From Spiribacter halobius (GTDB lineage Bacteria; Pseudomonadota; Gammaproteobacteria; Nitrococcales; Nitrococcaceae), in contig NZ_CP086615.1 of NCBI RefSeq assembly GCF_020883455.1, positions 3,162,001-3,226,000 of the forward strand: a stretch of DNA of 64,000 nt. The letters run 5' to 3'. Positions 1 to 64,000 of the stretch are shown here, piece after piece. Under the pieces are notes generated by a model. It ran no database searches. It was not told the origin of the DNA and saw nothing but the letters and a program-made list of their open reading frames with translations. A program made the position numbers and the translations under genes. Within the stretch, counting starts at the first letter, position 1. Every line of letters begins with the position of its first letter.

Positions 1-2643
<2,643 letters not shown>

Positions 2644-2745
2644 CGAGGTTCCTCAACCAGGTTGGGGTCCGCCGTGTGCAAGGCTCCGGACGCTCGCGGG
2701 AACGCCCGCAGCCTTGGACACGCCGGGCGGCGTGATATTACAAAC

Positions 2746-2786
2746 GGGAAAAGGCCGGCGGCCCGGAGGCCACCAGCCGGTTTCCC
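2746..2786 (-). terminator. Attenuator-like hairpin between rplL and rpoB
   Basis: On the minus-strand transcript GGGAAA plus CCGGC pairs with GCCGG plus a pyrimidine-rich TTTTCCC arm, enclosing a GC-rich loop. It sits in the 176-nt rplL-rpoB spacer, where E. coli has a partial terminator and an RNase III site that set the beta to ribosomal-protein ratio. The U-tract after the stem is weak, so partial read-through is expected. The role is inferred from position. Confidence 0.45.
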
Positions 2787-2819
2787 TTTCAGCTAGTTAT
2801 AGAGTGGTGCGGCACCGAG

Positions 2820-3200
2820 TTACTTGAGCTCGACGCTGGCACCCGCCTCCTCCAGCTGCTTCTTCAGCGCCTCGGCGTCCTCCTTCGAAGCGCCCTCCTT
2901 CACCGGGGCGGGAGCGCCCTCGACCAGCTCCTTCGCCTCCTTCAGGCCGAGACCGGTGGCCGCACGCACGGCCTTGATCACCTGCACCTTGTTGGAGCCG
3001 AAGCTGGAGAGCACGACGTCGAACTCGGTCTGCTCCTCGGCGGCCTCGGCCTCGCCACCACCGGCGGCGGCCGGGGCGGCGGCGACGGCGGCAGCGGCAG
3101 TGACGCCGAATTTCTCCTCCATCGCCTCGATGAGCTCGACCACCTCCATCACGGTCATGCTGGAGATCGTCTCGAGAATATCCTCTTTGGAAACGGCCAT
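2820..3200 (-). CDS. rplL: 50S ribosomal protein L7/L12
   Basis: This is the acidic stalk protein that recruits GTPase translation factors to the ribosome. It has 126 residues: an N-terminal dimerisation helix region ([20 protein letters not shown]), an Ala/Gly-rich hinge near residues 35-52, and the C-terminal factor-binding domain ([20 protein letters not shown]). The start is ATG 3200, because AGGAG at 3209-3213 lies 8 nt upstream. A TTG two codons earlier is too close to that site. It follows rplJ by 70 nt and belongs to the same transcript, where L10 normally controls both genes. Confidence 0.98.
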
Positions 3201-3270
3201 CGTCAATTCTCCTGAGTGTTGACGCGATTACGTTGCACTGACTGCGGCGGACAGGATCGCGGCGGGCTGC

Positions 3271-3792
3271 CTACTGCTTGGCATCCTTCACCGCGGCGAG
3301 CGTGCGCACCAGCTTGCCCGGCACCTCGTTGAGGGTCGTGGCGAGCTTCTGCACCGGCGCCCGCATCGTCGCCATGAGGCGACTGATCGCCTCGTCGTAG
3401 GTCGGCAGGGTGGCGAGGCGATCGATCTCCGAGCCCGGGTACACCGACCCGCCCACGGAGAGCATCTTCACCACCAGCTTGTCGTTGCCCTTGGAGAAAT
3501 CCTTCAGGACACGCGCAGCCGACCCTGGATCCTGCTGCGAGAACGCGAGCAGCAGCGGACCTTCGAAGCCATCCTTCATGCATTCGAAATCCGTGCCCTC
3601 GACGGCACGCTTGGCGAGGGTGTTCTTCACCACGCGGATGTAGACCCCCGACTCGCGCGCCTGCACACGCAGCCTGTCCATGTCGCCGGCGGTGAGACCC
3701 CGGTACTCCGCGGCCAGCGCGGAGTGGGCCTCACCGGCGACTTCGGCGACTTCCTGCACCATCCGCTTCTTCTGTTCCAGACTCACGCCCAT
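3271..3792 (-). CDS. rplJ: 50S ribosomal protein L10
   Basis: L10 is the base of the ribosomal stalk. It binds 23S rRNA and carries the L7/L12 dimers on its C-terminal helix. The 173-residue product starts MGVSLEQKKRMVQEVAEV and ends with the helical tail LVRTLAAVKDAKQ. ATG 3792 is chosen over an upstream in-frame start because AGGAGG lies 7 nt before it. In relatives L10 represses its own translation by binding the leader. The 423-nt spacer after rplA leaves room for such a leader. Confidence 0.97.
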   Translation of the reverse strand: MGVSLEQKKRMVQEVAEVAGEAHSALAAEYRGLTAGDMDRLRVQARESGVYIRVVKNTLAKRAVEGTDFECMKDGFEGPLLLAFSQQDPGSAARVLKDFSKGNDKLVVKMLSVGGSVYPGSEIDRLATLPTYDEAISRLMATMRAPVQKLATTLNEVPGKLVRTLAAVKDAKQ

Positions 3793-4065
3793 TCGGTTTG
3801 CCTCCTGGAACGGCGGTTGGCGAACACGATGCCGGCGGGCGAGCCGGCACCGCACCGGAGACCCCGCCTGCCGGCGGAGACTCCCGCCCCGCCCGGCGTC
3901 ATTGCCGGAGCGGAGCGACGGTGGCCCAGTGCAGGAAATCCATCCTGTCCCGGCAGCACCGTCTACCGCAGGCGACCCGAAGGCCTTTCAGCGCCAAGGC
4001 GCACCATGCGGTCTTCGACGGCTGTCGTTGACGACAGCCACGGCCGGCCTGTCGGCCGGCCGTTG
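3793..4065 (-). promoter_or_regulatory. rplJ leader with two adjacent perfect hairpins
   Basis: This is the untranslated region before rplJ. Two hairpins stand side by side. In the first (4020-4039) GGCTGTCG pairs with CGACAGCC over a 4-nt loop. In the second (4040-4063) ACGGCCGGCC pairs with GGCCGGCCGT over a 4-nt loop. The position matches the L10-binding autoregulatory leader of the rplJL-rpoBC segment in E. coli. Which part binds L10 cannot be decided by reading, and I see no convincing promoter. Confidence 0.45.
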
Positions 4066-4190
4066 AGTGACAAGTTTCAAGTTTCAAGTTGCAAGACCGC
4101 CTCCGAGCGGCCGCTGGCTGCGGTCCGGCGCCCTTCCGATGCACCGCCCGCCACCTCTTGCTTGCAACTTGTCACTTGCAACTTGCCACT
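4066..4190. repeat. Palindromic element A (AAGTTGCAAGT-type ends)
   Basis: One end reads AGTGACAAGTTTCAAG and the other reads CTTGCAACTTGCCACT, so the roughly 125-bp segment has inverted, internally repetitive ends. A related, shorter copy lies at 5425-5518 in the rplK-nusG spacer, and both abut a hairpin that covers the preceding stop codon. The pattern suggests a small non-coding mobile or REP-like repeat family. Confidence 0.6.
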
Positions 4191-4227
4191 GCCCTCACCT
4201 AGGGCGCACAGCGCCCTAGGTGAGGGC
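4191..4227 (-). terminator. 17-bp perfect hairpin covering the rplA stop codon
   Basis: The arms 4191-4207 and 4211-4227 are exact reverse complements with a 3-nt loop (ACA on the plus strand), and the rplA stop TAG (4216-4218) lies inside one arm. No U-run follows, so it is not a standard rho-independent terminator. It could be an mRNA-end or processing structure. A similar hairpin covers the nusG stop. Confidence 0.5.
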
Positions 4228-4908
4228 TCCCAAATCCACCGAGACCCCCGGCCCCATGGTCGTGGAAACGGTGGCCCTCTTCAGGTACACACCCTTGCTC
4301 GACGCCGGCTTGATCTTCTGCAGATCGTTGAGCAGCGCCTTCAGGTTCTCCGCCAGGGCCTGGGGCTCGAAATCCACCTTGCCGAGGCTGCAGTGGATGA
4401 GGCCGCCCTTGTCGGCGCGGTAGCGGACCTGGCCGGCCTTGGCGTTGTGCACGGCGCCCGCCACATCGGCGGTGACCGTGCCCACGCGCGGGTTCGGCAT
4501 CAGGCCGCGGGGGCCGAGGATGCGGCCGAGGCGGCCAACGACGCCCATGGCGTCGGGGCTCGCGATGACCACGTCGAAGTCGAGCTCACCGCCCTGGATA
4601 CGCTCGGCGAGATCCTCCATGCCCACCACGTCGGCGCCGGCCTCCTTCGCCGCGTCGGCGTTGGCGCCCTGGGCGAACACGGCCACGCGCACCGTCTTGC
4701 CGGTGCCGTTCGGCAGCACGGTGGAGCCGCGCACCATCTGGTCGGACTTGCGCGGGTCGATGCCGAGGTTCACGGCGACGTCCACCGACTCGGTGAACTT
4801 CGCGCTGGCGAGCTCCTTCAGCAGCGAGAAGGCCTCCTCCGCCGGATAGAGCTTCGTGCGGTCGACCTTCTCGCGGAAAGCCTGCTGTCTGCGGGTCAGC
4901 TTGGCCAT
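4216..4908 (-). CDS. rplA: 50S ribosomal protein L1
   Basis: L1 binds 23S rRNA at the mobile L1 stalk and guides release of deacylated tRNA. In relatives it also represses translation of the rplKA mRNA. The 230-residue product begins [20 protein letters not shown] and carries the family signature around [22 protein letters not shown] (residues about 125-146). A GGAGGGGG ribosome site lies inside the end of rplK, and the start codon follows the rplK stop by 4 nt, so the two genes are translationally close. Confidence 0.98.
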
Positions 4909-4912
4909 GGCG

Positions 4913-5344
4913 TCAGACCCCCTCCACGTCGAGGCCCATGCTGCGGGCGCTGCCGGCGATCGTGCGGATCGCGGCGTCCATGTCGGCGGCGTTCAGGTCC
5001 GGCCACTTGGTCTTCGCGATCTCCTCGAGATCGTCGCGGCTGACCTTGCCCACCTTCTTGGTGTTGGGCGTGCCGCTGCCGGACTGGATGCCGGCCGCCT
5101 TCTTCAGCAGCACCGCCGCCGGCGGCGTCTTGGTGACGAACGTGAAGCTGCGGTCCGACATCACGGTGATGACCACCGGGATGGGCAGCCCGGGCTCGAT
5201 CTCCTGGGTCTGCGCGTTGAACTGCTTGCAGAACTCCATGATGTTGAGACCGTGCTGACCCAGCGCCGGACCCACGGGCGGGCTCGGATTCGCCTTCCCG
5301 GCCGGCACCTGCAGCTTGATGTAGGCAGTGACCTTGCGTGCCAT
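4913..5344 (-). CDS. rplK: 50S ribosomal protein L11
   Basis: L11 binds the GTPase-associated centre of 23S rRNA and is needed for RelA activation. The product has 143 residues. The conserved N-terminal proline-rich part ([22 protein letters not shown]) is followed by the C-terminal rRNA-binding domain ([22 protein letters not shown]) and a short GLDVEGV tail. AGGAG lies 6 nt before ATG 5344. It heads the rplKA pair after the nusG spacer. Confidence 0.98.
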
Positions 5345-5424
5345 GACAGACTCCTGATGTGGGTGATAGCGCCCGGGACTGGCTACCCGGGCTCCCCGGC
5401 GGCCCCGCAGGGGCCGCAGTACTG

Positions 5425-5518
5425 AGTTGCAAGTAGCAAGTTACAAGTGGAGCCGGGCGGCACCGGAGGGGCACCTTCACGCCTCTCGCTTGTTACTTGT
5501 CACTTGCAACTTGCCACT
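5425..5518. repeat. Palindromic element B, relative of element A
   Basis: The segment runs from AGTTGCAAGTAGCAAG to CTTGCAACTTGCCACT. Its right end is identical over about 20 bases to the right end of element A (4066-4190), and the interior differs. It lies in the rplK-nusG spacer directly next to the hairpin over the nusG stop. Confidence 0.6.
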
Positions 5519-5521
5519 AAA

Positions 5522-5544
5522 GGCTGAGCGCGAAGCGCTCAGCC
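5522..5544 (-). terminator. Hairpin covering the nusG stop codon
   Basis: GGCTGAGCGC (5522-5531) pairs exactly with GCGCTCAGCC (5535-5544) around a GAA loop, and the nusG TGA (5539-5541) is in the stem. No U-tract follows. The arrangement copies that at the end of rplA, including the adjacent palindromic element. Confidence 0.45.
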
Positions 5545-6072
5545 CTTCTCAACCTGGCTGAACTCCAGCTCCACCGGCGTCGAGCGGCCGAAGATCAGAA
5601 CCGCAACGCGCAGGCGGCTCTTCTCGTAGTTGACCTCTTCCACCACGCCGTTGAAGTCGTTGAAGGGGCCGTCGGTGACGCGGACCACCTCGCCGACCTC
5701 GAACAGGACCTTGGGCCGCGGCTTCTCCACGCCCTCCTTCACCCGGTCGAGGATCTGCTCGGCCTCGCGCTCGGAGATGGGGGCCGGCTTGTCGCGGGAG
5801 GCGCCGATGAAGCCCATGACCCGCGGCACCTCCTTGACCAGGTGCCAGGTGTCGTCGGTCATCTCCATCTGCACCAGCACGTAGCCGGGGAAGAACTTGC
5901 GCTCGCTGCGGCGCTTCTGGCCGTCCTTCATCTCCACCACTTCCTCGGTGGGGACGAGGATCTCGCCGAACTGGTCTTCCATCCCCGCGCGCTTGATGCG
6001 CTCCAGCAGGGACTTCTTGACCTGGTTCTCGAAACCCGAATAGGCGTGCACGACGTACCAGCGCTTCGCCAT
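5539..6072 (-). CDS. nusG: Transcription termination/antitermination factor NusG
   Basis: NusG binds the RNA polymerase clamp, suppresses pausing and couples the polymerase to Rho or to ribosomal protein S10. The 177-residue product has the NGN domain from [20 protein letters not shown] to about residue 115 and a KOW domain near residues 125-150 ([21 protein letters not shown]). Length and motifs are typical. It follows secE by 6 nt, with GGAGG inside the secE end. Confidence 0.98.
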
Positions 6073-6078
6073 CGGTGA

Positions 6079-6456
6079 TCAGCCTCCGGGGCTCACGAGG
6101 GCGCCGACGCCCCACAGGAAAAACATGTCCATGAGCCAGAGGATGATGGCAACGATCACCACCATGACGAGCACGATGAGGGTCGTCTGCATCGACTCCT
6201 GGCGCGTCGGCCACACGACCTTGCGCAGCTCCTGGCGCGCCTCGCGGGCGAACGCCCAGGCATTGCGCCCGTACTGGCTGCTCACGGCGATGGCGATGGC
6301 GACGGCCGCCACCACCACCATGCCGAGCGCGCGCAGCAGCGCGGACTCCGCCTCGAAGTAGTAGAAGCCCACCACGCCGGCGAGGAATACCCCGGCGGCG
6401 GCAGCGAGCTTGAGCTTGTCGAGGGACGAGGCTTCGCTGTCGGCTCTGGCGCTCAT
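6079..6456 (-). CDS. secE: Preprotein translocase subunit SecE
   Basis: SecE is the small essential clamp subunit of the SecYEG channel in the inner membrane. The 125-residue product has three hydrophobic segments (about residues 17-35, 42-60 and 92-115), the three-TM form of gammaproteobacteria. The conserved amphipathic block EARQELRKVVWPTRQE precedes the last segment. The start ATG has no clear Shine-Dalgarno sequence. It lies between tRNA-Trp and nusG, the usual context. Confidence 0.96.
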   Translation of the reverse strand: MSARADSEASSLDKLKLAAAAGVFLAGVVGFYYFEAESALLRALGMVVVAAVAIAIAVSSQYGRNAWAFAREARQELRKVVWPTRQESMQTTLIVLVMVVIVAIILWLMDMFFLWGVGALVSPGG

Positions 6457-6517
6457 GGATTCACGACGTAAAGGCCACCTCGCCAGCTCCCGAAGGGCGG
6501 CGACGCGGCCGGAGAGT

Positions 6518-6593
<76 letters not shown>

Positions 6594-6696
6594 GTAACCT
6601 GCCGCCGGTGACCGGCCGTCACTCGGCGAACTCGGTAGTCTACGGCAACGCCCTGGGCAAGGGAACCCCTGCCCAGGGCGCATGCAGGCGACCCCG

Positions 6697-7887
<1,191 letters not shown>

Positions 7888-7950
7888 GGCGCGATCTCCC
7901 CTTTGTTATTGCCTGCCTGAGGAGCCGAGGGCTCGTCGTGCGATGAAAGA

Positions 7951-8025
<75 letters not shown>

Positions 8026-8066
8026 GTATGGCCAGTCCGCGCTATTCAGCCCCGCGGCGGGCGCAA

Positions 8067-8140
<74 letters not shown>

Positions 8141-8339
8141 GGGGATCTATCGCCACCCGCGACGCCACCACCCAGCGAGCCGCCGCCGGGGCGGCATCAG
8201 TCAGGCGCCCGTGCCAGCGTCGCCAGCCGTGCTGCCTTTATAGGACCAGTCCGGCGCGCGCGCCAGCGGCCTGCCGGCGGTGCTGCCCGGAAAAATTCCG
8301 GTCCACTCAGCAGCGACTTGCCGCTGGTGCACCTATATG

Positions 8340-8424
8340 TGGTGGAGGGGGGAGGATTCGAACCTCCGAAGGCTGTGCCAGCAGATTTACAGTCTGCCCC
8401 CGTTGACCGCTTGGGTACCCCTCC
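8340..8424 (-). tRNA. tRNA-Tyr (GTA anticodon)
   Basis: An 85-nt class II tRNA starts GGAGGGGTACCC at 8424. The anticodon loop is ACTGTAAAT, a long variable arm (CTGGCACAGCCTTCGG) is present, and CCA is encoded at 8340-8342. It is the first gene after the candidate operon promoter. Confidence 0.97.
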
Positions 8425-8441
8425 GCGCGATCAGGCCGCGT

Positions 8442-8470
8442 AATGTGCGGAAAAGCGGGCAGAGTGTCAA
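8442..8470 (-). promoter_or_regulatory. Sigma-70 promoter of the tRNA-tuf-secE-nusG operon
   Basis: On the minus strand a perfect TTGACA -35 box (8465-8470) is followed by a 17-nt spacer and CACATT (8442-8447). The region downstream of the -10 is GC-rich (CGCGGCC), as in stringently controlled stable-RNA promoters. It lies just upstream of tRNA-Tyr. The sequence upstream of the -35 now belongs to the IS110-gene side. Confidence 0.7.
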
Positions 8471-8533
8471 GGCCGCCCGGCCCCCGTGGGAGATGGAGTA
8501 AAGCGGCCTGCGGCTTGAGTGGAGTGGGAAGGA

Positions 8534-8601
8534 GGAGACAACCTCCCGAGCAGATTCACGAGGTCGCCGAAGGCGCCTCAACGGAAAGGGAGGTTGTCTC
8601 C
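8534..8601 (+). promoter_or_regulatory. 14-bp hairpin enclosing the IS110 gene ribosome site
   Basis: GGAGACAACCTCCC (8534-8547) is exactly complementary to GGGAGGTTGTCTCC (8588-8601), which ends at the base before the recombinase ATG. The only Shine-Dalgarno-like GGGAGG is inside the second arm, so the fold would hide it. It could limit translation from read-through transcripts, or be part of a structured non-coding RNA of the element. Confidence 0.6.
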
Positions 8602-9624
8602 ATGCTCTACGCTGGCATCGATGTGGCGAATCGGGCAAGCACGGTTTGCGTGGTGGACGCGAACGCCGAGGTGATCCTCGAGCGCACGGTGGCGACCGAG
8701 GCGGGGGCGCTGATGGAGGCGTTCTCGGGCCTTGAGGCGACGCGGGTGGTCATCGAGAGCACGCCGCTAGCGGAGTGGGTGGCGTTGGTGGTCGAGGATG
8801 CTGGCCATGAGGCGGTGGTGATCGATGCGCGCTCGGCGAAGCGGCTGATGGATGCCTCGAAGAAGACCGACCGGCGGGATGCCCGGACGCTGGCGCGCAT
8901 GGCTCAGGCGGGCTGGTACACGGCGGTGCACCGCAAGTCGGCTGAGGCGCGGTTGCAGCGCTCGCGGCTGCAGGCGCGTCAGGGGCTGGTGGAGGCCTAC
9001 AAGGGCTTCGCGGCGCGGGTGCGGGGGCTGTTGCGCGCGCACGGGGTGCGGGTTGGCCGGGTGAGCAAGGGCGAGTTTGCGCCGCGGGTGCGTGCGCTGT
9101 GCGCCGAGCACGTGCCGGGGCTGGCGGCCTACCTGGAGCCGCTGCTCGCGGCCTACGAGCATGCGCTCGGTGAGGCGCGGCGCCTGCGCCGGGAGATCGA
9201 GCGCGAGGCGCGCGAGCATGCGGTGGCGGAGCGCCTGGCGAGCGTGCCCGGAGTGGGTCCGCTGGTCAGCCAGGCGTACGTGGCCACCATCGATGACCCG
9301 CGGCGGTTCGCCAGTGGTGATGAGGTGGCCGACTACGCGGGGCTCACGCCGCGGATCTACCAGTCCGGCGAGCTCCAGGTACAGGGGCGCATCAGCCGTG
9401 AGGGCGACAAGCTCCTGCGCTGGCACCTGGTGGAGGCCGCGCATTCGCTGCTGGTCCGCGGTCGGGACTGCGCGCTCAGGCGCTGGGGCTTGCGGCTTGC
9501 CGAGCGCAAGGGCCAGGCGAAGGCGAAGGTGGCGCTGGCGCGCAAACTGGCGGTACTCCTCCACCGGCTCTGGGTGAGCGGTGAGCGCTTCAAGGCCTGG
9601 CCCGAGCGGGCGGTGGGTGCCTGA
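8602..9624 (+). CDS. IS110-family transposase/recombinase
   Basis: This is a 340-residue DEDD recombinase. The N-terminal RuvC-like domain shows MLYAGIDVANRAS (first Asp), VVIESTP (Glu), and DARSAKR and KKTDRRDA (Asps). A helical middle follows, then the C-terminal transposase_20 part with the SVPGVGPLVSQAY helix-hairpin-helix and the YQSGE...GRISREGDKLLR block that holds the likely nucleophilic serine. ATG 8602 is used because the IS110 fold starts there. No terminal inverted repeats are expected in this family, so the element ends are not defined. It lies between the tRNA operon promoter and a group of REP-like palindromes, a common target type for this family. Confidence 0.93.
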   Translation: MLYAGIDVANRASTVCVVDANAEVILERTVATEAGALMEAFSGLEATRVVIESTPLAEWVALVVEDAGHEAVVIDARSAKRLMDASKKTDRRDARTLARMAQAGWYTAVHRKSAEARLQRSRLQARQGLVEAYKGFAARVRGLLRAHGVRVGRVSKGEFAPRVRALCAEHVPGLAAYLEPLLAAYEHALGEARRLRREIEREAREHAVAERLASVPGVGPLVSQAYVATIDDPRRFASGDEVADYAGLTPRIYQSGELQVQGRISREGDKLLRWHLVEAAHSLLVRGRDCALRRWGLRLAERKGQAKAKVALARKLAVLLHRLWVSGERFKAWPERAVGA

Positions 9625-10206
9625 TCACGACCGCCGGGAGGTAGCGCAACGCGCAGCAAAGCGATCAAAGCGAGCAAACAGGTTGGCCGGGGTATCGAGG
9701 ACGCCGATCCTGCAGACCGCTTGGGGCAGTGACCCCGTGTTTGGGAGATTCCGGACGGCGTTCTCGTACATCCCATCCTGTCGGCGCCCCCACGGGGGCG
9801 ACCACGTAGAGAAGCCTGAGGCCTCGGCCAGCCTTCCTTTTACAACCCGGGAGGTTGACTCCGGGGGCCGCTTTAGAGAAGCGGTCTCCGACCGCGAAAC
9901 TTCTCCGTAGGTTGTGCGCGGCCAAAGGCCGCGTGCAACGTTCCCCGGCACCGGACACCCGGGATGTCGCACACGGCTTCGCCGTGCACGACCTACCCGG
10001 TCGGTTCTGCGCGGTCCGAGGCCGCGTGCAACATCGGCCCGCTCCGGGCACATGCACCTGGCACACGGTCCAGCCTTGCACGACCGACCCTGTAGGAGCG
10101 GTCCCCCCAACCGCGAAACGGCGCGCAGCGCCGTACTCCCGTTCGGCGCAGCCGTGTGCGACATTCACCGGCCGTCACACAAAGCAATCAACATGCCCCA
10201 CTCGCC
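9625..10206. repeat. Spacer with REP-like palindromes
   Basis: There is no gene here. It contains the palindrome GCGGTCTCCGACCGC (9881-9895), a variant at 10098-10114 preceded by GTAGGAG, and several GCGCGGCCnnnGGCCGCG and CACACGGCTTCGCCGTG motifs with GCAAC between them. Copies in either orientation recur at 10772-10786 and 14903-14917. They look like a dispersed REP family. Confidence 0.7.
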
Positions 10207-10632
10207 ATGAAAACACCCCTCGCACCCCTGCTCCTCGCCCCCCACCGCCGCGAGCCGGCCTGGCTCGCCCCGGCGGCCGCGGTGCTCGGCATCCTCGCCC
10301 TCGCCTCCATCCCCGGCGTCCCCGCCGAGGAGGTCGAGGGCCGCTTCTCCATTGCCGCCCTGCCCCCGACCCTGCAGAACGCCCTGCACATCCCGCTCTA
10401 CGGGATCATCACCTGGGTCTGGCTGCGCGCCCTGCACCACGTCGGCCAGCGCGCCACCCACCTTGGTCTCGCCGCCACCGCGGCGCTCGCCACCGGCCTC
10501 CTCGACGAGCTCCGCCAGGGCTTCGTTCCCGGCCGCTACGCCTCCCTCACCGACATGGCCCTGAACGCCGCCGGCATCCTCCTGGCCCTGCTCCTCTGGC
10601 ATGGCCTGACCCGGCAGCTTACCCCCCGCTGA
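10207..10632 (+). CDS. VanZ-like membrane protein
   Basis: A 141-residue protein with about four hydrophobic segments and the VanZ-family signature: HIPLYGIITWVWL in the middle, then LLDELRQGFVPGRYASLTDMALNAAGI. VanZ-like proteins are inner-membrane proteins often linked to cell-envelope or exopolysaccharide genes. The biochemical role of this branch is unknown. ATG 10207 follows an upstream in-frame stretch without similarity, and no strong ribosome site is visible. It is flanked by REP-like repeats and no operon partner is evident. Two much larger VanZ fusions occur at 21.5 and 26.1 kb. Confidence 0.85.
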   Translation: MKTPLAPLLLAPHRREPAWLAPAAAVLGILALASIPGVPAEEVEGRFSIAALPPTLQNALHIPLYGIITWVWLRALHHVGQRATHLGLAATAALATGLLDELRQGFVPGRYASLTDMALNAAGILLALLLWHGLTRQLTPR

Positions 10633-10837
10633 AGCCCATAGCCCTTTCAGGCGCACCCTTCAGCAGCGGAGCGGGTCGGCCAACGCCCATGGGAAAGGTG
10701 TCCGACCGAGATGGCCAGCGCAGCGCGCTACATGCCGCGAGCCGGAGCCGTACGCCGGTGCGCGGCCTTTCGCGGTCGGAGACCGCTCCCACAGGGGGGC
10801 CGCTCCCACGGGGCAACGTCTGCGCCTTCCGCCCTCG

Positions 10838-12316
10838 CTACAGCACAACCCTCGCCCCCTCGGGGAGCCCGCCCCGCGCCAGCAGCGCCTCGCGCAGGGC
10901 ACGCTTGGCATTCGGCTCCCCATGCACCAGCCGCACCTCCCGCGGCCGGCGTCGCATGCGGCGGACGAAGCGGATCAGGTCTTCACGGTCCGCGTGGGCG
11001 GAATAACCGCCGAGGGTCTCGATGCGGGCGCGGATATCGATGCGCTCGCCGTCGAGCATTACCCAGCCGCCGCGGGGGCCGTAGCGCTGGATGTCCCGCC
11101 CGGGCGTCCCCGCCGCCTGGTAGCCGACGAAGACCACCGCATGGCGCGGGTCGGGGAGCATGCGCCGGAGGTAGTTCACCACGCGGCCGCCGGCGCACAT
11201 CCCGCTCGCGGCGATCACCACCGCCGGGCGGTGGGTGCGGGCCAGATAGTCCGCCGTCTGCAGATGCTCCTCGTGGCTGTCCACGGTGTAGAGGTTGTCG
11301 AAGGCGAGCGGATGCCGGCCCGCGCGCACCCGTCGGTGGGCCTCGGCATCCCAGTAAGGGCGGAGATCCCGGTAGACCTCCGTGAAGCGTGCGGCGAGCG
11401 GGGAGTCGACGATGATCTCGAGGTTGGGCCAGTCTGCGGGTGATGAGGCGAGTCGCCGCGGGAGCGCGCCTCCCATGGCCCCCTCTCCCGTGGGAGGCGC
11501 GCTCCCGCGGCGATCCCCCCAATCCCTCGACCCCGCCGCCCCGTGAATCAGCCCTTCGATCTCGTACAGCAGCTCCTGCGTCCGCCCGATGCTGAACGCC
11601 GGCACGATCACCGTGCCGCCGTCGGCCAGCGCCTGGTCGATCGCCGCCTTGAGACGGTGGCGCCGCGCCCGCCGCCCCTCGTGCACACCATCCCCGTAGG
11701 TGGACTCGAGCACCAAGCGGTCCGCGGCGTAAGACGCCTTCGGCGCAGGCAGCAGCGGCGCGTAGGGCGCCCCCAGGTCCCCCGAGAACACGATGCGCTC
11801 CCGCCGACCCTCGCACCGCCAGTCCACCTCCACATAGGCCGACCCGAGAATATGCCCGGCGCGCTGCAGCCGCAGCCGCGTGCCGCCGGCGCCGGGCAGC
11901 CCGTGCCACGCGCCGTAGTCCAGCGCCACCAGCCGCCCCTGCACCTCATCCAGGAACTGCCGGATCAGCCGCTCGTCCCGGGTGAAGCCGATCTTCAGCG
12001 CATCCTCGATCACCAGCGGCAGCAGCCGCGCCGAGGGCACGCTGCAGAGGATCGGCCCGCGATAGCCGGCGGCCAGCAGATAGGGCAGGCGCCCGATATG
12101 GTCGATATGCACGTGGGTGACCACCAGCGCAATGACGTCGTCGACAGGGAAATCGATCCGGTGGCGCTCCAGCGTGTCACCCGAACCGCCGTCCTCCCCC
12201 TGGAACAGCCCGCAGTCCACCAGCAGGGACTGCCCCGGGCCAAGCCGCAGCCGATGGCAGCTGCCGGTCACGCCCTCATGGCCGCCGTGGTGCTCGATGC
12301 GTGGGTAGTCCTCCAT
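10838..12316 (-). CDS. MBL-fold/beta-CASP RNA exonuclease-like protein
   Basis: A 492-residue protein of the metallo-beta-lactamase/beta-CASP family (CPSF73/YSH1-like RNA nucleases). The zinc motif THVHIDHIG is near residues 66-74, GHILGSAYVE and FSGDLG follow, then the beta-CASP region (AFSIGRTQELLYEI, VDSPLAARFT, ASGMCAGGRVVNYL) and GGYSAHADRED with VHGE near the C-terminus. Residues about 266-295 (Arg/Gly/Pro-rich) have no family counterpart and are encoded by an embedded 23-bp inverted repeat. It is convergent with the VanZ gene and divergent from the small coiled-coil gene. RNA is the likely substrate, by family. Confidence 0.88.
   Translation of the reverse strand: MEDYPRIEHHGGHEGVTGSCHRLRLGPGQSLLVDCGLFQGEDGGSGDTLERHRIDFPVDDVIALVVTHVHIDHIGRLPYLLAAGYRGPILCSVPSARLLPLVIEDALKIGFTRDERLIRQFLDEVQGRLVALDYGAWHGLPGAGGTRLRLQRAGHILGSAYVEVDWRCEGRRERIVFSGDLGAPYAPLLPAPKASYAADRLVLESTYGDGVHEGRRARRHRLKAAIDQALADGGTVIVPAFSIGRTQELLYEIEGLIHGAAGSRDWGDRRGSAPPTGEGAMGGALPRRLASSPADWPNLEIIVDSPLAARFTEVYRDLRPYWDAEAHRRVRAGRHPLAFDNLYTVDSHEEHLQTADYLARTHRPAVVIAASGMCAGGRVVNYLRRMLPDPRHAVVFVGYQAAGTPGRDIQRYGPRGGWVMLDGERIDIRARIETLGGYSAHADREDLIRFVRRMRRRPREVRLVHGEPNAKRALREALLARGGLPEGARVVL
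11453..11513. repeat. 23-bp perfect inverted repeat inside the MBL nuclease gene
   Basis: The arms 11453-11475 and 11491-11513 are exact reverse complements separated by 15 nt. The reading frame runs through them without a stop and codes for an Arg/Gly/Pro-rich insert. The arm core GGGAGCGCGCCTCCC resembles dispersed intergenic palindromes. Confidence 0.85.
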
Positions 12317-12384
12317 GACAACCTGTCCTTACTCGAGTTGCTGACTGTGCTAATTTTCTCGCTAGACCAGAACGGGGATGGCCA

Positions 12385-12648
12385 ATGCCCGATAGCGTAG
12401 AGAATCTGCTGCTCGAACATCTGCGCGTCATCCGCTCGGACCTCTCCGCGATGAAGGAAGACCTTCGGGAGGTCAAGCAACGGATCACCAGCGTCGAATC
12501 AGGCGTCGCCGGCCTGCGTCGCGACAGCGCCCAGGTATACGCTGACACGGTGGATCAGCACGGCCGTTATGATCGGCTGCTGGAGCGTATCGAGCGCATC
12601 GAACGGCGCCTGGAGATCCAGGATGAAGCTCGGGGGCCAGGCCCCTAG
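12385..12648 (+). CDS. Small coiled-coil protein
   Basis: An 87-residue, highly charged protein beginning MPDSVENLLLEHLRVIRSD. Heptad-like patterns run through residues 5-45 (LSAMKEDLREVKQRITSVE) and 60-82 (YDRLLERIERIERRLEI), which predicts a coiled coil. There is no signal or membrane segment. Similar small coiled-coil proteins are widespread in proteobacteria with no assigned function. It is transcribed away from the MBL nuclease gene, the start is the first ATG of the frame, and no strong ribosome site is visible. Confidence 0.65.
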   Translation: MPDSVENLLLEHLRVIRSDLSAMKEDLREVKQRITSVESGVAGLRRDSAQVYADTVDQHGRYDRLLERIERIERRLEIQDEARGPGP

Positions 12649-12677
12649 GGTATTCTGGTGCCTGCCGTGGCGGCCCC

Positions 12678-13742
12678 TCAGCGCCCGAAACTCTCCAGAA
12701 TCGTCCTCCGATTCTCCACCAGCTTCAGCAGATCCACCGTCAGGAAGAACCCGGTCTCGTCGTCACGGCGGGACACACCCACGGTGTAGGCGTTGGCGAA
12801 GTGCAGCGCCGCGCCGTAGCCCCAGTCCTCCACCTCGCGGCGGTCCGAGTACAGGGCGATGAGCGAGCCGCCGGAGGGCAGGTACCAGCGCTCCTGGCGC
12901 CAGTAGTTGACCCCCACCACCTCCAGCATCAGCGCCTCCTGGAACTGGTCCCCGTCCTCCGCCCCCTCGACGTACTCCATCACCAGGTTCGGATGCAGCA
13001 GGATCCACTGCCTCTCCGGCGGCGGCGCAAAGCGGGCGTCCTCGTCCCGCCGGTAGAGATAGCTGTTCAGCGTGAGCTCCAGCAGGGTCTGCGAGCGGGC
13101 GTCGTCCAGATAGGCCTGCCACTGGGCGTCCAGATCCCGCGCGTAGCGGGCAAAGGCCAGGGCCGAATCCGAGGCGTAGGTCGCCTGGGCGTGGTTGTAG
13201 AGCTCGGCGTACTCGTCCAGCACATCGAAGCAGTCCGCCCTGTCGGCCACTTCCATGGCCCGGGCATCACAGGCCCCAACGTTCGCCGGCTGCAGGAACA
13301 CGCGCCCGTCGATCACCAGCTCCCCGTCGCGCCCGACGGTCACCGTCGGCACCCCGCGCCCGGCGTCGATGACATCCAGCACCGCCTGATTCGGGCTGAC
13401 CCGCTCCCCCCGCTCGCCGGCCTCCGTGAGGCGCCGGAAGCCGCCATAACGCTCCGCCCAGCCCTGGGTCTCCCGCAGGAAGGTGGTCAGCCGCTCGAGC
13501 ACGCCCCGCAGGTCCTCGTTGTCGGCGCAGAGCGCCGCGCGCACGTCCGCGGCGCCGGCCTGCACCGCCGGCAGGTGCACCGCGGGCGGCGTCTCCTGCT
13601 CGCAGAGGCAGTCCGCCGCGGTGGCATCCGGCCCGCAGGGATTGCCCGGCCCGTTCTGCGCACCCGCCGGGCCCACCAGGCCGAGCAGGGCAACCAGCAC
13701 CCCGCCCACCAGCAGCCGCCGCGCCAACCCGACCACGCCCAT
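12678..13742 (-). CDS. Exported protein of unknown function
   Basis: A 354-residue protein with a clear signal peptide (MGVVGLARRLLVGGVLVALLG, cleavage after GPAGA). The mature N-terminus is Cys-rich (NPCGPDATAADCLC). Helical Ala/Arg/Asp-rich stretches follow, and a beta-rich C-terminal part (WYLPSGGSLIALYSDRREVEDWGYGAALHFANAYTVG in segments) could be an outer-membrane or porin-like end. I do not recognise the family. ATG 13742 overlaps the stop of the upstream hydrolase by one base (TGATG), so the two are very likely co-translated. Confidence 0.75.
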   Translation of the reverse strand: MGVVGLARRLLVGGVLVALLGLVGPAGAQNGPGNPCGPDATAADCLCEQETPPAVHLPAVQAGAADVRAALCADNEDLRGVLERLTTFLRETQGWAERYGGFRRLTEAGERGERVSPNQAVLDVIDAGRGVPTVTVGRDGELVIDGRVFLQPANVGACDARAMEVADRADCFDVLDEYAELYNHAQATYASDSALAFARYARDLDAQWQAYLDDARSQTLLELTLNSYLYRRDEDARFAPPPERQWILLHPNLVMEYVEGAEDGDQFQEALMLEVVGVNYWRQERWYLPSGGSLIALYSDRREVEDWGYGAALHFANAYTVGVSRRDDETGFFLTVDLLKLVENRRTILESFGR

Positions 13743-14809
13743 CACTCGAACTCCTCCCCGAAGCTCTCCACCAGCGCCTTCAGCGCCTGCCCGGCACGGA
13801 TGAGATCCCGCAGCGCATCCTCGTCCCGCGGCTGGAAGTCCTCGAAGGCCTCCTCCAGGCGCTCCGCATGTCCGCGCAGGGTGCGTGCGAAGAACCGCTC
13901 CGAGGCCGCCTCCGTCTCCGCCTTGCGGGGACGGAACCGGAACAGCAGCCGGAACAGCGGCAGGTGCACCTTGGGGTTGAGCAGGTAGTGGCCGATGGCG
14001 TGGGTGTTGGCGCGGGTGACGGAGGTCAGCTCCGCCAGCGTGTAGGCCTTGCGGAAGACCAGATGCGATACCCAGCGGCCGTTGTCCGTCGGGTCGAAGG
14101 GCCGCACCCGCGCCACCGGGTCCAGGCGATGCCGGTACTCGAGGAACTCCGCCGTGCAGCCCCGCTCACCCGGGCGCACCGGCGAGGCCTTCACGTCGAT
14201 GAAGCTCTGCAGCACGCGGCTGACGTTCGCGACCATGTGCACGCTGCCGAGGCGGTGGGTCGTCGGGCTCAGACTGTGCTGGCTGCCGTCGGGGCCCACC
14301 ATCTGTTCGGGGCCGTAGGCCTTGGCGAGGGTGTCGTGGACCACGGCCGTGCCGAGCGAGTGCCCGAGCACGTGGACGTTGGCCGAACCGTGCTCGGCGA
14401 TCGTGCGCGCCAGCGCCTCGGCGAGCCGCAGCCGAACACGCTCGCTGAGGATCGTGAAGCGATACAGCAGCACATCCAGCCAGTGCGTGCGGAAGAAGCT
14501 GTCGTCGGTGATCTCCGACTCCAGCGCGTTGATCCGCGCCGCCACGCTGGAGGCGATGGGCAGGGTCCCGGCAATGGCCGCCATGCGCTCGGCCAGCGGC
14601 TGCGCCCGCTCCGCAAGCTCGGCCCGGAACTCCTCGAAGATGTCGTTATAGCCGACGGGGACGATGTCGAAGCGCCCGGTGACGTCCTCATCCCGCAGCG
14701 AGTCGTACAGCCCGCCCGCCTCCCGGCAGGCATCTCGCACCTCGTCCCGGAACGAGTCCGCCGTGTGCTGCCCCATCCCGTGGACGATGATCAACTGCTG
14801 CCTTGCCAT
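13742..14809 (-). CDS. Alpha/beta hydrolase, lipase-like
   Basis: A 355-residue cytoplasmic-looking hydrolase. It starts MARQQLIIVHGMGQHTADSF, where HGMGQ forms the oxyanion-side loop. The nucleophile elbow VLGHSLGTAVVHD (Ser near residue 149) is followed by a long C-terminal part ending in a helical LEEAFEDFQPRDED region. No signal peptide is present. It forms a one-base-overlap pair with the exported protein downstream, and another lipase-like gene is divergent at 15052. Substrate is unknown. Confidence 0.8.
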   Translation of the reverse strand: MARQQLIIVHGMGQHTADSFRDEVRDACREAGGLYDSLRDEDVTGRFDIVPVGYNDIFEEFRAELAERAQPLAERMAAIAGTLPIASSVAARINALESEITDDSFFRTHWLDVLLYRFTILSERVRLRLAEALARTIAEHGSANVHVLGHSLGTAVVHDTLAKAYGPEQMVGPDGSQHSLSPTTHRLGSVHMVANVSRVLQSFIDVKASPVRPGERGCTAEFLEYRHRLDPVARVRPFDPTDNGRWVSHLVFRKAYTLAELTSVTRANTHAIGHYLLNPKVHLPLFRLLFRFRPRKAETEAASERFFARTLRGHAERLEEAFEDFQPRDEDALRDLIRAGQALKALVESFGEEFE

Positions 14810-14902
14810 CCTTCCCCCAACAGCCGCGGAATCCCTTCATCCCTCGCCGGATTAGATAGACCATCCAGCCCGGTTTGGATACCCGAAATGCCCGGGTTAG
14901 AA

Positions 14903-14917
14903 GCGGTCTCCGACCGC
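14903..14917. repeat. REP-like palindrome copy
   Basis: An exact GCGGTCTCCGACCGC, the same as at 9881-9895, in the divergent spacer between two hydrolase genes. Confidence 0.7.
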
Positions 14918-15051
14918 GATGGCGCGCACAGCGCGCCAACAGCAGCCTGGAAACCTGGCAAAACACCCCTGCCTGATCTTTCCTTCAGAGACCGTCAGCG
15001 CAACGAGATCCAGCCAACACGGCCTTACCTCCAGCAAGGACAGGCACCCCG

Positions 15052-16119
15052 ATGAGCGACTACTTCGTCTGCGACATCGACCTCGATAGACCGCCCACCC
15101 GCCGGGCCGCCTACTCCGACCGCACCGCATGGCTCCTCGCCGAGCTGTCACGCCTGGTCTACGAACCGCTCCCGGGCAGCGAGCTCCCCTCCGACCTCCT
15201 GCCGCGGCTGCGCGCGGCCATCGCCGACGACGCCGACGACACCGAGCTGACGCGCCTGCTGCACGACGCCCTGGCCGCCCGACGCCCGGCGAGCTCCCCG
15301 CTCGACCCGGCCCTGGCCCGCGCCCATCTCGAGCTGCTGGACATCTTCACCGAGGGCGGCACGGAGGGCATGATCCTCCGCTTTCCCCCCGTCGAGGACT
15401 TCGACGGCATGCTCGTGGTGGTATTCCGCGGCACGCAGCCCTCCATCGCCGACGTCGCCACCGACCTCAAGGCCAACATGGTGGCCGCCCCCGGCGGCGG
15501 CCGCGTCCACGCCGGTTTTCTCGAAGCCTTCGAGCGGGTGCGGGAACCGATCCGCCACGCGCTGGCGCAATACCCGGGACTGCCGGTGTATTTCAGCGGC
15601 CACTCCCTCGGCGGCGCCCTGGCGCTGGTCGCCACCCGCTACCTGCAGGCCGACAGCACCGGCGCGACCTACACCTACGGCTGTCCCCGCGTCGCCGACG
15701 ACGAGTTCTTCCGCCATCTGAAAACGCCCGTGTACCGCGTTGTCCACGGCGCCGACGGCGTCACGCGGATCCCGTTCGGCTACGGCCTGACGGTCCTGCT
15801 GGCGGGCATCCGGGTCATCCCGATCAACTTCACCTTCAACCTCAGCGAGTGGGTCCGCCGCCACCTCGGCGGCTACACCCACCACGGCCACCTGATCTAC
15901 CTCCGTCCGGGCCCGGCCCTCGCCCCCGATGGCAACGGGGAACCCCGCAAGGGCCTGGTCGGGCACAGCCCGAACATCATCTGGCGCGCCAAGGAGGTGA
16001 TCCAGCGGCTGCTTGCCACCGGCTTCCGCGCCCTGGCGTCGGACCACAGCATGAACCAGTACGCGCTGAAGCTCAGGGTGTACGCGGAGCACAGGAACCC
16101 GCGGAGCGGGTCATCCTGA
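15052..16119 (+). CDS. Lipase class 3 family hydrolase
   Basis: A 355-residue alpha/beta hydrolase of the Lipase_3 type. The early conserved strand VVFRGTQPSIADVATDLKAN (residues about 125-144) is followed by HAGFLEAFERV, the nucleophile elbow YFSGHSLGGALAL (Ser near 185), YTYGCPRVADDEF, VVHGADGVTRIPF, and a late DHSMNQY that can supply the catalytic His. No signal peptide is seen. A triacylglycerol, phospholipid or other ester substrate is possible. It is divergent from the 13742-14809 hydrolase. Confidence 0.87.
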   Translation: MSDYFVCDIDLDRPPTRRAAYSDRTAWLLAELSRLVYEPLPGSELPSDLLPRLRAAIADDADDTELTRLLHDALAARRPASSPLDPALARAHLELLDIFTEGGTEGMILRFPPVEDFDGMLVVVFRGTQPSIADVATDLKANMVAAPGGGRVHAGFLEAFERVREPIRHALAQYPGLPVYFSGHSLGGALALVATRYLQADSTGATYTYGCPRVADDEFFRHLKTPVYRVVHGADGVTRIPFGYGLTVLLAGIRVIPINFTFNLSEWVRRHLGGYTHHGHLIYLRPGPALAPDGNGEPRKGLVGHSPNIIWRAKEVIQRLLATGFRALASDHSMNQYALKLRVYAEHRNPRSGSS

Positions 16120-16248
16120 TCCACCAGGAAGCGCACGGGGGACAAGGCGCAGGTGAGCAGCGGAAGACATCAGACGCCGGCGGTGCACGAGATGGACGCT
16201 CTGTGCTATCACCAGGGGAACTCGGGTCAACAGGATCCCTTGCTATAC

Positions 16249-16545
16249 ATGAGACTCTCTCAGCCGGAACAAGACGCCATAATCGATCTCGCTCGAAAAC
16301 ACTTTGGCGATAGTGCCGAGGTCTGGCTGTTCGGGTCGCGCGTCGACAACGAGCGCCGCGGCGGCGACATCGACCTCTACGTGGAGACGGACCGCGACGA
16401 CATCCTGCGGGCTCGCGCCGCCTTCAAGGCAGCACTTGCCCGCAAACTCGGGGAGCAGCAAATCGACCTCATCGTTCGGCCACGGCAGCGCCCGCCCACC
16501 GCCTTCGAGCGCCATGTCTGCCACCAGGGCATCCGGCTGCAATGA
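16249..16545 (+). CDS. MNT-type nucleotidyltransferase (antitoxin of a HEPN pair)
   Basis: A 98-residue minimal nucleotidyltransferase. The motif GSRVDNERRGGDIDL gives the GS...DxD active site, followed by a third acidic strand (QQIDLIV). In HEPN/MNT type II systems this protein AMPylates or sequesters the HEPN RNase. ATG 16249 is the first codon that fits the family length. Its stop overlaps the next start as ATGA, so the pair is translationally coupled. Confidence 0.85.
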   Translation: MRLSQPEQDAIIDLARKHFGDSAEVWLFGSRVDNERRGGDIDLYVETDRDDILRARAAFKAALARKLGEQQIDLIVRPRQRPPTAFERHVCHQGIRLQ

Positions 16546-17060
16546 AATATGACGCCACTGCCGCGCAGATCTTCACGGAAGTATTCGCCGAAGCCGCGCG
16601 CTCGGCGCGAAACCTCGAATCGTCGCTTCGGCGCGGCAGGAGCCAGGGCTGGCTTCCGGTAGCCGAGGACGCCTCGCCGGAAGCATTCGACGAGGACACG
16701 AAGGACCACCTCGACGCATTTCGTGCCCGCTTCTGCGACCTGCAGGATGCCCTCGGCCGCAAGGTCTTTCGATCGCTGCTTTTCCTGGAACAGGAGGCAG
16801 CGAGCGAGGCCACGATGCTGGATGTGATCAACGCCATGGAAAAGCGCGGTCTGATCTCTGGCTTCGAGCGATGGAGCGAAGTCCGTGAGGTGCGAAACGC
16901 CCTTTCCCACGACTATCCGAAACAGAGCGTCGACCGGGTCACGGCTCTTAACCGGGCACTTGAACTCGCGCCGGAGCTACTGGATGCCCTGCAGCGCACC
17001 AGGCATTACGTTGAGAACCGCATCGGCCTCGAACTGCCAAAGCGGCAACCCCCATCGTAG
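16542..17060 (+). CDS. HEPN-domain protein (probable toxin)
   Basis: A 172-residue helical protein with the HEPN RNase motif RNALSHDY (Rx4H, near residues 118-125) after VREV. It directly follows and overlaps the MNT gene, the standard MntA/HepT-like order. It most likely acts as an RNase toxin that the nucleotidyltransferase neutralises. The fold and the tandem arrangement support this. Target RNA is unknown. Confidence 0.82.
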   Translation: MKYDATAAQIFTEVFAEAARSARNLESSLRRGRSQGWLPVAEDASPEAFDEDTKDHLDAFRARFCDLQDALGRKVFRSLLFLEQEAASEATMLDVINAMEKRGLISGFERWSEVREVRNALSHDYPKQSVDRVTALNRALELAPELLDALQRTRHYVENRIGLELPKRQPPS

Positions 17061-17434
17061 GTCGGGCGCGGTGAAGCCGCTGCGGGCTCCCTGCCTGCAA
17101 GACCCCCCCCCCTGAGTACTTTGCGAGCCGCCGTTTCACGACTGAGGGAAGCGCTTATATCAAGTCGCGTGGGCCTCTTTAAAGGTCCAGGAGATCTCGA
17201 ACGGACTTCAGCGGGCGCGGCAGACGCAATGGGTGGCCTGGCAGGGGCCGGGGCTCATCGCCGGCATGCGACGGCTGCTCGGCGGGCGTCAAGAGGGGGT
17301 CGGGCTATGAAGGGCGTTACCCGATTCCTTCAGGAGGCCGCCGCGCTAAATTATCCCGTCGGCGCGATCACGCGCAACCAGCATCCTGCCGGCGAGGCCG
17401 GCACCCCACCCACAGCGCCCAAGATAATGGTACG
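17061..17434. other. Intergenic region, no supported gene
   Basis: This stretch separates the HEPN gene from the convergent protease gene. It holds a 10-C homopolymer at 17103-17112 and no frame with recognisable similarity. I see no terminator with a clear T-run. Confidence 0.6.
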
Positions 17435-18202
17435 TCAGCGAATGCCGTCCAGCAGCGCCCGTATATACTGCGCCGGGACCGCGTAGGAGATACCGCTGGG
17501 GTCCTCCAGCACCCGCTCCTTGCTACCCTTCACGAAGACACTGTTAAGAAGGCCGACAACCTCGCCGGTCTCCGTGTCATAGACCGGACTGCCACTGTTC
17601 CCGGGATACGCGGTGGCATCAAGCTGAAACACTCGGAAAGGGCTGCGCAGGCGCCGGATGGCCTCCGCATCCAGCTCGCGGCCACGATTCGCCGGCGTAA
17701 TGATGGGGGTGATCGCGCTGACAATCCCCCGGTGCGTCACCGGATAAAGACCCAGAACCGCGCCGATGGGGAACCCGGTGAATGCGTACCCCTCGCCCTC
17801 GCGCACGCTGTCCGAGTCGCCGATCTGCAGAGCGGGCAGTGGTCGCCCATCGATCGCCAGCACAGCGATATCGTGCTCGGAGTCCGACCGGCGCAGCGTA
17901 GCCGGCCGCCACTCGAGCCGCTCCCCGCGCCGGAAGAAAATCGCGAGCTGTTCCCGGTTTTCCTCGTCCAGCACCGTCGGCAGCACGTGATCGGCCGTAA
18001 CCACATGGCGGCCTTCGAGCACGACAAAGCCGGTGCCGAGAAGCTGGGAGGGCGGCCGGCGAGTGGCCTGGTAGGTGCCGACGCCGACGATCGCCGGCTT
18101 GATCCGCTCGATGGTGTCGGGCAACTCCTGCGCCGACACCACCGGCACGAGCGCAAGGGCAGCCAGCAGGAGCGTCGCGGCCTGGCGAGGCAATCGCAGC
18201 AT
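17435..18202 (-). CDS. Periplasmic trypsin-like serine protease
   Basis: A 255-residue exported protease. The signal peptide MLRLPRQAATLLLAALALVP is cleaved near VVSA. The chymotrypsin-fold triad is visible: His in VVTADHVL, Asp in SEHDIAVLAI and Ser in YPGNSGSPVYD. There is no PDZ domain, so it is a short Do/Deg-like protease (S1C type). ATG 18202 has GGAG 7 nt upstream. It faces the HEPN gene and its own upstream region is shared with the divergent glycan locus. Confidence 0.88.
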   Translation of the reverse strand: MLRLPRQAATLLLAALALVPVVSAQELPDTIERIKPAIVGVGTYQATRRPPSQLLGTGFVVLEGRHVVTADHVLPTVLDEENREQLAIFFRRGERLEWRPATLRRSDSEHDIAVLAIDGRPLPALQIGDSDSVREGEGYAFTGFPIGAVLGLYPVTHRGIVSAITPIITPANRGRELDAEAIRRLRSPFRVFQLDATAYPGNSGSPVYDTETGEVVGLLNSVFVKGSKERVLEDPSGISYAVPAQYIRALLDGIR

Positions 18203-18441
18203 GGTGACACTCCGTGAGTGGCGGTCGTTCGGTATCAGCGCATCACCCAAAACGTACACCACCGGGCGCGCTCCAACATCTGTCGAAAACCTTTACACCG
18301 AGACACTCACTGGCGTCCGACCAAGGCGCCCACCAGCTGCACAGCGCGGAACGTCAAGGGAATCAGCCGATTCGGCGCAAATCGTGCATGCCTGAATACA
18401 GCCACGGTGACGGGCGAGTACGTGGTGAGGACCGGAGGCGA

Positions 18442-18473
18442 TTGCCAATGGGTAAAATGTGACATAGATTACA
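18442..18473 (+). promoter_or_regulatory. Candidate promoter and CRP/FNR-like site before the glycan locus
   Basis: TTGCCA (18442-18447), a 17-nt spacer and TAGATT (18465-18470) form a plausible sigma-70 promoter 60 nt before the first gene. Overlapping it, TGTGA-CATAGA-TTACA (18458-18473) matches the CRP half-site pattern TGTGA-N6-TCACA at 9 of 10 positions. The two cannot be occupied together, which would fit repression. Both calls rest on short motifs. Confidence 0.35.
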
Positions 18474-18529
18474 GAAATAGAGAGAGCGGTTATTGTAACC
18501 GCAGATCTCCCAACTGACGGGCACCCGCG

Positions 18530-19180
18530 ATGAAGCAGGACGAACCGCGCAAGCCGGCCGAGTCAGAGGCGGCACATTCCGCGCCGGAGCAGTCGCCGGA
18601 CCGGCGGCGGCGGTCTTTGCTCAAGGGCATCACCGTCACTGCACCGGTGCTATTGACCTTGCCGAGCCGGCGCGTCTGGGGGGCGGATGGCAACTGCACC
18701 ATCTCCGCCATGACCTCGGCCAACCTCTCGCGCCCGGAGCGTACCGCGAGCTGTGAAGGCTGCACGCCCGGGTACTGGATGAACAATCCGGGGCAATGGC
18801 CCGAAACCTTCGACCCAGGCACGCCGTATGCGGAAAAGGGCAGTAACTGCTTCAACAAGGACGGCACGCCGTTCCACGCGGACTACCTGTTCGAGAAGTC
18901 CGTCAACGCCAATTTCGCCGACCTCACGCTGATGCAGGTCATGCGCCGCGCGCGTTGCAAGGACACGAAAGACGTCTACAGCGATCCCTTCGAGCTGGGC
19001 TTCCACGCAGCGGCGGCTCTGCTGAACGCCGCCGATCCCCGCGTCGAGTTCGGCTATGGCTGGTCGGAGATCGTCGAGATCTACAACGCCCGGGTGCACG
19101 ACGATCAGGAAGGGCTCAGGGCCGACCTCATCATGCTGAACGAGCGGTATTGCCCACTGGCGGCGGACGACTCGCTCTGA
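18530..19180 (+). CDS. Secreted GYW-motif protein with Tat-like leader
   Basis: A 216-residue protein. Residues 1-50 have a basic region (RRRRSLLKG) and a hydrophobic stretch (ITVTAPVLLTLPS), resembling a Tat or Sec leader. The mature part has a CEGCTPGYWMNNPGQWPE motif, like the CTxGYWKNH motif of surface proteins with varied C-terminal anchors, with paired Cys residues around it and later at RRARC and YC. No function is established. It is the first gene of the kinase/chaperone run and is a candidate client of that module. Confidence 0.75.
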   Translation: MKQDEPRKPAESEAAHSAPEQSPDRRRRSLLKGITVTAPVLLTLPSRRVWGADGNCTISAMTSANLSRPERTASCEGCTPGYWMNNPGQWPETFDPGTPYAEKGSNCFNKDGTPFHADYLFEKSVNANFADLTLMQVMRRARCKDTKDVYSDPFELGFHAAAALLNAADPRVEFGYGWSEIVEIYNARVHDDQEGLRADLIMLNERYCPLAADDSL

Positions 19181-19214
19181 GCCGCGGCCCCGGCGGGGCC
19201 AGGAGCCGCGTCCC

Positions 19215-19520
19215 GTGCAAGACTCCGCGACAACGCCGCTGACACTCTCACCCGGCTGCCGCTGGCGCACGTGGGAGGGCGAGAGCGTACTCTACGACAC
19301 GCGCAGCGACGCCACGCACTACCTGAATGCTTTCAGCACCCAGGTCCTCCATTGCATCGAACAGGGCATTGCCGAGCCCGATGCCATAACCCGACGCGTG
19401 CGCTCGGCGCTCGGTCTGCGCGCGTGGGTGGCCACACAGCGCGATGTGCATCGCGCGCTTGCGGAGCTGTGGATCGCCGGCATCATCATTGCGGCCGAGG
19501 CAGAAAAGGACGCGCCATGA
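19215..19520 (+). CDS. PqqD-like peptide chaperone (HPr-rel-A system)
   Basis: A 101-residue protein with the PqqD-type winged-helix pattern: RWRTWEGESVLYDTRSDATHYLN, FSTQVLHCIEQG, then a C-terminal helix ending AELWIAGIII. PqqD proteins bind substrate peptides for modifying enzymes. This branch is known from loci with an HprK-related kinase. The stop overlaps the kinase start as ATGA, so the two are coupled. It follows the GYW-protein gene by 34 nt. Confidence 0.82.
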   Translation: MQDSATTPLTLSPGCRWRTWEGESVLYDTRSDATHYLNAFSTQVLHCIEQGIAEPDAITRRVRSALGLRAWVATQRDVHRALAELWIAGIIIAAEAEKDAP

Positions 19521-20482
19521 CTCTGGCCGAGTTGCCCCTGGGGGAGATCCGGCGGCGCCTGCGGTCCGATCTGGGCCTGCGCCTGGGCATCGGGCCATTC
19601 GCGGTCGCTCTCCGGACCACGGTGCGAGACATACCCGCCGCATTGTGCACGCTCTATGCCGACTTTCCCGTGGTCGACGAAGCGGCGTTTGTCGACTTCC
19701 ACCTCGAGCTGGACCGTCCCCGCGGGCTGCGTCGCTGGCTCGCGCCCCAGGTCAGCTTCTCGCTGGATGGCCGCGTCCCGTTCAAGCCCTTGCCCCTGGC
19801 CCACGCTCCGGCGCTGCAGGAGTGGGCACTCAACTGGTGCATCTACACGCATGCCCATCAGTATCTGATCATCCATGCCGCCGTCGTGGCCCGAGGACCA
19901 CACGCGCTCATCCTCAGCGGCCCCCCGGGCTCCGGCAAGAGCACCCTGACCGCCGGGCTGATCCACGACGGCTGGCGCCTGCTCTCCGACGAGCTGGCAC
20001 TGGTCCTGCGCGATGGCAGCACCCGCATCCAGCCGCTCGCGCGCCCGGTGGGGCTGAAGAACGACGCGATCGGGCTCATCCAAGCGCGCTCGCCCGGGGC
20101 CGCGTTCGGCCCCCTCGCCCGAGACACGCTCAAGGGGACGATCGCCCATCTACGCCCGCCCTCGGAAAGCGTCACTCGGGCGCACGAGATGGCGAGGGCG
20201 GCCTGGGTGGTCTTCCCCCGCTTCGCCCCGGACAGCGACACGAGGCTCGAGGGGGTGCCACGCGCCCAGGCGTTTCTCGAGCTCGCCAGGAACAGCTTCA
20301 ACTACGACCTCCTCGGCGTGCGCGGTTTCGACTGCCTGGCGGATCTTATCGAGGGCTCCAGCACACATAGCCTGGTGTACGGCAACCTTGATCAAGCCCT
20401 CCGGGAACTGGCCGCGCTACCGAAAAGCGAGCCTGAGCATGTCCAAAGAGCTACTGCTGCGAGCGCTGCGGCGCCCGGCTGA
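19517..20482 (+). CDS. HprK-related kinase A
   Basis: A 321-residue protein related to HPr kinase/phosphorylase. The P-loop GPPGSGKST lies near residues 136-144 after HAAVVARGPHALILS, with LLSDELALV downstream as the Walker B-like acidic site. The HPr-binding end of true HprK is not seen, so the substrate is unlikely to be HPr. It sits between the PqqD-like chaperone (ATGA overlap) and a nucleotidyltransferase (44-nt overlap), the arrangement of the HPr-rel-A system. The phosphorylated partner is unknown. Confidence 0.85.
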   Translation: MTLAELPLGEIRRRLRSDLGLRLGIGPFAVALRTTVRDIPAALCTLYADFPVVDEAAFVDFHLELDRPRGLRRWLAPQVSFSLDGRVPFKPLPLAHAPALQEWALNWCIYTHAHQYLIIHAAVVARGPHALILSGPPGSGKSTLTAGLIHDGWRLLSDELALVLRDGSTRIQPLARPVGLKNDAIGLIQARSPGAAFGPLARDTLKGTIAHLRPPSESVTRAHEMARAAWVVFPRFAPDSDTRLEGVPRAQAFLELARNSFNYDLLGVRGFDCLADLIEGSSTHSLVYGNLDQALRELAALPKSEPEHVQRATAASAAAPG

Positions 20483-21518
20483 GCTGCCGGCACGCCGTGC
20501 ACGCGACTGGGACCTGCTGATCCGCCAGGCCCGCCAGGCGCAGCTGCTCGCCCATCTGCACGCCATGGGCGAACAGGCGGGCTGGCTGGACGCAGTACCC
20601 CCGTCGCCGCGATGGCACCTGGACGCGGCAGCGCTACAGGCGGAGCACCTCCACGGCTCGGTCAACCGCGAGCTCGCCGCCGTCGCAAAGGCACTCGGGG
20701 CACTGAACCAGCCGGTGGTACTGCTGAAGGGTGCAGCCTACGTGCTTGCCGGCCTGCCGGCGGCACGCGGCCGCCAATTCAGCGATATCGATCTGCTCGT
20801 CCGCCGTGAGCGGCTGGACGAAGTGGAGCGCGCCTTGTTCCTCCACGGCTGGGTCAGCACCAAGACCGATGCCTACGACCAGCGCTACTACCGGCGCTGG
20901 ATGCACGAGCTGCCGCCCCTGCAGCACAGCGCCCGTGGCAGCATCCTGGACGTGCACCACAACATCCTGCCGGACACCGCGCGTCATCACCCCTCGGGCG
21001 AGCGGCTGATCACCGCCGCCGAACCCCTACCGGCCCATCCTCCGTTCGCCATCCCGTCGCCGGAGGATCGGATTCTCCACTGCGCCACCCACCTCTTCTG
21101 CGAGGGCGAGTTCGATCACGGGCTGCGTGACCTGGTGGATCTGCGCGCCCTGGTGGCACCGCTCGGAGACGATCCCGCCCAATGGCAGCGGCTGACCGAA
21201 CGGGCGGACGACATGGACCTCTCGCGTCCGCTCTATCACGGCCTCATGACCGCTCGCGCCGTGCTGGGGGTCACCGTTCCGCCGGAACCCCTGGAAGCAC
21301 TCGCGCGGGGCAGCGGAACCACACGGCCCAGCGACCGCTGGCTGCTTCCGCTCTTCCGCACCGCCGTGCGCGGCGTGCACCCGAGCTGCGAGCCCCGCGG
21401 CGCGGGCCTCGCCCGCTGGCTGCTTTACGTGCGCGGTCACTATCTGCGCATGCCCCTGCACCTGCTTCTCCCTCACCTCACACGCAAGGCCCTGCGGGGG
21501 CGCGAGGCCCATGCCTGA
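20439..21518 (+). CDS. Nucleotidyltransferase family protein
   Basis: A 359-residue protein of the uncharacterised NTP_transf_5-like family. The core is VVLLKGAAYVLAGLPAARG followed by QFSDIDLLVRRE, which supplies the DxD active site (residues about 90-125). A C-terminal helical domain is rich in His and Arg. It overlaps the kinase gene upstream and the VanZ-heparinase gene downstream (8 nt), indicating one transcript. Related proteins occur near PqqD/HprK-like genes in exopolysaccharide loci. The acceptor is unknown. Confidence 0.8.
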   Translation: MSKELLLRALRRPAELPARRARDWDLLIRQARQAQLLAHLHAMGEQAGWLDAVPPSPRWHLDAAALQAEHLHGSVNRELAAVAKALGALNQPVVLLKGAAYVLAGLPAARGRQFSDIDLLVRRERLDEVERALFLHGWVSTKTDAYDQRYYRRWMHELPPLQHSARGSILDVHHNILPDTARHHPSGERLITAAEPLPAHPPFAIPSPEDRILHCATHLFCEGEFDHGLRDLVDLRALVAPLGDDPAQWQRLTERADDMDLSRPLYHGLMTARAVLGVTVPPEPLEALARGSGTTRPSDRWLLPLFRTAVRGVHPSCEPRGAGLARWLLYVRGHYLRMPLHLLLPHLTRKALRGREAHA

Positions 21519-24500
21519 GGCATCAGATCCACATGTCGAGCCCGCCGAGCGCGGGTCCACGGGAGGCGGCGCACTGACGCTTCTGCTCGGCGGCTACCTG
21601 CTGCTGCTCGCCTACGGCAGTCTCTTCCCGTTGGTCGGCTGGCGCCCGCCGCTGCACGACCCGCTGCAGCTACTCCGGACGCTCGATGCCCAAGCCCTCG
21701 GCGGCAGTCAGCTGGCGCTCAACCTGCTGGTCTACATACCGCTCGGGTTGCTGCTCGGGATAGGGCTTGGCCGACGTCTCGGCACACTCCCGGCGCTCAT
21801 CCTCGTGACCATGGCAGGCGCCACGTTCAGCCTGTCCATGGAGCTTCTCCAGGCCTACCTGCCCGCACGCCAGACGTCGGGCACCGACCTGGCCGCGAAC
21901 ACGCTTGGGACGCTGGCAGGGGCTCTCCTGGAGCGCCTCGCTCGGGCGGACACGCCGCCGGGGCGGGTGATGCGCCACTGGCGGCGCAACTGGCTGCTAC
22001 CGGGCCTAACCGGCGATCTCGCCACGGGAGCGCTGATCCTCTGGCTGCTCGCTGAGCTCGTACCCTTCGCGCCAGGGTTCACCCTCGAAACGCTGCGCAC
22101 TGGCCTGCTCCCGGTGGAGCGGGGGCTGCTGGGCGTTGCGCCCGTCGCCTGGCATCAGGCCCTCTCCCACGCCCTCGAGCTCGCCGGCCTGGGGCTGCTG
22201 CTGTACACGGTAGGCAACCGCTGGAAGCCCTGGCCGCTTGCATTCATGGCGCTCGCGGGGGCGGCGCTGCTCCTGAAGATCCCCGTCCTCAGCCGCGCCC
22301 TGACCCTCGAGGCCCTCATCGGTCTCGCCACGGCAGGGGCGCTCCTGGCGCTGCTGACCCGCGCAAACCGCAAGAGCGCTGCGTTGCTCGCATGCGCGCT
22401 CCTGCTCGCGGGCGCCGCCGCGGGCGGCCTCGGGGGCTTGGGCATCGAGGGCGCGCCCAATCGGGCCTTCAACTGGACGCCGTTCCGGGGTCATCTTCCC
22501 GGCGTGCTCGGCCTCGCCGGCATCCTGGAAAGCCTCTGGCCATACCTGGCCGCAGGCTGTGCCCTGCGCAGCTACAGTCGCCACCCGGGGCTGCGGCGCT
22601 GGCTGGCCATTGGTGGCGGCCTGCTGGTGCTGGTGCTTACCGGCGCCGTCGAGCTCGCCCAGACCGGCATCCCGGGCCGCTATCCGGACGTCACCGACAT
22701 TGCGCTGCCGCTGATGGGCTGGGCCGCAGCCTGGTACCGCTGGCGCACCGGCAGCTCCGAGCGCGCACGGGTGCGCCCGCTGGCGCTACGCCCGCTCGGC
22801 CTCTGGGCACCACAGGGTATTATCCTGCTGACGGCGGCCGGCCTGCTCGGCGCCAGTGTCGTCTTCGGCCCCACCGGGGAGGCCGAGCAGGGCCCGTCCA
22901 CTACGCCGGCCCCGGAGTTTCCGGAACCCTCGGACCTGACGCCGGTCTCCCTGCCCGGATTCCGCCACGAGCACCCGAGACTTCCCGCTCCGTCGGCATC
23001 CGACATCGAACGCCTGCGGGCCGAGAACCCCGGCTACCTGGAGCGCCACCGGGAGCGCGCCAGCGGCGGGGCGGGGAATCTCTACTCCGTCACCCTCACC
23101 GCCTTCCTCGACCCGGGCAGTCAGGACCTAGGGCGCCTCCACGAGCGGCTCATGGCGCTCGAGTACGACTGGCGAGGCCACCAGCAGGCCAAGCCCATCG
23201 CCCTCGCCTATGACTGGCTCCATGATCAGTGGACCGCCGAGCAACGCGCTCAGCTCCAGGACAAGCTCGTGGAAGGGGGCGAGTACCTGATCGGCTTCAT
23301 CCGCGAGCAGCGCCTCTCGCCCTACAACGTCTACCTCTACAACAGCCCTTTCCAGGCGCTGGTCGCCGTCGCCCTTGCCGGCTACGGAGATACCCCCCGG
23401 GCGGATCCAATCATGCGCTTTACCCAGGACCTCTGGGAGGAGCGCGTGCTGCCGGTCTGGCGCCAGGTCATGGGGGAGAACGGCGGCTGGCACGAAGGCG
23501 GCGAGTACGTGGGCATCGGCATCGGCCAGGCGATCTATCAGGTGCCGGCCATGTGGCGCTCGGCCACCGGAGAGGATTTCTTCGCCAGCGAACCCGGCAT
23601 CCGCGGCTTTCTGGACTTCCTCGTCTACCGCAAGCGCCCCGATGGGACGGACTTCCGCTGGGGGGACGCCGGGCACTTCAACAACCGCGTCCCCGACCGT
23701 GTACCCCTCGCCCTCGAGTACGGCCACGCCGCGGCCTACAGCCTCGGGAACCGCCCGCGCATCGAGCCGACGGCCTGGCCCTGGGGTCCGCTGCCCCGAC
23801 CCGAGCTCTACGACCCGGACGCGGTCAGGCGTCTGCCCTGGGCCAGGCTCTTCGATGGCCTGGGGCTTGTGGTCGCGCGCAGCGACTGGTCGGGCGAGGC
23901 CACCTACGTAACCTTCAAGGCGGGCGACAACTACTGGTCCCACAGCCACCTGGACCAGGGGGCCTTCACGATCTACAAGGGCGGGCCCCTCGCCATCGAC
24001 AGCGGGCTGTACGGGCCGAAGTACAACTCCGACCATCACATGAACTACACCTACCAGGCGATCGCGCACAACGTCGTCACCGTCACCGATCCCGACGACA
24101 CCGTGCACGCCCCGCCGCGCAAGGATGACGAGTCCAGCCGGCGCATTGCCAATGACGGCGGCCAGCGCCGCATCGGCTCGGGCTGGGGCGTGGAGGCCGC
24201 CCCCATCGACCTCGCCGAGTGGCAGGCCAAGCGCGAGATCTACGAGACGGGCGACATCCTCCACCACCGCATCGAGGAGGACTATCTCTACGTCGTCGCC
24301 GACCTCACCGCCGCCTACACCAACGCCCTCTCCGGCGACGGTACCTTCTCCCACCGCACGCGGCGGGTGGAGCGCTTCCTGCGCACCTTCATCTATGACC
24401 GACGCAGCGGCGCGGTGATCGTCTACGACCGCGTCCGCGCCACCGATCCGGACTTCCGCAAGCGCTGGCTGCTGCATTGCGTGGAGCGCCCCGAAGCGGA

Positions 24501-24948
24501 ACGCGGTGGCTTCGAGGTGTTCACCACGGGCACCGGCTCACCCGGGCGCGGGGGGGGGCGGATGCCCGCCGAGGTGCTGCTGCCCGAAGGCGCTAACGTC
24601 AACCCGATCGGCGGCCGGGGCTTCGAGTTCTTCGTCGAGGACCGCAACTACGACGCGGACGGCGAGGTTCAGCGGATCGTCGAGGAGCGCAAGCCGGATG
24701 CCGAACCCGGATCCTGGCGGATCGAGGTCTCCCCGGGCATCGCGAGCCGCGAAACGCGCTTTCTGGTCGTGATGTTCCCTCGCCTGGCGGGCGAAGCGGA
24801 CACCCCGGAGGTCACCCGCATCGAGCAGCCAGACCGCCTGGCCGTGGAGCTGCGCAGCCCGGACGGGGGCACCACTCACTGGTGGTTGATCGATGACCGC
24901 GAGCAGGGCGTGCGGGTGCGTGTCGCCCGGGACGACACGCCGCGGTGA
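21511..24948 (+). CDS. VanZ-heparinase II/III fusion protein
   Basis: A 1145-residue fusion. Residues about 20-150 form a VanZ-like unit (NLLVYIPLGLLLGIGLG, MELLQAYLPARQTSGTDLAAN), and residues 210-415 a second one ending AVELAQTGIPGRYPDVTDIA. A further TM segment at about 434-452 leads to an extracytoplasmic heparinase II/III-like lyase: an alpha/alpha toroid at about 480-720 and a beta-sheet domain with SHSHLDQGAFTIYKGG near residue 811. Heparinase-type enzymes cleave uronic-acid polymers by beta-elimination. A membrane-tethered glycan lyase is the simplest reading. A 9-G run lies at 24550-24558. It overlaps both neighbours (8 nt and GTGA). Confidence 0.85.
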   Translation: MPEASDPHVEPAERGSTGGGALTLLLGGYLLLLAYGSLFPLVGWRPPLHDPLQLLRTLDAQALGGSQLALNLLVYIPLGLLLGIGLGRRLGTLPALILVTMAGATFSLSMELLQAYLPARQTSGTDLAANTLGTLAGALLERLARADTPPGRVMRHWRRNWLLPGLTGDLATGALILWLLAELVPFAPGFTLETLRTGLLPVERGLLGVAPVAWHQALSHALELAGLGLLLYTVGNRWKPWPLAFMALAGAALLLKIPVLSRALTLEALIGLATAGALLALLTRANRKSAALLACALLLAGAAAGGLGGLGIEGAPNRAFNWTPFRGHLPGVLGLAGILESLWPYLAAGCALRSYSRHPGLRRWLAIGGGLLVLVLTGAVELAQTGIPGRYPDVTDIALPLMGWAAAWYRWRTGSSERARVRPLALRPLGLWAPQGIILLTAAGLLGASVVFGPTGEAEQGPSTTPAPEFPEPSDLTPVSLPGFRHEHPRLPAPSASDIERLRAENPGYLERHRERASGGAGNLYSVTLTAFLDPGSQDLGRLHERLMALEYDWRGHQQAKPIALAYDWLHDQWTAEQRAQLQDKLVEGGEYLIGFIREQRLSPYNVYLYNSPFQALVAVALAGYGDTPRADPIMRFTQDLWEERVLPVWRQVMGENGGWHEGGEYVGIGIGQAIYQVPAMWRSATGEDFFASEPGIRGFLDFLVYRKRPDGTDFRWGDAGHFNNRVPDRVPLALEYGHAAAYSLGNRPRIEPTAWPWGPLPRPELYDPDAVRRLPWARLFDGLGLVVARSDWSGEATYVTFKAGDNYWSHSHLDQGAFTIYKGGPLAIDSGLYGPKYNSDHHMNYTYQAIAHNVVTVTDPDDTVHAPPRKDDESSRRIANDGGQRRIGSGWGVEAAPIDLAEWQAKREIYETGDILHHRIEEDYLYVVADLTAAYTNALSGDGTFSHRTRRVERFLRTFIYDRRSGAVIVYDRVRATDPDFRKRWLLHCVERPEAERGGFEVFTTGTGSPGRGGGRMPAEVLLPEGANVNPIGGRGFEFFVEDRNYDADGEVQRIVEERKPDAEPGSWRIEVSPGIASRETRFLVVMFPRLAGEADTPEVTRIEQPDRLAVELRSPDGGTTHWWLIDDREQGVRVRVARDDTPR

Positions 24949-26087
24949 GCCGCGCGGCGCAGTGCCAGCGTCGGCGGCGGCGTCTCGCAGCGGGACTCGC
25001 GAGTGCCCTGCTGCTCGCTGCCTGCAGCGAGGACCCGGCCCCGTCCGGGGCATTCGGCACCGCTGGCCTCGAGTCGCTGCCGCCAAACCGCTGGGTGTCT
25101 CTCCACGAGGCCCGGGATCTGGGCTGGCACCGCCAGGGCCACGCCGGGGCAGCCTACGACCGTCGACGCGGCCACCTGCTGCTCTTCGGTTCCGACACCC
25201 ACGGCCGCGACTGGGACAATACCGTTCACCGCTTCGACCCGGCCACGCGCCGCTGGCAGCGAAGCCATCCGCCGGCCGACCCGGATAGCTATCGCGCAGA
25301 CGGCTCGGAGCGCGCCGTCGCCGGCCCCCGCGGCGACCAGCCCTGGGCCATGCACACCTACGATGGCGTGCTCTACGATGCCCTCGCGGATGCCCTCTTC
25401 GTCGCCTCGCACCCTCTGCACAACCCACGCCGGCAAGAGGTTTCCGCCGAACTCGCCCCGTTCGCATGGCGCCATGGCCTGGAGACGGGCGAATGGCGCG
25501 CATTACCTGCACCAACGTCACTGTTCCTGAGCGCCAGCGCCTACGACGAGCGCCGCGAGACCATCGTCGTTTACAGCAACGGCATCTGGGAGCTCGGCCC
25601 CGAGCGCAGCCAGTGGCTGCAGGCATCCGCGGAGAGCCATCACAACATGCACCACACCATGGCCTACGACAGCCGCTCGGGGAGCCTTGCCGTGTTCGGC
25701 GACCAGCGCAGCGAGCGCGCCCGGGAAGGTGTCTGGCTCTACCACCCCGGGACGTTGCCGGGCGATGCCGGCCGCTGGGAGTATCGCCGTCCCGGGGGCG
25801 ACGAGTGCCCCGCCGACCAGCACTTCCCGGCAGCCTACAGCCCCGACCACGGGGTCTACCTGCTGCTTCCCGACGAGGGCGGGGAGGACGCCGAGCGTGC
25901 CGTCACCTGCGTCTATGACCCCGAGCGCAACCGCTACCGGCGCCTGCCCGAGGCAACGCTGCCCGCTCAGGGCATGAACTTCATGATGGTCTACGATCGC
26001 AGGCGGGAGGTGTTCCTGCTGGTCACCGGCAGTCACGCTGAGCCCACCACTGTATGGGCGCTGCGCCTGGAACGGTCCGCCTCCTAG
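24945..26087 (+). CDS. Lipoprotein with Kelch-like beta-propeller
   Basis: A 380-residue lipoprotein. The lipobox LLAAC (Cys near residue 27) follows an Arg-rich signal peptide. The rest shows repeated Kelch-like units: AAYDRRRGHLLLFGSDT, VHRFDPATRRWQRS, YDERRETIVVYSNGIWEL, YDSRSGSLAVFGDQ, YDRRREVFLLVTGSH. This predicts a beta-propeller at the outer membrane or periplasm, probably carbohydrate-binding. It begins with GTG overlapping the heparinase-fusion stop as GTGA, so it likely works with that enzyme. Confidence 0.78.
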   Translation: MSRAAQCQRRRRRLAAGLASALLLAACSEDPAPSGAFGTAGLESLPPNRWVSLHEARDLGWHRQGHAGAAYDRRRGHLLLFGSDTHGRDWDNTVHRFDPATRRWQRSHPPADPDSYRADGSERAVAGPRGDQPWAMHTYDGVLYDALADALFVASHPLHNPRRQEVSAELAPFAWRHGLETGEWRALPAPTSLFLSASAYDERRETIVVYSNGIWELGPERSQWLQASAESHHNMHHTMAYDSRSGSLAVFGDQRSERAREGVWLYHPGTLPGDAGRWEYRRPGGDECPADQHFPAAYSPDHGVYLLLPDEGGEDAERAVTCVYDPERNRYRRLPEATLPAQGMNFMMVYDRRREVFLLVTGSHAEPTTVWALRLERSAS

Positions 26088-26138
26088 AGCAACCCGGCCT
26101 GGCGCAGCGCGCCGGCTCCGCACGAGGCCCGAACCGGC

Positions 26139-29100
26139 ATGGTCACCACCGCCGCCGAGCGAGCGATCCCCGCCACCGGCCCCACCACGGGCCGCCGGTT
26201 ATGGCCGTGGATCACGGCCTACCTGGCGGGGCTCGCGTACGTCAGCTTCATCCCTTTCCGCTACCGGGGGCTGCCGGCGGAGATCTGGTGGCAGCGGGCA
26301 CTGGAGCTGCGCTGGCTGGATCTCGGGCTCGGCAGCCGAGCGGACTGGATCGCGAACCTGGTGCTCTTCGTGCCCTTCGGCATGCTGCTCGTCGCTGCAC
26401 TGGCCCGGCGCCATCGCCACCCCGGCCCCATCGCGGCGCTCGGCGCCCTCTTCGCCGTGCTCCTCACTGCCCTCGCCATCGAGGTGGTGCAGCCCCAGTT
26501 CTCGCCACGCACGGCCTCGCTCAACGACATCCTGGCCGCGCTCCTTGGCGGTGGCCTCGGGATCTCACTGTGGATCGGCGCCGGGCCCCGCATCCTCGCG
26601 AGCCTGCGCGCCGCGGCGCACCCCGGCCTGCCGGGCATCACCGCCGGCCTTGGCGTGTACACCGCGGGCTACCTGCTGTTCAGCCTTTTCCCCTTCGACT
26701 TCATCACGAGCGCCGACGAGCTCTCCCGCCGGCTCGCCACGCGGCCGCCCGCGCTGCTGATAAGCGGCTGCGAGGACGAAGCCCGCTGCGCTGCGCGACT
26801 GCTGCTCGAGACGCTGACCGTGCTGCCCATTGGCGCCTGGCTTGCGCTGCGGGCCAGGCTGCACGGGCGAGCCCTCGGAACCGCACCCGTGTTCCTGGCC
26901 GGCCTCGCGCTCGGCGTTTGCCTGGAGACCCTGCAGATCTTCATCTTCCACGGCGTGAGCCAGGGCGCCTCCATTGTCGCGCGGGGTGTCGGCAGCGCAG
27001 CCGGAGCCCTGGCCCTGACCCACGCCCTCAGCACCCCGCCCGAGCGGTTGCGCCGACAGCTGAGAACACTCGCACTGGCCGGGATCATTCCCTACGCCAT
27101 CGGCCTGCCCCTCCTGAACGGCCTCACCGGGAGCTCGCGGCTGCCGGTGAATGAGGCGCTGGCACGCCTCTCCGAGGTATCGTTCCTCCCCTTCTACTAC
27201 CACTACTTCACCTCCGAGGCGGAGGCGATGCAGAGCCTCGTCTACCACCTCGGGCTCTACGCACCCATCGGTGCCGCGCTCTGGACATGGGGTCGCGGTG
27301 CGGCCACGGCCGGGATCGCCGCCACCGTGGCTGCGCTCATCGCGCTGGTGATGGAAACGGGCAAGCTCCTGGTGGCCGAGCTCCATCCGGACCCCACCAA
27401 CCTCCTGATCGCCGCAGTCGGGGCCGTGCTCGCTCATGCGGTACTGGAGCGCGGGTTCACCGCGCTGTCAGCGCGCAGCCCCCCACTGCCCGCAGGACCG
27501 CCAAGTCGAGTTCCCGCCGCCGCGGCAGAGAGCGCCGGGCGCCCGCCGGGTGACTCGGTGGCCGTGAGCACGAGCGTCTGGCAGCAGGCGCCCCGTTCGG
27601 GAAGACGCATCAGGCGCGGTGCCCGGCGCCACGCGCCGGCACGCCCGAAGCGGCCCTCCCGCTACCGGGCGCGAGCCGTCGCGCTCCTGCTCGGACCGAC
27701 AGCGCTGGCCGCGGCGCTGTTCTGGCCAATGGCCGGACTGCTGCTGGTGATCGGCCTCATCGCCTACGCCGCCTGGCTCTATCGCGACCCCGGGGCCTGG
27801 CTGCTCGCCGTTCCAGTGGCAGTGCCTCTGCTCAACTTTGCGCCTTACACAGGGCGATACTTCGTCAGCGAGCTCGATCTGCTGCTCGCCGTCACCCTGG
27901 CCGTCGGACTCTGGCGCCGACCACCGGCCGCCCACGGCCTGCACCTGCCGCGCCTCGCCGCCACGGCGGCGGGGCTGTTCGCGGTTTCCTGGGTGATCAG
28001 TCTGGCCACCGGCCTGTGGCCCCTGCCACCCCTCGACGCCAACGCCTTCGCCACCTACGACAGCCCCATGAACGCCCTGCGCGTTGGCAAGGGCTTCGCC
28101 TGGGGTGTGGCGCTCTACCTCCTCGCGCGCCGCCTCCCGAGCGCCGAGGCCGAGCGCGTGGGTCATCGCTTCACCGCCGGCATGACCGCCGGCCTCGCGG
28201 CCGTCGTGGCTGTCGTGCTCTGGGAGCGCAACGCCTACCCCGGGCTCCTCGACTTCGACAGCGGCTACCGCGTCACCGCACTCTTTGCGGACATGCACGT
28301 GGGCGGCCCGACCATCGAGGCCTTTCTGGTGCTGACGCTGCCCTTCGCCCTGCTTTGGACATGGCAGGCGCGGCACCTGATCACGTTCCTGTGCGGGCTC
28401 ACGCTACTGGCTGGCGCAGCCTACGCGGTCCTGGTCACCTACTCCCGAGCCGGCTATCTCGGGGCGGCCCTCGCCGCGGCAGCGACCCTCGCCGGGCTCG
28501 CATGGCTGGCCTGGCGCGACGGCGATCGGCTGCGCGCCATCGGGTCGCTGGCCGCCCTCGTACTGCTGCCGCTGCTCGCAGCCGGCGTGCAGGGCGGCAT
28601 GGGCAGCTACCTCGACTACCGCCTCACCCGTCTGGAGGCCGATCTGGAGGGGCGCCTCGAGCGCTGGCAACACGCCCTTCGCCTCGCCGAGGCTGGCGCG
28701 CTGGAAGCCACCTTGGGCCACGGGCTCGGCGCTTACCCGCGCCTCCACGTGGCCGACCGCCTCGCCCGCGAGGAGCGCCTGCCGGTGAACTTCGCCCACT
28801 CGGCGGAGCCCGGCGACGGCCTGCTGCGCCTCAGCCCGAGCCAGCCGAGTTTCGTCGCCCAGCGGGTCGCCGCGATGCCCGGGTCACGGTTGACCGTGGA
28901 GCTCCAGGTGCGCCCCGTGCTCGCCGAGTGGGGCGCGCTCGCGGTCGTCCTCTGCGAGACCCACCGGATGGAGTGGGTACGCTGCGAGTGGCAGCGGCTT
29001 CGGGTGGAAGGCGAGCCCGGCGTCTGGCAACAGCACGAGCTCAGCATTCAGGCTGGCGATCTTGGCGCCGGGCCCTGGTTCGCCCAGCGGGGTCTTGCCT

Positions 29101-29801
29101 TCGGGATCGCCCATTTCGGCGGTGAGGGCATCATCGAAATCGAGCGCGCCGCACTGCTCGACGACGGCCATGACCTGCTCTCCAACGGCAGCTTCACCGA
29201 CGGCCTCGAGCGCTGGTACCACACCACTTCCCGCCATGAGGCCTGGCGCGCCGAGAACCAGTGGCTCGAGTTCTACATCGATCAGGGCCTCCTCGGCGCC
29301 ACCACCTTCACCCTCTTCATCCTGGCCGCGGCGGCCGCTCTGGCGCGCCGGTCCGTCGCCGGCTCACCGGTCGCGCTTGCGGTCCTGGCCGCCCTGGCGG
29401 GCCTATTGGTCATCGCGGTCTTCGCCACGGTGTTCTGGTCGCCTCGGATTGCCATGCTGTTCTGGCTGGTGGCATTCCTGGGGATGGCGAGGGGGCGGGT
29501 GGAGAGGGGGGGGGGGGACGGGGTGATGGGGCGTAGGCCGCGTGCTGCCCGTTTTACACGGCGGCATCGCCCGGCCAAAGCAGGCTTCTCTGGTCACACG
29601 GCTGCATCCACCTCCGATGCCGACCTCATTACCCCATCACCACGCACTCACCCATCACCAACACCCCAGAGCCATAGAATCCGATACGCTTCGTCACAGC
29701 GAGAAAGGCGGCAGGAGCACCATGCGCATCCTCATAACCGGCGGGGCCGGCTTCATTGGATCGGCCGTCATCCGCCATCTGATCCGCGAAACCGAGCATG
29801 A
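26139..29801 (+). CDS. VanZ-O-antigen ligase fusion protein
   Basis: A 1220-residue frame. Residues about 20-440 contain two or three VanZ-like membrane units ([34 protein letters not shown]; then [15 protein letters not shown]; then [14 protein letters not shown]). A basic Pro/Arg linker (445-510) leads to an O-antigen ligase/polymerase (Wzy_C-type) membrane domain with GHGLGAYPR near residue 863. About 170 residues of soluble, carbohydrate-binding-like sequence sit in the loop before [15 protein letters not shown] (near 1037). The last 92 residues follow a 12-G tract and overlap rfbB in another frame. With one G fewer the protein would end at 29526, which is probably the functional end. The role would be polymer ligation at the periplasmic face. 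Confidence 0.82.
29506..29517 (+). repeat. 12-G homopolymer in the O-antigen ligase gene
   Basis: Twelve consecutive G bases lie in the last coding part of the fusion gene. With 12 the frame continues to 29801 inside rfbB. With 11 it stops at TGA 29524-29526. Such tracts slip during replication. They are also frequent sites of sequencing error. Confidence 0.9.
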
Positions 29802-30798
29802 GGTCATCAACCTCGATGCCCTGACCTATGCCGGCAACCTCGCTTCGGTCGCCGAGGCGTCCAACAGCGCCCGGTACCGTTTCATCCACGTCGATATTCG
29901 TGACGCGGCGGCACTGGAGCGCACCTTCGCCGACTCATCACCCGATGCAGTGATGCACCTTGCGGCGGAGTCGCACGTCGATCGCTCCATCGCCGGACCC
30001 CAGGCATTCGTCGAGACCAACATCGACGGCACCTTCAACCTGCTGGAGGCGAGCCGGCGGCACTGGGAGGCACTGCCGGCGGAGCGCCGGGCGCGGTTCC
30101 GCTTTCACCACATCTCTACCGACGAGGTTTACGGCAGCCTCGGGGCCGAGGGCCTCTTCACCGAGGACAGCCCCTACCAGCCGAACTCGCCCTATTCCGC
30201 GAGCAAGGCCGCCTCGGACCACCTGGTGCGGGCCTGGCACCACACCTACGGCCTGCCAGTGGTCACCAGCAACTGTTCCAACAACTACGGCCCCTACCAG
30301 TTTCCCGAGAAGCTCATCCCCCTCATGATCCTGAATGCCGTGGACTGGAAGCCGCTACCGGTGTACGGGCGCGGCGAGAACGTCCGCGACTGGCTCTATG
30401 TCGAGGACCACGCCCGCGCGCTGCGGATGATTCTGGAACGGGGCGCCCTTGGCGAAACCTACAACGTCGGCGGCCTCAATGAGCGCAACAACCTCGAAGT
30501 CGTCCAGACCGTGTGCGGGATCCTCGATCGCCTGATGCCCGACCCGCGCAGCCCACGCGAGCAGCTCATCCGCTTCGTCACCGACCGCCCCGGCCACGAC
30601 CAGCGCTACGCCATCGACGCCACCAAAATCCGCCGCGAGCTCGGCTGGGAGCCCCACGAAAGCTTCGAAACCGGACTCGAGAAGACCGTGCAGTGGTACC
30701 TGGATAACCCCGAGTGGGTGGAAAGCGTGCGCACGGGGGCGTATCGGGAGTGGATGGAGAGGCAGTATGGGGTTGGGGGGGATGGGGGGATGAGGTAA
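29722..30798 (+). CDS. rfbB: dTDP-glucose 4,6-dehydratase
   Basis: This is the second step of dTDP-L-rhamnose synthesis: dTDP-glucose to the 4-keto-6-deoxy sugar with bound NAD. The 358-residue SDR enzyme shows GGAGFIGS (residues 7-14), [21 protein letters not shown], the catalytic YSASKAASD (Tyr/Lys), [18 protein letters not shown] and [20 protein letters not shown] 29722 has AGGAG 4 nt upstream. It overlaps the 3' extension of the ligase frame. The last residues (GVGGDGGMR) are encoded by a G-rich, low-complexity end. Confidence 0.97.
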
Positions 30799-31025
30799 GC
30801 GTGGCCGAATCCCGGCGGCGGGGGCGGCTTCTTCGGGGGCCCGGCCCTGCCGGGCGAATCCCGACCCACGCGGCCGCAGACATTCACCCGCGAAACCAGC
30901 TTCCGCACGAGTGCCAGCCACCCCGTCACCGACTACCCCTTGCCCCAGCCCTCCCCGCAAGCCACCCTCTCAACCACCTCATCACCTCATGACTTCATCA
31001 CTTCATCACCTCATCACCCAATCCC
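30799..31025. repeat. Low-complexity spacer rich in CATCACCT/CATCACTT units
   Basis: The last 60 bases before rfbC are short CATCA-cored repeats (CTTCATCA, CCTCATCA) that run up to the rfbC start, leaving no Shine-Dalgarno site. Related ATCACC units occur at 29627-29671, 32482-32506 (inverted) and 32904-32991. Confidence 0.6.
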
Positions 31026-31574
31026 ATGCACCACACCCCCACCCACATCCCCGACGTCCTCCTCCTTACGCCGAAGGTCCACGGCGACCACCGCGGCTTT
31101 TTCATGGAGACCTGGAACGCCCGTGTCTTCGCCGAGCTCGGGCTCGATCTCGTCTTCGTCCAGGACAACCACAGCCGCTCGCAGCAGGGCACTCTGCGCG
31201 GCCTGCATTATCAGATCCGCCAGCCGCAGGGGAAGCTGGTGCGGGTGACGGTGGGCGAGGTGTTCGACGTGGCCGTGGACATGCGGCGCAGCTCGGCCAC
31301 CTTCGGACAATGGGTCGGGGAGCGGCTGTCGGCGGAGAACAAGCGCATGCTTTGGGTGCCGCCCGGCTTCGCCCACGGCTTCCTGGTCCTCTCAGACGCG
31401 GCCGAGTTCCAGTACAAGTGCACGGACTACTACGCTCCGGAGCACGAACGCACGCTGCGATGGGACGATCCGGACCTCGGGATCGAGTGGCCGCTCACGG
31501 CAGGGAACCGACCGCTACTCTCCGAGAAGGACGCCAGCGGCGCCGCATTCGCTGAGGCGGAGGCCTATCCATGA
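31026..31574 (+). CDS. rfbC: dTDP-4-dehydrorhamnose 3,5-epimerase
   Basis: The third rhamnose-pathway enzyme, a cupin that epimerises C3 and C5. It has 182 residues. Conserved RGFFMETWN, VQDNHSRSQQGTLRGLHYQ (catalytic His), VGEVFDVAVDMRRSS, PPGFAHGFLVLSD and YKCTDYYAPEHERT are all present. The stop overlaps the rfbD start (ATGA). The region before ATG 31026 is CATCACC-type repeat and has no ribosome site. Confidence 0.96.
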   Translation: MHHTPTHIPDVLLLTPKVHGDHRGFFMETWNARVFAELGLDLVFVQDNHSRSQQGTLRGLHYQIRQPQGKLVRVTVGEVFDVAVDMRRSSATFGQWVGERLSAENKRMLWVPPGFAHGFLVLSDAAEFQYKCTDYYAPEHERTLRWDDPDLGIEWPLTAGNRPLLSEKDASGAAFAEAEAYP

Positions 31575-32491
31575 GCGCACCGCGCCTGCTACTGCTCGGG
31601 CCCAACGGCCAGGTAGGCTGGGAACTGCGACGAGCACTCGCCCCGCTCGGAGAGCTCATCGCCCTGGACCGGGATGGCCGTGACGGCCTCCACGGCGACC
31701 TCGGCACCCCCGGCAAGCTTGCCCAGACCGTACACACCCTCAAGCCGGACGCAGTGGTCAACGCCGCCGCCTACACCGCCGTCGATCGCGCGGAGCAGGA
31801 GGCGGACACCGCACGCCAGATCAATGCCCACGGTCCGCAGGCACTGGCCGAGGCCTGCCGGGAGACGGGTTCGCTACTGGTGCATTACTCCACAGACTAT
31901 GTCTTCGATGGCAGCGGCACGGCTCCCTGGCGAGAGGGCGACCCCACCGACCCGCTGAACCTCTACGGCAAGACCAAGCTCGCCGGGGAGACCGCCATAC
32001 GCGCCGCAAGCTGCCGCCACCTCATCTTCCGCACCAGCTGGGTCTACGCGGCCCGCGGCAGGAATTTCCTGCGCACCATGCTGCGCCTCGCCGCCGAGCG
32101 CGACGCCCTCCAGGTCGTCGACGACCAGCACGGCGCCCCCACCGGCGCCGAGCTCATCGCCGACGTCACCGCCCAGGCGCTCCATGCCACACTCCGCAAT
32201 TCAACGCTGGACGGCACCTACCACCTCACGGCCCGCGGTCAAACCACCTGGCACGGCTACGCCCGCCACCTGATCACCGAAGCCCGCGAGGCAGGCTACC
32301 CGATCCGCGTCACCGACGACGCCATCACCCCCGTGCCGAGCGAAGCCTTCCCCACCCCCGCCGCCCGCCCCCGGAATTCACGGCTGGACGTCTCGGAGCT
32401 GGAGCGGGCGTTCGGGCTCCGGATGCCACCGTGGGAGGCTGGGGTGGAGAGGGTGGTTTCTGAATTGGTTGAGGGGGATGGGATTAGGTGA
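31571..32491 (+). CDS. rfbD: dTDP-4-dehydrorhamnose reductase
   Basis: The last rhamnose-pathway enzyme, an NAD(P)H-dependent SDR reductase. The 306-residue product has LLLGPNGQVGWEL (nucleotide binding), NAAAYTAVDRAE, YSTDYVFDGSG, the catalytic YGKTKLAGE and FRTSWVYAARGRNF. It is coupled to rfbC by ATGA. The C-terminal bases run into inverted ATCACC-type repeats, so the last codons (VEGDGIR) may be altered from the ancestral end. Confidence 0.96.
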   Translation: MSAPRLLLLGPNGQVGWELRRALAPLGELIALDRDGRDGLHGDLGTPGKLAQTVHTLKPDAVVNAAAYTAVDRAEQEADTARQINAHGPQALAEACRETGSLLVHYSTDYVFDGSGTAPWREGDPTDPLNLYGKTKLAGETAIRAASCRHLIFRTSWVYAARGRNFLRTMLRLAAERDALQVVDDQHGAPTGAELIADVTAQALHATLRNSTLDGTYHLTARGQTTWHGYARHLITEAREAGYPIRVTDDAITPVPSEAFPTPAARPRNSRLDVSELERAFGLRMPPWEAGVERVVSELVEGDGIR

Positions 32492-32532
32492 TTAGGTGAT
32501 GATGTGAACGAGCAGGGAGGCTCGACAGGGGC

Positions 32533-32928
32533 GTGGAGGCGAAGGAAAGGCCGCATCGTCGTCTTCGGGCGTGGCGCGCGGGGATGTTGCTTGTGAAGGA
32601 TGTCTACGGCATGACCCGGCATTTCCCGCGTGAGGAAGTTTACGGGTTAACGACACAGAGGCGCCGGGCGCCAGTGCCCGTGTGCAGCAACATCGCAGAG
32701 GGGGCAGCCAGAAGCCCGTCGAGGAATTTTGCGCGCTTCCTTGCCATGGCCAATGGCTCGCTCAGCGAGCTCGATACCCAGACCGTAATCGCGAAGGAGC
32801 CCGGCTTCGTCAGGGAAGCATCCGCTCGGGAAGCAAGAATCAACGAAGTATCGGCCCTGGTCTCGGGCCTACACCGCAAGGTGGCTAACGGCCCACCCGC
32901 CCAATCACCTAATCACCCAATCACCTAA
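32533..32928 (+). CDS. Four-helix bundle protein (23S rRNA-IVS family)
   Basis: A 131-residue protein of the four-helix bundle family first noted in 23S rRNA intervening sequences. It shows LRAWRAGMLLVKDVYGMTRHFP, EVYGLTTQRRRAPVPVCSNIAEGAARSPSRNF (in part), then FLAMANGSLSELDTQ. Family members are often inserted in glycan clusters and their role is unknown. The start is a GTG. The last 11 residues ([11 protein letters not shown]) come from the tandem repeat. Inverted ATCACC repeats flank the gene. Confidence 0.78.
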   Translation: MEAKERPHRRLRAWRAGMLLVKDVYGMTRHFPREEVYGLTTQRRRAPVPVCSNIAEGAARSPSRNFARFLAMANGSLSELDTQTVIAKEPGFVREASAREARINEVSALVSGLHRKVANGPPAQSPNHPIT

Positions 32929-32991
32929 TCACCCAATCACCTAATCACCCAATCACCTAATCACCCAATCACCTAATCACCCAATCACCTA
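32904..32991 (+). repeat. 11 tandem 8-bp units ATCACCTA/ATCACCCA
   Basis: Eleven contiguous octamers alternate ATCACCTA and ATCACCCA and end 6 nt before the rfbA ATG (32998). They replace the normal ribosome-site position. Reverse-complement copies (GATTAGGTGATTAGGTGAT) lie at 32482-32500. Confidence 0.9.
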
Positions 32992-32997
32992 ATCGCG

Positions 32998-33891
32998 ATG
33001 CATACACCACCGAACCGAAAGGGAATCATCCTGGCTGGCGGCTCCGGCACCCGCCTCTACCCCGTCACCCACGCGGTGTCGAAGCAGCTGCTTCCGGTCT
33101 ACGACAAGCCGATGATCTACTACCCGCTCACCACGCTCATGCTGGCGGGGATCCGCGAGGTGCTGATCATCTCCACGCCGCAGGACACGCCGCGCTTCGA
33201 GCAGCTGCTCGGCGACGGCAGCCAGTGGGGGATGCAGCTCGAGTATGCGATACAGGAGGAGCCGCGGGGCCTCGCCGAGGCGTTCATCATCGGCGAGCGT
33301 TTCATCGGCGATGCGCCGTGTGCACTGGTGCTCGGCGACAACATCTTCCACGGGCACGACCTCGCCACCACCGTCGCCCAGGCCGCACAGCGGGAGGCGG
33401 GGGGCACCGTGTTCGCCTACGCGGTGCGCGACCCGGAGCGCTACGGCGTGGTCGAATTCGACCGCGAAGGCCGCGCCGTCAGCCTGGAGGAAAAGCCCGA
33501 TCAGCCGCGCAGCCGATATGCCGTCACGGGCCTCTACTTCTACGACGCAAGCGTCGCGGACGTCGCCCGCAGCCTCTCGCCCTCCGCACGGGGTGAGCTC
33601 GAGATCACGGACATCAACAAGCATTACCTCGCGCGTGGGGAGCTGCAGGTCGAGATCATGGGCCGCGGCATGGCCTGGCTCGACACCGGCACCCATGAAT
33701 CTCTCCTCGAGGCCGCCACCTTCATTGAGACCCTGGAAAAGCGCCAGGGCCTCAAGATCGCCTGCCCGGAGGAGATCGCCTTCCGCATGGGCTACATCGA
33801 CGCCTACCAGGTCCGCGCCCTGGCCGCCCCGCTCGCAAAGAGCGGCTACGGCGACTACCTCCTCCGCATGCTGGAGGAGGTGGTGTTCTGA
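32998..33891 (+). CDS. rfbA: Glucose-1-phosphate thymidylyltransferase
   Basis: The first rhamnose-pathway enzyme: dTTP plus glucose-1-phosphate gives dTDP-glucose. The 297-residue product has [35 protein letters not shown] in pieces (pyrophosphorylase signature), [37 protein letters not shown] and [18 protein letters not shown]. No Shine-Dalgarno site is visible because octamer repeats end just before ATG 32998. A decayed 3' copy lies at 37820-38266. Confidence 0.96.
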
Positions 33892-34206
33892 GGCGCGATC
33901 AGGGACCTCCCCCCGGGGCCACCATCGCGCCGCAGCAGGACAACGGCTCCCGGTCGGCCGCACCCGCCCAAACACGATTCAGGGGCAACCAGATTCCCGG
34001 AACAGGCTTTCACGGGTAGGGCAGGGCTTTCATGGCGGGCCCCCCAGCATCGTTTTTCAGGTCCCGTGAGCGTTTGTCAGGAATAGCGCCTTCCTGCAAG
34101 ACCGACACCTGGGACGTTGCCGTGGCTCTGCCGCGCATCCTCCGCGCCATCGGCGGGCGTCACCGCATCATCGAAAAAGACGGCTGGCGGCTCCTGACGC
34201 CGCGCC
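33892..34206. other. Intergenic region between convergent rfbA and amidase genes
   Basis: No recognisable gene, repeat or clear terminator is seen. Short open frames here have no family similarity. Confidence 0.6.
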
Positions 34207-35700
34207 CTACGCTGCTGCGGGCGGGCACCGCCGGAACCAGGGGCAGGCGCGTTCGAGCTGCGCCGCCACCTGCAGCAGGCGTGCCTCGCCACCCGTGGGC
34301 GCAATGAGCTGCACCCCGATCGGAAGGCCGGCATCGGTCCAGTGCAGGGGCAGGCTGATGGCGGGCTGCCCGGTGAGGTTCGCCAGCTGCGTGAACGGCG
34401 TGGCAGCGAAGGTCTCGGCTGCGAGGCGCTCCGGGATGCGCAGCCGGAGTGCCGCATTGGCCACCCCCGGCAGGCTCAGCAGCCGGCGCTGCAGGTATTC
34501 CCAGCCGCGGGGGAGCAGCTCGCCAAGGCGAGGCGCCGCCGACGCGGCGGTGGGTGTGAGGTAGAGGTGGTAACAGGCGTGGTATTCGGTCATCGCCCGT
34601 GCGGCAGTGCTCCAGTGGTCGTGAGCGTGGCAGTACTCCGCGGCGGAGAGTGCCTGGCCCAGGCGGGCGAGGGCGCGCGTGGTGACTTCCAGCGCGCTGG
34701 GACGAAAACCGTCACCGAGGAGCTCGCTAAGCCTCTGCAATTGTGCGCCCGCCTGGCCGTAGTAGAGCGTCAGGAAGGCGCGGGCGATGGCCATGCCGTC
34801 GACAGCCGGTTCGGCCTCCTCCACATGGTGGCCGAGGTTCTGCAGGTGCCGGGCACACTTCTCTACGGCCTCGACGCACGAAGGCTCGACGGGCATATCC
34901 ACCGGCGAGCGGGTGGTGAAGCCCACGCGCAGCGCCGGGGGATCGGCAGCGATCGCCTCGCGATAGGGCCGCTCCGGACGGGGCGCGGTGTACGGAGCGC
35001 CCCGGCACGGTCCGCTGAGGACGTCGAGCATGCCGGCGCAGTCGCGCACGCTGCGGCTGACCACGTGCTCGCACACGGCGCCGTGCCAGACCTCGCTGTG
35101 ATACGGCCCCATTGGCACGCGCCCGCGCGACGGCTTGAGCCCGACGAGACCACACCAGCCCGCGGGGATGCGGATCGACCCGCCGCCGTCGTTCGCGCCG
35201 GCCATGGGCACGATGCCGGCTGCCACGGCCGCCGCGGCACCACCGCTGGAGCCCCCGGCAGTGCGCGTCAGGTCCCACGGGTTGCGGGTCGCACCGAAGG
35301 CCTCGGGCTCGGTGGTGGCCATCAACCCGAGCTCGGGTATGTTGCTGACCCCGAGGGGTAATACGCCGGCGCCGAGGGCGCGGCGCACGTACTCGCTGTG
35401 TACCGGCGGGACGTAGCCACGAACCGCCGCGCTGCCGAAGGTCATGGGTACGCCCGCAAACGCCTGGAGGATATCCTTGAACAGGAAAGGCACCCCGGAG
35501 AAGGCTTGGCCGCCCGGCCCCGCCGCCGCAGTGTGCGACTCCTCCAGGGTCGTGCGGATCACTGCGTTGACCGCTGGGTTGCGGCGCTCCAGCCGCTCGA
35601 TTGCGGCCTCAAGCACCTCCTCGGCGCTGACCTCGCGAGCCCGCACCAGTTCTGCGAGTCTGGTCGCATCGCAGTCCACATACTCGGGGAAGACGCTCAT
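34207..35700 (-). CDS. Amidase signature-family hydrolase
   Basis: A 497-residue amidase. The Ser-cis-Ser-Lys triad is visible: Lys in [10 protein letters not shown], the cis-Ser and nucleophile in [16 protein letters not shown] and [24 protein letters not shown]. The C-terminal [23 protein letters not shown] is standard. It most resembles the branch that contains 6-aminohexanoate cyclic-dimer hydrolases, but substrate cannot be assigned. ATG 35700 is preceded by AGGGAG. It stands alone, convergent with rfbA. Confidence 0.9.
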
Positions 35701-36581
35701 CGGCCGCTCCCTGTCATGATCACGTGACCGGCTGAAGCTTCCGGAATTCGATCGCAACGGTGGCCGTCGCAACCCCGATCCGCCAGACAGATCGTGCCTG
35801 CGGCGGCGTTGCGGTAGTCCTCCCCGCGCCTACTCCCCCTTCTGACGATTTCTCCCCCCATTCGCGTGTAACGAATCCCAGCGACACATGCTCTTCTGGT
35901 ACCGAGCGCGCCGGTGGTGATCGTCCCGCACCTCGGTGCGGTTTCACGCTGCGTTGGGTGTCTGAAGTCATGCGCTCGTACACACTATCCACAGATCGCG
36001 CGCTCCCGTCATTCCTCGGCGAATGCCAAGAGATCTCGGCAAATCCGCTGGACGCCGACCACCCGAAGCGGTCTGTCATTCGGGGTTTCCACCAGGGCCG
36101 CAATCTCGCGGGAGGCTATGTAGTCAATTGCGCCGCACCGTTGAGGTACTACGAGTGCGTTCCGGAACTGCCTACGAGGGGCCAGCCACACGTCCCGGTG
36201 AACCGCCCGGGAGCATCTATTTCGCGAGTCGGGTCCAGTTGCCATGGACCCTGCCCAAAGGTTACGCCACCAACCTGCTGGCAGCCGCGGCCTCCCGCAC
36301 CTCCAGCAAGCTCCAGCGCCGCAGGCCCGATAAGCCAGGAAAGCGACAGGTCACTCCGGGTGATCAGGGGTGAATCCGGGAAGCCTGTCTGCGATGGAAG
36401 TCGCCCTGCTGGCAGAGTGCGTGATAATCGCGACTATATCGGGGATCTTCTATCGAGCGGATTTCGACGACAGGGCGTACCTGGGGAAAAGTGTAAAATG
36501 GCTACACTGGCCAGCGACACCCACTCCTCACCAGAATTCTGAATATCCAGAAAGACGATCCCGGTTGCCAGGGAGACGCCG
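35701..36581. other. 880-bp region without a supported gene
   Basis: Several open frames exist on both strands, the longest 35760-36542 on plus, but their composition (Arg/Ser/Pro-rich, no motifs) suggests shadows or decayed DNA. A minus-strand stretch at 36009-36200 (ending RICRDLLAFAEE) looks protein-like but I do not recognise it. Confidence 0.5.
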
Positions 36582-37667
36582 ATGTACGTCGTAACGAATC
36601 GCTGGGTCCACGAGGGCGAGACCGGTCTCGCGCAGTTCGGGGACAAGCCGAACCAGGGCGGGAGCAACAACCTGCGCCTTGCGAATATCACCCGGGACGG
36701 AGACGCCTGGCAGGTCGACTTCATCCCGGACGAGCCGCTGCCGCAGGAGGAGGTGAAGGCCCTCATCCAGGAATTCGGGCTCCCGCTCAAGCCCGATGAC
36801 ACCTTCTATCCCAGCCTGCGGGTGGCCTGCGAGATCGCCCGCCGCGTCCGCAGGGAGAAGCGTCATGTGCTGTTCTTCGTCCACGGCTACAACAACGACA
36901 TGCACGATCTCCTCTCCAGCGCTCAGGCACTGGAGAGCCGGTACGGCGTGGAGGTCGTTGCCTTCTCCTGGCCGGCCAACGGGGGCGGCCTGCACGGCAG
37001 GCTGAGCTACAAATCGGACAAGCGGGACGCCCGGGCCTCGACAGGCGCACTGGAGCGCGTCCTCAAGTTCATGCACCAGTACCTGCAATGGATCACAAAC
37101 GCCCGGCGGGAGCGGCTGCTGGCACGGGCGAACCAGGAGCACAAGAGCAACCCGGAGGCCAGAGACGAGCTCTACGCACGGCTGCTCCGGGAGGACTGCC
37201 CCTTCACCGTGAACGCCATGTACCACAGCATGGGGAATTACCTGCTCAAACAGATGCTCAAGAGCAGCGCCAATGAAGGCAACGCCCTGCTGTTCGACAA
37301 CATCACCCTCTGCCAGGCCGACACCAACCACCTCGACCATCCGCTGTGGGTCGACCGGCTCCGCTTCCGCAAGCGCCTGTTGATCACGATCAACGAGAAC
37401 GACTACGCCCTTGGCCTCTCGCGCGCCAAGCTCGGCTCCGAGCAGCTGGCCCGTCTGGGTCACTACCTGCAGGACCTCACCAGCCGGCACGCGTACTACG
37501 TCAATCTCACCGACACCCCCCGGGTGCGCAACTCCCACTCCCCGTTCGGCGAGCCGGCGGAGAAGAACGAGAAGGTCGCGGCCTTCTTCCAGGCCGCGTT
37601 CCGCGGCGGGAGCGCCGAGCGTGGCCTGAAATATCACCCGGAGGGGAACTGGTATGCCCCGAAGTGA
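36582..37667 (+). CDS. DUF900-like alpha/beta hydrolase
   Basis: A 361-residue alpha/beta hydrolase. HVLFFVHGYNNDMHDLL (residues about 105-121) is the oxyanion loop, VVAFSWPANGG follows, and AMYHSMGNYLLKQ (Ser near 214) is the nucleophile elbow with Tyr in place of the usual Gly. Late SRAKLGSEQLARLG and RNSHSPFGE complete the domain. No signal peptide. AGGGAG lies before ATG 36582. DUF900 proteins are putative esterases and substrate is unknown. No operon partner. Confidence 0.8.
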   Translation: MYVVTNRWVHEGETGLAQFGDKPNQGGSNNLRLANITRDGDAWQVDFIPDEPLPQEEVKALIQEFGLPLKPDDTFYPSLRVACEIARRVRREKRHVLFFVHGYNNDMHDLLSSAQALESRYGVEVVAFSWPANGGGLHGRLSYKSDKRDARASTGALERVLKFMHQYLQWITNARRERLLARANQEHKSNPEARDELYARLLREDCPFTVNAMYHSMGNYLLKQMLKSSANEGNALLFDNITLCQADTNHLDHPLWVDRLRFRKRLLITINENDYALGLSRAKLGSEQLARLGHYLQDLTSRHAYYVNLTDTPRVRNSHSPFGEPAEKNEKVAAFFQAAFRGGSAERGLKYHPEGNWYAPK

Positions 37668-37819
37668 ACGCCCGCGCGCGGCTCTGGCTCCGCCCTCGGA
37701 GGGCCTGTGCGCCGCGGCGCCAGTCGCGCGGTATAGCCGGCGTGTCGGCGAGCGCTGCGCGTTTGCCGTAAGCGGTTAAACCAGGCCGTTCTGCCTGGTC
37801 CTGTGATCCGTGTTCAGGT

Positions 37820-38266
37820 GGTGTGGTCGAACTGGACGGCGAGGGCCGCGCGGTCAGTCTGGCGGAAAAGCCACCTCAACCGCGCAGCCGCTATGCCGTT
37901 ACGGGCCTCTGCTTCTACGACGCAAGCGTCGTGGACGTCGCCCGCAGCCTCTCGCCCTCCGCACGGGGTGAGCTCAAGATCACGGACATCAACAAGGATT
38001 CCCTCGCGAGCGGCGAGTCGCAGCTCCAGATCATGGGCCGCGGCATGGCCTGGCTCGACGCCGGCACCCACGAATCCCTCCTTAAGGCCGCCACCTTCAT
38101 CGAGAGCCTGGAAAAGCGCCAGGGCCTCAAGATCGCCTGCCCCGAGGAGATCGCCTACCGCATGGGCTACATCGACGCCGATCAGGTGCGCGCCCTCGCC
38201 GCCCCGCTCGCAAAGAGCGGCTACGGTGACCACCTCCTCCGCATGCTGGAGGAGGTGGTCCTCTGA
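37820..38266 (+). pseudogene. Decayed 3' copy of rfbA
   Basis: The translated segment matches the C-terminal half of RfbA (residue about 149 to the end: [56 protein letters not shown]). The nucleotidyl-transfer signature is missing, so it cannot be an active enzyme. Substitutions such as KITDINKDSLAS show divergence after duplication. It is the only sign of a second rhamnose locus here. Confidence 0.88.
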
Positions 38267-38289
38267 GGCTCTCTCGCTCCGCGGCGAGT

Positions 38290-38691
38290 TCAGGATCGAG
38301 CATTGCAGCGCGCCAGATCCGAAGACCAGTCGAGCAGACGCTGGTCCGCGGTAACCAGCGTCGCATTGGCGATCTGTGCCGTGGCCGTGATGAAGCGGTC
38401 CACAGGATCCTTGTGCTGCAAATCGAGTCCGACCGCGTGCAACGCCACGCGGCCATCGACTGGAATTTCTGCAAGGCCAGCCCCCAGCAACTACAGCCTC
38501 CACTCCGCAATCGACATTGGGATCACGACTCGCCCGGCTGCGGCGAGCATCGCGCATTCCCGGAAGCTGATAGCGCTGACGGCGACGGCTGATTGATTCC
38601 ACGCGTGCGGTATCAACTCGCGAGCTTTCACCCCCAGTGACGGATCATCGACGTCCATCCATAGCAGCACGTGCGTGTCGAGTACGATCAC
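38290..38691 (-). pseudogene. PIN-domain toxin VapC with an in-frame amber codon
   Basis: A VapC-type PIN RNase frame begins at GTG 38691, overlapping the antitoxin stop: VIVLDTHVLLWMDVDDP, then SAISFRECAML (second acidic site). A TAG at 38491-38493 interrupts it after AEWRL, and the same frame continues LLGAGLAEIPVDGRVAL, HKDPVDRFITATA and NATLVTADQRLLDWS, restoring the C-terminal acidic motifs. A single CAG-to-TAG change explains it, so the toxin is presumably inactive unless the stop is suppressed. Confidence 0.85.
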
Positions 38692-38918
38692 TCCATCACT
38701 TCCCAGGCCTGCTGCTCCAAGGGCGTTAGCACATCCCCAGAGATCCGTACGTTCGGGTGCAAGCCGAACGGCGACTCTGCCCTGCCTGGAGAATACCGAC
38801 GCAACTCCGCAATGGGCCGTCCATTCTTGGTGATCACCAACGTTTCCCCCGTCGCAGCCACCTGCTCCATTAGCGCCAAGCACCTGGCCTTGAACTCGGA
38901 CGCCTGAATCGTAGCCAT
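38688..38918 (-). CDS. Phd/YefM-type antitoxin
   Basis: A 76-residue antitoxin: MATIQASEFKARCLALMEQVAATGETLVITKNGRPIAEL is the Phd/YefM DNA-binding fold, followed by a toxin-wrapping tail ending LEQQAWEVME. GGGGAG precedes ATG 38918. It overlaps the VapC-type frame and has a long palindrome upstream, the usual autoregulated layout. Its partner toxin carries a stop codon, so the antitoxin may be an orphan regulator now. Confidence 0.9.
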   Translation of the reverse strand: MATIQASEFKARCLALMEQVAATGETLVITKNGRPIAELRRYSPGRAESPFGLHPNVRISGDVLTPLEQQAWEVME

Positions 38919-38948
38919 TGCTCACTCCCCGCACAGGTTCATGGCGAT

Positions 38949-38976
38949 ATTACCCATGGTCATGACCATGGGTAAT
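38949..38976. promoter_or_regulatory. 28-bp perfect palindrome upstream of the antitoxin gene
   Basis: The half ATTACCCATGGTCA (38949-38962) is followed directly by its exact reverse complement (38963-38976). It lies 31-58 nt before the antitoxin ATG, so it is the likely operator for antitoxin or complex autoregulation. Confidence 0.75.
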
Positions 38977-39410
38977 TCTTCCCGATGCAGACAACCAGGC
39001 GGGCCGTCCCACCCACACAGGACCGCAGCGCGCGAACTGGGCCGCTCGCAACGTCGCGTGGTGGGCGAGCGCCCATTCAGGTGCGGACCCTCTCGCCGGG
39101 GCCGGACACCCCAAGTTCATCAGGCAACCCCTGGATTGGGGGGGGTACACGCGTAGCGCTCCATGCGCCCGGCAAAATCCTCCTCGAACACCGCCCCAGC
39201 CGTCTGCACAATTGCGCCCTTGCTCATGCGGAATGCCGCTTCAATTCGGCCACGGAACTCGCACGCGGCGAAGATCTTTCGACAATGCCCGCGCGTGCGT
39301 CACCAATTCCGCGTCCTCCATCAGGGCCCAGGGTCGTCACTCCCACGGAAAGTGGCAAAGACAGCGAGCAAACGCCGGCACAATGCACACTATGCTGGCA
39401 GTCTGTGTTG
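38977..39410. other. Region without a complete gene
   Basis: No intact gene is found. On the minus strand a protein-like stretch (FRGRIEAAFRMSKGAIVQ, then AGAVFEEDFAGRMERYA, about 39150-39290) lies downstream of a frame break, suggesting a decayed coding region of unknown identity. Confidence 0.45.
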
Positions 39411-39460
39411 CGGTGTGGTATAATAATTATAACCTTTATAATTTTATAAGTTATAATGTC
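39411..39460 (+). promoter_or_regulatory. AT-rich promoter-like island
   Basis: In otherwise GC-rich DNA, 39411-39460 is almost all A/T and includes a perfect TATAAT (39419-39424) and the inverted pair ATTATAAC/GTTATAAT. The first 24 bases nearly match the sequence just upstream of the KorA-like gene (49665-49686). No convincing gene follows on the plus strand. Confidence 0.45.
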
Positions 39461-40637
39461 CATAAGGTTCACGAAAATCGTCACGCTCAAACCGCGTCAT
39501 TACTGCCGTCGACCGCACCCGAGTTTGTGCCAATCCAGGCATTACGAATGCCAGAAACGGCAAAAGCGCCGCCGATTCCGGCAGAGCCCATCACAAGAGC
39601 CCTTTGTGACGGATCAGGCCGGGAGTTCAGGGCGCATTCCTCACCGTTCCTGATCATGGACGGCTTTGCGCCGCTACGCCGCCTTCCGACCCTGCCGCTG
39701 ACGATTTCGTGGACACCAGATTGACTTGCATTCACGCGGCCCTCGTCACGGTCTGAAAGGCTCGCCGCATCATCGCCGGTGGCCCACGGCGCAGCCGGCG
39801 GCATCACGGACTCCGGCAGGGCCCGTTGACGCGGCAAGTGACCCGGGGGATGCCTTTAGTCTGCCAACGGTCGAGCACCCGGCGAGGCGCCTCGAACTCT
39901 GTGCGCGCGACGAGTGGCCGAGCTTCCTCAAAGGGCTGCGCGCTGCTGCCCGAGAAAGCGAATGGTAGGGTACCCGGGGAGTATATCGCCGTTCGTGCGC
40001 GCGCTCGCTCTTCAGAGATGACCTCGAAGGACGGTACCCGGACGGTACTGCGGACAGGCCCCGCGATGAGTGTCGCTTGCAGCACCCAGAGGGCTCCAGG
40101 TCCTGCGGAATTTGGGAAAGCCCGAACTCCCCCATTCCTTGTGGACGGCGGTCTCGCAACCCCTTCATCGACGGTGCTCAAGCATCCCCCCTGTCGCGAC
40201 GTGTGCGGCAACTCCGGCTGTCTTGTCTTTGGAAATCACCATCGGATCTCACAGAGCGTGTGGCCGACAAAGGCGCCGTCGTGCCACCGGCCTCGACCCC
40301 GAAACCGGTCGAGGTGACCTCAGCAGGTGATGCAGATCGACCCAGCGAACTCTGAAGCTAGCCCCCGGACGGCCTTGCACCTGAGGCGATCGGTGGGGAT
40401 TATCCCGGGTCATCCGTGCACGGATATCCGTCCCAGCCTAAGATCAACCATGGAGTGGATCGTCCCAGGCCGGGACAAAGTGGGGGCAGGCACCGGCGCC
40501 GTAGAAGCGGCAGCCTGCTTCGCGATAGCGCCCCTACCTCCGCTGCACCTGCCTCAGCCGCACACGCCGTGCGGCTGCATGGGACCTCGCACGGGTTCTA
40601 CCCCGTCTCCACGGACGCTTTCCACCGCGCGGACTCG
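39461..40637. other. 1.2-kb region without a supported gene
   Basis: Frames on both strands lack motifs, typical composition or ribosome sites. I see no repeats or IS-derived protein similarity. It may be decayed island DNA. Confidence 0.5.
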
Positions 40638-41003
40638 CTAGCGCTGCCCACCGAAGTAGTCCGCGAGGGCGTCGAGCTCCTCGGGGTGCGTGACAAGGTG
40701 CGCACGCACGTCGTCACGGACCTGCTTACGCACCCGTTCCCGATACGCATGGGACATCGTCTCATCGAGCCTTTTCTGCAGCGCCGCGAGCTCGGAGCGG
40801 GTAACGCGAATACTCTCGACCATCACCTCGAGTGCTGCCTCTGCGTCGCGATCCCGGCCGGAGTCCAAGTCGTAGGCCTCAATGGCACGGCGCACCACCT
40901 CTGACCCCGAAATCTTCTCCTGCTTACTGATCCGCCGCACCTTTTCCAAGTGCTCCGGCGCCAGAAGCCAGTGACGACGGCTAACACGCTCTCGGGCTGG
41001 CAT
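40638..41003 (-). CDS. Ribbon-helix-helix-like regulatory protein
   Basis: A 121-residue basic protein. Residues about 12-40 (LLAPEHLEKVRRISKQEKISGSEVVRRAIEAYD in parts) fit a CopG/MetJ ribbon-helix-helix: a strand, then helices with the SGSEVVRRAI turn. A charged helical tail follows (LAALQKRLDETMSHAYRERVRKQ). Such proteins are antitoxins, relaxosome accessory proteins or plasmid regulators. No toxin gene is adjacent. Context is a decayed mobile island. Confidence 0.65.
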   Translation of the reverse strand: MPARERVSRRHWLLAPEHLEKVRRISKQEKISGSEVVRRAIEAYDLDSGRDRDAEAALEVMVESIRVTRSELAALQKRLDETMSHAYRERVRKQVRDDVRAHLVTHPEELDALADYFGGQR

Positions 41004-41415
41004 GGGACCCTCGTCCGGCCGACGTTCGGCAACTTACGTCTCAACATTATAGGGCATGGCAAGCCGGCTCCCATCGCAATATGCGAGTCTGAACGTGCGT
41101 AAGCCGATGCTATCTCGGGAGAGTCGCAATGGTAGGCGTTCCCATTGCAGGGCCTATTGCCCAGAAGACGGGAAAGGGGTCGGGACTGCCGCACCACCAC
41201 GAAAGCCGTTTACTCGCATGCTCGTCGCCGAGGCACAAGCCGAGAGGCTGACCCCCCTTACCGCCACGGCCGCCCTCCCCAGATACGGCCTTCAAGGCCT
41301 GTCCGAGCCGCAGCGCTGGTCGTCGGCCGGATGCCGCGACGCCCCCCTTGGAGGGGTATCCGCGGGGCTGATCGCGGTCAGCGGATCTTCAACGCATGGT
41401 CTGAATACCCTGGTC
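41004..41415. other. Spacer, no toxin gene found
   Basis: This is where a RES-domain toxin would be expected downstream of the minus-strand MbcA/ParS-like antitoxin, but no frame shows the RES motifs. It may have been deleted or decayed. Confidence 0.5.
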
Positions 41416-41868
41416 TCAGGCGGCGACGCCGTGTTCGAGCCGACCGAGCAGTTGTTCGATGCAGCGAGCCCCTGCCTCATTTGTCAGGAGATCCGACGGC
41501 GCGTTGCCATCAAGCGCTGCATTCGCCCTTTGCAGCCAGGCGCTGCCGCGGTCGCGGTCCCCGAACGCCCGGGTTGCCAGAGCGTAGATGTGGGCAACAC
41601 GCACTGCTCGCTCCGACTGCAGAGTCGACAGCCTCGCGGAGGGAGCTTTTGACTGCAGCGTTGTCCTTGGCATCACGCACCTGTCGAACACGGATGCGCT
41701 CACCCGACTGCGCATCCGGGCAGCATGGCGCGCCGCCACCCCTTGCTCTGTCAGCCGGTGCAGCGCTGCCCAATCGCCCCACTGCAAAGCCACGAGCTCA
41801 CGGGACTCGAGGTCGCCGAGGTAGTATGCGAGTTCGGCACCAAGTTCAGATTGACTCTCCATCTTCAT
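41416..41868 (-). CDS. MbcA/ParS/Xre-type antitoxin (DUF2384)
   Basis: A 150-residue protein whose C-terminal half is the toxin-binding DUF2384 domain: RVAHIYALATRAFGD, WLQRANAALDGNAPSDLLTNEAGARC and QLLGRLEHGVAA. The N-terminal half (SELGAELAYYLGDLESREL) is less typical. ATG 41868 is the best start by length, with a weak ribosome site. The partner toxin of this family is RES or COOH-NAD-degrading, and it is not visible beside it, so this is probably an orphan antitoxin. Confidence 0.72.
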   Translation of the reverse strand: MKMESQSELGAELAYYLGDLESRELVALQWGDWAALHRLTEQGVAARHAARMRSRVSASVFDRCVMPRTTLQSKAPSARLSTLQSERAVRVAHIYALATRAFGDRDRGSAWLQRANAALDGNAPSDLLTNEAGARCIEQLLGRLEHGVAA

Positions 41869-42140
41869 CGCCCATTCGCTTTCCCCTTGGCTCGTAATGA
41901 CATTCAAGGGCGTCGCTGTGCCCACCAAGCTGGCCTCCAACCGCCATTGCTGCTCGCGCTGAAATCCGCACGGTCTCACGCTCAGGTTGAGCAGGTCCGG
42001 CCAGCCCCGCCTTCTTCCGCTTCTGTACTGCGCACTCGCGGGAGCGTGGATCAAGGTCCATCGAATTCCCCACCCACTGTTCTGGATAACGCCGTCCCGT
42101 TCCCCTGTCCATCCAGCCCTTTTTCAGACGGACAGTCCGG

Positions 42141-42944
42141 TCACTCCACGCGCAGGAGTCGGTGCGCATCGAACGCCTCGTTCTCCTCGAGGCCACCGTA
42201 ACCGCGAGCGTTGGAGACGACACGACAACCGCCAATCCGGGTATCGATCACCTCATGCGTATGCCCGTGAATCCAAAGCGCCGGCCGCGCACGCTCGATA
42301 AGCGCGGTGAGGTCCGAGCCGTAGCTGAATGAGATGGACGGCCCCCAGTCAGAGTACGGGTAATACGGCGCATGGTGGGTCACCACTACCGGCGTCTGCC
42401 CCAGATAGTGAGCGCGGGCGACTTCCTCTTCGATGTACGCCTTCGTCCGGACATGAATCGACATCAAGTCGCGCGGGTGGACTCGATACGCGTATGGGGC
42501 GTCCGGAGGGCCGGTGCGGATACGCCGGAAATCGCGCATCTGCGTCTTTGCGGCATCCATGGCCGTTGGGCTTCCCCGCCTGAAATCCGTCCAGAGTGTT
42601 GCCCCGATGATCCGCAGAGATCCTAACGTGACGGCACGCCGCTCCAAGACATGCACGTTCCCGACGCCAGCCGCTTTGACCCGATCGAGCAGCTTCCCGG
42701 GGAGTCTTGCGAGGGACTGCCCGTAGTACTCGTGGTTGCCCAGAACGAGCACCGCGGCATGAAAGTGTTCTGCAACCTTCAGCGCGAAATCACAGCTGCG
42801 CATGCCAACGTCGATGTCACCCGCCAGGACCAGCACGCGGTGCCTGTCGACGTCAGAGACGGGCAGCTGGAACGGGGTGTCCTTACGGTGCAGCCCCCGG
42901 CCGCTGACCTCCAGGTGAAGGTCGCTCACATAGCGGATTTCCAT
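42141..42944 (-). CDS. Calcineurin-like metallophosphoesterase
   Basis: A 267-residue phosphoesterase with all five metal motifs: DLHLE near residue 8, AGDID, LGNHEYYG, VVTHHAPYYPY and IHGHTHEV. It lacks a signal peptide and acts in the cytoplasm, on a phosphodiester or nucleotide substrate that cannot be fixed. It is the third gene of a compact minus-strand unit, 15 nt after the exonuclease stop. Confidence 0.9.
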   Translation of the reverse strand: MEIRYVSDLHLEVSGRGLHRKDTPFQLPVSDVDRHRVLVLAGDIDVGMRSCDFALKVAEHFHAAVLVLGNHEYYGQSLARLPGKLLDRVKAAGVGNVHVLERRAVTLGSLRIIGATLWTDFRRGSPTAMDAAKTQMRDFRRIRTGPPDAPYAYRVHPRDLMSIHVRTKAYIEEEVARAHYLGQTPVVVTHHAPYYPYSDWGPSISFSYGSDLTALIERARPALWIHGHTHEVIDTRIGGCRVVSNARGYGGLEENEAFDAHRLLRVE

Positions 42945-42959
42945 GGCCTTACTGCTCCC

Positions 42960-43475
42960 CTAGCGCTGACCTGCGCCCTGAGAGGCCAGTCGGTACGCCT
43001 CGAGAAGCGCACGTACGTCCGTCTCTGCCCGGTGCCGCTGTCCACCGATGCGCTGGTAGGCGGCCTCCTTGTAGCCCTCGAGCGCAGCCAGCGTTGTATC
43101 CGGAAACACCTCTATCGCCGGGGCGACGCGGAACTCCGGCAGCAGGCCAGCCGCTTCAAACAGCACATCTAGCCACCAGCCATCGAGCGCGGACGCATCG
43201 CTGTAGGCAACGCCCACCTGCCCCAGGGCGGCGTTCAACCGCAACGTGACGCGCTCCACGGACTCACCTTCACGCACCGCCAGTTCTCTGGGGATACCGT
43301 GAATCGCCTCGGCGTTGGCATCCCAGTGGGTCCAGTAATCAACCGGTGCGATCAGGCAGTCGGTAACCGACCCATCAGGCTTGCTCCACGCCACTTCCAC
43401 GGGATAGCTGTCCGGCGCAATTCCGGATGCCTCCACGTCGATGAAGCAAGGCAGCGGCGCTGGGTGCTCGGTCAT
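42960..43475 (-). CDS. DEDDh 3'-5' exonuclease
   Basis: A 171-residue exonuclease of the DnaQ/RNase T-like superfamily. Motif I is CFIDVEASGI, motif II includes YSDASALDGWWLDVLF, and motif III is the HRAETDVRAL block with the catalytic His and Asp. HGIP sits between. It could degrade DNA or RNA. It lies 23 nt after the VirD4-like ATPase and 15 nt before the phosphoesterase, so all three are probably one transcript. Confidence 0.85.
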   Translation of the reverse strand: MTEHPAPLPCFIDVEASGIAPDSYPVEVAWSKPDGSVTDCLIAPVDYWTHWDANAEAIHGIPRELAVREGESVERVTLRLNAALGQVGVAYSDASALDGWWLDVLFEAAGLLPEFRVAPAIEVFPDTTLAALEGYKEAAYQRIGGQRHRAETDVRALLEAYRLASQGAGQR

Positions 43476-43498
43476 TGCCCTTGGGCCTCCGCGTGAGC

Positions 43499-45550
43499 CT
43501 AACCAGGGTGATCTTCCCGATCCCGAATCATGCGCCCGCGGGGACCTTCGCGCTCCACACGCAGGAGGAGATCGCAGAAGCCGCGCACGATGAACACGAA
43601 CCAGTCCCAGTCATGTTGCTCGACGTCGACAGAGAGGCTCCTGGCGTACGAAATCCTCACGCCGGCCCGCCTACCAGGCTGATCGTCGTGGCGCTCCACA
43701 GACCACGGCGCCTCGGTGGTCGCTACTCCCCTGGCACCGCAATCGCGCTCCGCAAGGCCGGGCATCTCAACGAGGTCGACGGCCTCGCGAAAAGGCATGG
43801 TCAGTGACCAGGCACCGGATCCGCCCTCCCGTTTCGCTTCAAGATAAAGCGTGTCTCCGCGCCGCTCGAGTCGGACCTCCCGCTCACGTGCGTTATCGGG
43901 GAAATCGAGCGAGGCAGACATGAGACGGCGCCCTCGGCGCCCCCTGAGCAGATCGCGAAGCTCATCGACGCGGTAGTCGGCACCGCCGATGAGCCAGTTC
44001 GCCCAGGGTTCGATATCCCCGTGGCTCGGGCCAATCGGGTTGTCGAGCATGACCGTCGCCGGTGGCGCGAACCGGTCAGCGGCAACCTCTGGCAGCGGCT
44101 GGTGGAGGCCGGAGGCCATGTGCGGGTAACCCGCGGTCGCGCCCGCGCGCACTGTGGCGCACACCGGGCCACCGTGGCGCTCGAGATGGTGGGAGACGAC
44201 AACCGCCTGCCCCTGGCGCAGACGCACCCCGCACGCCTCCAGCACCGCCTCCCGGGCGGCAGGCCCGGCCTGCGCCTGCAGGTGAGCCAGGGTGTGGGGG
44301 TCGTGGGTGGAAAAGGCGATCGTGGTCCCGCAGTTCTGCAGCAGACTCTCTACCGTCGCCGGCGGGCAGCCGCCCGGTAGCCGCGCGGCGAGCGAGGCCA
44401 CCCCCTGCGTGGCGAGCAGGTTGATGTGCCCGCTCGAGCGCGAGCGGTCGAGCCATAGGTTGTCGTCTAGCAGCCCGGAACTCGCGCCGCCCGGCGCGAA
44501 GTGCACATGCTGCTGGTACTCGTCGATCGCAAGGAAGGTAAAGCGGTCCCGCCCCCAACCCTCGGCGCGATGGTGAGCGTAGCCGAGCACCGCCTCCCGG
44601 AGCCGGATCCGCAACAGCTCGTGCACCAGGGCAGCCGTAGCCCCGAATAGGTGCGCGGGCAGGTCGGTGACCACGACCTTCCGGGCCCGATAGAGCACCT
44701 GGGTCATATCGAGCGCCGGCGCCGCCGGATCAGCGAGCTTCGAGCGCAGTCGCTCGTCAGAGGCGAAGGGGTGCAGCGCAGGCAGCACGTGGTTAACGTG
44801 CCAGGCGTACTGCTTCCTCACTTCCTCGTCGAGCTTCCAGGAGGAACTGCCGTGTGCGTGCCGCGAGCCGCCAGCGGCGAGGATGCTGAATGCGTCAGCG
44901 CGCACGCCGTGGAGCAGGGAGAGGTAGTCCCGTGGCAGCGTCGGCTCGCCCTCGACCCAGGCATCGAAGCGCGCGACGAACGAACTCGGATGGCTCAGCG
45001 CATCATGCAGATCCGCGAGCGTGGTCGCCCGGCCCCAAAGCCGATAGGTCTGGTGGACGAGCAGCGCATAGTCGATGGCACGCGAGCCCCAATAGGAGTC
45101 GCGGGTCGCGCGAGTCCGGGTGAGGCGCTCAAGCAGCGCTCGCAGCGGCTCCACCGCCATGCCACCGATGAGGTTGACCGGGGTCGCCTCGCGAGACGCC
45201 CCGAGCAGCAGCGTGCGCTGCGGGTATTCCGCGGCGAGGCCGGCGTCTTCCTCCTTCGCGCTTAAGACCACGCCCGAGCAGCCGCTCTCGATGAGCCGCC
45301 GGAGCGCGGGCAGCATCACCGATACGGTCTTCCCGCTTCCCGTGGTTCCGGTGACTAGAACATTGCGGGTTGCGTCACCAAAGGTGAGCAGCACCTTGCC
45401 GCGTCCTGCGTTGGCGAGCCTTCGCAGGCCGCCATCGTCCTCGGCTGCCGTGGCCCATGCGCCGTGCAAGGGCTGATCGTCGAGTCCGCCGAAGGCAAGC
45501 AGCACCTTATCGCGAAGCATGATCGCCTCTCTCGCGGTAGATCGGATCAT
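43499..45550 (-). CDS. VirD4/TraD-like P-loop ATPase
   Basis: A 683-residue ATPase related to type IV coupling proteins. Walker A is VTGTTGSGKT (residues 66-75), with SAKEED and a Walker B FLAIDEYQQH near residue 335. ATQGVASLAARLPGG and ILSFSTHDPH-like blocks resemble the T4CP motor. No transmembrane segment precedes Walker A, unlike classical VirD4. ATG 45550 has AGGAG 5 nt upstream, and ATG 45520 also has a weaker site. It heads an operon with an exonuclease and a phosphoesterase, which is not a standard conjugation neighbourhood. Confidence 0.8.
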   Translation of the reverse strand: MIRSTAREAIMLRDKVLLAFGGLDDQPLHGAWATAAEDDGGLRRLANAGRGKVLLTFGDATRNVLVTGTTGSGKTVSVMLPALRRLIESGCSGVVLSAKEEDAGLAAEYPQRTLLLGASREATPVNLIGGMAVEPLRALLERLTRTRATRDSYWGSRAIDYALLVHQTYRLWGRATTLADLHDALSHPSSFVARFDAWVEGEPTLPRDYLSLLHGVRADAFSILAAGGSRHAHGSSSWKLDEEVRKQYAWHVNHVLPALHPFASDERLRSKLADPAAPALDMTQVLYRARKVVVTDLPAHLFGATAALVHELLRIRLREAVLGYAHHRAEGWGRDRFTFLAIDEYQQHVHFAPGGASSGLLDDNLWLDRSRSSGHINLLATQGVASLAARLPGGCPPATVESLLQNCGTTIAFSTHDPHTLAHLQAQAGPAAREAVLEACGVRLRQGQAVVVSHHLERHGGPVCATVRAGATAGYPHMASGLHQPLPEVAADRFAPPATVMLDNPIGPSHGDIEPWANWLIGGADYRVDELRDLLRGRRGRRLMSASLDFPDNAREREVRLERRGDTLYLEAKREGGSGAWSLTMPFREAVDLVEMPGLAERDCGARGVATTEAPWSVERHDDQPGRRAGVRISYARSLSVDVEQHDWDWFVFIVRGFCDLLLRVEREGPRGRMIRDREDHPG

Positions 45551-45698
45551 GCCGGCTCCTTCGTCCAGAGCTGGACCGTGCGGGCATGATCCTGACCAGG
45601 GATAGGGGAGTGGGCGCGGACGCCCGGCACCGCCCCGGGGACCGCGACCGGCCCGACGCGGGGACCTTCGTCCGAGCGCGCGCCGGGGCGTCCGTGGT

Positions 45699-45827
45699 CT
45701 AGGCGATCGAGGCTATTCGACGGCCCCGGTTGGCGCCGTCGCGCGGGGTAGCGCAGCAGTGCCCGGCCTCGGCGGGGGGCCGGCGGGAGAGGTCGAGCGG
45801 AGGTGCTTGATGGATCAGGTAGCGCAT
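45699..45827 (-). CDS. Possible 42-residue peptide
   Basis: An open frame on the minus strand (MRYLIHQAPPLDLSRRP...) lies about 150 nt upstream of the ATPase gene. There is no motif, a weak ribosome site and no recognised family. It is recorded because it precedes the operon and could be a leader peptide or a shadow. Confidence 0.22.
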   Translation of the reverse strand: MRYLIHQAPPLDLSRRPPAEAGHCCATPRDGANRGRRIASIA

Positions 45828-46329
45828 GTCTGCTTCCGGCTGATGCCAGCTAGATGGTGACTCATCGCGGTTGGCGGTTAACGGGGCGCGCGTTGCCGCC
45901 GTGCGGTAACGGGCTTTAATGCCCGCGTATGCGCAGTGCGCCGGAGCTGGCGTTTGGAAGCAGGCGGGGAAAGGTACTCACGGGGCTACTCTGATCTGAT
46001 GTGCTCGTAAGACGCTGACGCAGCAAGCCACATCGCGAAGGGCGTTGTCAACGCCTCAGCTTTTGGCTGGCTTTCATCGCCAGCCGATCGGCGCACGGCT
46101 GAACCCGGCGATCTACGCGATTTCGGTGCGCCACTTCGCGACCTCGGATGCATCGACGGCCAGATCGGCATCAGGTCCGGGCACCTCATGAGCGCCAACG
46201 GCGCATCTGAGGCCGTACCGCGTCCCGTCGGGCTCCAGCGGACGCCCTCGAACGGCCGATCTCGAAGCCTGCTGTGCGGCCAGCGCCTTGCCCGGCGGCT
46301 AGACAACCAGGCCGCCGGCAAGTTCGGGC
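45828..46329. other. Region without a supported gene
   Basis: Nothing recognisable is seen. The frames are Arg/Ala-rich shadows. It separates the ATPase operon from the transposase remains. Confidence 0.5.
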
Positions 46330-46600
46330 GCGGGCGGCACTCCACTGTTACAGGATCAACGACGAGGCCTGGGCAGCGGGCGGGGGCCGAAAAGCGCCCG
46401 GGACATCGCCGCAGGGTATCACCGCCTGCCCGAGCGCATCCGTGCGCACGCGATGGATCTGCTTCCTCGCGCTGGCGGTGTGCCGGTTGCTGCGCAGACG
46501 GCCGCCGGCACCCCACGGCTAACGGCCGAAGTGCATAGCGTTTAGCAGCTACTGGAGCTATCGGGCTCGGAGACAGTGCAGCTGCACAAAGCGTTGGTGA
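46330..46600 (+). pseudogene. C-terminal remnant of an IS4/IS1634-type transposase
   Basis: The plus strand reads YHRLPERIRAHA in one frame and then ICFLALAVCRLLRR in the next, a broken copy of the C-terminal helical block typical of IS1634-like transposases. The rest of the gene is missing. At least one frameshift separates the two pieces. Confidence 0.7.
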
Positions 46601-46741
46601 CGTGTTGAACACCTGTTGTGGCTGAGGCCCCCTCCCATTTCAGTTGGGAAAAACAGCGCGCTGCCCGCAAGCACTCGGAAGTCGCGATAGATGGGGTTCT
46701 CTGGCGCGCATTCACGCCTGCCGGTTGGGGGAGGCAGGCGC

Positions 46742-47093
46742 GGCATTACACAAACGCGGGGGGGTTACACTCCCTTTCCCCTGCCGCGATCCCCTTCAGT
46801 GGCGCCGCGCTCGTGGCGGTCATGCCTTCCGCCAGTGATTGGGTCGTAACCAACTGACTTGAAAGCGATTTCTCGGCGCCCACGGCGTGTCTCGCATGGA
46901 GGGGGGTGGATACGTGTGAGCGCACCGAGAGCGCCGCGCGCCGGCGAGCCACCCCTGTGATCGAGAGCCGTGCCCTGCCTTGACGGCATCGAGGGGCTGG
47001 TGCGCACTGAGGCCGCAAGTGTCTGGCCCGGTTTCCAAACTTTTCCACCCACAGCGATCATGCCGCGTGTAACCCCAGCGTTTGTGTAATGCC
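46742..47093. mobile_element. 352-bp MITE-like element
   Basis: The left end GGCATTACACAAACGC (46742-46757) continues as a 7-G run and TTACAC. The right end (47067-47093) is the reverse complement, with TGGGG in place of the G run. No gene lies between. A dead IS1595-type transposase is just to the right and its far end also carries GTGTAACCC, so that element may once have moved this one. No clear target duplication is visible. Confidence 0.72.
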
Positions 47094-47164
47094 GGGAGTC
47101 CGCCTGCGTCACGTGGTGTCATCCGCGCGGTGCCCCCGGTGGGTCACTTATCCTCTGCGGACTG

Positions 47165-47946
47165 CCCCTCCACAGATTGTGTAACCCGGGCGTTGCCGAG
47201 CACCGTGCTGATCCAGCGCAACTCAGGCAGTTCGCTTGGCTTGCGCGCGCGGCCACCAACGTAGGGCGATGCGTGCAGCCGGTGGCGGTGACGCCGCAGA
47301 AGCACGCCAGGCCGTCCGAGGAGGCCGTGCTGCCGGGTACCAGACTCGCCTCGGCCCGGCGCTTCACCACCTCACTGGTGAACGTTGCCACGGGGGTGAG
47401 GCGGGTGCGCAGGGGGTGGCCTTCGTCGCTGAGAGAGACGGCCGCGAGAAAGCCGATCTTGTTCTCCGAGCCCCGGCCGGCCTTGCCACCCCATCGCTCG
47501 CCGCCGAGGTAGGCATAGTCGAGCCGGACGTGGCCGGAGAGGCGGTAACGCTGCTCACGCTCCGCCATGGCGGAGCGTGAGCTTGTGATGCATCAGCCAG
47601 GCGCTGGGGTAACTCACCCCGAGATGGCGTGCGAGGGCGAGCGCCGAGAGCCCGGTCTTCGCCTGGCTGAGGAGGCAGATGGCGAGGAACCGCACGGTCA
47701 GCGGGAGCTTCGTGCCCCGCATCACGGCGCCTGCGATCAGCGAGGTCTGATGGCGGCAGCCACGGCACTGGAATAGCGTATGGGTGCGCCCCTGCACGCG
47801 GCTGTACGCCGCCACGTGGCAGCGCGGAAGGCGCAAGCCCGCCGGCCAGCGTGCCTGCTCGAGGGCCGCCGCACACTGGCACTCCTGCCTGTAAAGTCGA
47901 AGGAACTTGGGCATCGAAAGCCGGGTTGAAACGGGGTGCAGTTCAT
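47165..47946 (-). pseudogene. IS1595-family transposase, multiply frameshifted
   Basis: The pieces are: MNCTPFQPG in one frame; MPKFLRLYRQECQCAAALE, a CH/CC zinc-ribbon-like part and KTGLSALALARHLGVSYPSAWLMHHKL in the next; then MAEREQRYRLSGHVRLDYAYLGGERWGGKAGRGSENK-type DDE sequence after a break at 47554-47581; and finally ELRWISTVLGN in a further frame. The C-terminal catalytic part is cut off at 47165. Three or more breaks make it inactive. Confidence 0.85.
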
Positions 47947-48098
47947 GGGCATGGGGCGATTCTCGGATCTGAATACTGAATGCATGATCAGTATATGCGG
48001 ACCTCCGAATCGCACCAGCAGACGGTAGCTGACGATCGTTGCTGATCAGGAAACCGCCTGGTAGCCGGCTCGAATTGCCAGCGCGCTCGCCATTGTCG

Positions 48099-48479
48099 TT
48101 AGCGCCCTGCGGTCGTATTGACCGGTGAGGGGTCGGCATTGGCGAACGCGACGCTGAATCCGGCCTTCGGTTTCTGTGCCACCGTCTCGGGGCGAACCCG
48201 CTCAGCCTCGAGGCGGAGCTCAAAACCGCACGCCTCGGCGATCTTCTGGATCTGATCGAGGCCCGGAACGCGCCCGGCGTTGCCGCCCTCAAGGCGAGAG
48301 ATCACGGTACGGCTTGTCTCCACGCGCTCAGCCACTTGCCTTTGGGTCAGGCCTCTCGCCTCGCGCATCCCAAACGCAAGGCGCCCCAAATCGAGCGCCA
48401 TCGAGGCGCGGCGCATCGCATCGCGGTTCTCGGGGCGTTCGGCGAGCTTATCGAGCAGCCTGTACGCTTGATCGGCCAT
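48099..48479 (-). CDS. XRE-family helix-turn-helix regulator
   Basis: A 126-residue DNA-binding protein, HigA-like in type. The HTH is GLTQRQVAERVETSRTVISRLEGG (two turns around residues 46-66) after a helical N-terminus (LDKLAERPENRDAMRRASMALDLGRLAFGMREAR in parts). The tail is Pro/Ala-rich. Such proteins are antitoxins or repressors. No toxin is recognised beside it. The upstream frame that ends at its ATG (48482-48799) shows no family similarity. Confidence 0.78.
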   Translation of the reverse strand: MADQAYRLLDKLAERPENRDAMRRASMALDLGRLAFGMREARGLTQRQVAERVETSRTVISRLEGGNAGRVPGLDQIQKIAEACGFELRLEAERVRPETVAQKPKAGFSVAFANADPSPVNTTAGR

Positions 48480-48841
48480 CAGCAGCCCTTCCCGTAGACA
48501 TTGGCCGCGCTGCCGATTGCGCCGCGGACATGCGGCATGACTCCGGCGAATTGGGGCTGAACCACCCCGCGCGAAGATCGCTCTGCGCTCGGGTGATGCG
48601 CAATGATTGGCTCAGAATCGTAACTGCCCATTGGGAACCGTAAATGAACCGCCTCGGCGCCGGGCGCGAGCCTGTCCACCAATTCGTCGATGCCGGGATA
48701 CCCGCTGATTGTGCATAACGCTCCCTGGGGCGCAGCGCGTGGCTGGCGTCCTTCCGCTTCCTGGCAGCGCCCGCGCTGCGTGTGTGACGGACAACTCACG
48801 GGTTTCTCGGCGACGTTGCCTTTTGAGCTTTTGAGCAGGTT
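48480..48841. other. Spacer with a doubtful minus-strand frame
   Basis: A 106-residue frame (48479-48799, minus) ends with TGA overlapping the XRE start, as a coupled partner would. Its sequence (IDELVDRLAPGAEAVHLRFPMG) is protein-like only in part and matches no toxin family I know. I do not count it as a gene. Confidence 0.4.
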
Positions 48842-48844
48842 AGC

Positions 48845-49559
48845 AAATCTGCGACATCTTGTCTTGCGGGCACGACCACAGGTGGTGCACCCACGGGCCG
48901 CGGCGTTGCGGGGCGAGCAGCCCGGCGTCGCGCATCAGCCGCGGGACGCGGGGCTTGCCCGTGCGGATGCCCTGCTGGCGCAGCCGCGCCCAGACGTTGC
49001 GATGGCCCTCGCCGGTGAACGGCGATTGCTGGATCGTCGCCTTGATGACCGCGGTCAACGCCGCGTCACCCTGGACCGTGTCGGGACCCCGCCCGGCGGG
49101 CGGCTGTGCGGACGGTGCGCCGCTGTGACGGCGCGCGGGTAGACCGTCGAGCGGGGGATGCTCCACTCCCGGCGGAGCCAGACCACACCGAAGGGCTCGC
49201 CAGTAGAGATCGAGTGCGCCCGGCTCACGAGCTCGACCTCCTCGGGTCCAAGTGGCGCTCTCCTTGTGGCGGCTGACCGCCTCGCGCGAGGCCTCGTGAT
49301 CCATGGTGAGCTCGCCGACCCTGGCTTGCAGCTCGCGAACCTGCTGCTCGCGTCCATCCCCTGGACGGCTCTTCAGGCCCGCTTCGCCGCCGGCGAGAAA
49401 CCCCTCACGCCACCGGCTCAGGCATGCCGCCGTCACCCCGAGCTCGCGGCTCAGCGTGTCAAGGTCCTCGCCCCGGAGCAGGCGCAGCACCGCCTCGGTC
49501 CTGCGCCTGCTCGAGAAGCGCCCCTTGTCCTTCTTCCCCTGCGGATCGCGCTGGCTCAT
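48845..49559 (-). pseudogene. IS3-family transposase remains (OrfA plus start of OrfB)
   Basis: OrfA-like sequence starts at 49559 (MSQRDPQGKKDKGRFSSRRR, RGEDLDTLSRELGVTAACLSRWRE). A degraded stretch follows, then an OrfB-like end: QQSPFTGEGHRNVWARLRQQGIR, RVPRLMRDAGLLAPQRRG. The DDE catalytic domain is missing, so it is dead. It lies directly upstream of the KorA-like gene. Confidence 0.82.
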
Positions 49560-49664
49560 GGACACCTCCTTCACTGCTTCCAGCAAGGGGAAGGCCCGGC
49601 TACACACCCGGGACCTTGCTCCAGTGCGGTGTCCAAAATAACCCGCGAGTAAGCGAACCATGCA

Positions 49665-49686
49665 CGGTGTGGCATAATAATTAACC
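49665..49686 (+). promoter_or_regulatory. Promoter/operator-like motif before the KorA-like gene
   Basis: CGGTGTGGCATAATAATTAACC lies 22-43 nt upstream of ATG 49708 and matches 39411-39434 except for one substitution and a 2-base indel. CATAAT could be a -10 box. Because the downstream protein has a KorA-like HTH, this may be its operator. Confidence 0.4.
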
Positions 49687-49707
49687 AGGCGAAGACAAGG
49701 AGCGGTG

Positions 49708-51021
49708 ATGACCAAGGGCAATGCACGTCGAATGCTCTGGCAAGCTGTAATGACGCCAGCACAGTTCGAGCGCCTCGATTCGTCACGAGATCCGAGCGAG
49801 CCCGGTGTTCTCGCGACCCGGGAGGTGCTTGTCGAGGGGCACGACGTGGCCGTGGCCGCCGAGCGCCATGGCGTCAGCCCGCAGACCATCCACGAGCACA
49901 TGCAACGAATCATCGGCAACGGGATGGAGGCGCAGGCAACACTCACCGTTCGATTTCAGTGCGCGGGGCGCGACCCGATCGCCTTTGCCGAGGCCCTTGG
50001 CTGCGATCCCGCGGACATCAGGTGGTACCCGCCGACCGCCCTCGCGGATGCCGTCCGGTTGATGCGCGCCTGTGCCGAGGCAAGCCATCTGGTCTGGCCG
50101 GACCTGCGCAGCACCCTCTCGCTGCTCCCCGGAGCCGAGAAGTTCACCCCGCAGCTTGCCCGCTTCTTCGCCGAGGCCCCCGCTGACTACAGAGCGCGCT
50201 GCGAAAAGCTCATCGCCGCGCACGGCAAGCGCACCGGGCTCGTTGATATCGAGCTCGACGTGCCCGCCAGCCGCCATGGACAACTCGAAGCGATCGCGCA
50301 GCAAACGCCCGCCCCCTCGGAGTGCCGGGAGGAGACGCAGAGCACCGCGCTCTGGGAGATCACCACCCGCCTTCCCTATGCCCGCTCGCGGGCCACCCAG
50401 CGGGAGCTCTTCGACTTCTTTCGCAACGCCACCCGGGGGCGAGCAAGGGAGGGCACGCTCGCCATCACCGAACGGATCTTCGATGAGATCGGCATCGGTG
50501 AGATCGAGCAGGCCGCACCCGGGGTTGCCATCGCCCCCGAGGGTGTGGCGGCCTTCGCGCGCATGCTCATCCAGGAGTACCCGGCGCGCATCAACCGCAA
50601 GAGCTCCATACAGCCGATCTATCGCCGCGACGCCCTCGCGCGGGCACTCAACAGCTGCCGCCATGAGCTCGGACCGCGCCTTCGCAGCGCCCGCGGACGC
50701 GCGGCGCTGAAGCGGATCTACCTGGATGGCGTGCCACCGAACAGCGCCTTCTCCGACGCCGGCTTCGACTCCGTGCCCAGGCGCGATGTGCGCGCCCTGG
50801 GTGCGGCGCTGAAAGACGAGCAGGTCCATCTCCCGCTCCACTACCTCATTTCCGCAAGCGAGAAGCCGGCGCTTGAGGCCGCACTGAGAAAGTTCGGCGC
50901 TGAGCCGCTTACCCTCGAGACCGAGGCCGTCGCAGGCAGCCGCCGGGTCAACGCCCAGGCGATCCTCGGCATCCTGCATCAGCGGCGGGGGCCGCCCCCA
51001 CGCGTCAGCCCAGGCCCTTAA
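49708..51021 (+). CDS. KorA/TrfB-like HTH protein with large novel C-terminal region (copy 1)
   Basis: A 437-residue protein. Residues about 12-70 resemble the KorA/TrfB DNA-binding domain: MTPAQFERLD, VLATREVLVEGHDVAVAAERHGVSPQTIHEHMQRI. The middle (VRFQCAGRDPIAFAEALGCDP, DIRWYPPTALADAV, LVWPDLRSTLSLLPGAEKF) belongs to no family I know. A second HTH-like unit ends it (LKRIYLDGVPPNSAFSDAGF, about 335-365). AAGGAG lies 5 nt before ATG 49708, so the GTG one codon earlier is less likely. Copy 2 is at 56026-57285. Plasmid or island regulation is likely by the KorA link. Confidence 0.72.
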   Translation: MTKGNARRMLWQAVMTPAQFERLDSSRDPSEPGVLATREVLVEGHDVAVAAERHGVSPQTIHEHMQRIIGNGMEAQATLTVRFQCAGRDPIAFAEALGCDPADIRWYPPTALADAVRLMRACAEASHLVWPDLRSTLSLLPGAEKFTPQLARFFAEAPADYRARCEKLIAAHGKRTGLVDIELDVPASRHGQLEAIAQQTPAPSECREETQSTALWEITTRLPYARSRATQRELFDFFRNATRGRAREGTLAITERIFDEIGIGEIEQAAPGVAIAPEGVAAFARMLIQEYPARINRKSSIQPIYRRDALARALNSCRHELGPRLRSARGRAALKRIYLDGVPPNSAFSDAGFDSVPRRDVRALGAALKDEQVHLPLHYLISASEKPALEAALRKFGAEPLTLETEAVAGSRRVNAQAILGILHQRRGPPPRVSPGP

Positions 51022-51075
51022 GACTTACCGCTGCATTGCGAAAAACCAGGAATACCGGGGGGCGGAGGATCGCTG

Positions 51076-51300
51076 CTAGTCGCCGCCGGTGACCTTCTTC
51101 CGGGCCGCCTCGCACAGCTCATCCATCGAGCGCTTTCCGGGGGCGCTGGCAAGCCCCGCATCGATCCGCGCCTGACGCCGCTGATTACGCCGGATCAGCT
51201 CGCGCACGTAGTCGCTCGTGCTCCTGTAGCGACCACTTTGCGCCGGCTGCTCGGCCGAGCGCTTCATCGCCGCGGGTAGGGAAACGCTCATCGTGGCCAT
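51076..51300 (-). CDS. ParD-like antitoxin, no partner
   Basis: A 74-residue ribbon-helix-helix antitoxin: MATMSVSLPAAMKRSAEQ, SGRYRSTSDYVRELIRRNQRRQA, then a toxin-binding tail GKRSMDELCEAARKK. ATG 51300 fits the family start. An upstream in-frame ATG adds an unrelated stretch. A parE gene would follow on the minus strand, but that space (51022-51075) is empty, so this is an orphan. Confidence 0.82.
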   Translation of the reverse strand: MATMSVSLPAAMKRSAEQPAQSGRYRSTSDYVRELIRRNQRRQARIDAGLASAPGKRSMDELCEAARKKVTGGD

Positions 51301-51510
51301 GGTGGATACTCTAACGACAGGGTCTTGGAGCCACTTGGCCATCATTGTCAAATCTGGCCCGGCGCCCCCGCTGGGGCTGCGGCGTTGCCAGGGAGAAAAG
51401 CAGCGACTCTGCGACGTCTCGTCTTGCCAGCACGCTCACCAGTGGCGGTAATAAGGGGCTTCCCATACAGGGCCCCCGTCGTCATTCGGCCGATCAAAAG
51501 GGATGGTCAG

Positions 51511-51550
51511 TTGGCAATGTCCGCCGATGTGGCGTACATTACACGAATGT
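51511..51550 (+). promoter_or_regulatory. Promoter and operator candidate for the tacA-tacT pair
   Basis: TTGGCA (51511-51516), an 18-nt spacer and TACATT (51535-51540) form a promoter. ACATT-ACACG-AATGT (51536-51550) is an inverted repeat over the -10 and start region, a plausible antitoxin binding site. Confidence 0.5.
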
Positions 51551-51596
51551 GAGAGTCGCTCGGGCGGCGAGGAATCAGGTTGGAGTGAGACGAGAG

Positions 51597-51881
51597 ATGG
51601 AGCAGAGGGACAGGCAAGCCAGTCGCATGTACATTCGCACCTCGCAGGCCATGCGAGAGCAGGTGAGCCGCGCTGCAGCTCTATCGGGTCAGGGCGTGAG
51701 CGAATACGTCAGGGACGTCCTGGCTCGTGAGGCGCGGCGCACCATTGAAGCGCATGAGACCATCGCGATCGCCGAAGGCGACCGCGATGCCTTCATTGAA
51801 GCGATGCGCAAACCTCCGGCGTGGCCCGAGCACATGAAGGCCAAGGTACGGCGCTATCGCGAGCGTATTGCCAGCGAATGA
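51597..51881 (+). CDS. TacA-type (DUF1778) antitoxin
   Basis: A 94-residue antitoxin. The RHH part is MYIRTSQAMREQVSRAAALSGQGVSEYVRDVLAREARR in pieces, and the toxin-neutralising tail includes RDAFIEAMRKPPAWPEHMKAK. ATG 51597 is chosen by family length. The stop overlaps the toxin start (ATGA). It should bind its own promoter with the toxin. Confidence 0.88.
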   Translation: MEQRDRQASRMYIRTSQAMREQVSRAAALSGQGVSEYVRDVLAREARRTIEAHETIAIAEGDRDAFIEAMRKPPAWPEHMKAKVRRYRERIASE

Positions 51882-52393
51882 GGATAGTTGCCCTTGCGAG
51901 GGAATCCCATAAGCAAGGCCGTACGGCGTTCCATTGCGGCAGGCCGAAGCTCGATGACTGGCTCGCCAGGCGGGCCACGCAGTATCGGAAGAACGATCTC
52001 GCCCAGACTTACTTGCTCATAGACGATGCTCGAGAGCCGCCAAAGGTCGCTGGTTTCTATGCTCTATCAAGCGCTAGCATCCAGCCTGATGACTGGCCGG
52101 CAGATCTCCGTGGCCCACGTGGGAAGAACCATCCCCTGCCAGTGATACTCCTCGGGCAGCTGGCCGTCGATCGAGGCTATGCGGGCCGCGGATACGCCAG
52201 TGATCTTCTTGTCGATGCCTTGCACAGAGCCGCGCTCGTCGGCGAGCAAATTGGGACCGCCGCCGTCATCGTCGACGCCTTGGATCAAAGCGCCGTACAG
52301 TTCTACAAACACCACGGCTTTCAGCCGCTGCCGAGCCATCCCTTGCGACTACTGCGACCACTGAAGTCGATTCGTGATCTCCTGGAGCTTTGA
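51878..52393 (+). CDS. TacT-type GNAT acetyltransferase toxin
   Basis: A 171-residue GNAT enzyme. FHCGRPKLDDWLARRATQ near the start, VAGFYALSSASI, LLGQLAVDRGYAGRGYASDLL (acetyl-CoA loop RGYAGRGYA), and FYKHHGFQPLPSHPLRL with the late Tyr. TacT enzymes acetylate the amino group of charged tRNAs and block translation. It is coupled to the DUF1778 antitoxin by ATGA. The full motif set is intact. Confidence 0.9.
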   Translation: MRIVALARESHKQGRTAFHCGRPKLDDWLARRATQYRKNDLAQTYLLIDDAREPPKVAGFYALSSASIQPDDWPADLRGPRGKNHPLPVILLGQLAVDRGYAGRGYASDLLVDALHRAALVGEQIGTAAVIVDALDQSAVQFYKHHGFQPLPSHPLRLLRPLKSIRDLLEL

Positions 52394-52459
52394 TGCTCAC
52401 ACCGGCGTCGTTCTCGGAGCTTGAGGGCCAGAGTTGGTCATCAGGTTGTGAAGGGTCTA

Positions 52460-52669
52460 AAGCCCATCGAAGACTTTCCACGCACCCGAATCGGGTAATG
52501 AGAAAGAGCGTATCGAGTCGAGGGTCATCGAATCCCTCGTCGACATAGCGGCCGGTTGCAAGAATCAGACGCTCTTCGTCATCCGGAATGGCCACCAGCT
52601 GATCGCGGGCCTCACTGCGTTTGCGTGCCCCCATCCCACCGTGAAATGTCACGAGATGGCGGACGAATC
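52460..52669 (-). pseudogene. C-terminal helicase fragment, left side of IS66
   Basis: The minus strand reads RHLVTFHGGMGARKRSEARDQL, then ERLILATGRYVDEGFDDPRLDTLFLI, a superfamily II helicase C-terminal core (motifs V/VI region). It joins exactly, through the 8-bp target duplication, to the fragment at 55442-55755. The IS66 element split this gene. The sequence after LFLI does not continue the family. Confidence 0.82.
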
Positions 52670-52712
52670 GTAAGCGTACGACGACCACCCCTTGCGCAGG
52701 CCGGCGGATGGT

Positions 52713-52961
52713 CTAACGCGGCGGGTTGATCTCGTCGGTGCGCTCGCCTTCCTCGAGCGCGAGGTGGACGGCGGCGTCGAGCCGGCGCAGCAGCGCGGCG
52801 AGGTTCTCACCCCGGCGACGCCGCAGCATGGCCAGGGCGTTGTGCTCGTCGTTGGCGATGGCGACGACGCCGACCGGGTCGAGGTGGCCGACCGTGATCT
52901 GGCCATCCTCCTCGATCAGGGCCTCGATGTTCGGCAGTGCCGGTGGCGGGGGCTCGGTCAT
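52713..52961 (-). CDS. Small IS66-linked protein
   Basis: An 82-residue acidic protein (MTEPPPPALPNIEALIEEDGQITVGHL, then NALAMLRRRRGENLAALLRRLD). It lies 11 nt after tnpC inside the element. A decayed copy of the same gene follows the old tnpC remnant at 57700-57900, so it is a stable part of this IS lineage. The function is not known. Confidence 0.75.
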   Translation of the reverse strand: MTEPPPPALPNIEALIEEDGQITVGHLDPVGVVAIANDEHNALAMLRRRRGENLAALLRRLDAAVHLALEEGERTDEINPPR

Positions 52962-52972
52962 GGGATCTTCGC

Positions 52973-54550
52973 TCAGGCAGCCTGACGGCGATGGTCGCCC
53001 AGCTCGGCGGCCAGGTTCCAGGGCAGCAGCGCGTCGATCTCCCGGATCGGATGCTCGGCGATGCGCTCGAGCACCGTACGCAGGTAGGCGAAGGGGTCGA
53101 GCCCATTGAGTCGGGCGCTGCCGATGAGGCTGTAGATCAGTGCGGCGCGCTCCCCGCCGTGGTCGGAGCCCATGAACAGGTAGTTCTTGCGCCCGAGGGC
53201 GACCGTGCGCAGCGCCCGCTCGGCGGCGTTGTTGTCGATCTCAAGCCGCCCGTCGCCGAGGTAGCGCGCAAGCGCCTCCCAGCGGCCAAGGGCATAGCCC
53301 GCTGCCGCGGCGAGCGCGGATTTTGCCGAGAGCGTGCGCAGGATCTCCTCGAGCCAGGTTCTGAGCCCGGCAACGAGCGGGCCGGCGCGGGCCTCGCGGG
53401 CAGCGCGGCGCACCTCGGCCGGGCGGCCACGGATCTCGGCCTCCAGCGCGTAGAGCGCGCCGATGCGCGCGAGCGCCTCGCGCGCGAGCGGCGAGTCGGT
53501 GGCCGCGGCCACGTCGTGGAACTTGCGGCGCACGTGCGCCCAGCACGCCGCCTCCTCGATGCGCCCGCTGGCGTACAGCGCCCCGAAGCCGGCATAGCCG
53601 TCGGCCTGGAGCGTGCCGCGGTAGCCGGCCAGGTGGCGCTGGGGGTGGATGCCCTTGCGGTCGGCGCTGTAGCGGAAGACCACCGCGGGGGCGGCCGCGC
53701 CGCCCCAGCCGCGCTCCTCGCGCACGTAGGTCCACAGGCGCGCGGTGCGCGTGCGCCCGCGCCCGGGATCGAGCACCGGCACCGGCGTGTCGTCGGCGTG
53801 CAGGCTCGCGCCACCGAGGACGTGGCGCTCCAGCGCCTCGCCGAGCGGGGCGAGCAGCGCGCTCGCCGCGCCCACCCAGTCGGCGAGCGTGGAGCGCTCG
53901 ATGGCAACGCCCTCGCGGGCATAGATCTGCGCCTGGCGGTAGAGCGGCAGGTGATCGCAGTACTTCGCCACGAGCACGTGGGCGAGCAGCCCCGGGCCGG
54001 CGAGCCCTCGGGCGATGGGCCGCTCCGCAGCCGGCGCCTGCACCACCGCCGCGCAGGCGCGGCAGCGCTGCTTGGGGCGCACGTGGCGGATCACCCGGAA
54101 GGAGGCCGGTACGTACTCGAGCACCTCCGAGACGTCCTCACCGAAGGTGACCAGCACCCCGCCGCAGCTCGGGCAGGCGCAGGGGCCCTCATGGCGCTGG
54201 GTCTCACGCGGCAGGTGCGCCGGCAGCGCCCGCGGGGTGCGCGGCGCGCTCTGCCGTGCCGGCTTGGTGGCAGGGGGAGCCGCCACCGCTTCCCCGGCCG
54301 GCTCCCCGCCAAGCGCCTCGATGGCGAGCTCGAGCTGCGCGATCTGCGCCTGCAGCCGCTCCGAGGAGCGCCCGAACTGCATCCGGCGCAGCTTCGCGAG
54401 CTGCAGGCGCAGCCGCTCGAGCTCCTCGGCCTGGCGGCGCACCGTCGCCTGCGAGGCGGCAAGCTCCGCGCGGCTCGCGAGCAGCAGCTCGCGCAGCGCC
54501 GCGGCGTCGACGGGCAGGGCGTCAGGCGGATGGGGAGTGGTGGATTGCAC
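52973..54550 (-). CDS. tnpC: IS66 transposase TnpC
   Basis: A 525-residue DDE transposase. The N-terminus is a leucine-zipper-like helix region (RRQAEELERLRLQLAKLRRMQFGR). A CxxC zinc-binding part follows (CACPSCGG...RCRACAAVVQAP), then the catalytic core with SLHADDTPVPVLDPGRG, LQADGYAGFGALYASG and the C-terminal GRKNYLFMGSDHGGERAALIYSLIGSARLNGLDP. It is intact and belongs to the complete element. A much older copy of the gene is broken at 55770-57660. Confidence 0.95.
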   Translation of the reverse strand: MQSTTPHPPDALPVDAAALRELLLASRAELAASQATVRRQAEELERLRLQLAKLRRMQFGRSSERLQAQIAQLELAIEALGGEPAGEAVAAPPATKPARQSAPRTPRALPAHLPRETQRHEGPCACPSCGGVLVTFGEDVSEVLEYVPASFRVIRHVRPKQRCRACAAVVQAPAAERPIARGLAGPGLLAHVLVAKYCDHLPLYRQAQIYAREGVAIERSTLADWVGAASALLAPLGEALERHVLGGASLHADDTPVPVLDPGRGRTRTARLWTYVREERGWGGAAAPAVVFRYSADRKGIHPQRHLAGYRGTLQADGYAGFGALYASGRIEEAACWAHVRRKFHDVAAATDSPLAREALARIGALYALEAEIRGRPAEVRRAAREARAGPLVAGLRTWLEEILRTLSAKSALAAAAGYALGRWEALARYLGDGRLEIDNNAAERALRTVALGRKNYLFMGSDHGGERAALIYSLIGSARLNGLDPFAYLRTVLERIAEHPIREIDALLPWNLAAELGDHRRQAA

Positions 54551-54601
54551 CGGCTAATTATACCCGGGCAGATCGGCCAAGTCGCTCTTTTTCGGATCGA
54601 T

Positions 54602-54949
54602 TCAGGCCGCGCATTGCGGGTCGAAGGTGCGCTGCGGGAGGCGCCAGTCGATGCCCTCGAGCAGCATCGAGAGCTGTGCGGCGGTGAGGTGCACCGCCCC
54701 CTCGCGCACCTGCGGCCAGATGAACCGGCCCCGCTCGAGGCGCTTGGCATAGAGGCACAGCCCCTGGCCGTCCCACCAGAGCACCTTGATCCGATCCCCG
54801 CGCCGGCCGCGGAAGACGAACAGCTGCCCCGAGAAGGCGTTCTTCGCCAGCGCCTGCTGCACCAGCGCCGCGAGCCCGTCGAAGCCCTTGCGCATGTCGG
54901 TCACGCCGGCCACCAGGTAGATGCGCACCCCCGAGGGCAGCGCGATCAT
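54602..54949 (-). CDS. tnpB: IS66 accessory protein TnpB
   Basis: A 115-residue IS66 Orf2 protein: MIALPSGVRIYLVAGVTDMRKGFDGLAALVQ, then FVFRGRRGDRIKVLWWDGQGLCLYAKRLERGRF, both typical. It overlaps tnpA by 4 nt and is required for transposition in this family. Confidence 0.94.
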   Translation of the reverse strand: MIALPSGVRIYLVAGVTDMRKGFDGLAALVQQALAKNAFSGQLFVFRGRRGDRIKVLWWDGQGLCLYAKRLERGRFIWPQVREGAVHLTAAQLSMLLEGIDWRLPQRTFDPQCAA

Positions 54950-55362
54950 CGCCCGAGCACCTCGAGCGCGACGCGCAGGGCCGCGGCGTCCGCCGCGCCG
55001 CGCACCACCAGGCGGTGGCCGGCGGCGAGCACGATCTCCAGGCTGCCCGACGGCGCCGCGCTCTTCACCTCCGGCGGCACCGGCGGCGGCTCGGAGGCGG
55101 CCAGGCGCACCGGCAGCAGGCTCAGCGCCGAACCCTCACTCGGCGCCCCAAGTTCCCCGAGGCGGTAGAGCCGGCGCCAGCGGAAGAGCTGGTTGGCGTT
55201 GACGTCGTGGCGGCGCGCGACCACCGAGACCGAGTCCGGGCCCTCGAGGCTCTCCTCAACGAGGCGGCGCTTGTATTCAATGCTGAAGCGCCGCCGGCGC
55301 TGGCGGCTCAGCGTCTGATCCCCATCGATGGTGTCCACCTCGCCTCCAAGTGGGCACCTCAC
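54946..55362 (-). CDS. tnpA: IS66 accessory protein TnpA
   Basis: A 138-residue IS66 Orf1 protein with an HTH of the IS3-OrfA type (RRRFSIEYKRRLVEESLEGPDSVSVVARRHDVNANQLFRWRRLY in parts). The true start may be GTG 55338 (VDTIDGDQTLS), which has GGAGG close upstream. The longer ATG 55362 start adds eight residues. Expression is probably low, as for other IS66 orf1 genes. Confidence 0.92.
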   Translation of the reverse strand: MRCPLGGEVDTIDGDQTLSRQRRRRFSIEYKRRLVEESLEGPDSVSVVARRHDVNANQLFRWRRLYRLGELGAPSEGSALSLLPVRLAASEPPPVPPEVKSAAPSGSLEIVLAAGHRLVVRGAADAAALRVALEVLGR

Positions 55363-55441
55363 AAGTGCCCGCCTATGCGTGAGCGCTGATCATCGGCGAG
55401 GCGACGTCACAACGAGAAGTGGGTGCTGGCCGGACGCTTAC

Positions 55442-55755
55442 GACGAATCCACGCAACCGCTCGGCAAGCAAGGCCAGTGATCCCGGCGCTCGATCAGCAC
55501 AAGGGGGCTGAAACCGGATTCGAGCGCGCTCAGGATGTCATCCATCACTTGCGCGTTGCGCTCTTCGCTTTCGACCAGAGCGCCATAGAGCTGCTGGATC
55601 GACCGATCCTGGTCCGGTGCCGGCAGCATGAGTCGCGTCCGTCGAACGATGAGGCGATGCCGAAACGGGCGTTGCACGGCCCGAGTTCGGGCGTCGGCGA
55701 TGAACCGGTGCGGGCCGAGCTGCATCGTGAGAATGGGGTGGTGACCGTCCCGGCG
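55442..55755 (-). pseudogene. Helicase fragment, right side of IS66
   Basis: The minus strand reads MQLGPHRFIADARTRAVQRPF, RHRLIVRRTRL, RSIQQLYGALVESEERNAQVMDDILSALESGFSPLVLIERRDH, the middle of a superfamily II helicase. After RDH the frame is wrong by one base. A one-base deletion explains the change from an expected LALLAERLRGFV. The remainder continues at 52669 across the IS66. The N-terminal half is missing. Confidence 0.8.
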
Positions 55756-55769
55756 CGTCGGCTGCCTAT

Positions 55770-56062
55770 CCCGGCACCATCATGGCGTCAACGTCTGCCA
55801 AAGCCGCGGCGCCGTGCTCGTCGCCTTCGGCGACGACATCTCCGCGGCGATTGAGTACGTGCCGGCCGCCTTCCGGCTGATCAGCCACAGCGCCCCCAAC
55901 CTGCGCTGCGGCACCTGCGCAACGGCCGTGCAGACACCGTCCGCGGGTCCGGCGGCACGGGGCCGCTTGCCCCCGCCCTCATCGCAAAGCAGTGCGATCA
56001 TCTGCTGCAATAAGCCGAGAAGCGGCTATACGCGCACCGGCATCGAGATCGAACGCTCCACG
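55770..56062 (+). pseudogene. Old IS66 tnpC, N-terminal remnant
   Basis: The plus strand reads AVLVAFGDDISAAIEYVPAAFRLISHSAPNLRCGTCATAVQTP, matching the zinc-ribbon region of the intact TnpC, and ends at GIEIERST. The KorA-like gene (minus strand) begins its 3' end inside this remnant. Confidence 0.78.
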
Positions 56063-57285
56063 CCGCTCTCGGCGGCGACCGCGAGGGGCTCGGCGCCGAG
56101 CTCGCTCAGCGCGGCCTCGAGGGCGGGCTTCACCTCGGCCGAGGTGAGGTAGTGCAGCGAGATGTATTTACCCTCCGGGGCAAGCCCATGACGAAGGTGG
56201 TAGAGATCACGCGCCGGCACCGAGTTGAAGCCGGCCTCGCGAAAGGCGCTGTTCGGGGGCACGCCATCAAGGTAGATCCGCTTCACTGCCACGCGCCCGG
56301 GGGCGCTGCGAAGGCGTGGACCGAGCTTACCGCGGCAGGCATTGAGGGCCCGGGCAAGCGCCTCACGGCGGTAGACCGGGCGCATGTAGTGCTCGCGGCT
56401 GATGCGGGCCGGGTACTCCTGGATGAGCATGCGCGCGAAGGCCGCCACTCCCTCGGGCGCACGGGCTACCCCCGGCGTGGCGTGCTCGAGTATCCCAACG
56501 CCGACCTCGCGGAAAATCCGCTCGGTGATGGCGCGGGCGCCCTCGCTCGGCCGCCCGCGGGTAGGATTGCGGAAGAGATCTAAGAGCTCGCGCTGCGTCG
56601 CGCGCGAGCGCGCGTAGGGCAACCACGCGGTGATCTCCCAGAGAGCGTTGTGCTCGACATCCTCGGGGCACTCGGGGGCAATGGGCGTCTGCGCTGCGAT
56701 CTCCTCAAGCCGCTCATAGTCGGCAGCCGGCAGGGGCAGCTCGATATCGACGAGCCCGGTGCGCGCACCAAGCTCGGCGAGGAGCTCCTGGCAGCTCGCC
56801 CGGTAGGCTGCGGGGGATTCGCCAAAGAAGCGGGCAAGCGTCAGGGTGAACTCCTCGGCGCCGGGCAGCAGGGAGAGGGCGCTGCGCAGATCCGGCCACA
56901 CGAGATCGTTGGCCGCCGCGCACGAGCGCATGAGGCCGATGGCATCGGCGAGCGCGGCGGGCGGGTACCACCTGATCTCACTGGGGTCACAACCAAGCGC
57001 CTCGGCAAAGGCCACCGGGTCGCGGCCGACGCACTGAAAGCGTACGGTGATCGTCTCCCCAACCTTTGCCGCACGCGCGAGGATCCCTTTCAGGCGCTTG
57101 TGTACAGTGCCTCGGCTGATCCCATGATTCTCGGCGGCGACGCTAACGCCGTCGCCCTCGACGAGCACCTCCCGGGTGGCCAGAACACCGGGCTGATTCG
57201 GATCCCGCGCCGACTCGTAGCGCTCAAACTGGTCCTGCGTGAGTACCGGGCGCCCCAGCATCCGGCGTGCACGATCCTGCCCCAT
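56026..57285 (-). CDS. KorA/TrfB-like HTH protein (copy 2)
   Basis: A 419-residue paralogue of the protein at 49708-51021, with roughly 70% identical residues over the middle (VRFQCVGRDPVAFAEALGCDP, EIRWYPPAALADA, LVWPDLRSALSLLPGAEEF). The N-terminal HTH region is LTQDQFERYESARDPNQPG, VLATREVLVEGDGVSVAAENHGISRGTVHKRL. ATG 57285 has GGAG 5 nt upstream. The last ten residues (ERSISMPVRV) are read from the antisense strand of an IS66 remnant, so the C-terminus is replaced. The gene is nested within the old tnpC. Confidence 0.72.
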   Translation of the reverse strand: MGQDRARRMLGRPVLTQDQFERYESARDPNQPGVLATREVLVEGDGVSVAAENHGISRGTVHKRLKGILARAAKVGETITVRFQCVGRDPVAFAEALGCDPSEIRWYPPAALADAIGLMRSCAAANDLVWPDLRSALSLLPGAEEFTLTLARFFGESPAAYRASCQELLAELGARTGLVDIELPLPAADYERLEEIAAQTPIAPECPEDVEHNALWEITAWLPYARSRATQRELLDLFRNPTRGRPSEGARAITERIFREVGVGILEHATPGVARAPEGVAAFARMLIQEYPARISREHYMRPVYRREALARALNACRGKLGPRLRSAPGRVAVKRIYLDGVPPNSAFREAGFNSVPARDLYHLRHGLAPEGKYISLHYLTSAEVKPALEAALSELGAEPLAVAAESGVERSISMPVRV

Positions 57286-57384
57286 GGTCGCTCCAGATTC
57301 TTTGCCTTTCAGTCGTCGAAGCGTGCGATCTGACGCGCACATCTTTAGCATCGACTGACAAACCCGTTTCTTGAGCACTGGCGG

Positions 57385-57660
57385 CATGGCGCGCCTCTTG
57401 AAATCGAGCGCCCCGACGTCACGCACTGGGCACGATCGCTCCGGGCGCAAGCACCATATCTCCGTTGGCTCCGACCGCGGCCGCAGGCGCACCACACTCG
57501 TTTACAGCGTCACCGGTAGCTCGTGGCTCACGGGATTCGCCCTGCGCCTATCTTTGTGTGACGCTCGCGCGCGTCGCCAAACACCCGTTCCGGGTGATCG
57601 ACGCGTTGCTGCCCTGGAACCTGGTCGCCGGGATGGATGATCGTCACCACCAGGCTGGCG
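57385..57660 (+). pseudogene. Old IS66 tnpC, C-terminal remnant
   Basis: The plus strand reads GRKHHISVGSDRG, RRTTLVYSVTGSSWLTGFA and, in another frame, VAKHPFRVIDALLPWNLVAGMDDRHHQAG. These match the end of intact TnpC (SDHGGERAALIYSLIGSARLNG, IREIDALLPWNLAAEL). At least one frameshift is present. Confidence 0.8.
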
Positions 57661-57699
57661 GCGCGGAGGCTCGCGTCATGGGAAGCTCCAACCCCCGGC

Positions 57700-57900
57700 C
57701 CCGGCAATCATTGAAACGCTGATCGAGGAGGACGGGGAGATCAGCATCGGCCAGCTTGCGGTCCGGTCGGTGTCATCGCCATCGCCAATGATGAGTTCAG
57801 CACCCCGGCCATCCTCCGGCCCCGCCGCGGAGTGGGCCCCAGCGAGCTGCTGCGCGGCGCGACGGTGCGAGCCACCGGCTCTGTTCTGACTAGCGGTTGA
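57700..57900 (+). pseudogene. Remnant of the small IS66-linked gene
   Basis: TLIEEDGEISIGQL is followed, after a frame shift, by GVIAIANDEFSTPAILRPRRG, matching the intact small protein (LIEEDGQITVGHL, VVAIANDEHNALAMLRRRRG). It completes the order tnpC-small gene of the old element. Confidence 0.7.
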
Positions 57901-58599
57901 TGAGCATGGCAGAGCCAGTGGTGGCGCGGCATCCGCTAGGCACTGCCTTGTGCCCAGACAAACCGCGGCACATCAGTGCTCTCGGCGTAGGCCTACCGAC
58001 CCATCAACCCCTAATCAGAACAGAGCCGAGCCACCTGCCACTCGCTTGCAGAACGCAAGCGCATCGACTCAAGCAATAGACCACGCGAGGATTCCGCATT
58101 TGCCTATCGCTCGGCCACTGCATGGGGCGCCCGTCGCGCGCATACAGCAGCCGGTGAGAGATTTGAGCGCAAGGGAGCGGCGGGATGGGTATTGAGGAGG
58201 TACCGCCAGGCCGCGGGGATTTTCGATTCGAAAATCGGATGCCCTGTCGGAAGAAGCGATCGACTCCGCCAACTGCGGTGCGCCGGGCACGCGTGCTCCG
58301 CTCCCCCGCCCCTCGAGAGGCGGCCATAGGCGAGCGACAGCGTGCACCGTGCCGCGCTTTGCAGCTCGGATCTCGTGGGGTACCAAATCTCTCACAATTG
58401 GGGGCACCCGGGCCAGGGATGGCGCCCAGCGTGGTAAAGGGGGGCACGGTCACGGCCTGGGTCCGGGAACCAGGTTCGGGCCGGGGAAAGAGCCGGTGCA
58501 GTCGCAGGGGGGGCACTTGGCTCGCATCCGCCTGGGCTCAACGGACAACACGGAAAGGTGAGAGATTTGGGCAACCGATCAACGGATCCGCCGCCCGGC
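57901..58599. other. Spacer with three GTGAGAGATTTG repeats
   Basis: No gene is recognised. GTGAGAGATTTG occurs at 58154-58165, CCAAATCTCTCAC at 58383-58395 and GTGAGAGATTTGG at 58558-58570. Pairs are inverted and could be ends of small IS-like segments. Confidence 0.5.
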
Positions 58600-59401
58600 G
58601 CTTCGCCCCGAAGTGGCATTTGCCAACGCCGGCTTCGCGGGCTCCGTGGTGCACGCTTTCGTCGAGAATTGCCTGCCCGCCATCGCCTAGGTGAGCACCG
58701 TGGAGCTCGACCAGATGGGGGCGCCGTTCCCGCCATCACCGGAAGTCGCCGACACGGCGAACTCCGATATCACCGCGCGACGGATTCGGGAGGCCCTCGA
58801 TCAGGAGTGCACGGTCATTCCGCCGCTGGTGACCCCGGGCGCTACACCGGGCGCGAGAGGGTGGCTCAGTGCTCCACGTCAACCCGTGCAGGCTCAAGGG
58901 GATCGACATCACCCCCGGCCTCGGGCCGAGCGCCGCCCGGACATTCCCTTCCATATCGTCGAGGCCTGGGGCAGCAGCGAAGAGATGCGCCGCCATCGCA
59001 ACCGCGCGGCGTCGCTCCCCAATGTCACCTGGCATGACTCGGTAGCGGACATGCGCCCCCTGTATCGCCGGGCGCGCGTTGTGACCTCTCCAGGCCGCTG
59101 CCCGGAGGCATGGGGCCACGTCGCAACGGAACCGCAGGTCAGCGGTACCCGAGTCCTTGGGAGCAATCGCGGCGGGCTGCCGCAGGCCGTCGTCCCCGGT
59201 GGCGTGCTGCTGGACCCCGACGTCGGCATGGATGCCTGCAAGCGGGCGCTCTCCGAGCTCTGGGACAATGACTCGCGGTACGACGCACTCTTAGGCACCG
59301 CCAGGGCCCACGCCACCAGACCCGAAAGGCAACCGGAGACGGTCGTTACCCGATTCGAAGATGTCCTGGCCGAGCACTGCCGGTCGGCCAATCGGAAATA
59401 G
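58600..59401 (+). pseudogene. Group 1 (GT4-type) glycosyltransferase, frameshifted
   Basis: The C-terminal two thirds is clear in one frame (from about 58910): RRPDIPFHIVEAWGSSEEM, NVTWHDSVADMRPLYRRARVVTSPG, AWGHVATEPQVSGTRVLGSNRGGLPQAV, GGVLLDP. Upstream pieces (ANAGFAGSVVHAFVEN and LHVNPCRLKGIDIT) lie in other frames, with a stop at 58688-58690. It is a decayed nucleotide-sugar-dependent transferase. Confidence 0.8.
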
Positions 59402-59621
59402 CGCCCAGGGTGCGATTGCGGCACAACCGGTCAGCGACACGCCCGGCGCCAGGTCCAGCGCTACCGCATCGGCCTTGGCGCCGAAGGGCACCCGCCGCCT
59501 CGCGCAAAGCGGCAATGCAAAGGGGGAGCACGCCCTGGAGCAGCCGCAGCAGCGGGGCATCCGTATCGCTCGGGATGAACCCTGACCACCCGGACTCGCC
59601 CCCCAAAGCGAGCATTCAGCG

Positions 59622-59720
59622 GACCAGGATCTGCTGCTGCCGCGAAGCCTGCGCGAGCGGTGGCCGAGGGATCACGTGGCCGGCTTCATCAGCGGGGTGG
59701 TCGAGGAGCTCGACCCTGGC
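59622..59720 (+). pseudogene. IS1182-type transposase N-terminal remnant
   Basis: One frame reads DQDLLLPRSLRERWPRDHVAGFISGVVEELDP, the start region of IS1182-family transposases (normally near LLPPSLREWLPEDHLAYFI). The rest is missing. Confidence 0.7.
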
Positions 59721-60256
59721 GCCTCCCACGCGGCCTGCAATGAGGGCGATGGGCCGCACCGGGTGCCTGTCGCCTCGAGCTGGCCCGCGTCAGACGACAG
59801 CCGCCAACGACGCTACGGCGCCGGAAACACCATCGCTCAGCGCGCTCCTGCGGCCCAGACACCTACCCGAAGAGGTCCTCACGCTGCCGGCGGATGACGT
59901 CCAGCGTGTCCTGGCGGGCTTTCTTCACTGCCCGCCGGTACGGCTCCTGCGTCGCCTGCCCGCCCTTCACCGGCACGAGGCGCCGCGAGGTCCTCTTGCG
60001 TTCCGCCGACACACCCTAGCGCCGCACCCCCTTGAGCCCGGCGGCACCGAATTCGCGCTTGGCCGCCGCGGTGGCCGGCGATATCCCGCTCCGCACCTGC
60101 TGGTTTCCGGGTGAGGATCTCGCCGCCGATGCGTGGCAAATGACAGACCCCTCCCGTGACAGGCGATCCCCGGGAGCCGCGCTGCGCGCGGTCTCGCCGT
60201 AAGGGCACACCTCCCACGGGGAGCGGCGCCCGTCACCGCGGCATAGCGGCTGCCAC
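59721..60256. other. Region with a decayed minus-strand frame
   Basis: On the minus strand AAAKREFGAAGLKGVRR, a TAG, then GVSAERKRTSRRLVPV and EPYRRAVKKARQDTLDVIRRQREDLFG are in one frame (about 60090 down to 59870). The text is basic and protein-like, of unknown family, and broken by one stop. Confidence 0.4.
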
Positions 60257-62425
60257 CTACGCCTTCGGCACTCCGAGCCCCAACCGCCGGAACACGACGT
60301 CGCGCAGCATCCGCAGGACGTCCGGGCCGGTGAACCCCGCGAGCCCGCCGAGCACCGCCGCCGCACCGGCGTTCGCGACCAGCGCCGGGGACCAGGGCAA
60401 CACCATAAGCGTATAGAAGAGCGCCCCGTAGAAGAGCAGCCCGACCAGCGCCCCGACGATCAGGAACGGCCCGAGCAGGGCGCGATACCCCGGCGTCCCG
60501 CGCTCCGCCACCTCCAGCTGCTGGTAGCGCCGGATCACCGCACCGGCGACCCCGCCCAGCGCGGCGGCAAGGAGCGAGGCGAACGGCGTCACCGCCACGA
60601 AGACCACGCTCCCCGCGCCGAAGAGCGCAGCCGATTCACTCGGGCCGCGCTCCGCGTCCGTTGGCTCCAACGGCCGCACCAGGGCCTCGATCACCGACGT
60701 GCCCGGCGTCTGCGAGGCGCGCAGGGTGATGCGCTCCTCGACGATCGCGTTGCACCCCGCCGAAAGCGGCGCCACCCGTGGCGGCACCAGCGTGCCACCG
60801 CGGCTCGCGGCGAGCTCGAGCGCCCTTGCTCCGCCTTCCACGGGCGGCAGGCAGCTCAGCGTCCAGCGCTCACCCTCCTCTGCGGCGACCGTCAGCACGC
60901 GCAGGAGCGCCTGCGCCTCGCCGTCGGCGGCGATCTCTGCCGGGTTGGCCCAGATCAGCAGCCCCTGCTCCCTGCGCTCCGCCCAGCCGGCGCGCTCGGC
61001 AAAGCCGACGAGTTCCCGCACCGGCAGCGAGCGGCCGTCCACCTCGAGCCCCACCTCGAACAGGAGCGGCTCGAGCGTCCCGACCGTGAAGCTGAACGCC
61101 ACCCGACCCTGGCGGAACACGGCACGAATCCGGAAGACGGCGTTCTCAAGCACCACGTGCTCGCCGGCGTCTATGCCAAGGCTCCGCGCACGCGGCTGGG
61201 CGAGTGCCGTGCCGATCAGCCCGGCGCCGGCCGCGCCCTGGCGGCCGGCCAGCGTCGCGAGCTCGTGCGGCGTCAGGGTGAAGAGCAGCGCGTGCTCCCC
61301 GGCGGCCGGCACCGGATTGCCGGCGTCGTCGCGGTGCACGACCTTGATCGCGAGGCGCCGGCCCACCGGCATGCTCGGCTCCTCGACCACCAGCTCGAAG
61401 CGGCCGCGGCCAGTGCCCTGTGCCGCCTCGGCGGGCGTCACCGGCACCATCCGGCGCCGGGACAGGCCGAGCCCCGGCACGCTGCCGGCGATCACCACCA
61501 TCCCGGACGCATCCCCGACGGACACCGCGTCCTCCACCGTCCCCGCGCCGGCCGGGAAGAGCAGCTCGACGCGTCCGTGCTCGACCCGCGTCAGGCCCTC
61601 CACCGTGGCGCGGGGACGGCTCGCCGTGAGCTCGAGCGGAATCGGCTCGAGCGCGACCACCGCCCGCCCATCACGGTCCACCAGCCGGCCGGTCACCGCC
61701 AACGGCTCTCCCGCGCTGCCGCGCTCCGGCACCTCGAGCGCGAGGAAGACTTCGGTGACCTGGCCGATGATCGACTCGAAGATCGCCTGCAGCGCGCCCG
61801 CGTCAGGGGCCGCGAAATAGCGGCCGCCGGTGGCCTCGGCAACGGCGCTCAGGAGCGTCTCCGCCTCCTCCGGCACCTGCAGGCCCACCGTGAACACCGT
61901 TGTCCCCTGCGCCCGGGCACGGCGCACCGTGGCTTCCGAGATCCCCTCGGTCGACATGCCGTCGGTCAGGAACACCACGATGCGCCGCGCACCCTGACGC
62001 GCGGACTGCTCCAGGAGGTCCAGCGCGGTATCCAGGCCGAGGTCGAGATCCGTGCCGCCGCGGCTCGGCACATCATCCAGCGCCGCCAGCAGCCGCGCGT
62101 GGTCTTCGGAGACCGGCACGGTGAACTCGACCCCCTCGTTCCAGCTCACCGCGCCTACCCAGGCCAGCTCCGGCTCCAGGCCCTCGACCACCTGCCGCGT
62201 GGCGTCGATGCGAAGCCCCTCCACGTCCTTGCCGTAGAACGGGGCGTTCTCCGGATCCTCCTGCGGCGGCAGTGGTCCCATGCTCCCGGAGCTGTCGATG
62301 GAGAAGACGATGTCGAGGGGAACCCCCGTCCGGGCGGCGCCCCGAGCCGTGCCGGACAGGAGCGGGGCGGCCAGGAGGAGGATGGCCACCGCTACGACAA
62401 TGGAGCCACTGCGGACGCTCTGCAT
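60257..62425 (-). CDS. Von Willebrand factor type A membrane protein
   Basis: A 722-residue protein. Signal peptide MQSVRSGSIVVAVAILLLAAP, VWA domain residues about 38-215 with MIDAS DIVFSIDSSGSMG, a Thr-Asp-Leu loop (RGGTDLDLGLDTAL) and VVFLTDGMSTEG. Large beta-rich repeats fill 225-600 and two transmembrane segments lie near the C-terminus (about 630-655 and 670-700). ATG 62425 has GGAGG 7 nt upstream. Metal-dependent protein binding at the outer face of the inner membrane is the likely role. The next gene on the same strand (62548-63189) lies upstream. Confidence 0.86.
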   Translation of the reverse strand: MQSVRSGSIVVAVAILLLAAPLLSGTARGAARTGVPLDIVFSIDSSGSMGPLPPQEDPENAPFYGKDVEGLRIDATRQVVEGLEPELAWVGAVSWNEGVEFTVPVSEDHARLLAALDDVPSRGGTDLDLGLDTALDLLEQSARQGARRIVVFLTDGMSTEGISEATVRRARAQGTTVFTVGLQVPEEAETLLSAVAEATGGRYFAAPDAGALQAIFESIIGQVTEVFLALEVPERGSAGEPLAVTGRLVDRDGRAVVALEPIPLELTASRPRATVEGLTRVEHGRVELLFPAGAGTVEDAVSVGDASGMVVIAGSVPGLGLSRRRMVPVTPAEAAQGTGRGRFELVVEEPSMPVGRRLAIKVVHRDDAGNPVPAAGEHALLFTLTPHELATLAGRQGAAGAGLIGTALAQPRARSLGIDAGEHVVLENAVFRIRAVFRQGRVAFSFTVGTLEPLLFEVGLEVDGRSLPVRELVGFAERAGWAERREQGLLIWANPAEIAADGEAQALLRVLTVAAEEGERWTLSCLPPVEGGARALELAASRGGTLVPPRVAPLSAGCNAIVEERITLRASQTPGTSVIEALVRPLEPTDAERGPSESAALFGAGSVVFVAVTPFASLLAAALGGVAGAVIRRYQQLEVAERGTPGYRALLGPFLIVGALVGLLFYGALFYTLMVLPWSPALVANAGAAAVLGGLAGFTGPDVLRMLRDVVFRRLGLGVPKA

Positions 62426-62547
62426 GGCCGAGCCTCCGCACACAACACACCCCGAATATAGTCGCTGCACGCGAGCTGCGCCGCGGCACGCGGGTCCCGC
62501 TGCCATGAGGCGGGCTATGGTGCATGCCAGAGGAGCCGGCGCTCCGG

Positions 62548-63189
62548 TCAGAAGAGCTGAATCGTCATCTGCAGCGGCGGCTGCAGGTCCTGGCAGCGGG
62601 CGACGCCGGCGAGGGCGAGTTCCGAGGTCAGCTCGAGCTCTCCCGCGCAGTGGCCGACCCGGTTGTACAGCTGCCCTGGCCGGAACTGGAACGAGACCGT
62701 ATCCCCGTTGACGAACCCGGGCGAACCGTCTCCCGTGCCCGGCTGCACCAGGAACTGCCCGGTGCGGAAGTCCATCTCCCCCATGGGCACCATCTGCACG
62801 AAGGTGCCGTCCGTGGTGAAGAGAGCCCGCACCCGCTCATGGACCGCCTCGGCATCCTCCTCGGGGATGGCCAGCACCACCGGCAGCGTCGGCATTTCCT
62901 CGAGGCGGTGCTTGATGGCGGCGTGGCGCAGCCCCTCGTCACCGCTGATGAACGCCCGCTGCAGGCCGAGGCGGCGCTCGTAGTCCGAGCCCTCCCGCAC
63001 CATGCGCTGCAGGGCCAGTATGCGTACGTGCGGGTCGGGGTGATCCAGCAGCGCGAGCACGTCGTCGATGCGCGCACTCTGCTGCTGAGCCTCGCCGAGG
63101 ATGTCCTCCGCGCTCAGCCCCTGGGTCTTGCCCGGCCCCGCCAGGCACAGCGCCAGGATCACGCCGCCGGTGAGCTTCGCCGGATTCAT
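62548..63189 (-). CDS. Small exported protein, partner of the VWA protein
   Basis: A 213-residue protein with a signal peptide (MNPAKLTGGVILALCLAGPG). The middle has a helical, HEAT-like stretch (VLALLDHPDPHVRILALQRMV). The C-terminal part is beta-rich (VSFQFRPGQLYNRVGHCAGELELTSELALAG in pieces) and ends MTIQLF. The family is not recognised. GGAGG precedes ATG 63189. It is 122 nt upstream of the VWA gene, same strand, so a shared transcript is likely. Confidence 0.72.
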   Translation of the reverse strand: MNPAKLTGGVILALCLAGPGKTQGLSAEDILGEAQQQSARIDDVLALLDHPDPHVRILALQRMVREGSDYERRLGLQRAFISGDEGLRHAAIKHRLEEMPTLPVVLAIPEEDAEAVHERVRALFTTDGTFVQMVPMGEMDFRTGQFLVQPGTGDGSPGFVNGDTVSFQFRPGQLYNRVGHCAGELELTSELALAGVARCQDLQPPLQMTIQLF

Positions 63190-63375
63190 GCATCGCCTCC
63201 GCTCGCCGCTGCTGCCCCACGTCGGGCCGTCCAGGTCGGCAACCGGCACTCGTACCGGAACGAACCGCCCTGATTGTAGTAGACGGTCCTCCAAGCGCGC
63301 TGCTGCGGCCACTCCGCCCCTTGCCTGCTACCCTTCCTATCGAGGTTTACACCGGCTGCAGGAGGGCCCGGCGCC
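63190..63375. other. Divergent spacer
   Basis: This spacer lies between the small exported protein (minus) and the truncated exported protein (plus). It contains the ribosome sites of both genes. No clear promoter pair can be assigned. Confidence 0.4.
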
Positions 63376-64000
63376 GTGAGGCCGTTGCCGCCGACCAGCC
63401 TGCGTGCCGCCGGGTGGGTGGCCGTCGCTCTCGCCCTGCTGGCCGGGGGCGCCGCCGCCCAACCGGAGGTCGCGTTCCAGCAGGCGAGCTACGTGGACGA
63501 GTTCCGCGAGGACGGCGTCGTCAAAGTCCGCGGCCGGGTGATCGCCGGGCTGCGTTTCTCCGGGCAGAACCACCCACAGCGGCTGCTGCTCGCCCCCATT
63601 GCGGAGGACGGTACCGACGCGCTCTGCGTGCGCGTGATCACCTCGGATGGTCTCTACGCCGGGCGGTCGCACTACACGCTGGATTCCCCAGCGGCGCCCG
63701 CGGGAGCGATCGCCCGTCTGCCCTACCTGGAGGGCAGGGAATTCCAGGAGAACCCGGTGAACCTCGCCGCGTACGAGGAGACATTGGAAGGGCGCGGCGG
63801 CGACTTCGCGACGCTCATCACCCCCGGGGACTGCCCCGGGGAGGCGATCCGGACGGTGCTGGTCGGCCTCTGGTCCGACGACGGCAAACGCGCTGCGACC
63901 CCGCCGGTGGAGCTGCTGGTGAACGGCATGGGCGCCTCGGACGTGCGGGTAACCTGGGAAAGCGGGCAGGGCCGGCGCCTGGTGCGCTGCGTGCAGTCCC
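63376..64000 (+). CDS. Exported protein, N-terminal part (runs off the window)
   Basis: A frame opens at GTG 63376 with AGGAGG 10 nt upstream and stays open to base 64000 (208 codons). The signal peptide is MRPLPPTSLRAAGWVAVALALLAGG, cleaved near AAAQ. The mature part is beta-rich with a conserved-looking DALCVRVITSDGLYAGRSHYTLD and contains two Cys. No family is recognised. It is divergent from the VWA/partner genes. Confidence 0.75.
   Translation, partial: MRPLPPTSLRAAGWVAVALALLAGGAAAQPEVAFQQASYVDEFREDGVVKVRGRVIAGLRFSGQNHPQRLLLAPIAEDGTDALCVRVITSDGLYAGRSHYTLDSPAAPAGAIARLPYLEGREFQENPVNLAAYEETLEGRGGDFATLITPGDCPGEAIRTVLVGLWSDDGKRAATPPVELLVNGMGASDVRVTWESGQGRRLVRCVQS

Follow-up and report, generated by a model that had tools for sequence, protein, structure and literature searches.

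Gene organisation of the locus

The window, i.e., the whole stretch of 64,000 nucleotides of the Spiribacter halobius genome that was analysed, carries four genes on the + strand in the order Tat-signal GYW protein, RRE/PqqD protein, HprK-related kinase A and NTP_transf_5 nucleotidyltransferase. The first gene (18530-19180) encodes the exported GYW protein, the proposed substrate, which has 216 aa, a long n-region, the signal RRRRSLLKG, the hydrophobic core APVLLTL and a cysteine-bearing mature part. After a gap of 34 nt, with no overlap, it is followed by the gene of the PqqD-like protein (19215-19520), which has a GTG start. The kinase gene (19517-20482) overlaps the latter by 4 nt (ATGA), and the nucleotidyltransferase gene (20439-21518) overlaps the kinase gene by 44 nt. 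The coordinates thus bear out the earlier note, which had described three overlapping genes downstream of the gene for an exported CTPGYWMNN protein. The conservation of the four-gene order, suggested there as a check, was also analysed; the order recurs in relatives, so the arrangement is not due to chance.

The transferase gene overlaps by 8 nt with the next gene, an operon partner encoding a VanZ and heparinase II/III-like protein (21511-24948, +). Further downstream lie a gene for a large VanZ-domain protein (26139-29801, +) and the dTDP-rhamnose pathway genes (29542-33891, +), namely rmlB (homology from about 29722), rmlC (31026), rmlD (31571) and rmlA (32998). The module heads this polysaccharide operon with the rml genes. 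Relatives of the large VanZ-domain protein are encoded near three other modules, and one of these relatives has a sub-threshold O-antigen-ligase match.

A perfect palindrome, GCGGTTA-TTG-TAACCGC (18486-18502, no strand assigned), lies downstream of a weak promoter-like site (18442-18470) and ahead of the start codon of the GYW gene, and is possibly an operator or a hairpin. A search of the whole genome with up to one mismatch allowed gave no second match, and therefore no regulon can be derived from it.

The PqqD-like protein, the kinase and the transferase

The profile searches agreed with the identities proposed in the earlier note. The PqqD-like protein matched TIGR04353 with 41.6 bits (cut-off 35), the kinase TIGR04352 with 366.4 bits (cut-off 200) and the nucleotidyltransferase PF14907 with 184 bits (cut-off 31.2). 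As both NCBIfam models of the HPr-rel-A system, TIGR04352 and TIGR04353, score above their cut-offs, the locus is a member of this system.

The AlphaFold2 model of the PqqD-like protein (pLDDT 90.8) shows the three-strand, winged-helix RRE fold. Fold comparison with Foldseek and VIA-align placed it closest to the lasso B1 RREs TbiB1 and TfuB1 with bound leaders (Z 12.1, 11.9 and 11.8), while PqqD itself (5sxy) scored Z 8.4. Based on this fold, the protein is predicted to be an RRE of the leader-binding type. Of the 40 kinase neighbours sampled, 38 matched TIGR04353 at E up to 0.001, and the HMM found PqqD at no fewer than 59 of the 79 kinase loci described below; ORF bounds hid some of them, the window's own included.

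The kinase retains the conserved residues H120, the P-loop GSGKST and D158-E159, and its core His, P-loop and Asp align to 2qmh and 1jb1 with E about 1e-4. The likeness to HPr kinase/phosphorylase is confined to this kinase core, and we know of no HPr partner for the HPr-rel-A system. The invariant residues of the transferase are K97-G98, D116, D118, D171 and H173; a PDB sequence search with its profile returned nothing at E up to 0.1. An NTP transferase gene was present in 59 of the 79 stretches, and among the rest 16 of the 17 genomes checked carry one. At loci of the SCW type described below, it often lies about 1.8 kb away or is unlinked.

The exported GYW protein

The RR leader of the GYW protein comprises residues 24-52 (18599-18685, +) in the RR-anchored alignment of 72 partners, and contains the twin arginine, the core P39-V-L-L-T43-L and a cleavage-like site near residue 52. 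Judging from these Tat-substrate traits, the protein is predicted to be exported by Tat, and TatC is encoded in the genome. No Pfam or NCBIfam match to the protein was found by profile search, and its AlphaFold2 model, based on 17 alignment rows, was poor (pLDDT 54).

In the alignment of GYW-type partners, two columns directly behind the signal, S59 and S63 (18704-18718, +), hold serine in 26 and 27 of the 28 proteins, respectively, which makes these residues candidate phospho-acceptors. The motif CTPGYWMNN occupies residues 78-86, and its part C78-T-P-G-Y-W83 (18761-18778, +) includes a second candidate acceptor, T79, with S or T in 25/28. The [Y/W]xxP motif bound by lasso and LPP RREs is absent anywhere in the GYW protein, so the RRE would have to recognise a different motif, which may be the signal itself.

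The partner family and its leader

The analysis across the phylum covered 79 loci. Of these, 17 were kinase clusters from the relatives sample, the window's own among them, three were named loci, and 59 came from genomes of the phylum sample. The latter sample had 61 genomes above the kinase cut-off, the other two being the window's own genome and G264, which was left out and in which the kinase is divided between contig ends. Loci L127-L129 and L131, with kinases below the cut-off, were excluded by a 150-bit filter; for L065, L071, L081, L083 and L084 a longer stretch of the same place was used instead, and two plasmid loci lie outside the 79.

An RR-signal protein is encoded beside the kinase at 72 of the 79 loci, and at 71 of them on the same strand and upstream; the partner of L124 is on the opposite strand. 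Besides the latter, the 72 partners include 69 found by the leader HMM, which was seeded with 28 of them and is partly circular for those, and two (L068 and L110) found by inspection/HMM. The partner was absent at seven of the 79 loci, two of which are near contig ends. Three main kinds of partner were distinguished: the GYW kind (28 proteins, 18 labelled by a strict pattern and 10 by eye from the alignment), a kind with a C-terminal SCWxS, and a sphingomonad kind. Searched against NCBIfam and Pfam, the partner proteins gave no family match beyond single chance-level ones.

As GYW is missing from most partners in the phylum sample, we rejected this motif as the defining feature. The earlier note's pairing of the GYW protein with the module stands on linkage, but what the partners have in common is the RR leader, their sole shared feature. 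The second arginine of the leader is present in 69 of 72 partners, proline at one position of the hydrophobic core in 51 of 72, and T or S four columns after the core proline in 62 of 72; in the SCW class, the core P and T are found in 31/31. None of the Ser/Thr positions is conserved in every partner class. As judged from these alignments, the partner is defined by its leader and not by GYW.

The stretch conserved across all classes is thus the RR signal, preceded by a long n-region with a median of 29 residues ahead of RR. Both features would also suit a Tat-chaperone function, with the PqqD-like protein holding the precursor until it is folded and the kinase and transferase acting on the chaperone or serving timing. 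We regard this as quite improbable, since the fold comparison ranked leader-bound lasso RREs first, with no Tat chaperone among the matches listed (an absence that in itself excludes nothing), and since two conserved catalytic enzymes would be left unexplained.

Linkage of the partner to the kinase

Among 95 related genomes, with kinase presence defined as a match above the TIGR04352 cut-off, the GYW gene was found in 14 of the 15 kinase genomes, within about 1 kb of the kinase, and in none of the 80 kinase-free genomes (Fisher p 7e-16, an overstated value because kinship is ignored and the genome samples are phylogenetically non-independent). The GYW gene is therefore linked to the module in relatives; the lack of such linkage had been named in the earlier note among the grounds for abandoning the idea. 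The partner profile matched exactly the 15 kinase genomes, and 17 of its 18 matches adjoin a kinase; this result is partly circular, as the profile rows were taken beside kinases, while the 80 empty genomes are free of this circularity. A search of genome contigs with the GYW protein found nothing, and a search of genome contigs with the kinase alignment confirmed at least three loci. Moreover, the mature part of the GYW protein co-varies with the kinase (Mantel r 0.69, with 0 of 5000 permutations as high), and in two genomes with two modules each the nearest kinase and nearest partner agree in 4/4 modules. Both results point to co-evolution of the kinase and its partner.

Many genes of polysaccharide loci co-occur, and the exported gene might merely hitch-hike in such a locus, unrelated to the kinase. 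This is very improbable: the GYW gene is missing from all 80 kinase-free genomes, although nine of them carry exosortase A above cut-off, and a plasmid module of Vibrio alfacsensis has retained the partner, yet within 9 kb of it no polysaccharide gene is annotated.

Polysaccharide and exosortase context

Exosortase A (XrtA) was detected above cut-off in 25 of 61 kinase genomes and in 10 of 337 others, an enrichment in the former. Among the kinase genomes, it occurs in 13/13 and 12/12 members of two lineages and in 0/36 of the rest; of these 36, seven have some exosortase match and 29 have no PF09721 match at E up to 1e-10. The idea that the module belongs to the exosortase A system was therefore only partly kept, given the 36 kinase genomes without XrtA and the Vibrio plasmid module without polysaccharide genes.

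HprK is best known as a regulatory kinase. Together with the position of the module in polysaccharide operons and the presence of exosortase A in 25/25 sampled kinase genomes of two lineages, this would fit a regulatory switch, in which the kinase and RRE sense the state of the exported protein or of its signal, the GYW protein being the input, and phosphorylate an exopolysaccharide enzyme or regulator. We consider such a switch unlikely, as the RR-leader partner is found next to the module more widely than any other neighbour compared, and known systems use the RRE fold for substrate binding.

Comparison with known systems

In the literature that could be searched, no paper named the HPr-rel-A system or joined its parts to exosortase, and none of those listed for Tat signals together with RREs was relevant to it. 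The earlier note had called the chemistry of the system not established; it did not name the lasso and LPP peptides, where close precedents exist. The core of the pseudomycoidin-type lasso peptides (PMC8498205) and of the Linear Polyphosphorylated Peptides (LPP) of Bacillota (PMC13381572) is described as an RRE, an HprK-like kinase and an NTP transferase, with the kinase phosphorylating Ser and the transferase then putting a hexose on the phosphate. The pseudomycoidin transferase PsmN adds hexoses in vivo, the sole characterised function reported there for such an enzyme (PMC8498205). LppN had no detectable activity (PMC13381572), so sugar addition is supported by pseudomycoidin alone.

As described, the LPP clusters share with the module a discrete RRE, an HprK-like kinase, an NTP transferase and, as far as the window proteins scanned are concerned, the absence of a macrolactam cyclase; they also lie in capsular polysaccharide loci, and their precursors (35-200 aa) have conserved N-termini and variable C-termini, like the partners (PMC13381572). 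They differ in having a leader peptidase of the SpI type, a transporter resembling MsbA and a YxxP motif in the leader, whereas the partner carries an RR signal of the Tat type and lacks YxxP. No SpI-like peptidase or MsbA-like transporter was found among the window proteins scanned, which represent part of the window's genes. The LPP hosts are Bacillota, whereas the modules sampled here are from the window's phylum and the named ones from Pseudomonadota.

The paeninodin and pseudomycoidin lasso clusters, as reported, likewise combine a kinase, an RRE and a nucleotidyltransferase, and a sulfotransferase gene occurs in some lasso clusters and in some modules (L097, L101). Neither a lasso cyclase (macrolactam, protein C) nor a B2 protease was found in the same scanned part of the window's genes. 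The lasso substrate is described as a peptide, whereas the partners are exported proteins with about 130-290 aa.

Proposed function and significance

Taken together, the four genes probably encode a RiPP-like machinery for the phosphorylation, and perhaps also the glycosylation, of an entire Tat-exported protein. Fold and linkage suggest that, in the cytoplasm, the RRE protein would bind the GYW protein by its leader. The kinase would phosphorylate a conserved Ser or Thr in the mature part, with S59/S63 or T79 as the most likely acceptors. The NTP_transf_5 enzyme would then act on this phosphate; sugar addition, as reported for PsmN, is the most likely reaction, and the sugar could speculatively come from the dTDP-rhamnose genes of the same operon. 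A variant compatible with this reading, in which the transferase adds a nucleotide (e.g., AMP) to the protein or phosphate, is possible but less likely to hold than not to; PF14907 is a named nucleotidyltransferase family and the carboxylates D116, D118 and D171 are kept, whereas the one function reported for the pseudomycoidin enzyme is hexose addition in vivo (PMC8498205). In the preferred reading, the modified, folded protein would be exported by Tat, as its signal suggests, and from the gene context may work in or with the exopolysaccharide of the cell. In other lineages, the same machine would serve unrelated mature proteins behind the same leader.

A more far-reaching reading, which we consider possible but less likely than not, is that the system is widespread in proteobacteria and that its RiPP-type enzymes (RRE, HprK-like kinase and sugar-transferring NTase) build a sugar phosphate on a conserved serine of whole Tat-exported proteins before export. 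The modified protein could then prime, cap or anchor exopolysaccharide, and one conserved leader would allow unrelated cargo proteins to be served by the same machine.

The HPr-rel-A system has so far existed as models in a database, with neither substrate nor function stated; these name the kinase and chaperone only, and the partner proteins are not covered by NCBIfam or Pfam. Here, it is tied to a defined family of partners that share a leader and contain candidate acceptor sites, which makes its chemistry testable. If the proposed function is true, RRE-guided modification would extend from small peptides to exported proteins and would be connected to exopolysaccharide.

Gene organisation of the module and its linkage in relatives

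The module comprises four genes on the same strand, which encode an exported GYW protein (P0001; 18530-19180; 216 aa; signal RRRRSLLKG, motif CTPGYWMNN), a PqqD-like protein (19215-19520; TIGR04353), an HprK-related kinase (19517-20482; TIGR04352) and a nucleotidyltransferase (20439-21518; PF14907). The GYW protein had no match to any Pfam or NCBIfam family; the other three matched above the cut-offs, and the four-gene arrangement described in the earlier note is real. The transferase gene overlaps its downstream neighbour by 8 nt, and the same-strand genes after it encode a VanZ-heparinase protein, a kelch-like protein and a large VanZ protein, followed by rmlB, rmlC, rmlD and rmlA.

Upstream of the GYW gene lies a perfect 7+7 palindrome (18486-18502), which has no second copy in the genome at up to one mismatch and may be an operator or a hairpin. 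A divergent gene for a trypsin-like protease (17435-18262) adjoins the module, and relatives of it were found near the modules of two sampled loci (L053 and L058). Farther upstream, a small Polbeta-type nucleotidyltransferase gene (16153-16545; Pfam match) overlaps a gene (16542-17060) with a weak, sub-threshold Pfam match to a nucleotidyltransferase substrate-binding family; the two look like an MNT/HEPN-type toxin-antitoxin pair.

The search with P0001 as a single query gave a match in 14 of 95 related genomes; 15 of these 95 had TIGR04352 above the cut-off. All 14 belong to these 15, each match is no more than about 1 kb from a kinase, and none of the 80 kinase-free genomes had a match (Fisher p 7e-16, a statistic that ignores kinship). 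The GYW gene is thus linked to the module in relatives, and the earlier proposal that its product is a candidate substrate survives this analysis. A profile built from the partners (the RR-leader proteins beside any kinase) was positive in exactly the 15 kinase genomes, with 17 of 18 matches adjoining a kinase; these hits are partly circular because the profile rows were taken from beside kinases, a circularity that does not touch the empty, kinase-free genomes. The order partner, PqqD-like protein, kinase, transferase is kept in the relatives except in G068, where the transferase gene is oriented divergently and GYW is missing from the partner, and in G061, where the contig ends after the kinase.

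Partner kinds and their co-variation with the kinase

The kinase was above the cut-off in 61 of the 398 genomes of the phylum-wide sample. Among 79 kinase loci in all, drawn from both samples and three named loci, an RR-signal protein is present at the module in 72, on the same strand and upstream in 71 of these, and the partner family is wider than GYW. The GYW kind (n = 28) carries C-x-x-S-G-x-x-S-G-N and then C-G-G-x-[ST]-P-G-Y-W, the SCW kind (n = 32) has a C-terminal [ST]-C-W-x-S-F, the sphingomonad kind (n = 9) has GFTC[FY]ASLQMPRG, and three partners are of other types. The RR-leader partners at L064 (4640-5533), L096 (2874-3362) and L109 (2605-3486) have mature parts that fit the three kinds poorly or not at all.

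Mapped on the kinase phylogeny, partner kind changes five times, against 31.7 in shuffles, an agreement that taxonomy alone could also produce. Within the GYW kind, distances between kinases and between mature partners were correlated (r 0.69; 0 of 5000 permutations as high). Two genomes carry two modules each, and nearest kinase and nearest partner were concordant in 4/4 of these modules.

The RR leader and the PqqD-like protein

In the leader alignment of 72 partners, the first R is present in all 72 and the second in 69. One position of the hydrophobic core is proline in 51/72, the column four past it is Thr/Ser in 62/72, and the residue directly after that is Leu/Ile/Val/Met/Phe in every leader; in the SCW class, core P and T are both found in 31/31. 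Ordinary Tat signals are not known to conserve single hydrophobic-core residues in this way. The n-region ahead of RR is long (median 29 residues), and TatC is encoded in the S. halobius genome.

Compared with PDB sequences, the PqqD-like profile matched TfuB1 (E 4e-4) and, weakly, TbiB1. The AlphaFold2 model of the protein (pLDDT 90.8) gave Z 11.8-12.1 with the leader-bound structures of TbiB1 and TfuB1, Z 9.4 with the next structure and Z 8.4 with the PqqD domain 5sxy. The protein is therefore closer to the RREs (RiPP recognition elements) of lasso peptides than to PqqD, and on this model it is predicted to be an RRE.

Genomic setting

Elsewhere, the neighbours of the module include ManC (five loci), NDP-sugar enzymes, a polysaccharide export protein and the TIGR03087/TIGR03088 glycosyltransferases of loci of the exosortase A (XrtA) type. 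XrtA was above the cut-off in 25/61 kinase genomes of the phylum-wide sample versus 10/337 others, and in 11/15 versus 9/80 among the 95 relatives. The 25 comprise 13/13 kinase genomes of the class of S. halobius and 12/12 of families f87 and f120; the remaining 36 kinase genomes of that sample had none above the cut-off. Module and XrtA lie at most 60 kb apart in 11 of the 23 genomes measured, with both on one contig; in S. halobius the distance is 152 kb.

Modules also occur on plasmids. On that of Vibrio alfacsensis (NZ_CP140104.1; L145), the partner, a PqqD-sized ORF, the kinase and the transferase stand amid acyl-CoA and phosphonate genes; the ORF (8697-8951), between partner and kinase, is unannotated in the gene table. 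The four-gene order also occurs on a plasmid of Sphingomonas parapaucimobilis, where the annotation calls the partner hypothetical. Exopolysaccharide is thus the usual setting of the module, but the V. alfacsensis case indicates that it is not an obligate one.

Enzymes and proposed modification

The HPr-kinase histidine, P-loop and aspartate are retained in the kinase, and the transferase residues K97-G98, D116, D118 and D171 are kept in 26 sequences, all of which match PF14907; both enzymes look active by these residues. The transferase is present in 59/79 kinase-locus stretches, and for the remaining loci it was found in 16 of 17 genomes checked, lying about 1.8 kb 3' of the kinase in several and on another contig in others.

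Some loci carry additional enzymes. A TPR-sulfotransferase gene stands directly 3' of the kinase in L097 (3435-5216), between kinase and transferase, and in L101 (3635-5335). A sulfotransferase is also present in some lasso clusters (PMC8498205). Related methyltransferases, possibly further tailoring enzymes, lie near the module in ten loci among the relatives (e.g., L058, 7522-8265), and in several of these the gene immediately precedes that of the partner; none is present in the S. halobius stretch.

The lasso-peptide review PMC8498205 describes HPr kinase homologues that phosphorylate the C-terminal Ser and, for pseudomycoidin, a nucleotidyltransferase that puts one or two hexoses on that phosphate. 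The Linear Polyphosphorylated Peptides (LPP), as described in PMC13381572, combine an RRE with an HprK-like kinase that places several phosphates on core Ser3; their clusters are located in capsular polysaccharide loci, and activity of their NTP transferase was not detected in the test host. The S. halobius module has the RRE/HprK/NTase modification set in common with LPP and phospho-lasso peptides, but its proposed substrate is a Tat-type exported protein, a feature not shared with them, and the LPP leader motif is absent from its partner.

By analogy, the kinase would phosphorylate its partner, and the transferase would then work on that phosphate. In P0001, the candidate sites for this phosphorylation are the serines S59 and S63 (S in 26/28 and 27/28 of the GYW-kind alignment) or T79 (S/T in 25/28); S59/S63 lie just behind the signal, much as Ser3 of LPP lies behind the leader. 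We infer, with confidence falling in this order, that the module would serve leader binding, phosphorylation, sugar transfer and a role in exopolysaccharide.

Follow-up and report, generated by a model that had tools for sequence, protein, structure and literature searches.

On balance, two paralogous genes in the window (the whole 64,000-nucleotide stretch of DNA that was analysed) probably encode plasmid-derived repressors with two KorA-type DNA-binding units per chain, at residues ~13–98 and 303–398. KorA-family repressors are well-known global regulators of plasmids and have been described as small homodimers. The two proteins, P0001 and P0002, are the only copies in their own genome. Their features, in window coordinates, were as follows.

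49708..51021, plus strand: P0001, 437 aa, with a KorA-like N-terminus and a probable KorA-like C-terminus
49690..49707, plus strand: ribosome-binding site region of P0001, AAGGAGCGGTG, preceding the ATG at 49708 (from sequence)
49813..49917, plus strand: N-terminal KorA-type helix-turn-helix (HTH) of P0001, residues 36–70 (KorA profile, 27.8 bits; Pfam KORA; PDB matches)
49939..50001, plus strand: putative strand–helix after the first HTH, P0001 residues 78–98 (pattern and spacing only)
50011..50607, plus strand: middle region of P0001, residues 102–300, of no known family
50614..50901, plus strand: probable C-terminal KorA-like unit of P0001, residues 303–398 (AlphaFold2 model of residues 296–410; PDB matches)
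50689..50817, plus strand: predicted C-terminal trihelical HTH of P0001, residues 328–370, including RIYLDGVPPNSAF (AlphaFold2 model)
ATG at 57285 down to 56026, minus strand: P0002, paralogue of P0001, 419 aa
57076..57180, minus strand: N-terminal KorA-type HTH of P0002, residues 36–70 (KorA profile, 25.3 bits)
56092..56379, minus strand: probable C-terminal KorA-like unit of P0002, residues 303–398 (second sequence in the folded alignment)

The ATG of P0001 is preceded by AAGGAG and is a good start site. P0001 and P0002 shared 66% identity over 407 aligned residues. A sequence-only reading of this DNA had placed a paralogue at 56026–57285 with roughly 70% identity in the middle; it is indeed present, on the minus strand, with 71% identity over residues 201–290. 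Substitutions between the two genes numbered 98, 71 and 161 at codon positions 1, 2 and 3, respectively, and the GC content of their frame increased at third positions. Estimates of dN/dS were 0.24/0.71 (NG86) and 0.21/1.66 (YN00), a ratio of ~0.13–0.34. Judged from these comparisons, both are real coding genes and the pair is under purifying selection.

The pair lies in inverted orientation (inverted repeats at 49699–50787 and 56206–57294, 70–77% matching) and is separated by an IS66-type element at 52973–55362, with an IS3-type remnant and toxin–antitoxin genes nearby. Homology between the two ends at about the gene starts, and by eye the two upstream regions are dissimilar. Elsewhere in the island, a RES/Xre-type antitoxin gene (41416–42054, minus strand) is one of several addiction-type genes. 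Near-perfect pairs of short inverted repeats bracket 310 bases at 46741–47094 (22 nt, 95%) and 99 bases at 57876–58028 (27 nt, 93%), like small non-autonomous IS elements. A 3.2-kb stretch at 42880–46059, comprising a gene for a 683-aa DUF87/VirD4-like ATPase and the first part of the adjoining gene region, also occurs at ~3,664,800–3,667,900 of contig G000:C1 with ~90% identity.

We assessed the N-terminal domain of both proteins, and of the distant relative P0003, against KorA in several ways. Whole-protein scores for Pfam KORA (PF16509) were 19.3 (P0001), 12.7 (P0002) and 23.4 bits (P0003), all below the gathering cut-off of 26.7, although KORA was the best Pfam family for the whole of P0001. 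The isolated N-terminal domain of P0001 matched KORA with E 1.2e-4, approximately thirtyfold ahead of the next HTH family. As generic HTHs scored comparably on KORA in a genome-wide search, we used 16 KorA-like proteins, mostly plasmid-borne, to build an independent profile, with 2281 unrelated fragments from the P0003 contig (G037:C3) as controls. The N-termini scored 27.8 (P0001), 25.3 (P0002) and 29.5 bits (P0003) against 12.6 bits for the best control. Thus, the KorA/TrfB fit claimed in the sequence-only reading is clear by this profile despite the sub-cut-off Pfam score, and we regard the N-terminal assignment, which is one of sequence similarity, as firm. The best PDB matches of a profile of P0001, P0002 and P0003 were ArdK and KorA chains (E 3e-4 to 7e-3), and a KorA-type trihelical HTH with the LVxG motif was found at the N-termini of all three proteins. 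The putative strand–helix at residues 78–98 was 86% conserved between the paralogues and occupies a position like that of KorA's dimerisation domain. Its spacing is matched at residues 374–398; the KorA profile stops short of this element, and the models are weak there.

The C-terminal unit of P0001 and P0002 is supported, though not proved, by structure prediction. The sequence-only reading had held that a C-terminal segment repeats the spacing of the N-terminal HTH. At the level of sequence this came close to noise: in ungapped comparison with the N-terminal HTH, RIYLDGVPPNSAF fell outside the top matches and did not exceed shuffled sequences, and the C-termini of both proteins scored about −1 bit with the KorA profile, which is noise level. 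A weak gapped signal (p 0.01–0.03) rested on GR.A.KRIYLDG, ahead of the turn. At the level of fold, the claim fared better. When residues 296–410 (115 residues) were folded alone with AlphaFold2 from the P0001 and P0002 sequences, with no KorA sequence and no template, the segment came out as a trihelical HTH with helices at 328–339, 344–350 and 358–369. The model was of moderate confidence (pLDDT 60 overall and about 70–80 in the HTH). In a Foldseek search of 350,542 PDB chains with this model, the top ten were all KorA chains. These are non-independent matches, and they were weak (E 0.2–1.7, best E 0.23; best probability 0.85); for 5clv_E, TMt was 0.66 and rmsd 3.2. The specificity of the predicted fold for KorA is nevertheless notable. 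A search against viral models gave nothing useful, and a full-length AlphaFold2 model from the two sequences was useless (pLDDT 35).

Divergence between the paralogues showed a matching pattern at both ends. Among the 12-residue windows of the pair, conservation was lowest in 63–74 and 365–376, which cover the last part of the recognition helix plus the linker at the respective termini, and conservation of helices 1–2 was 77% and 80% at the two ends. Random window pairs were equally low in 0.4% of draws (p ~0.004), for a pattern that was noticed post hoc, after the model, and in linkers, which vary in any case. Taken with the predicted fold, this supports a second HTH-like end in P0001 and P0002 with moderate confidence.

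P0003 (420 aa) comes from a different genus and a different family of the same order. Whole-genome searches detected such a long relative in this one genome; the remaining matches were to generic HTHs or to short proteins resembling KorA. Homology of P0003 to P0001 and P0002 was detectable at ~residues 25–150 only. With the KorA profile, its C-terminal HTH reached 15.8 bits, more than any of the unrelated controls; compared ungapped with the N-terminal HTH of the same protein, it scored 43, where shuffled sequences had a mean maximum of 11. By sequence, P0003 clearly carries KorA-type HTHs at both ends. Since the same layout appears in P0003 by sequence and in P0001 and P0002 by predicted fold, having such an HTH at each end seems to be characteristic of the family. 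By eye, additional KorA units appeared possible in the middle of P0001 (~228–290) and P0003 (~239–325); these were rejected, as the KorA profile gave noise.

On the 513-kb contig that encodes P0003 lie an array of 35 tRNA genes with a tmRNA and genes for DNA polymerase III alpha and a secretion ATPase. It also has a second DNA ligase gene; contig C4 has the other copy. Based on this gene content, the contig is probably a megaplasmid. The tRNA and tmRNA genes lie at 3379–17476 of locus L055, ~14 kb from the P0003 gene. Beside that gene, two large related proteins are encoded at 10640–13621 and 15042–17450 of locus L004; their N-termini resemble GHKL/rIIA-type ATPases by eye, and Pfam gave no match for them at E 1e-4. 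Homologues of four adjacent window genes (40638–43475) are scattered on the 513-kb contig.

The middle region matched nothing in Pfam, NCBIfam, PHROGs, PADLOC or PDB, and no replication or transposase family was matched, in agreement with the sequence-only reading, which had called the middle unknown. Searches of genome contigs, viral contigs, plasmids and phages with P0001, P0003 or their alignment yielded no relatives. KorA proteins above the Pfam cut-off in 369 genomes were short frames of 99–149 aa, and one 296-aa match above the cut-off resembles a sigma factor. A 129-aa KorA-like protein in locus L006 (G159:C3) may be a two-headed case in miniature, as its C-terminal end, too, resembles an HTH by eye. 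Among described proteins, we found none that has two KorA units; one paper that mentions a 'KORA domain' appears to concern partition proteins. No known family was found to have the two-headed KorA layout, and the genome searches and profile scores support the proposal of an undescribed small regulator family with a KorA/TrfB-like N-terminus and a family-less middle. A more far-reaching reading is that of a new family of single-chain tandem KorA repressors, formed by duplication of the KorA fold at both ends, found on megaplasmids and in chromosomal remnants within one gammaproteobacterial order and acting as a pseudo-dimer or a DNA bridge; we consider the chances of this evenly balanced.

In the two-unit reading, each unit would be laid out as in KorA (helix 1, trihelical HTH, then strand–helix), and ~200 residues of no known fold would connect the two. 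KorA and ArdK are dimers in which trihelical HTHs are tethered to a strand–helix dimerisation domain; the target of KorA is an inverted repeat, and that of ArdK is a direct repeat, read by rotating one HTH (PMC9723621). Following this precedent, we propose that such a chain would, most simply as an intramolecular pseudo-dimer, read a bipartite, possibly asymmetric operator. With both heads on such an operator, the protein would repress its own promoter and the genes of its own element, and P0001 and P0002 may now read different operators.

Three other readings were weighed against this one. It is rather unlikely that the N-terminus alone is of KorA type, with the remainder having an effector role or mediating oligomerisation or partner binding and its C-terminal helices forming an unrelated helical bundle. 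That reading would explain why the C-termini of P0001 and P0002 have no HTH at sequence level and why detectable homology with P0003 is so limited, but it does not sit well with KorA being specifically what the C-terminal model matches best in the PDB, with a C-terminal KorA-type HTH seen by sequence in P0003, or with divergence that peaks at the predicted recognition helices of both ends. Two DNA-binding-type ends ~200 residues apart would suit a protein for DNA bridging or for partition and stability, as proposed in the sequence-only reading, with heads on separate sites that loop or pair DNA. The neighbouring genes examined included no parA (incC)- or korB-type partner, and repression on one operator is the precedent in the KorA family (PMC9723621). 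Bridging of two sites is possible, requires extra assumptions and strikes us as quite improbable; a pseudo-dimer that closes on a single bipartite operator accounts for the anatomy no less well than looping or partitioning.

It is very improbable indeed that the protein is a replication initiator or a transposase carrying an N-terminal HTH. Insertion sequences flank the genes, and other HTH models, including those of transposases, scored weakly on the N-terminus; against this, Pfam, NCBIfam, PHROGs and PDB revealed no Rep, transposase or nuclease domain, and a search for inverted repeats found no short terminal pair bracketing the gene. If the preferred reading, that of two KorA-type units in one chain, is true, a natural two-headed KorA would show how a symmetric dimer becomes an asymmetric two-site reader. 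A single chain would let the specificities for the two half-sites evolve separately, and the divergence of the paralogues suggests that this may have occurred. The collections searched contain very few members of the family, which limits its general importance.

Compared with known systems, P0001 and P0002 share features with several plasmid proteins. KlcB of IncP plasmids (401 aa in R751) is of similar size and reuses the KorA dimerisation domain (22.7 bits), but the KorA HTH was not detected in it, and a relationship was rejected (hhalign probability 0.1%, E 0.42). KfrA-type proteins are likewise long plasmid proteins whose DNA-binding domain is N-terminal; R751 KfrA gave noise against the P0001/P0002 profile, and this relationship was also rejected. 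The RK2-type KorA operator, which we take to be GTTTAGCTAAAC, was absent at up to 2 mismatches and no operator was found for P0001 or P0002, whose specificity may differ from that of RK2 KorA. Among PDB sequences, the family profile matched ArdK of IncW/IncN plasmids (7BBQ, 7BCA, 7BCB) best (E 3e-4); unlike P0001 and P0002, ArdK is ~100 aa long and dimeric, with one HTH per chain. With KorA/TrfB of IncP plasmids (RK2, R751, pKJK5), P0001 and P0002 have in common the N-terminal trihelical HTH, the (R/A)xVLVxG motif, the preceding helix and, putatively, the strand–helix pattern after the HTH. KorA/TrfB consists of one unit of ~100 aa, whereas P0001 and P0002 have 419–437 aa, a family-less middle and a probable second unit at the C-terminus; KorA/TrfB genes adjoin parA (incC) and korB, whereas the neighbours of P0001 and P0002 are IS and toxin–antitoxin genes. 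By size, Pfam cut-off and gene neighbourhood, the two proteins are outside KorA proper; by sequence similarity, they resemble KorA-family DNA binders, at least at the N-terminus.
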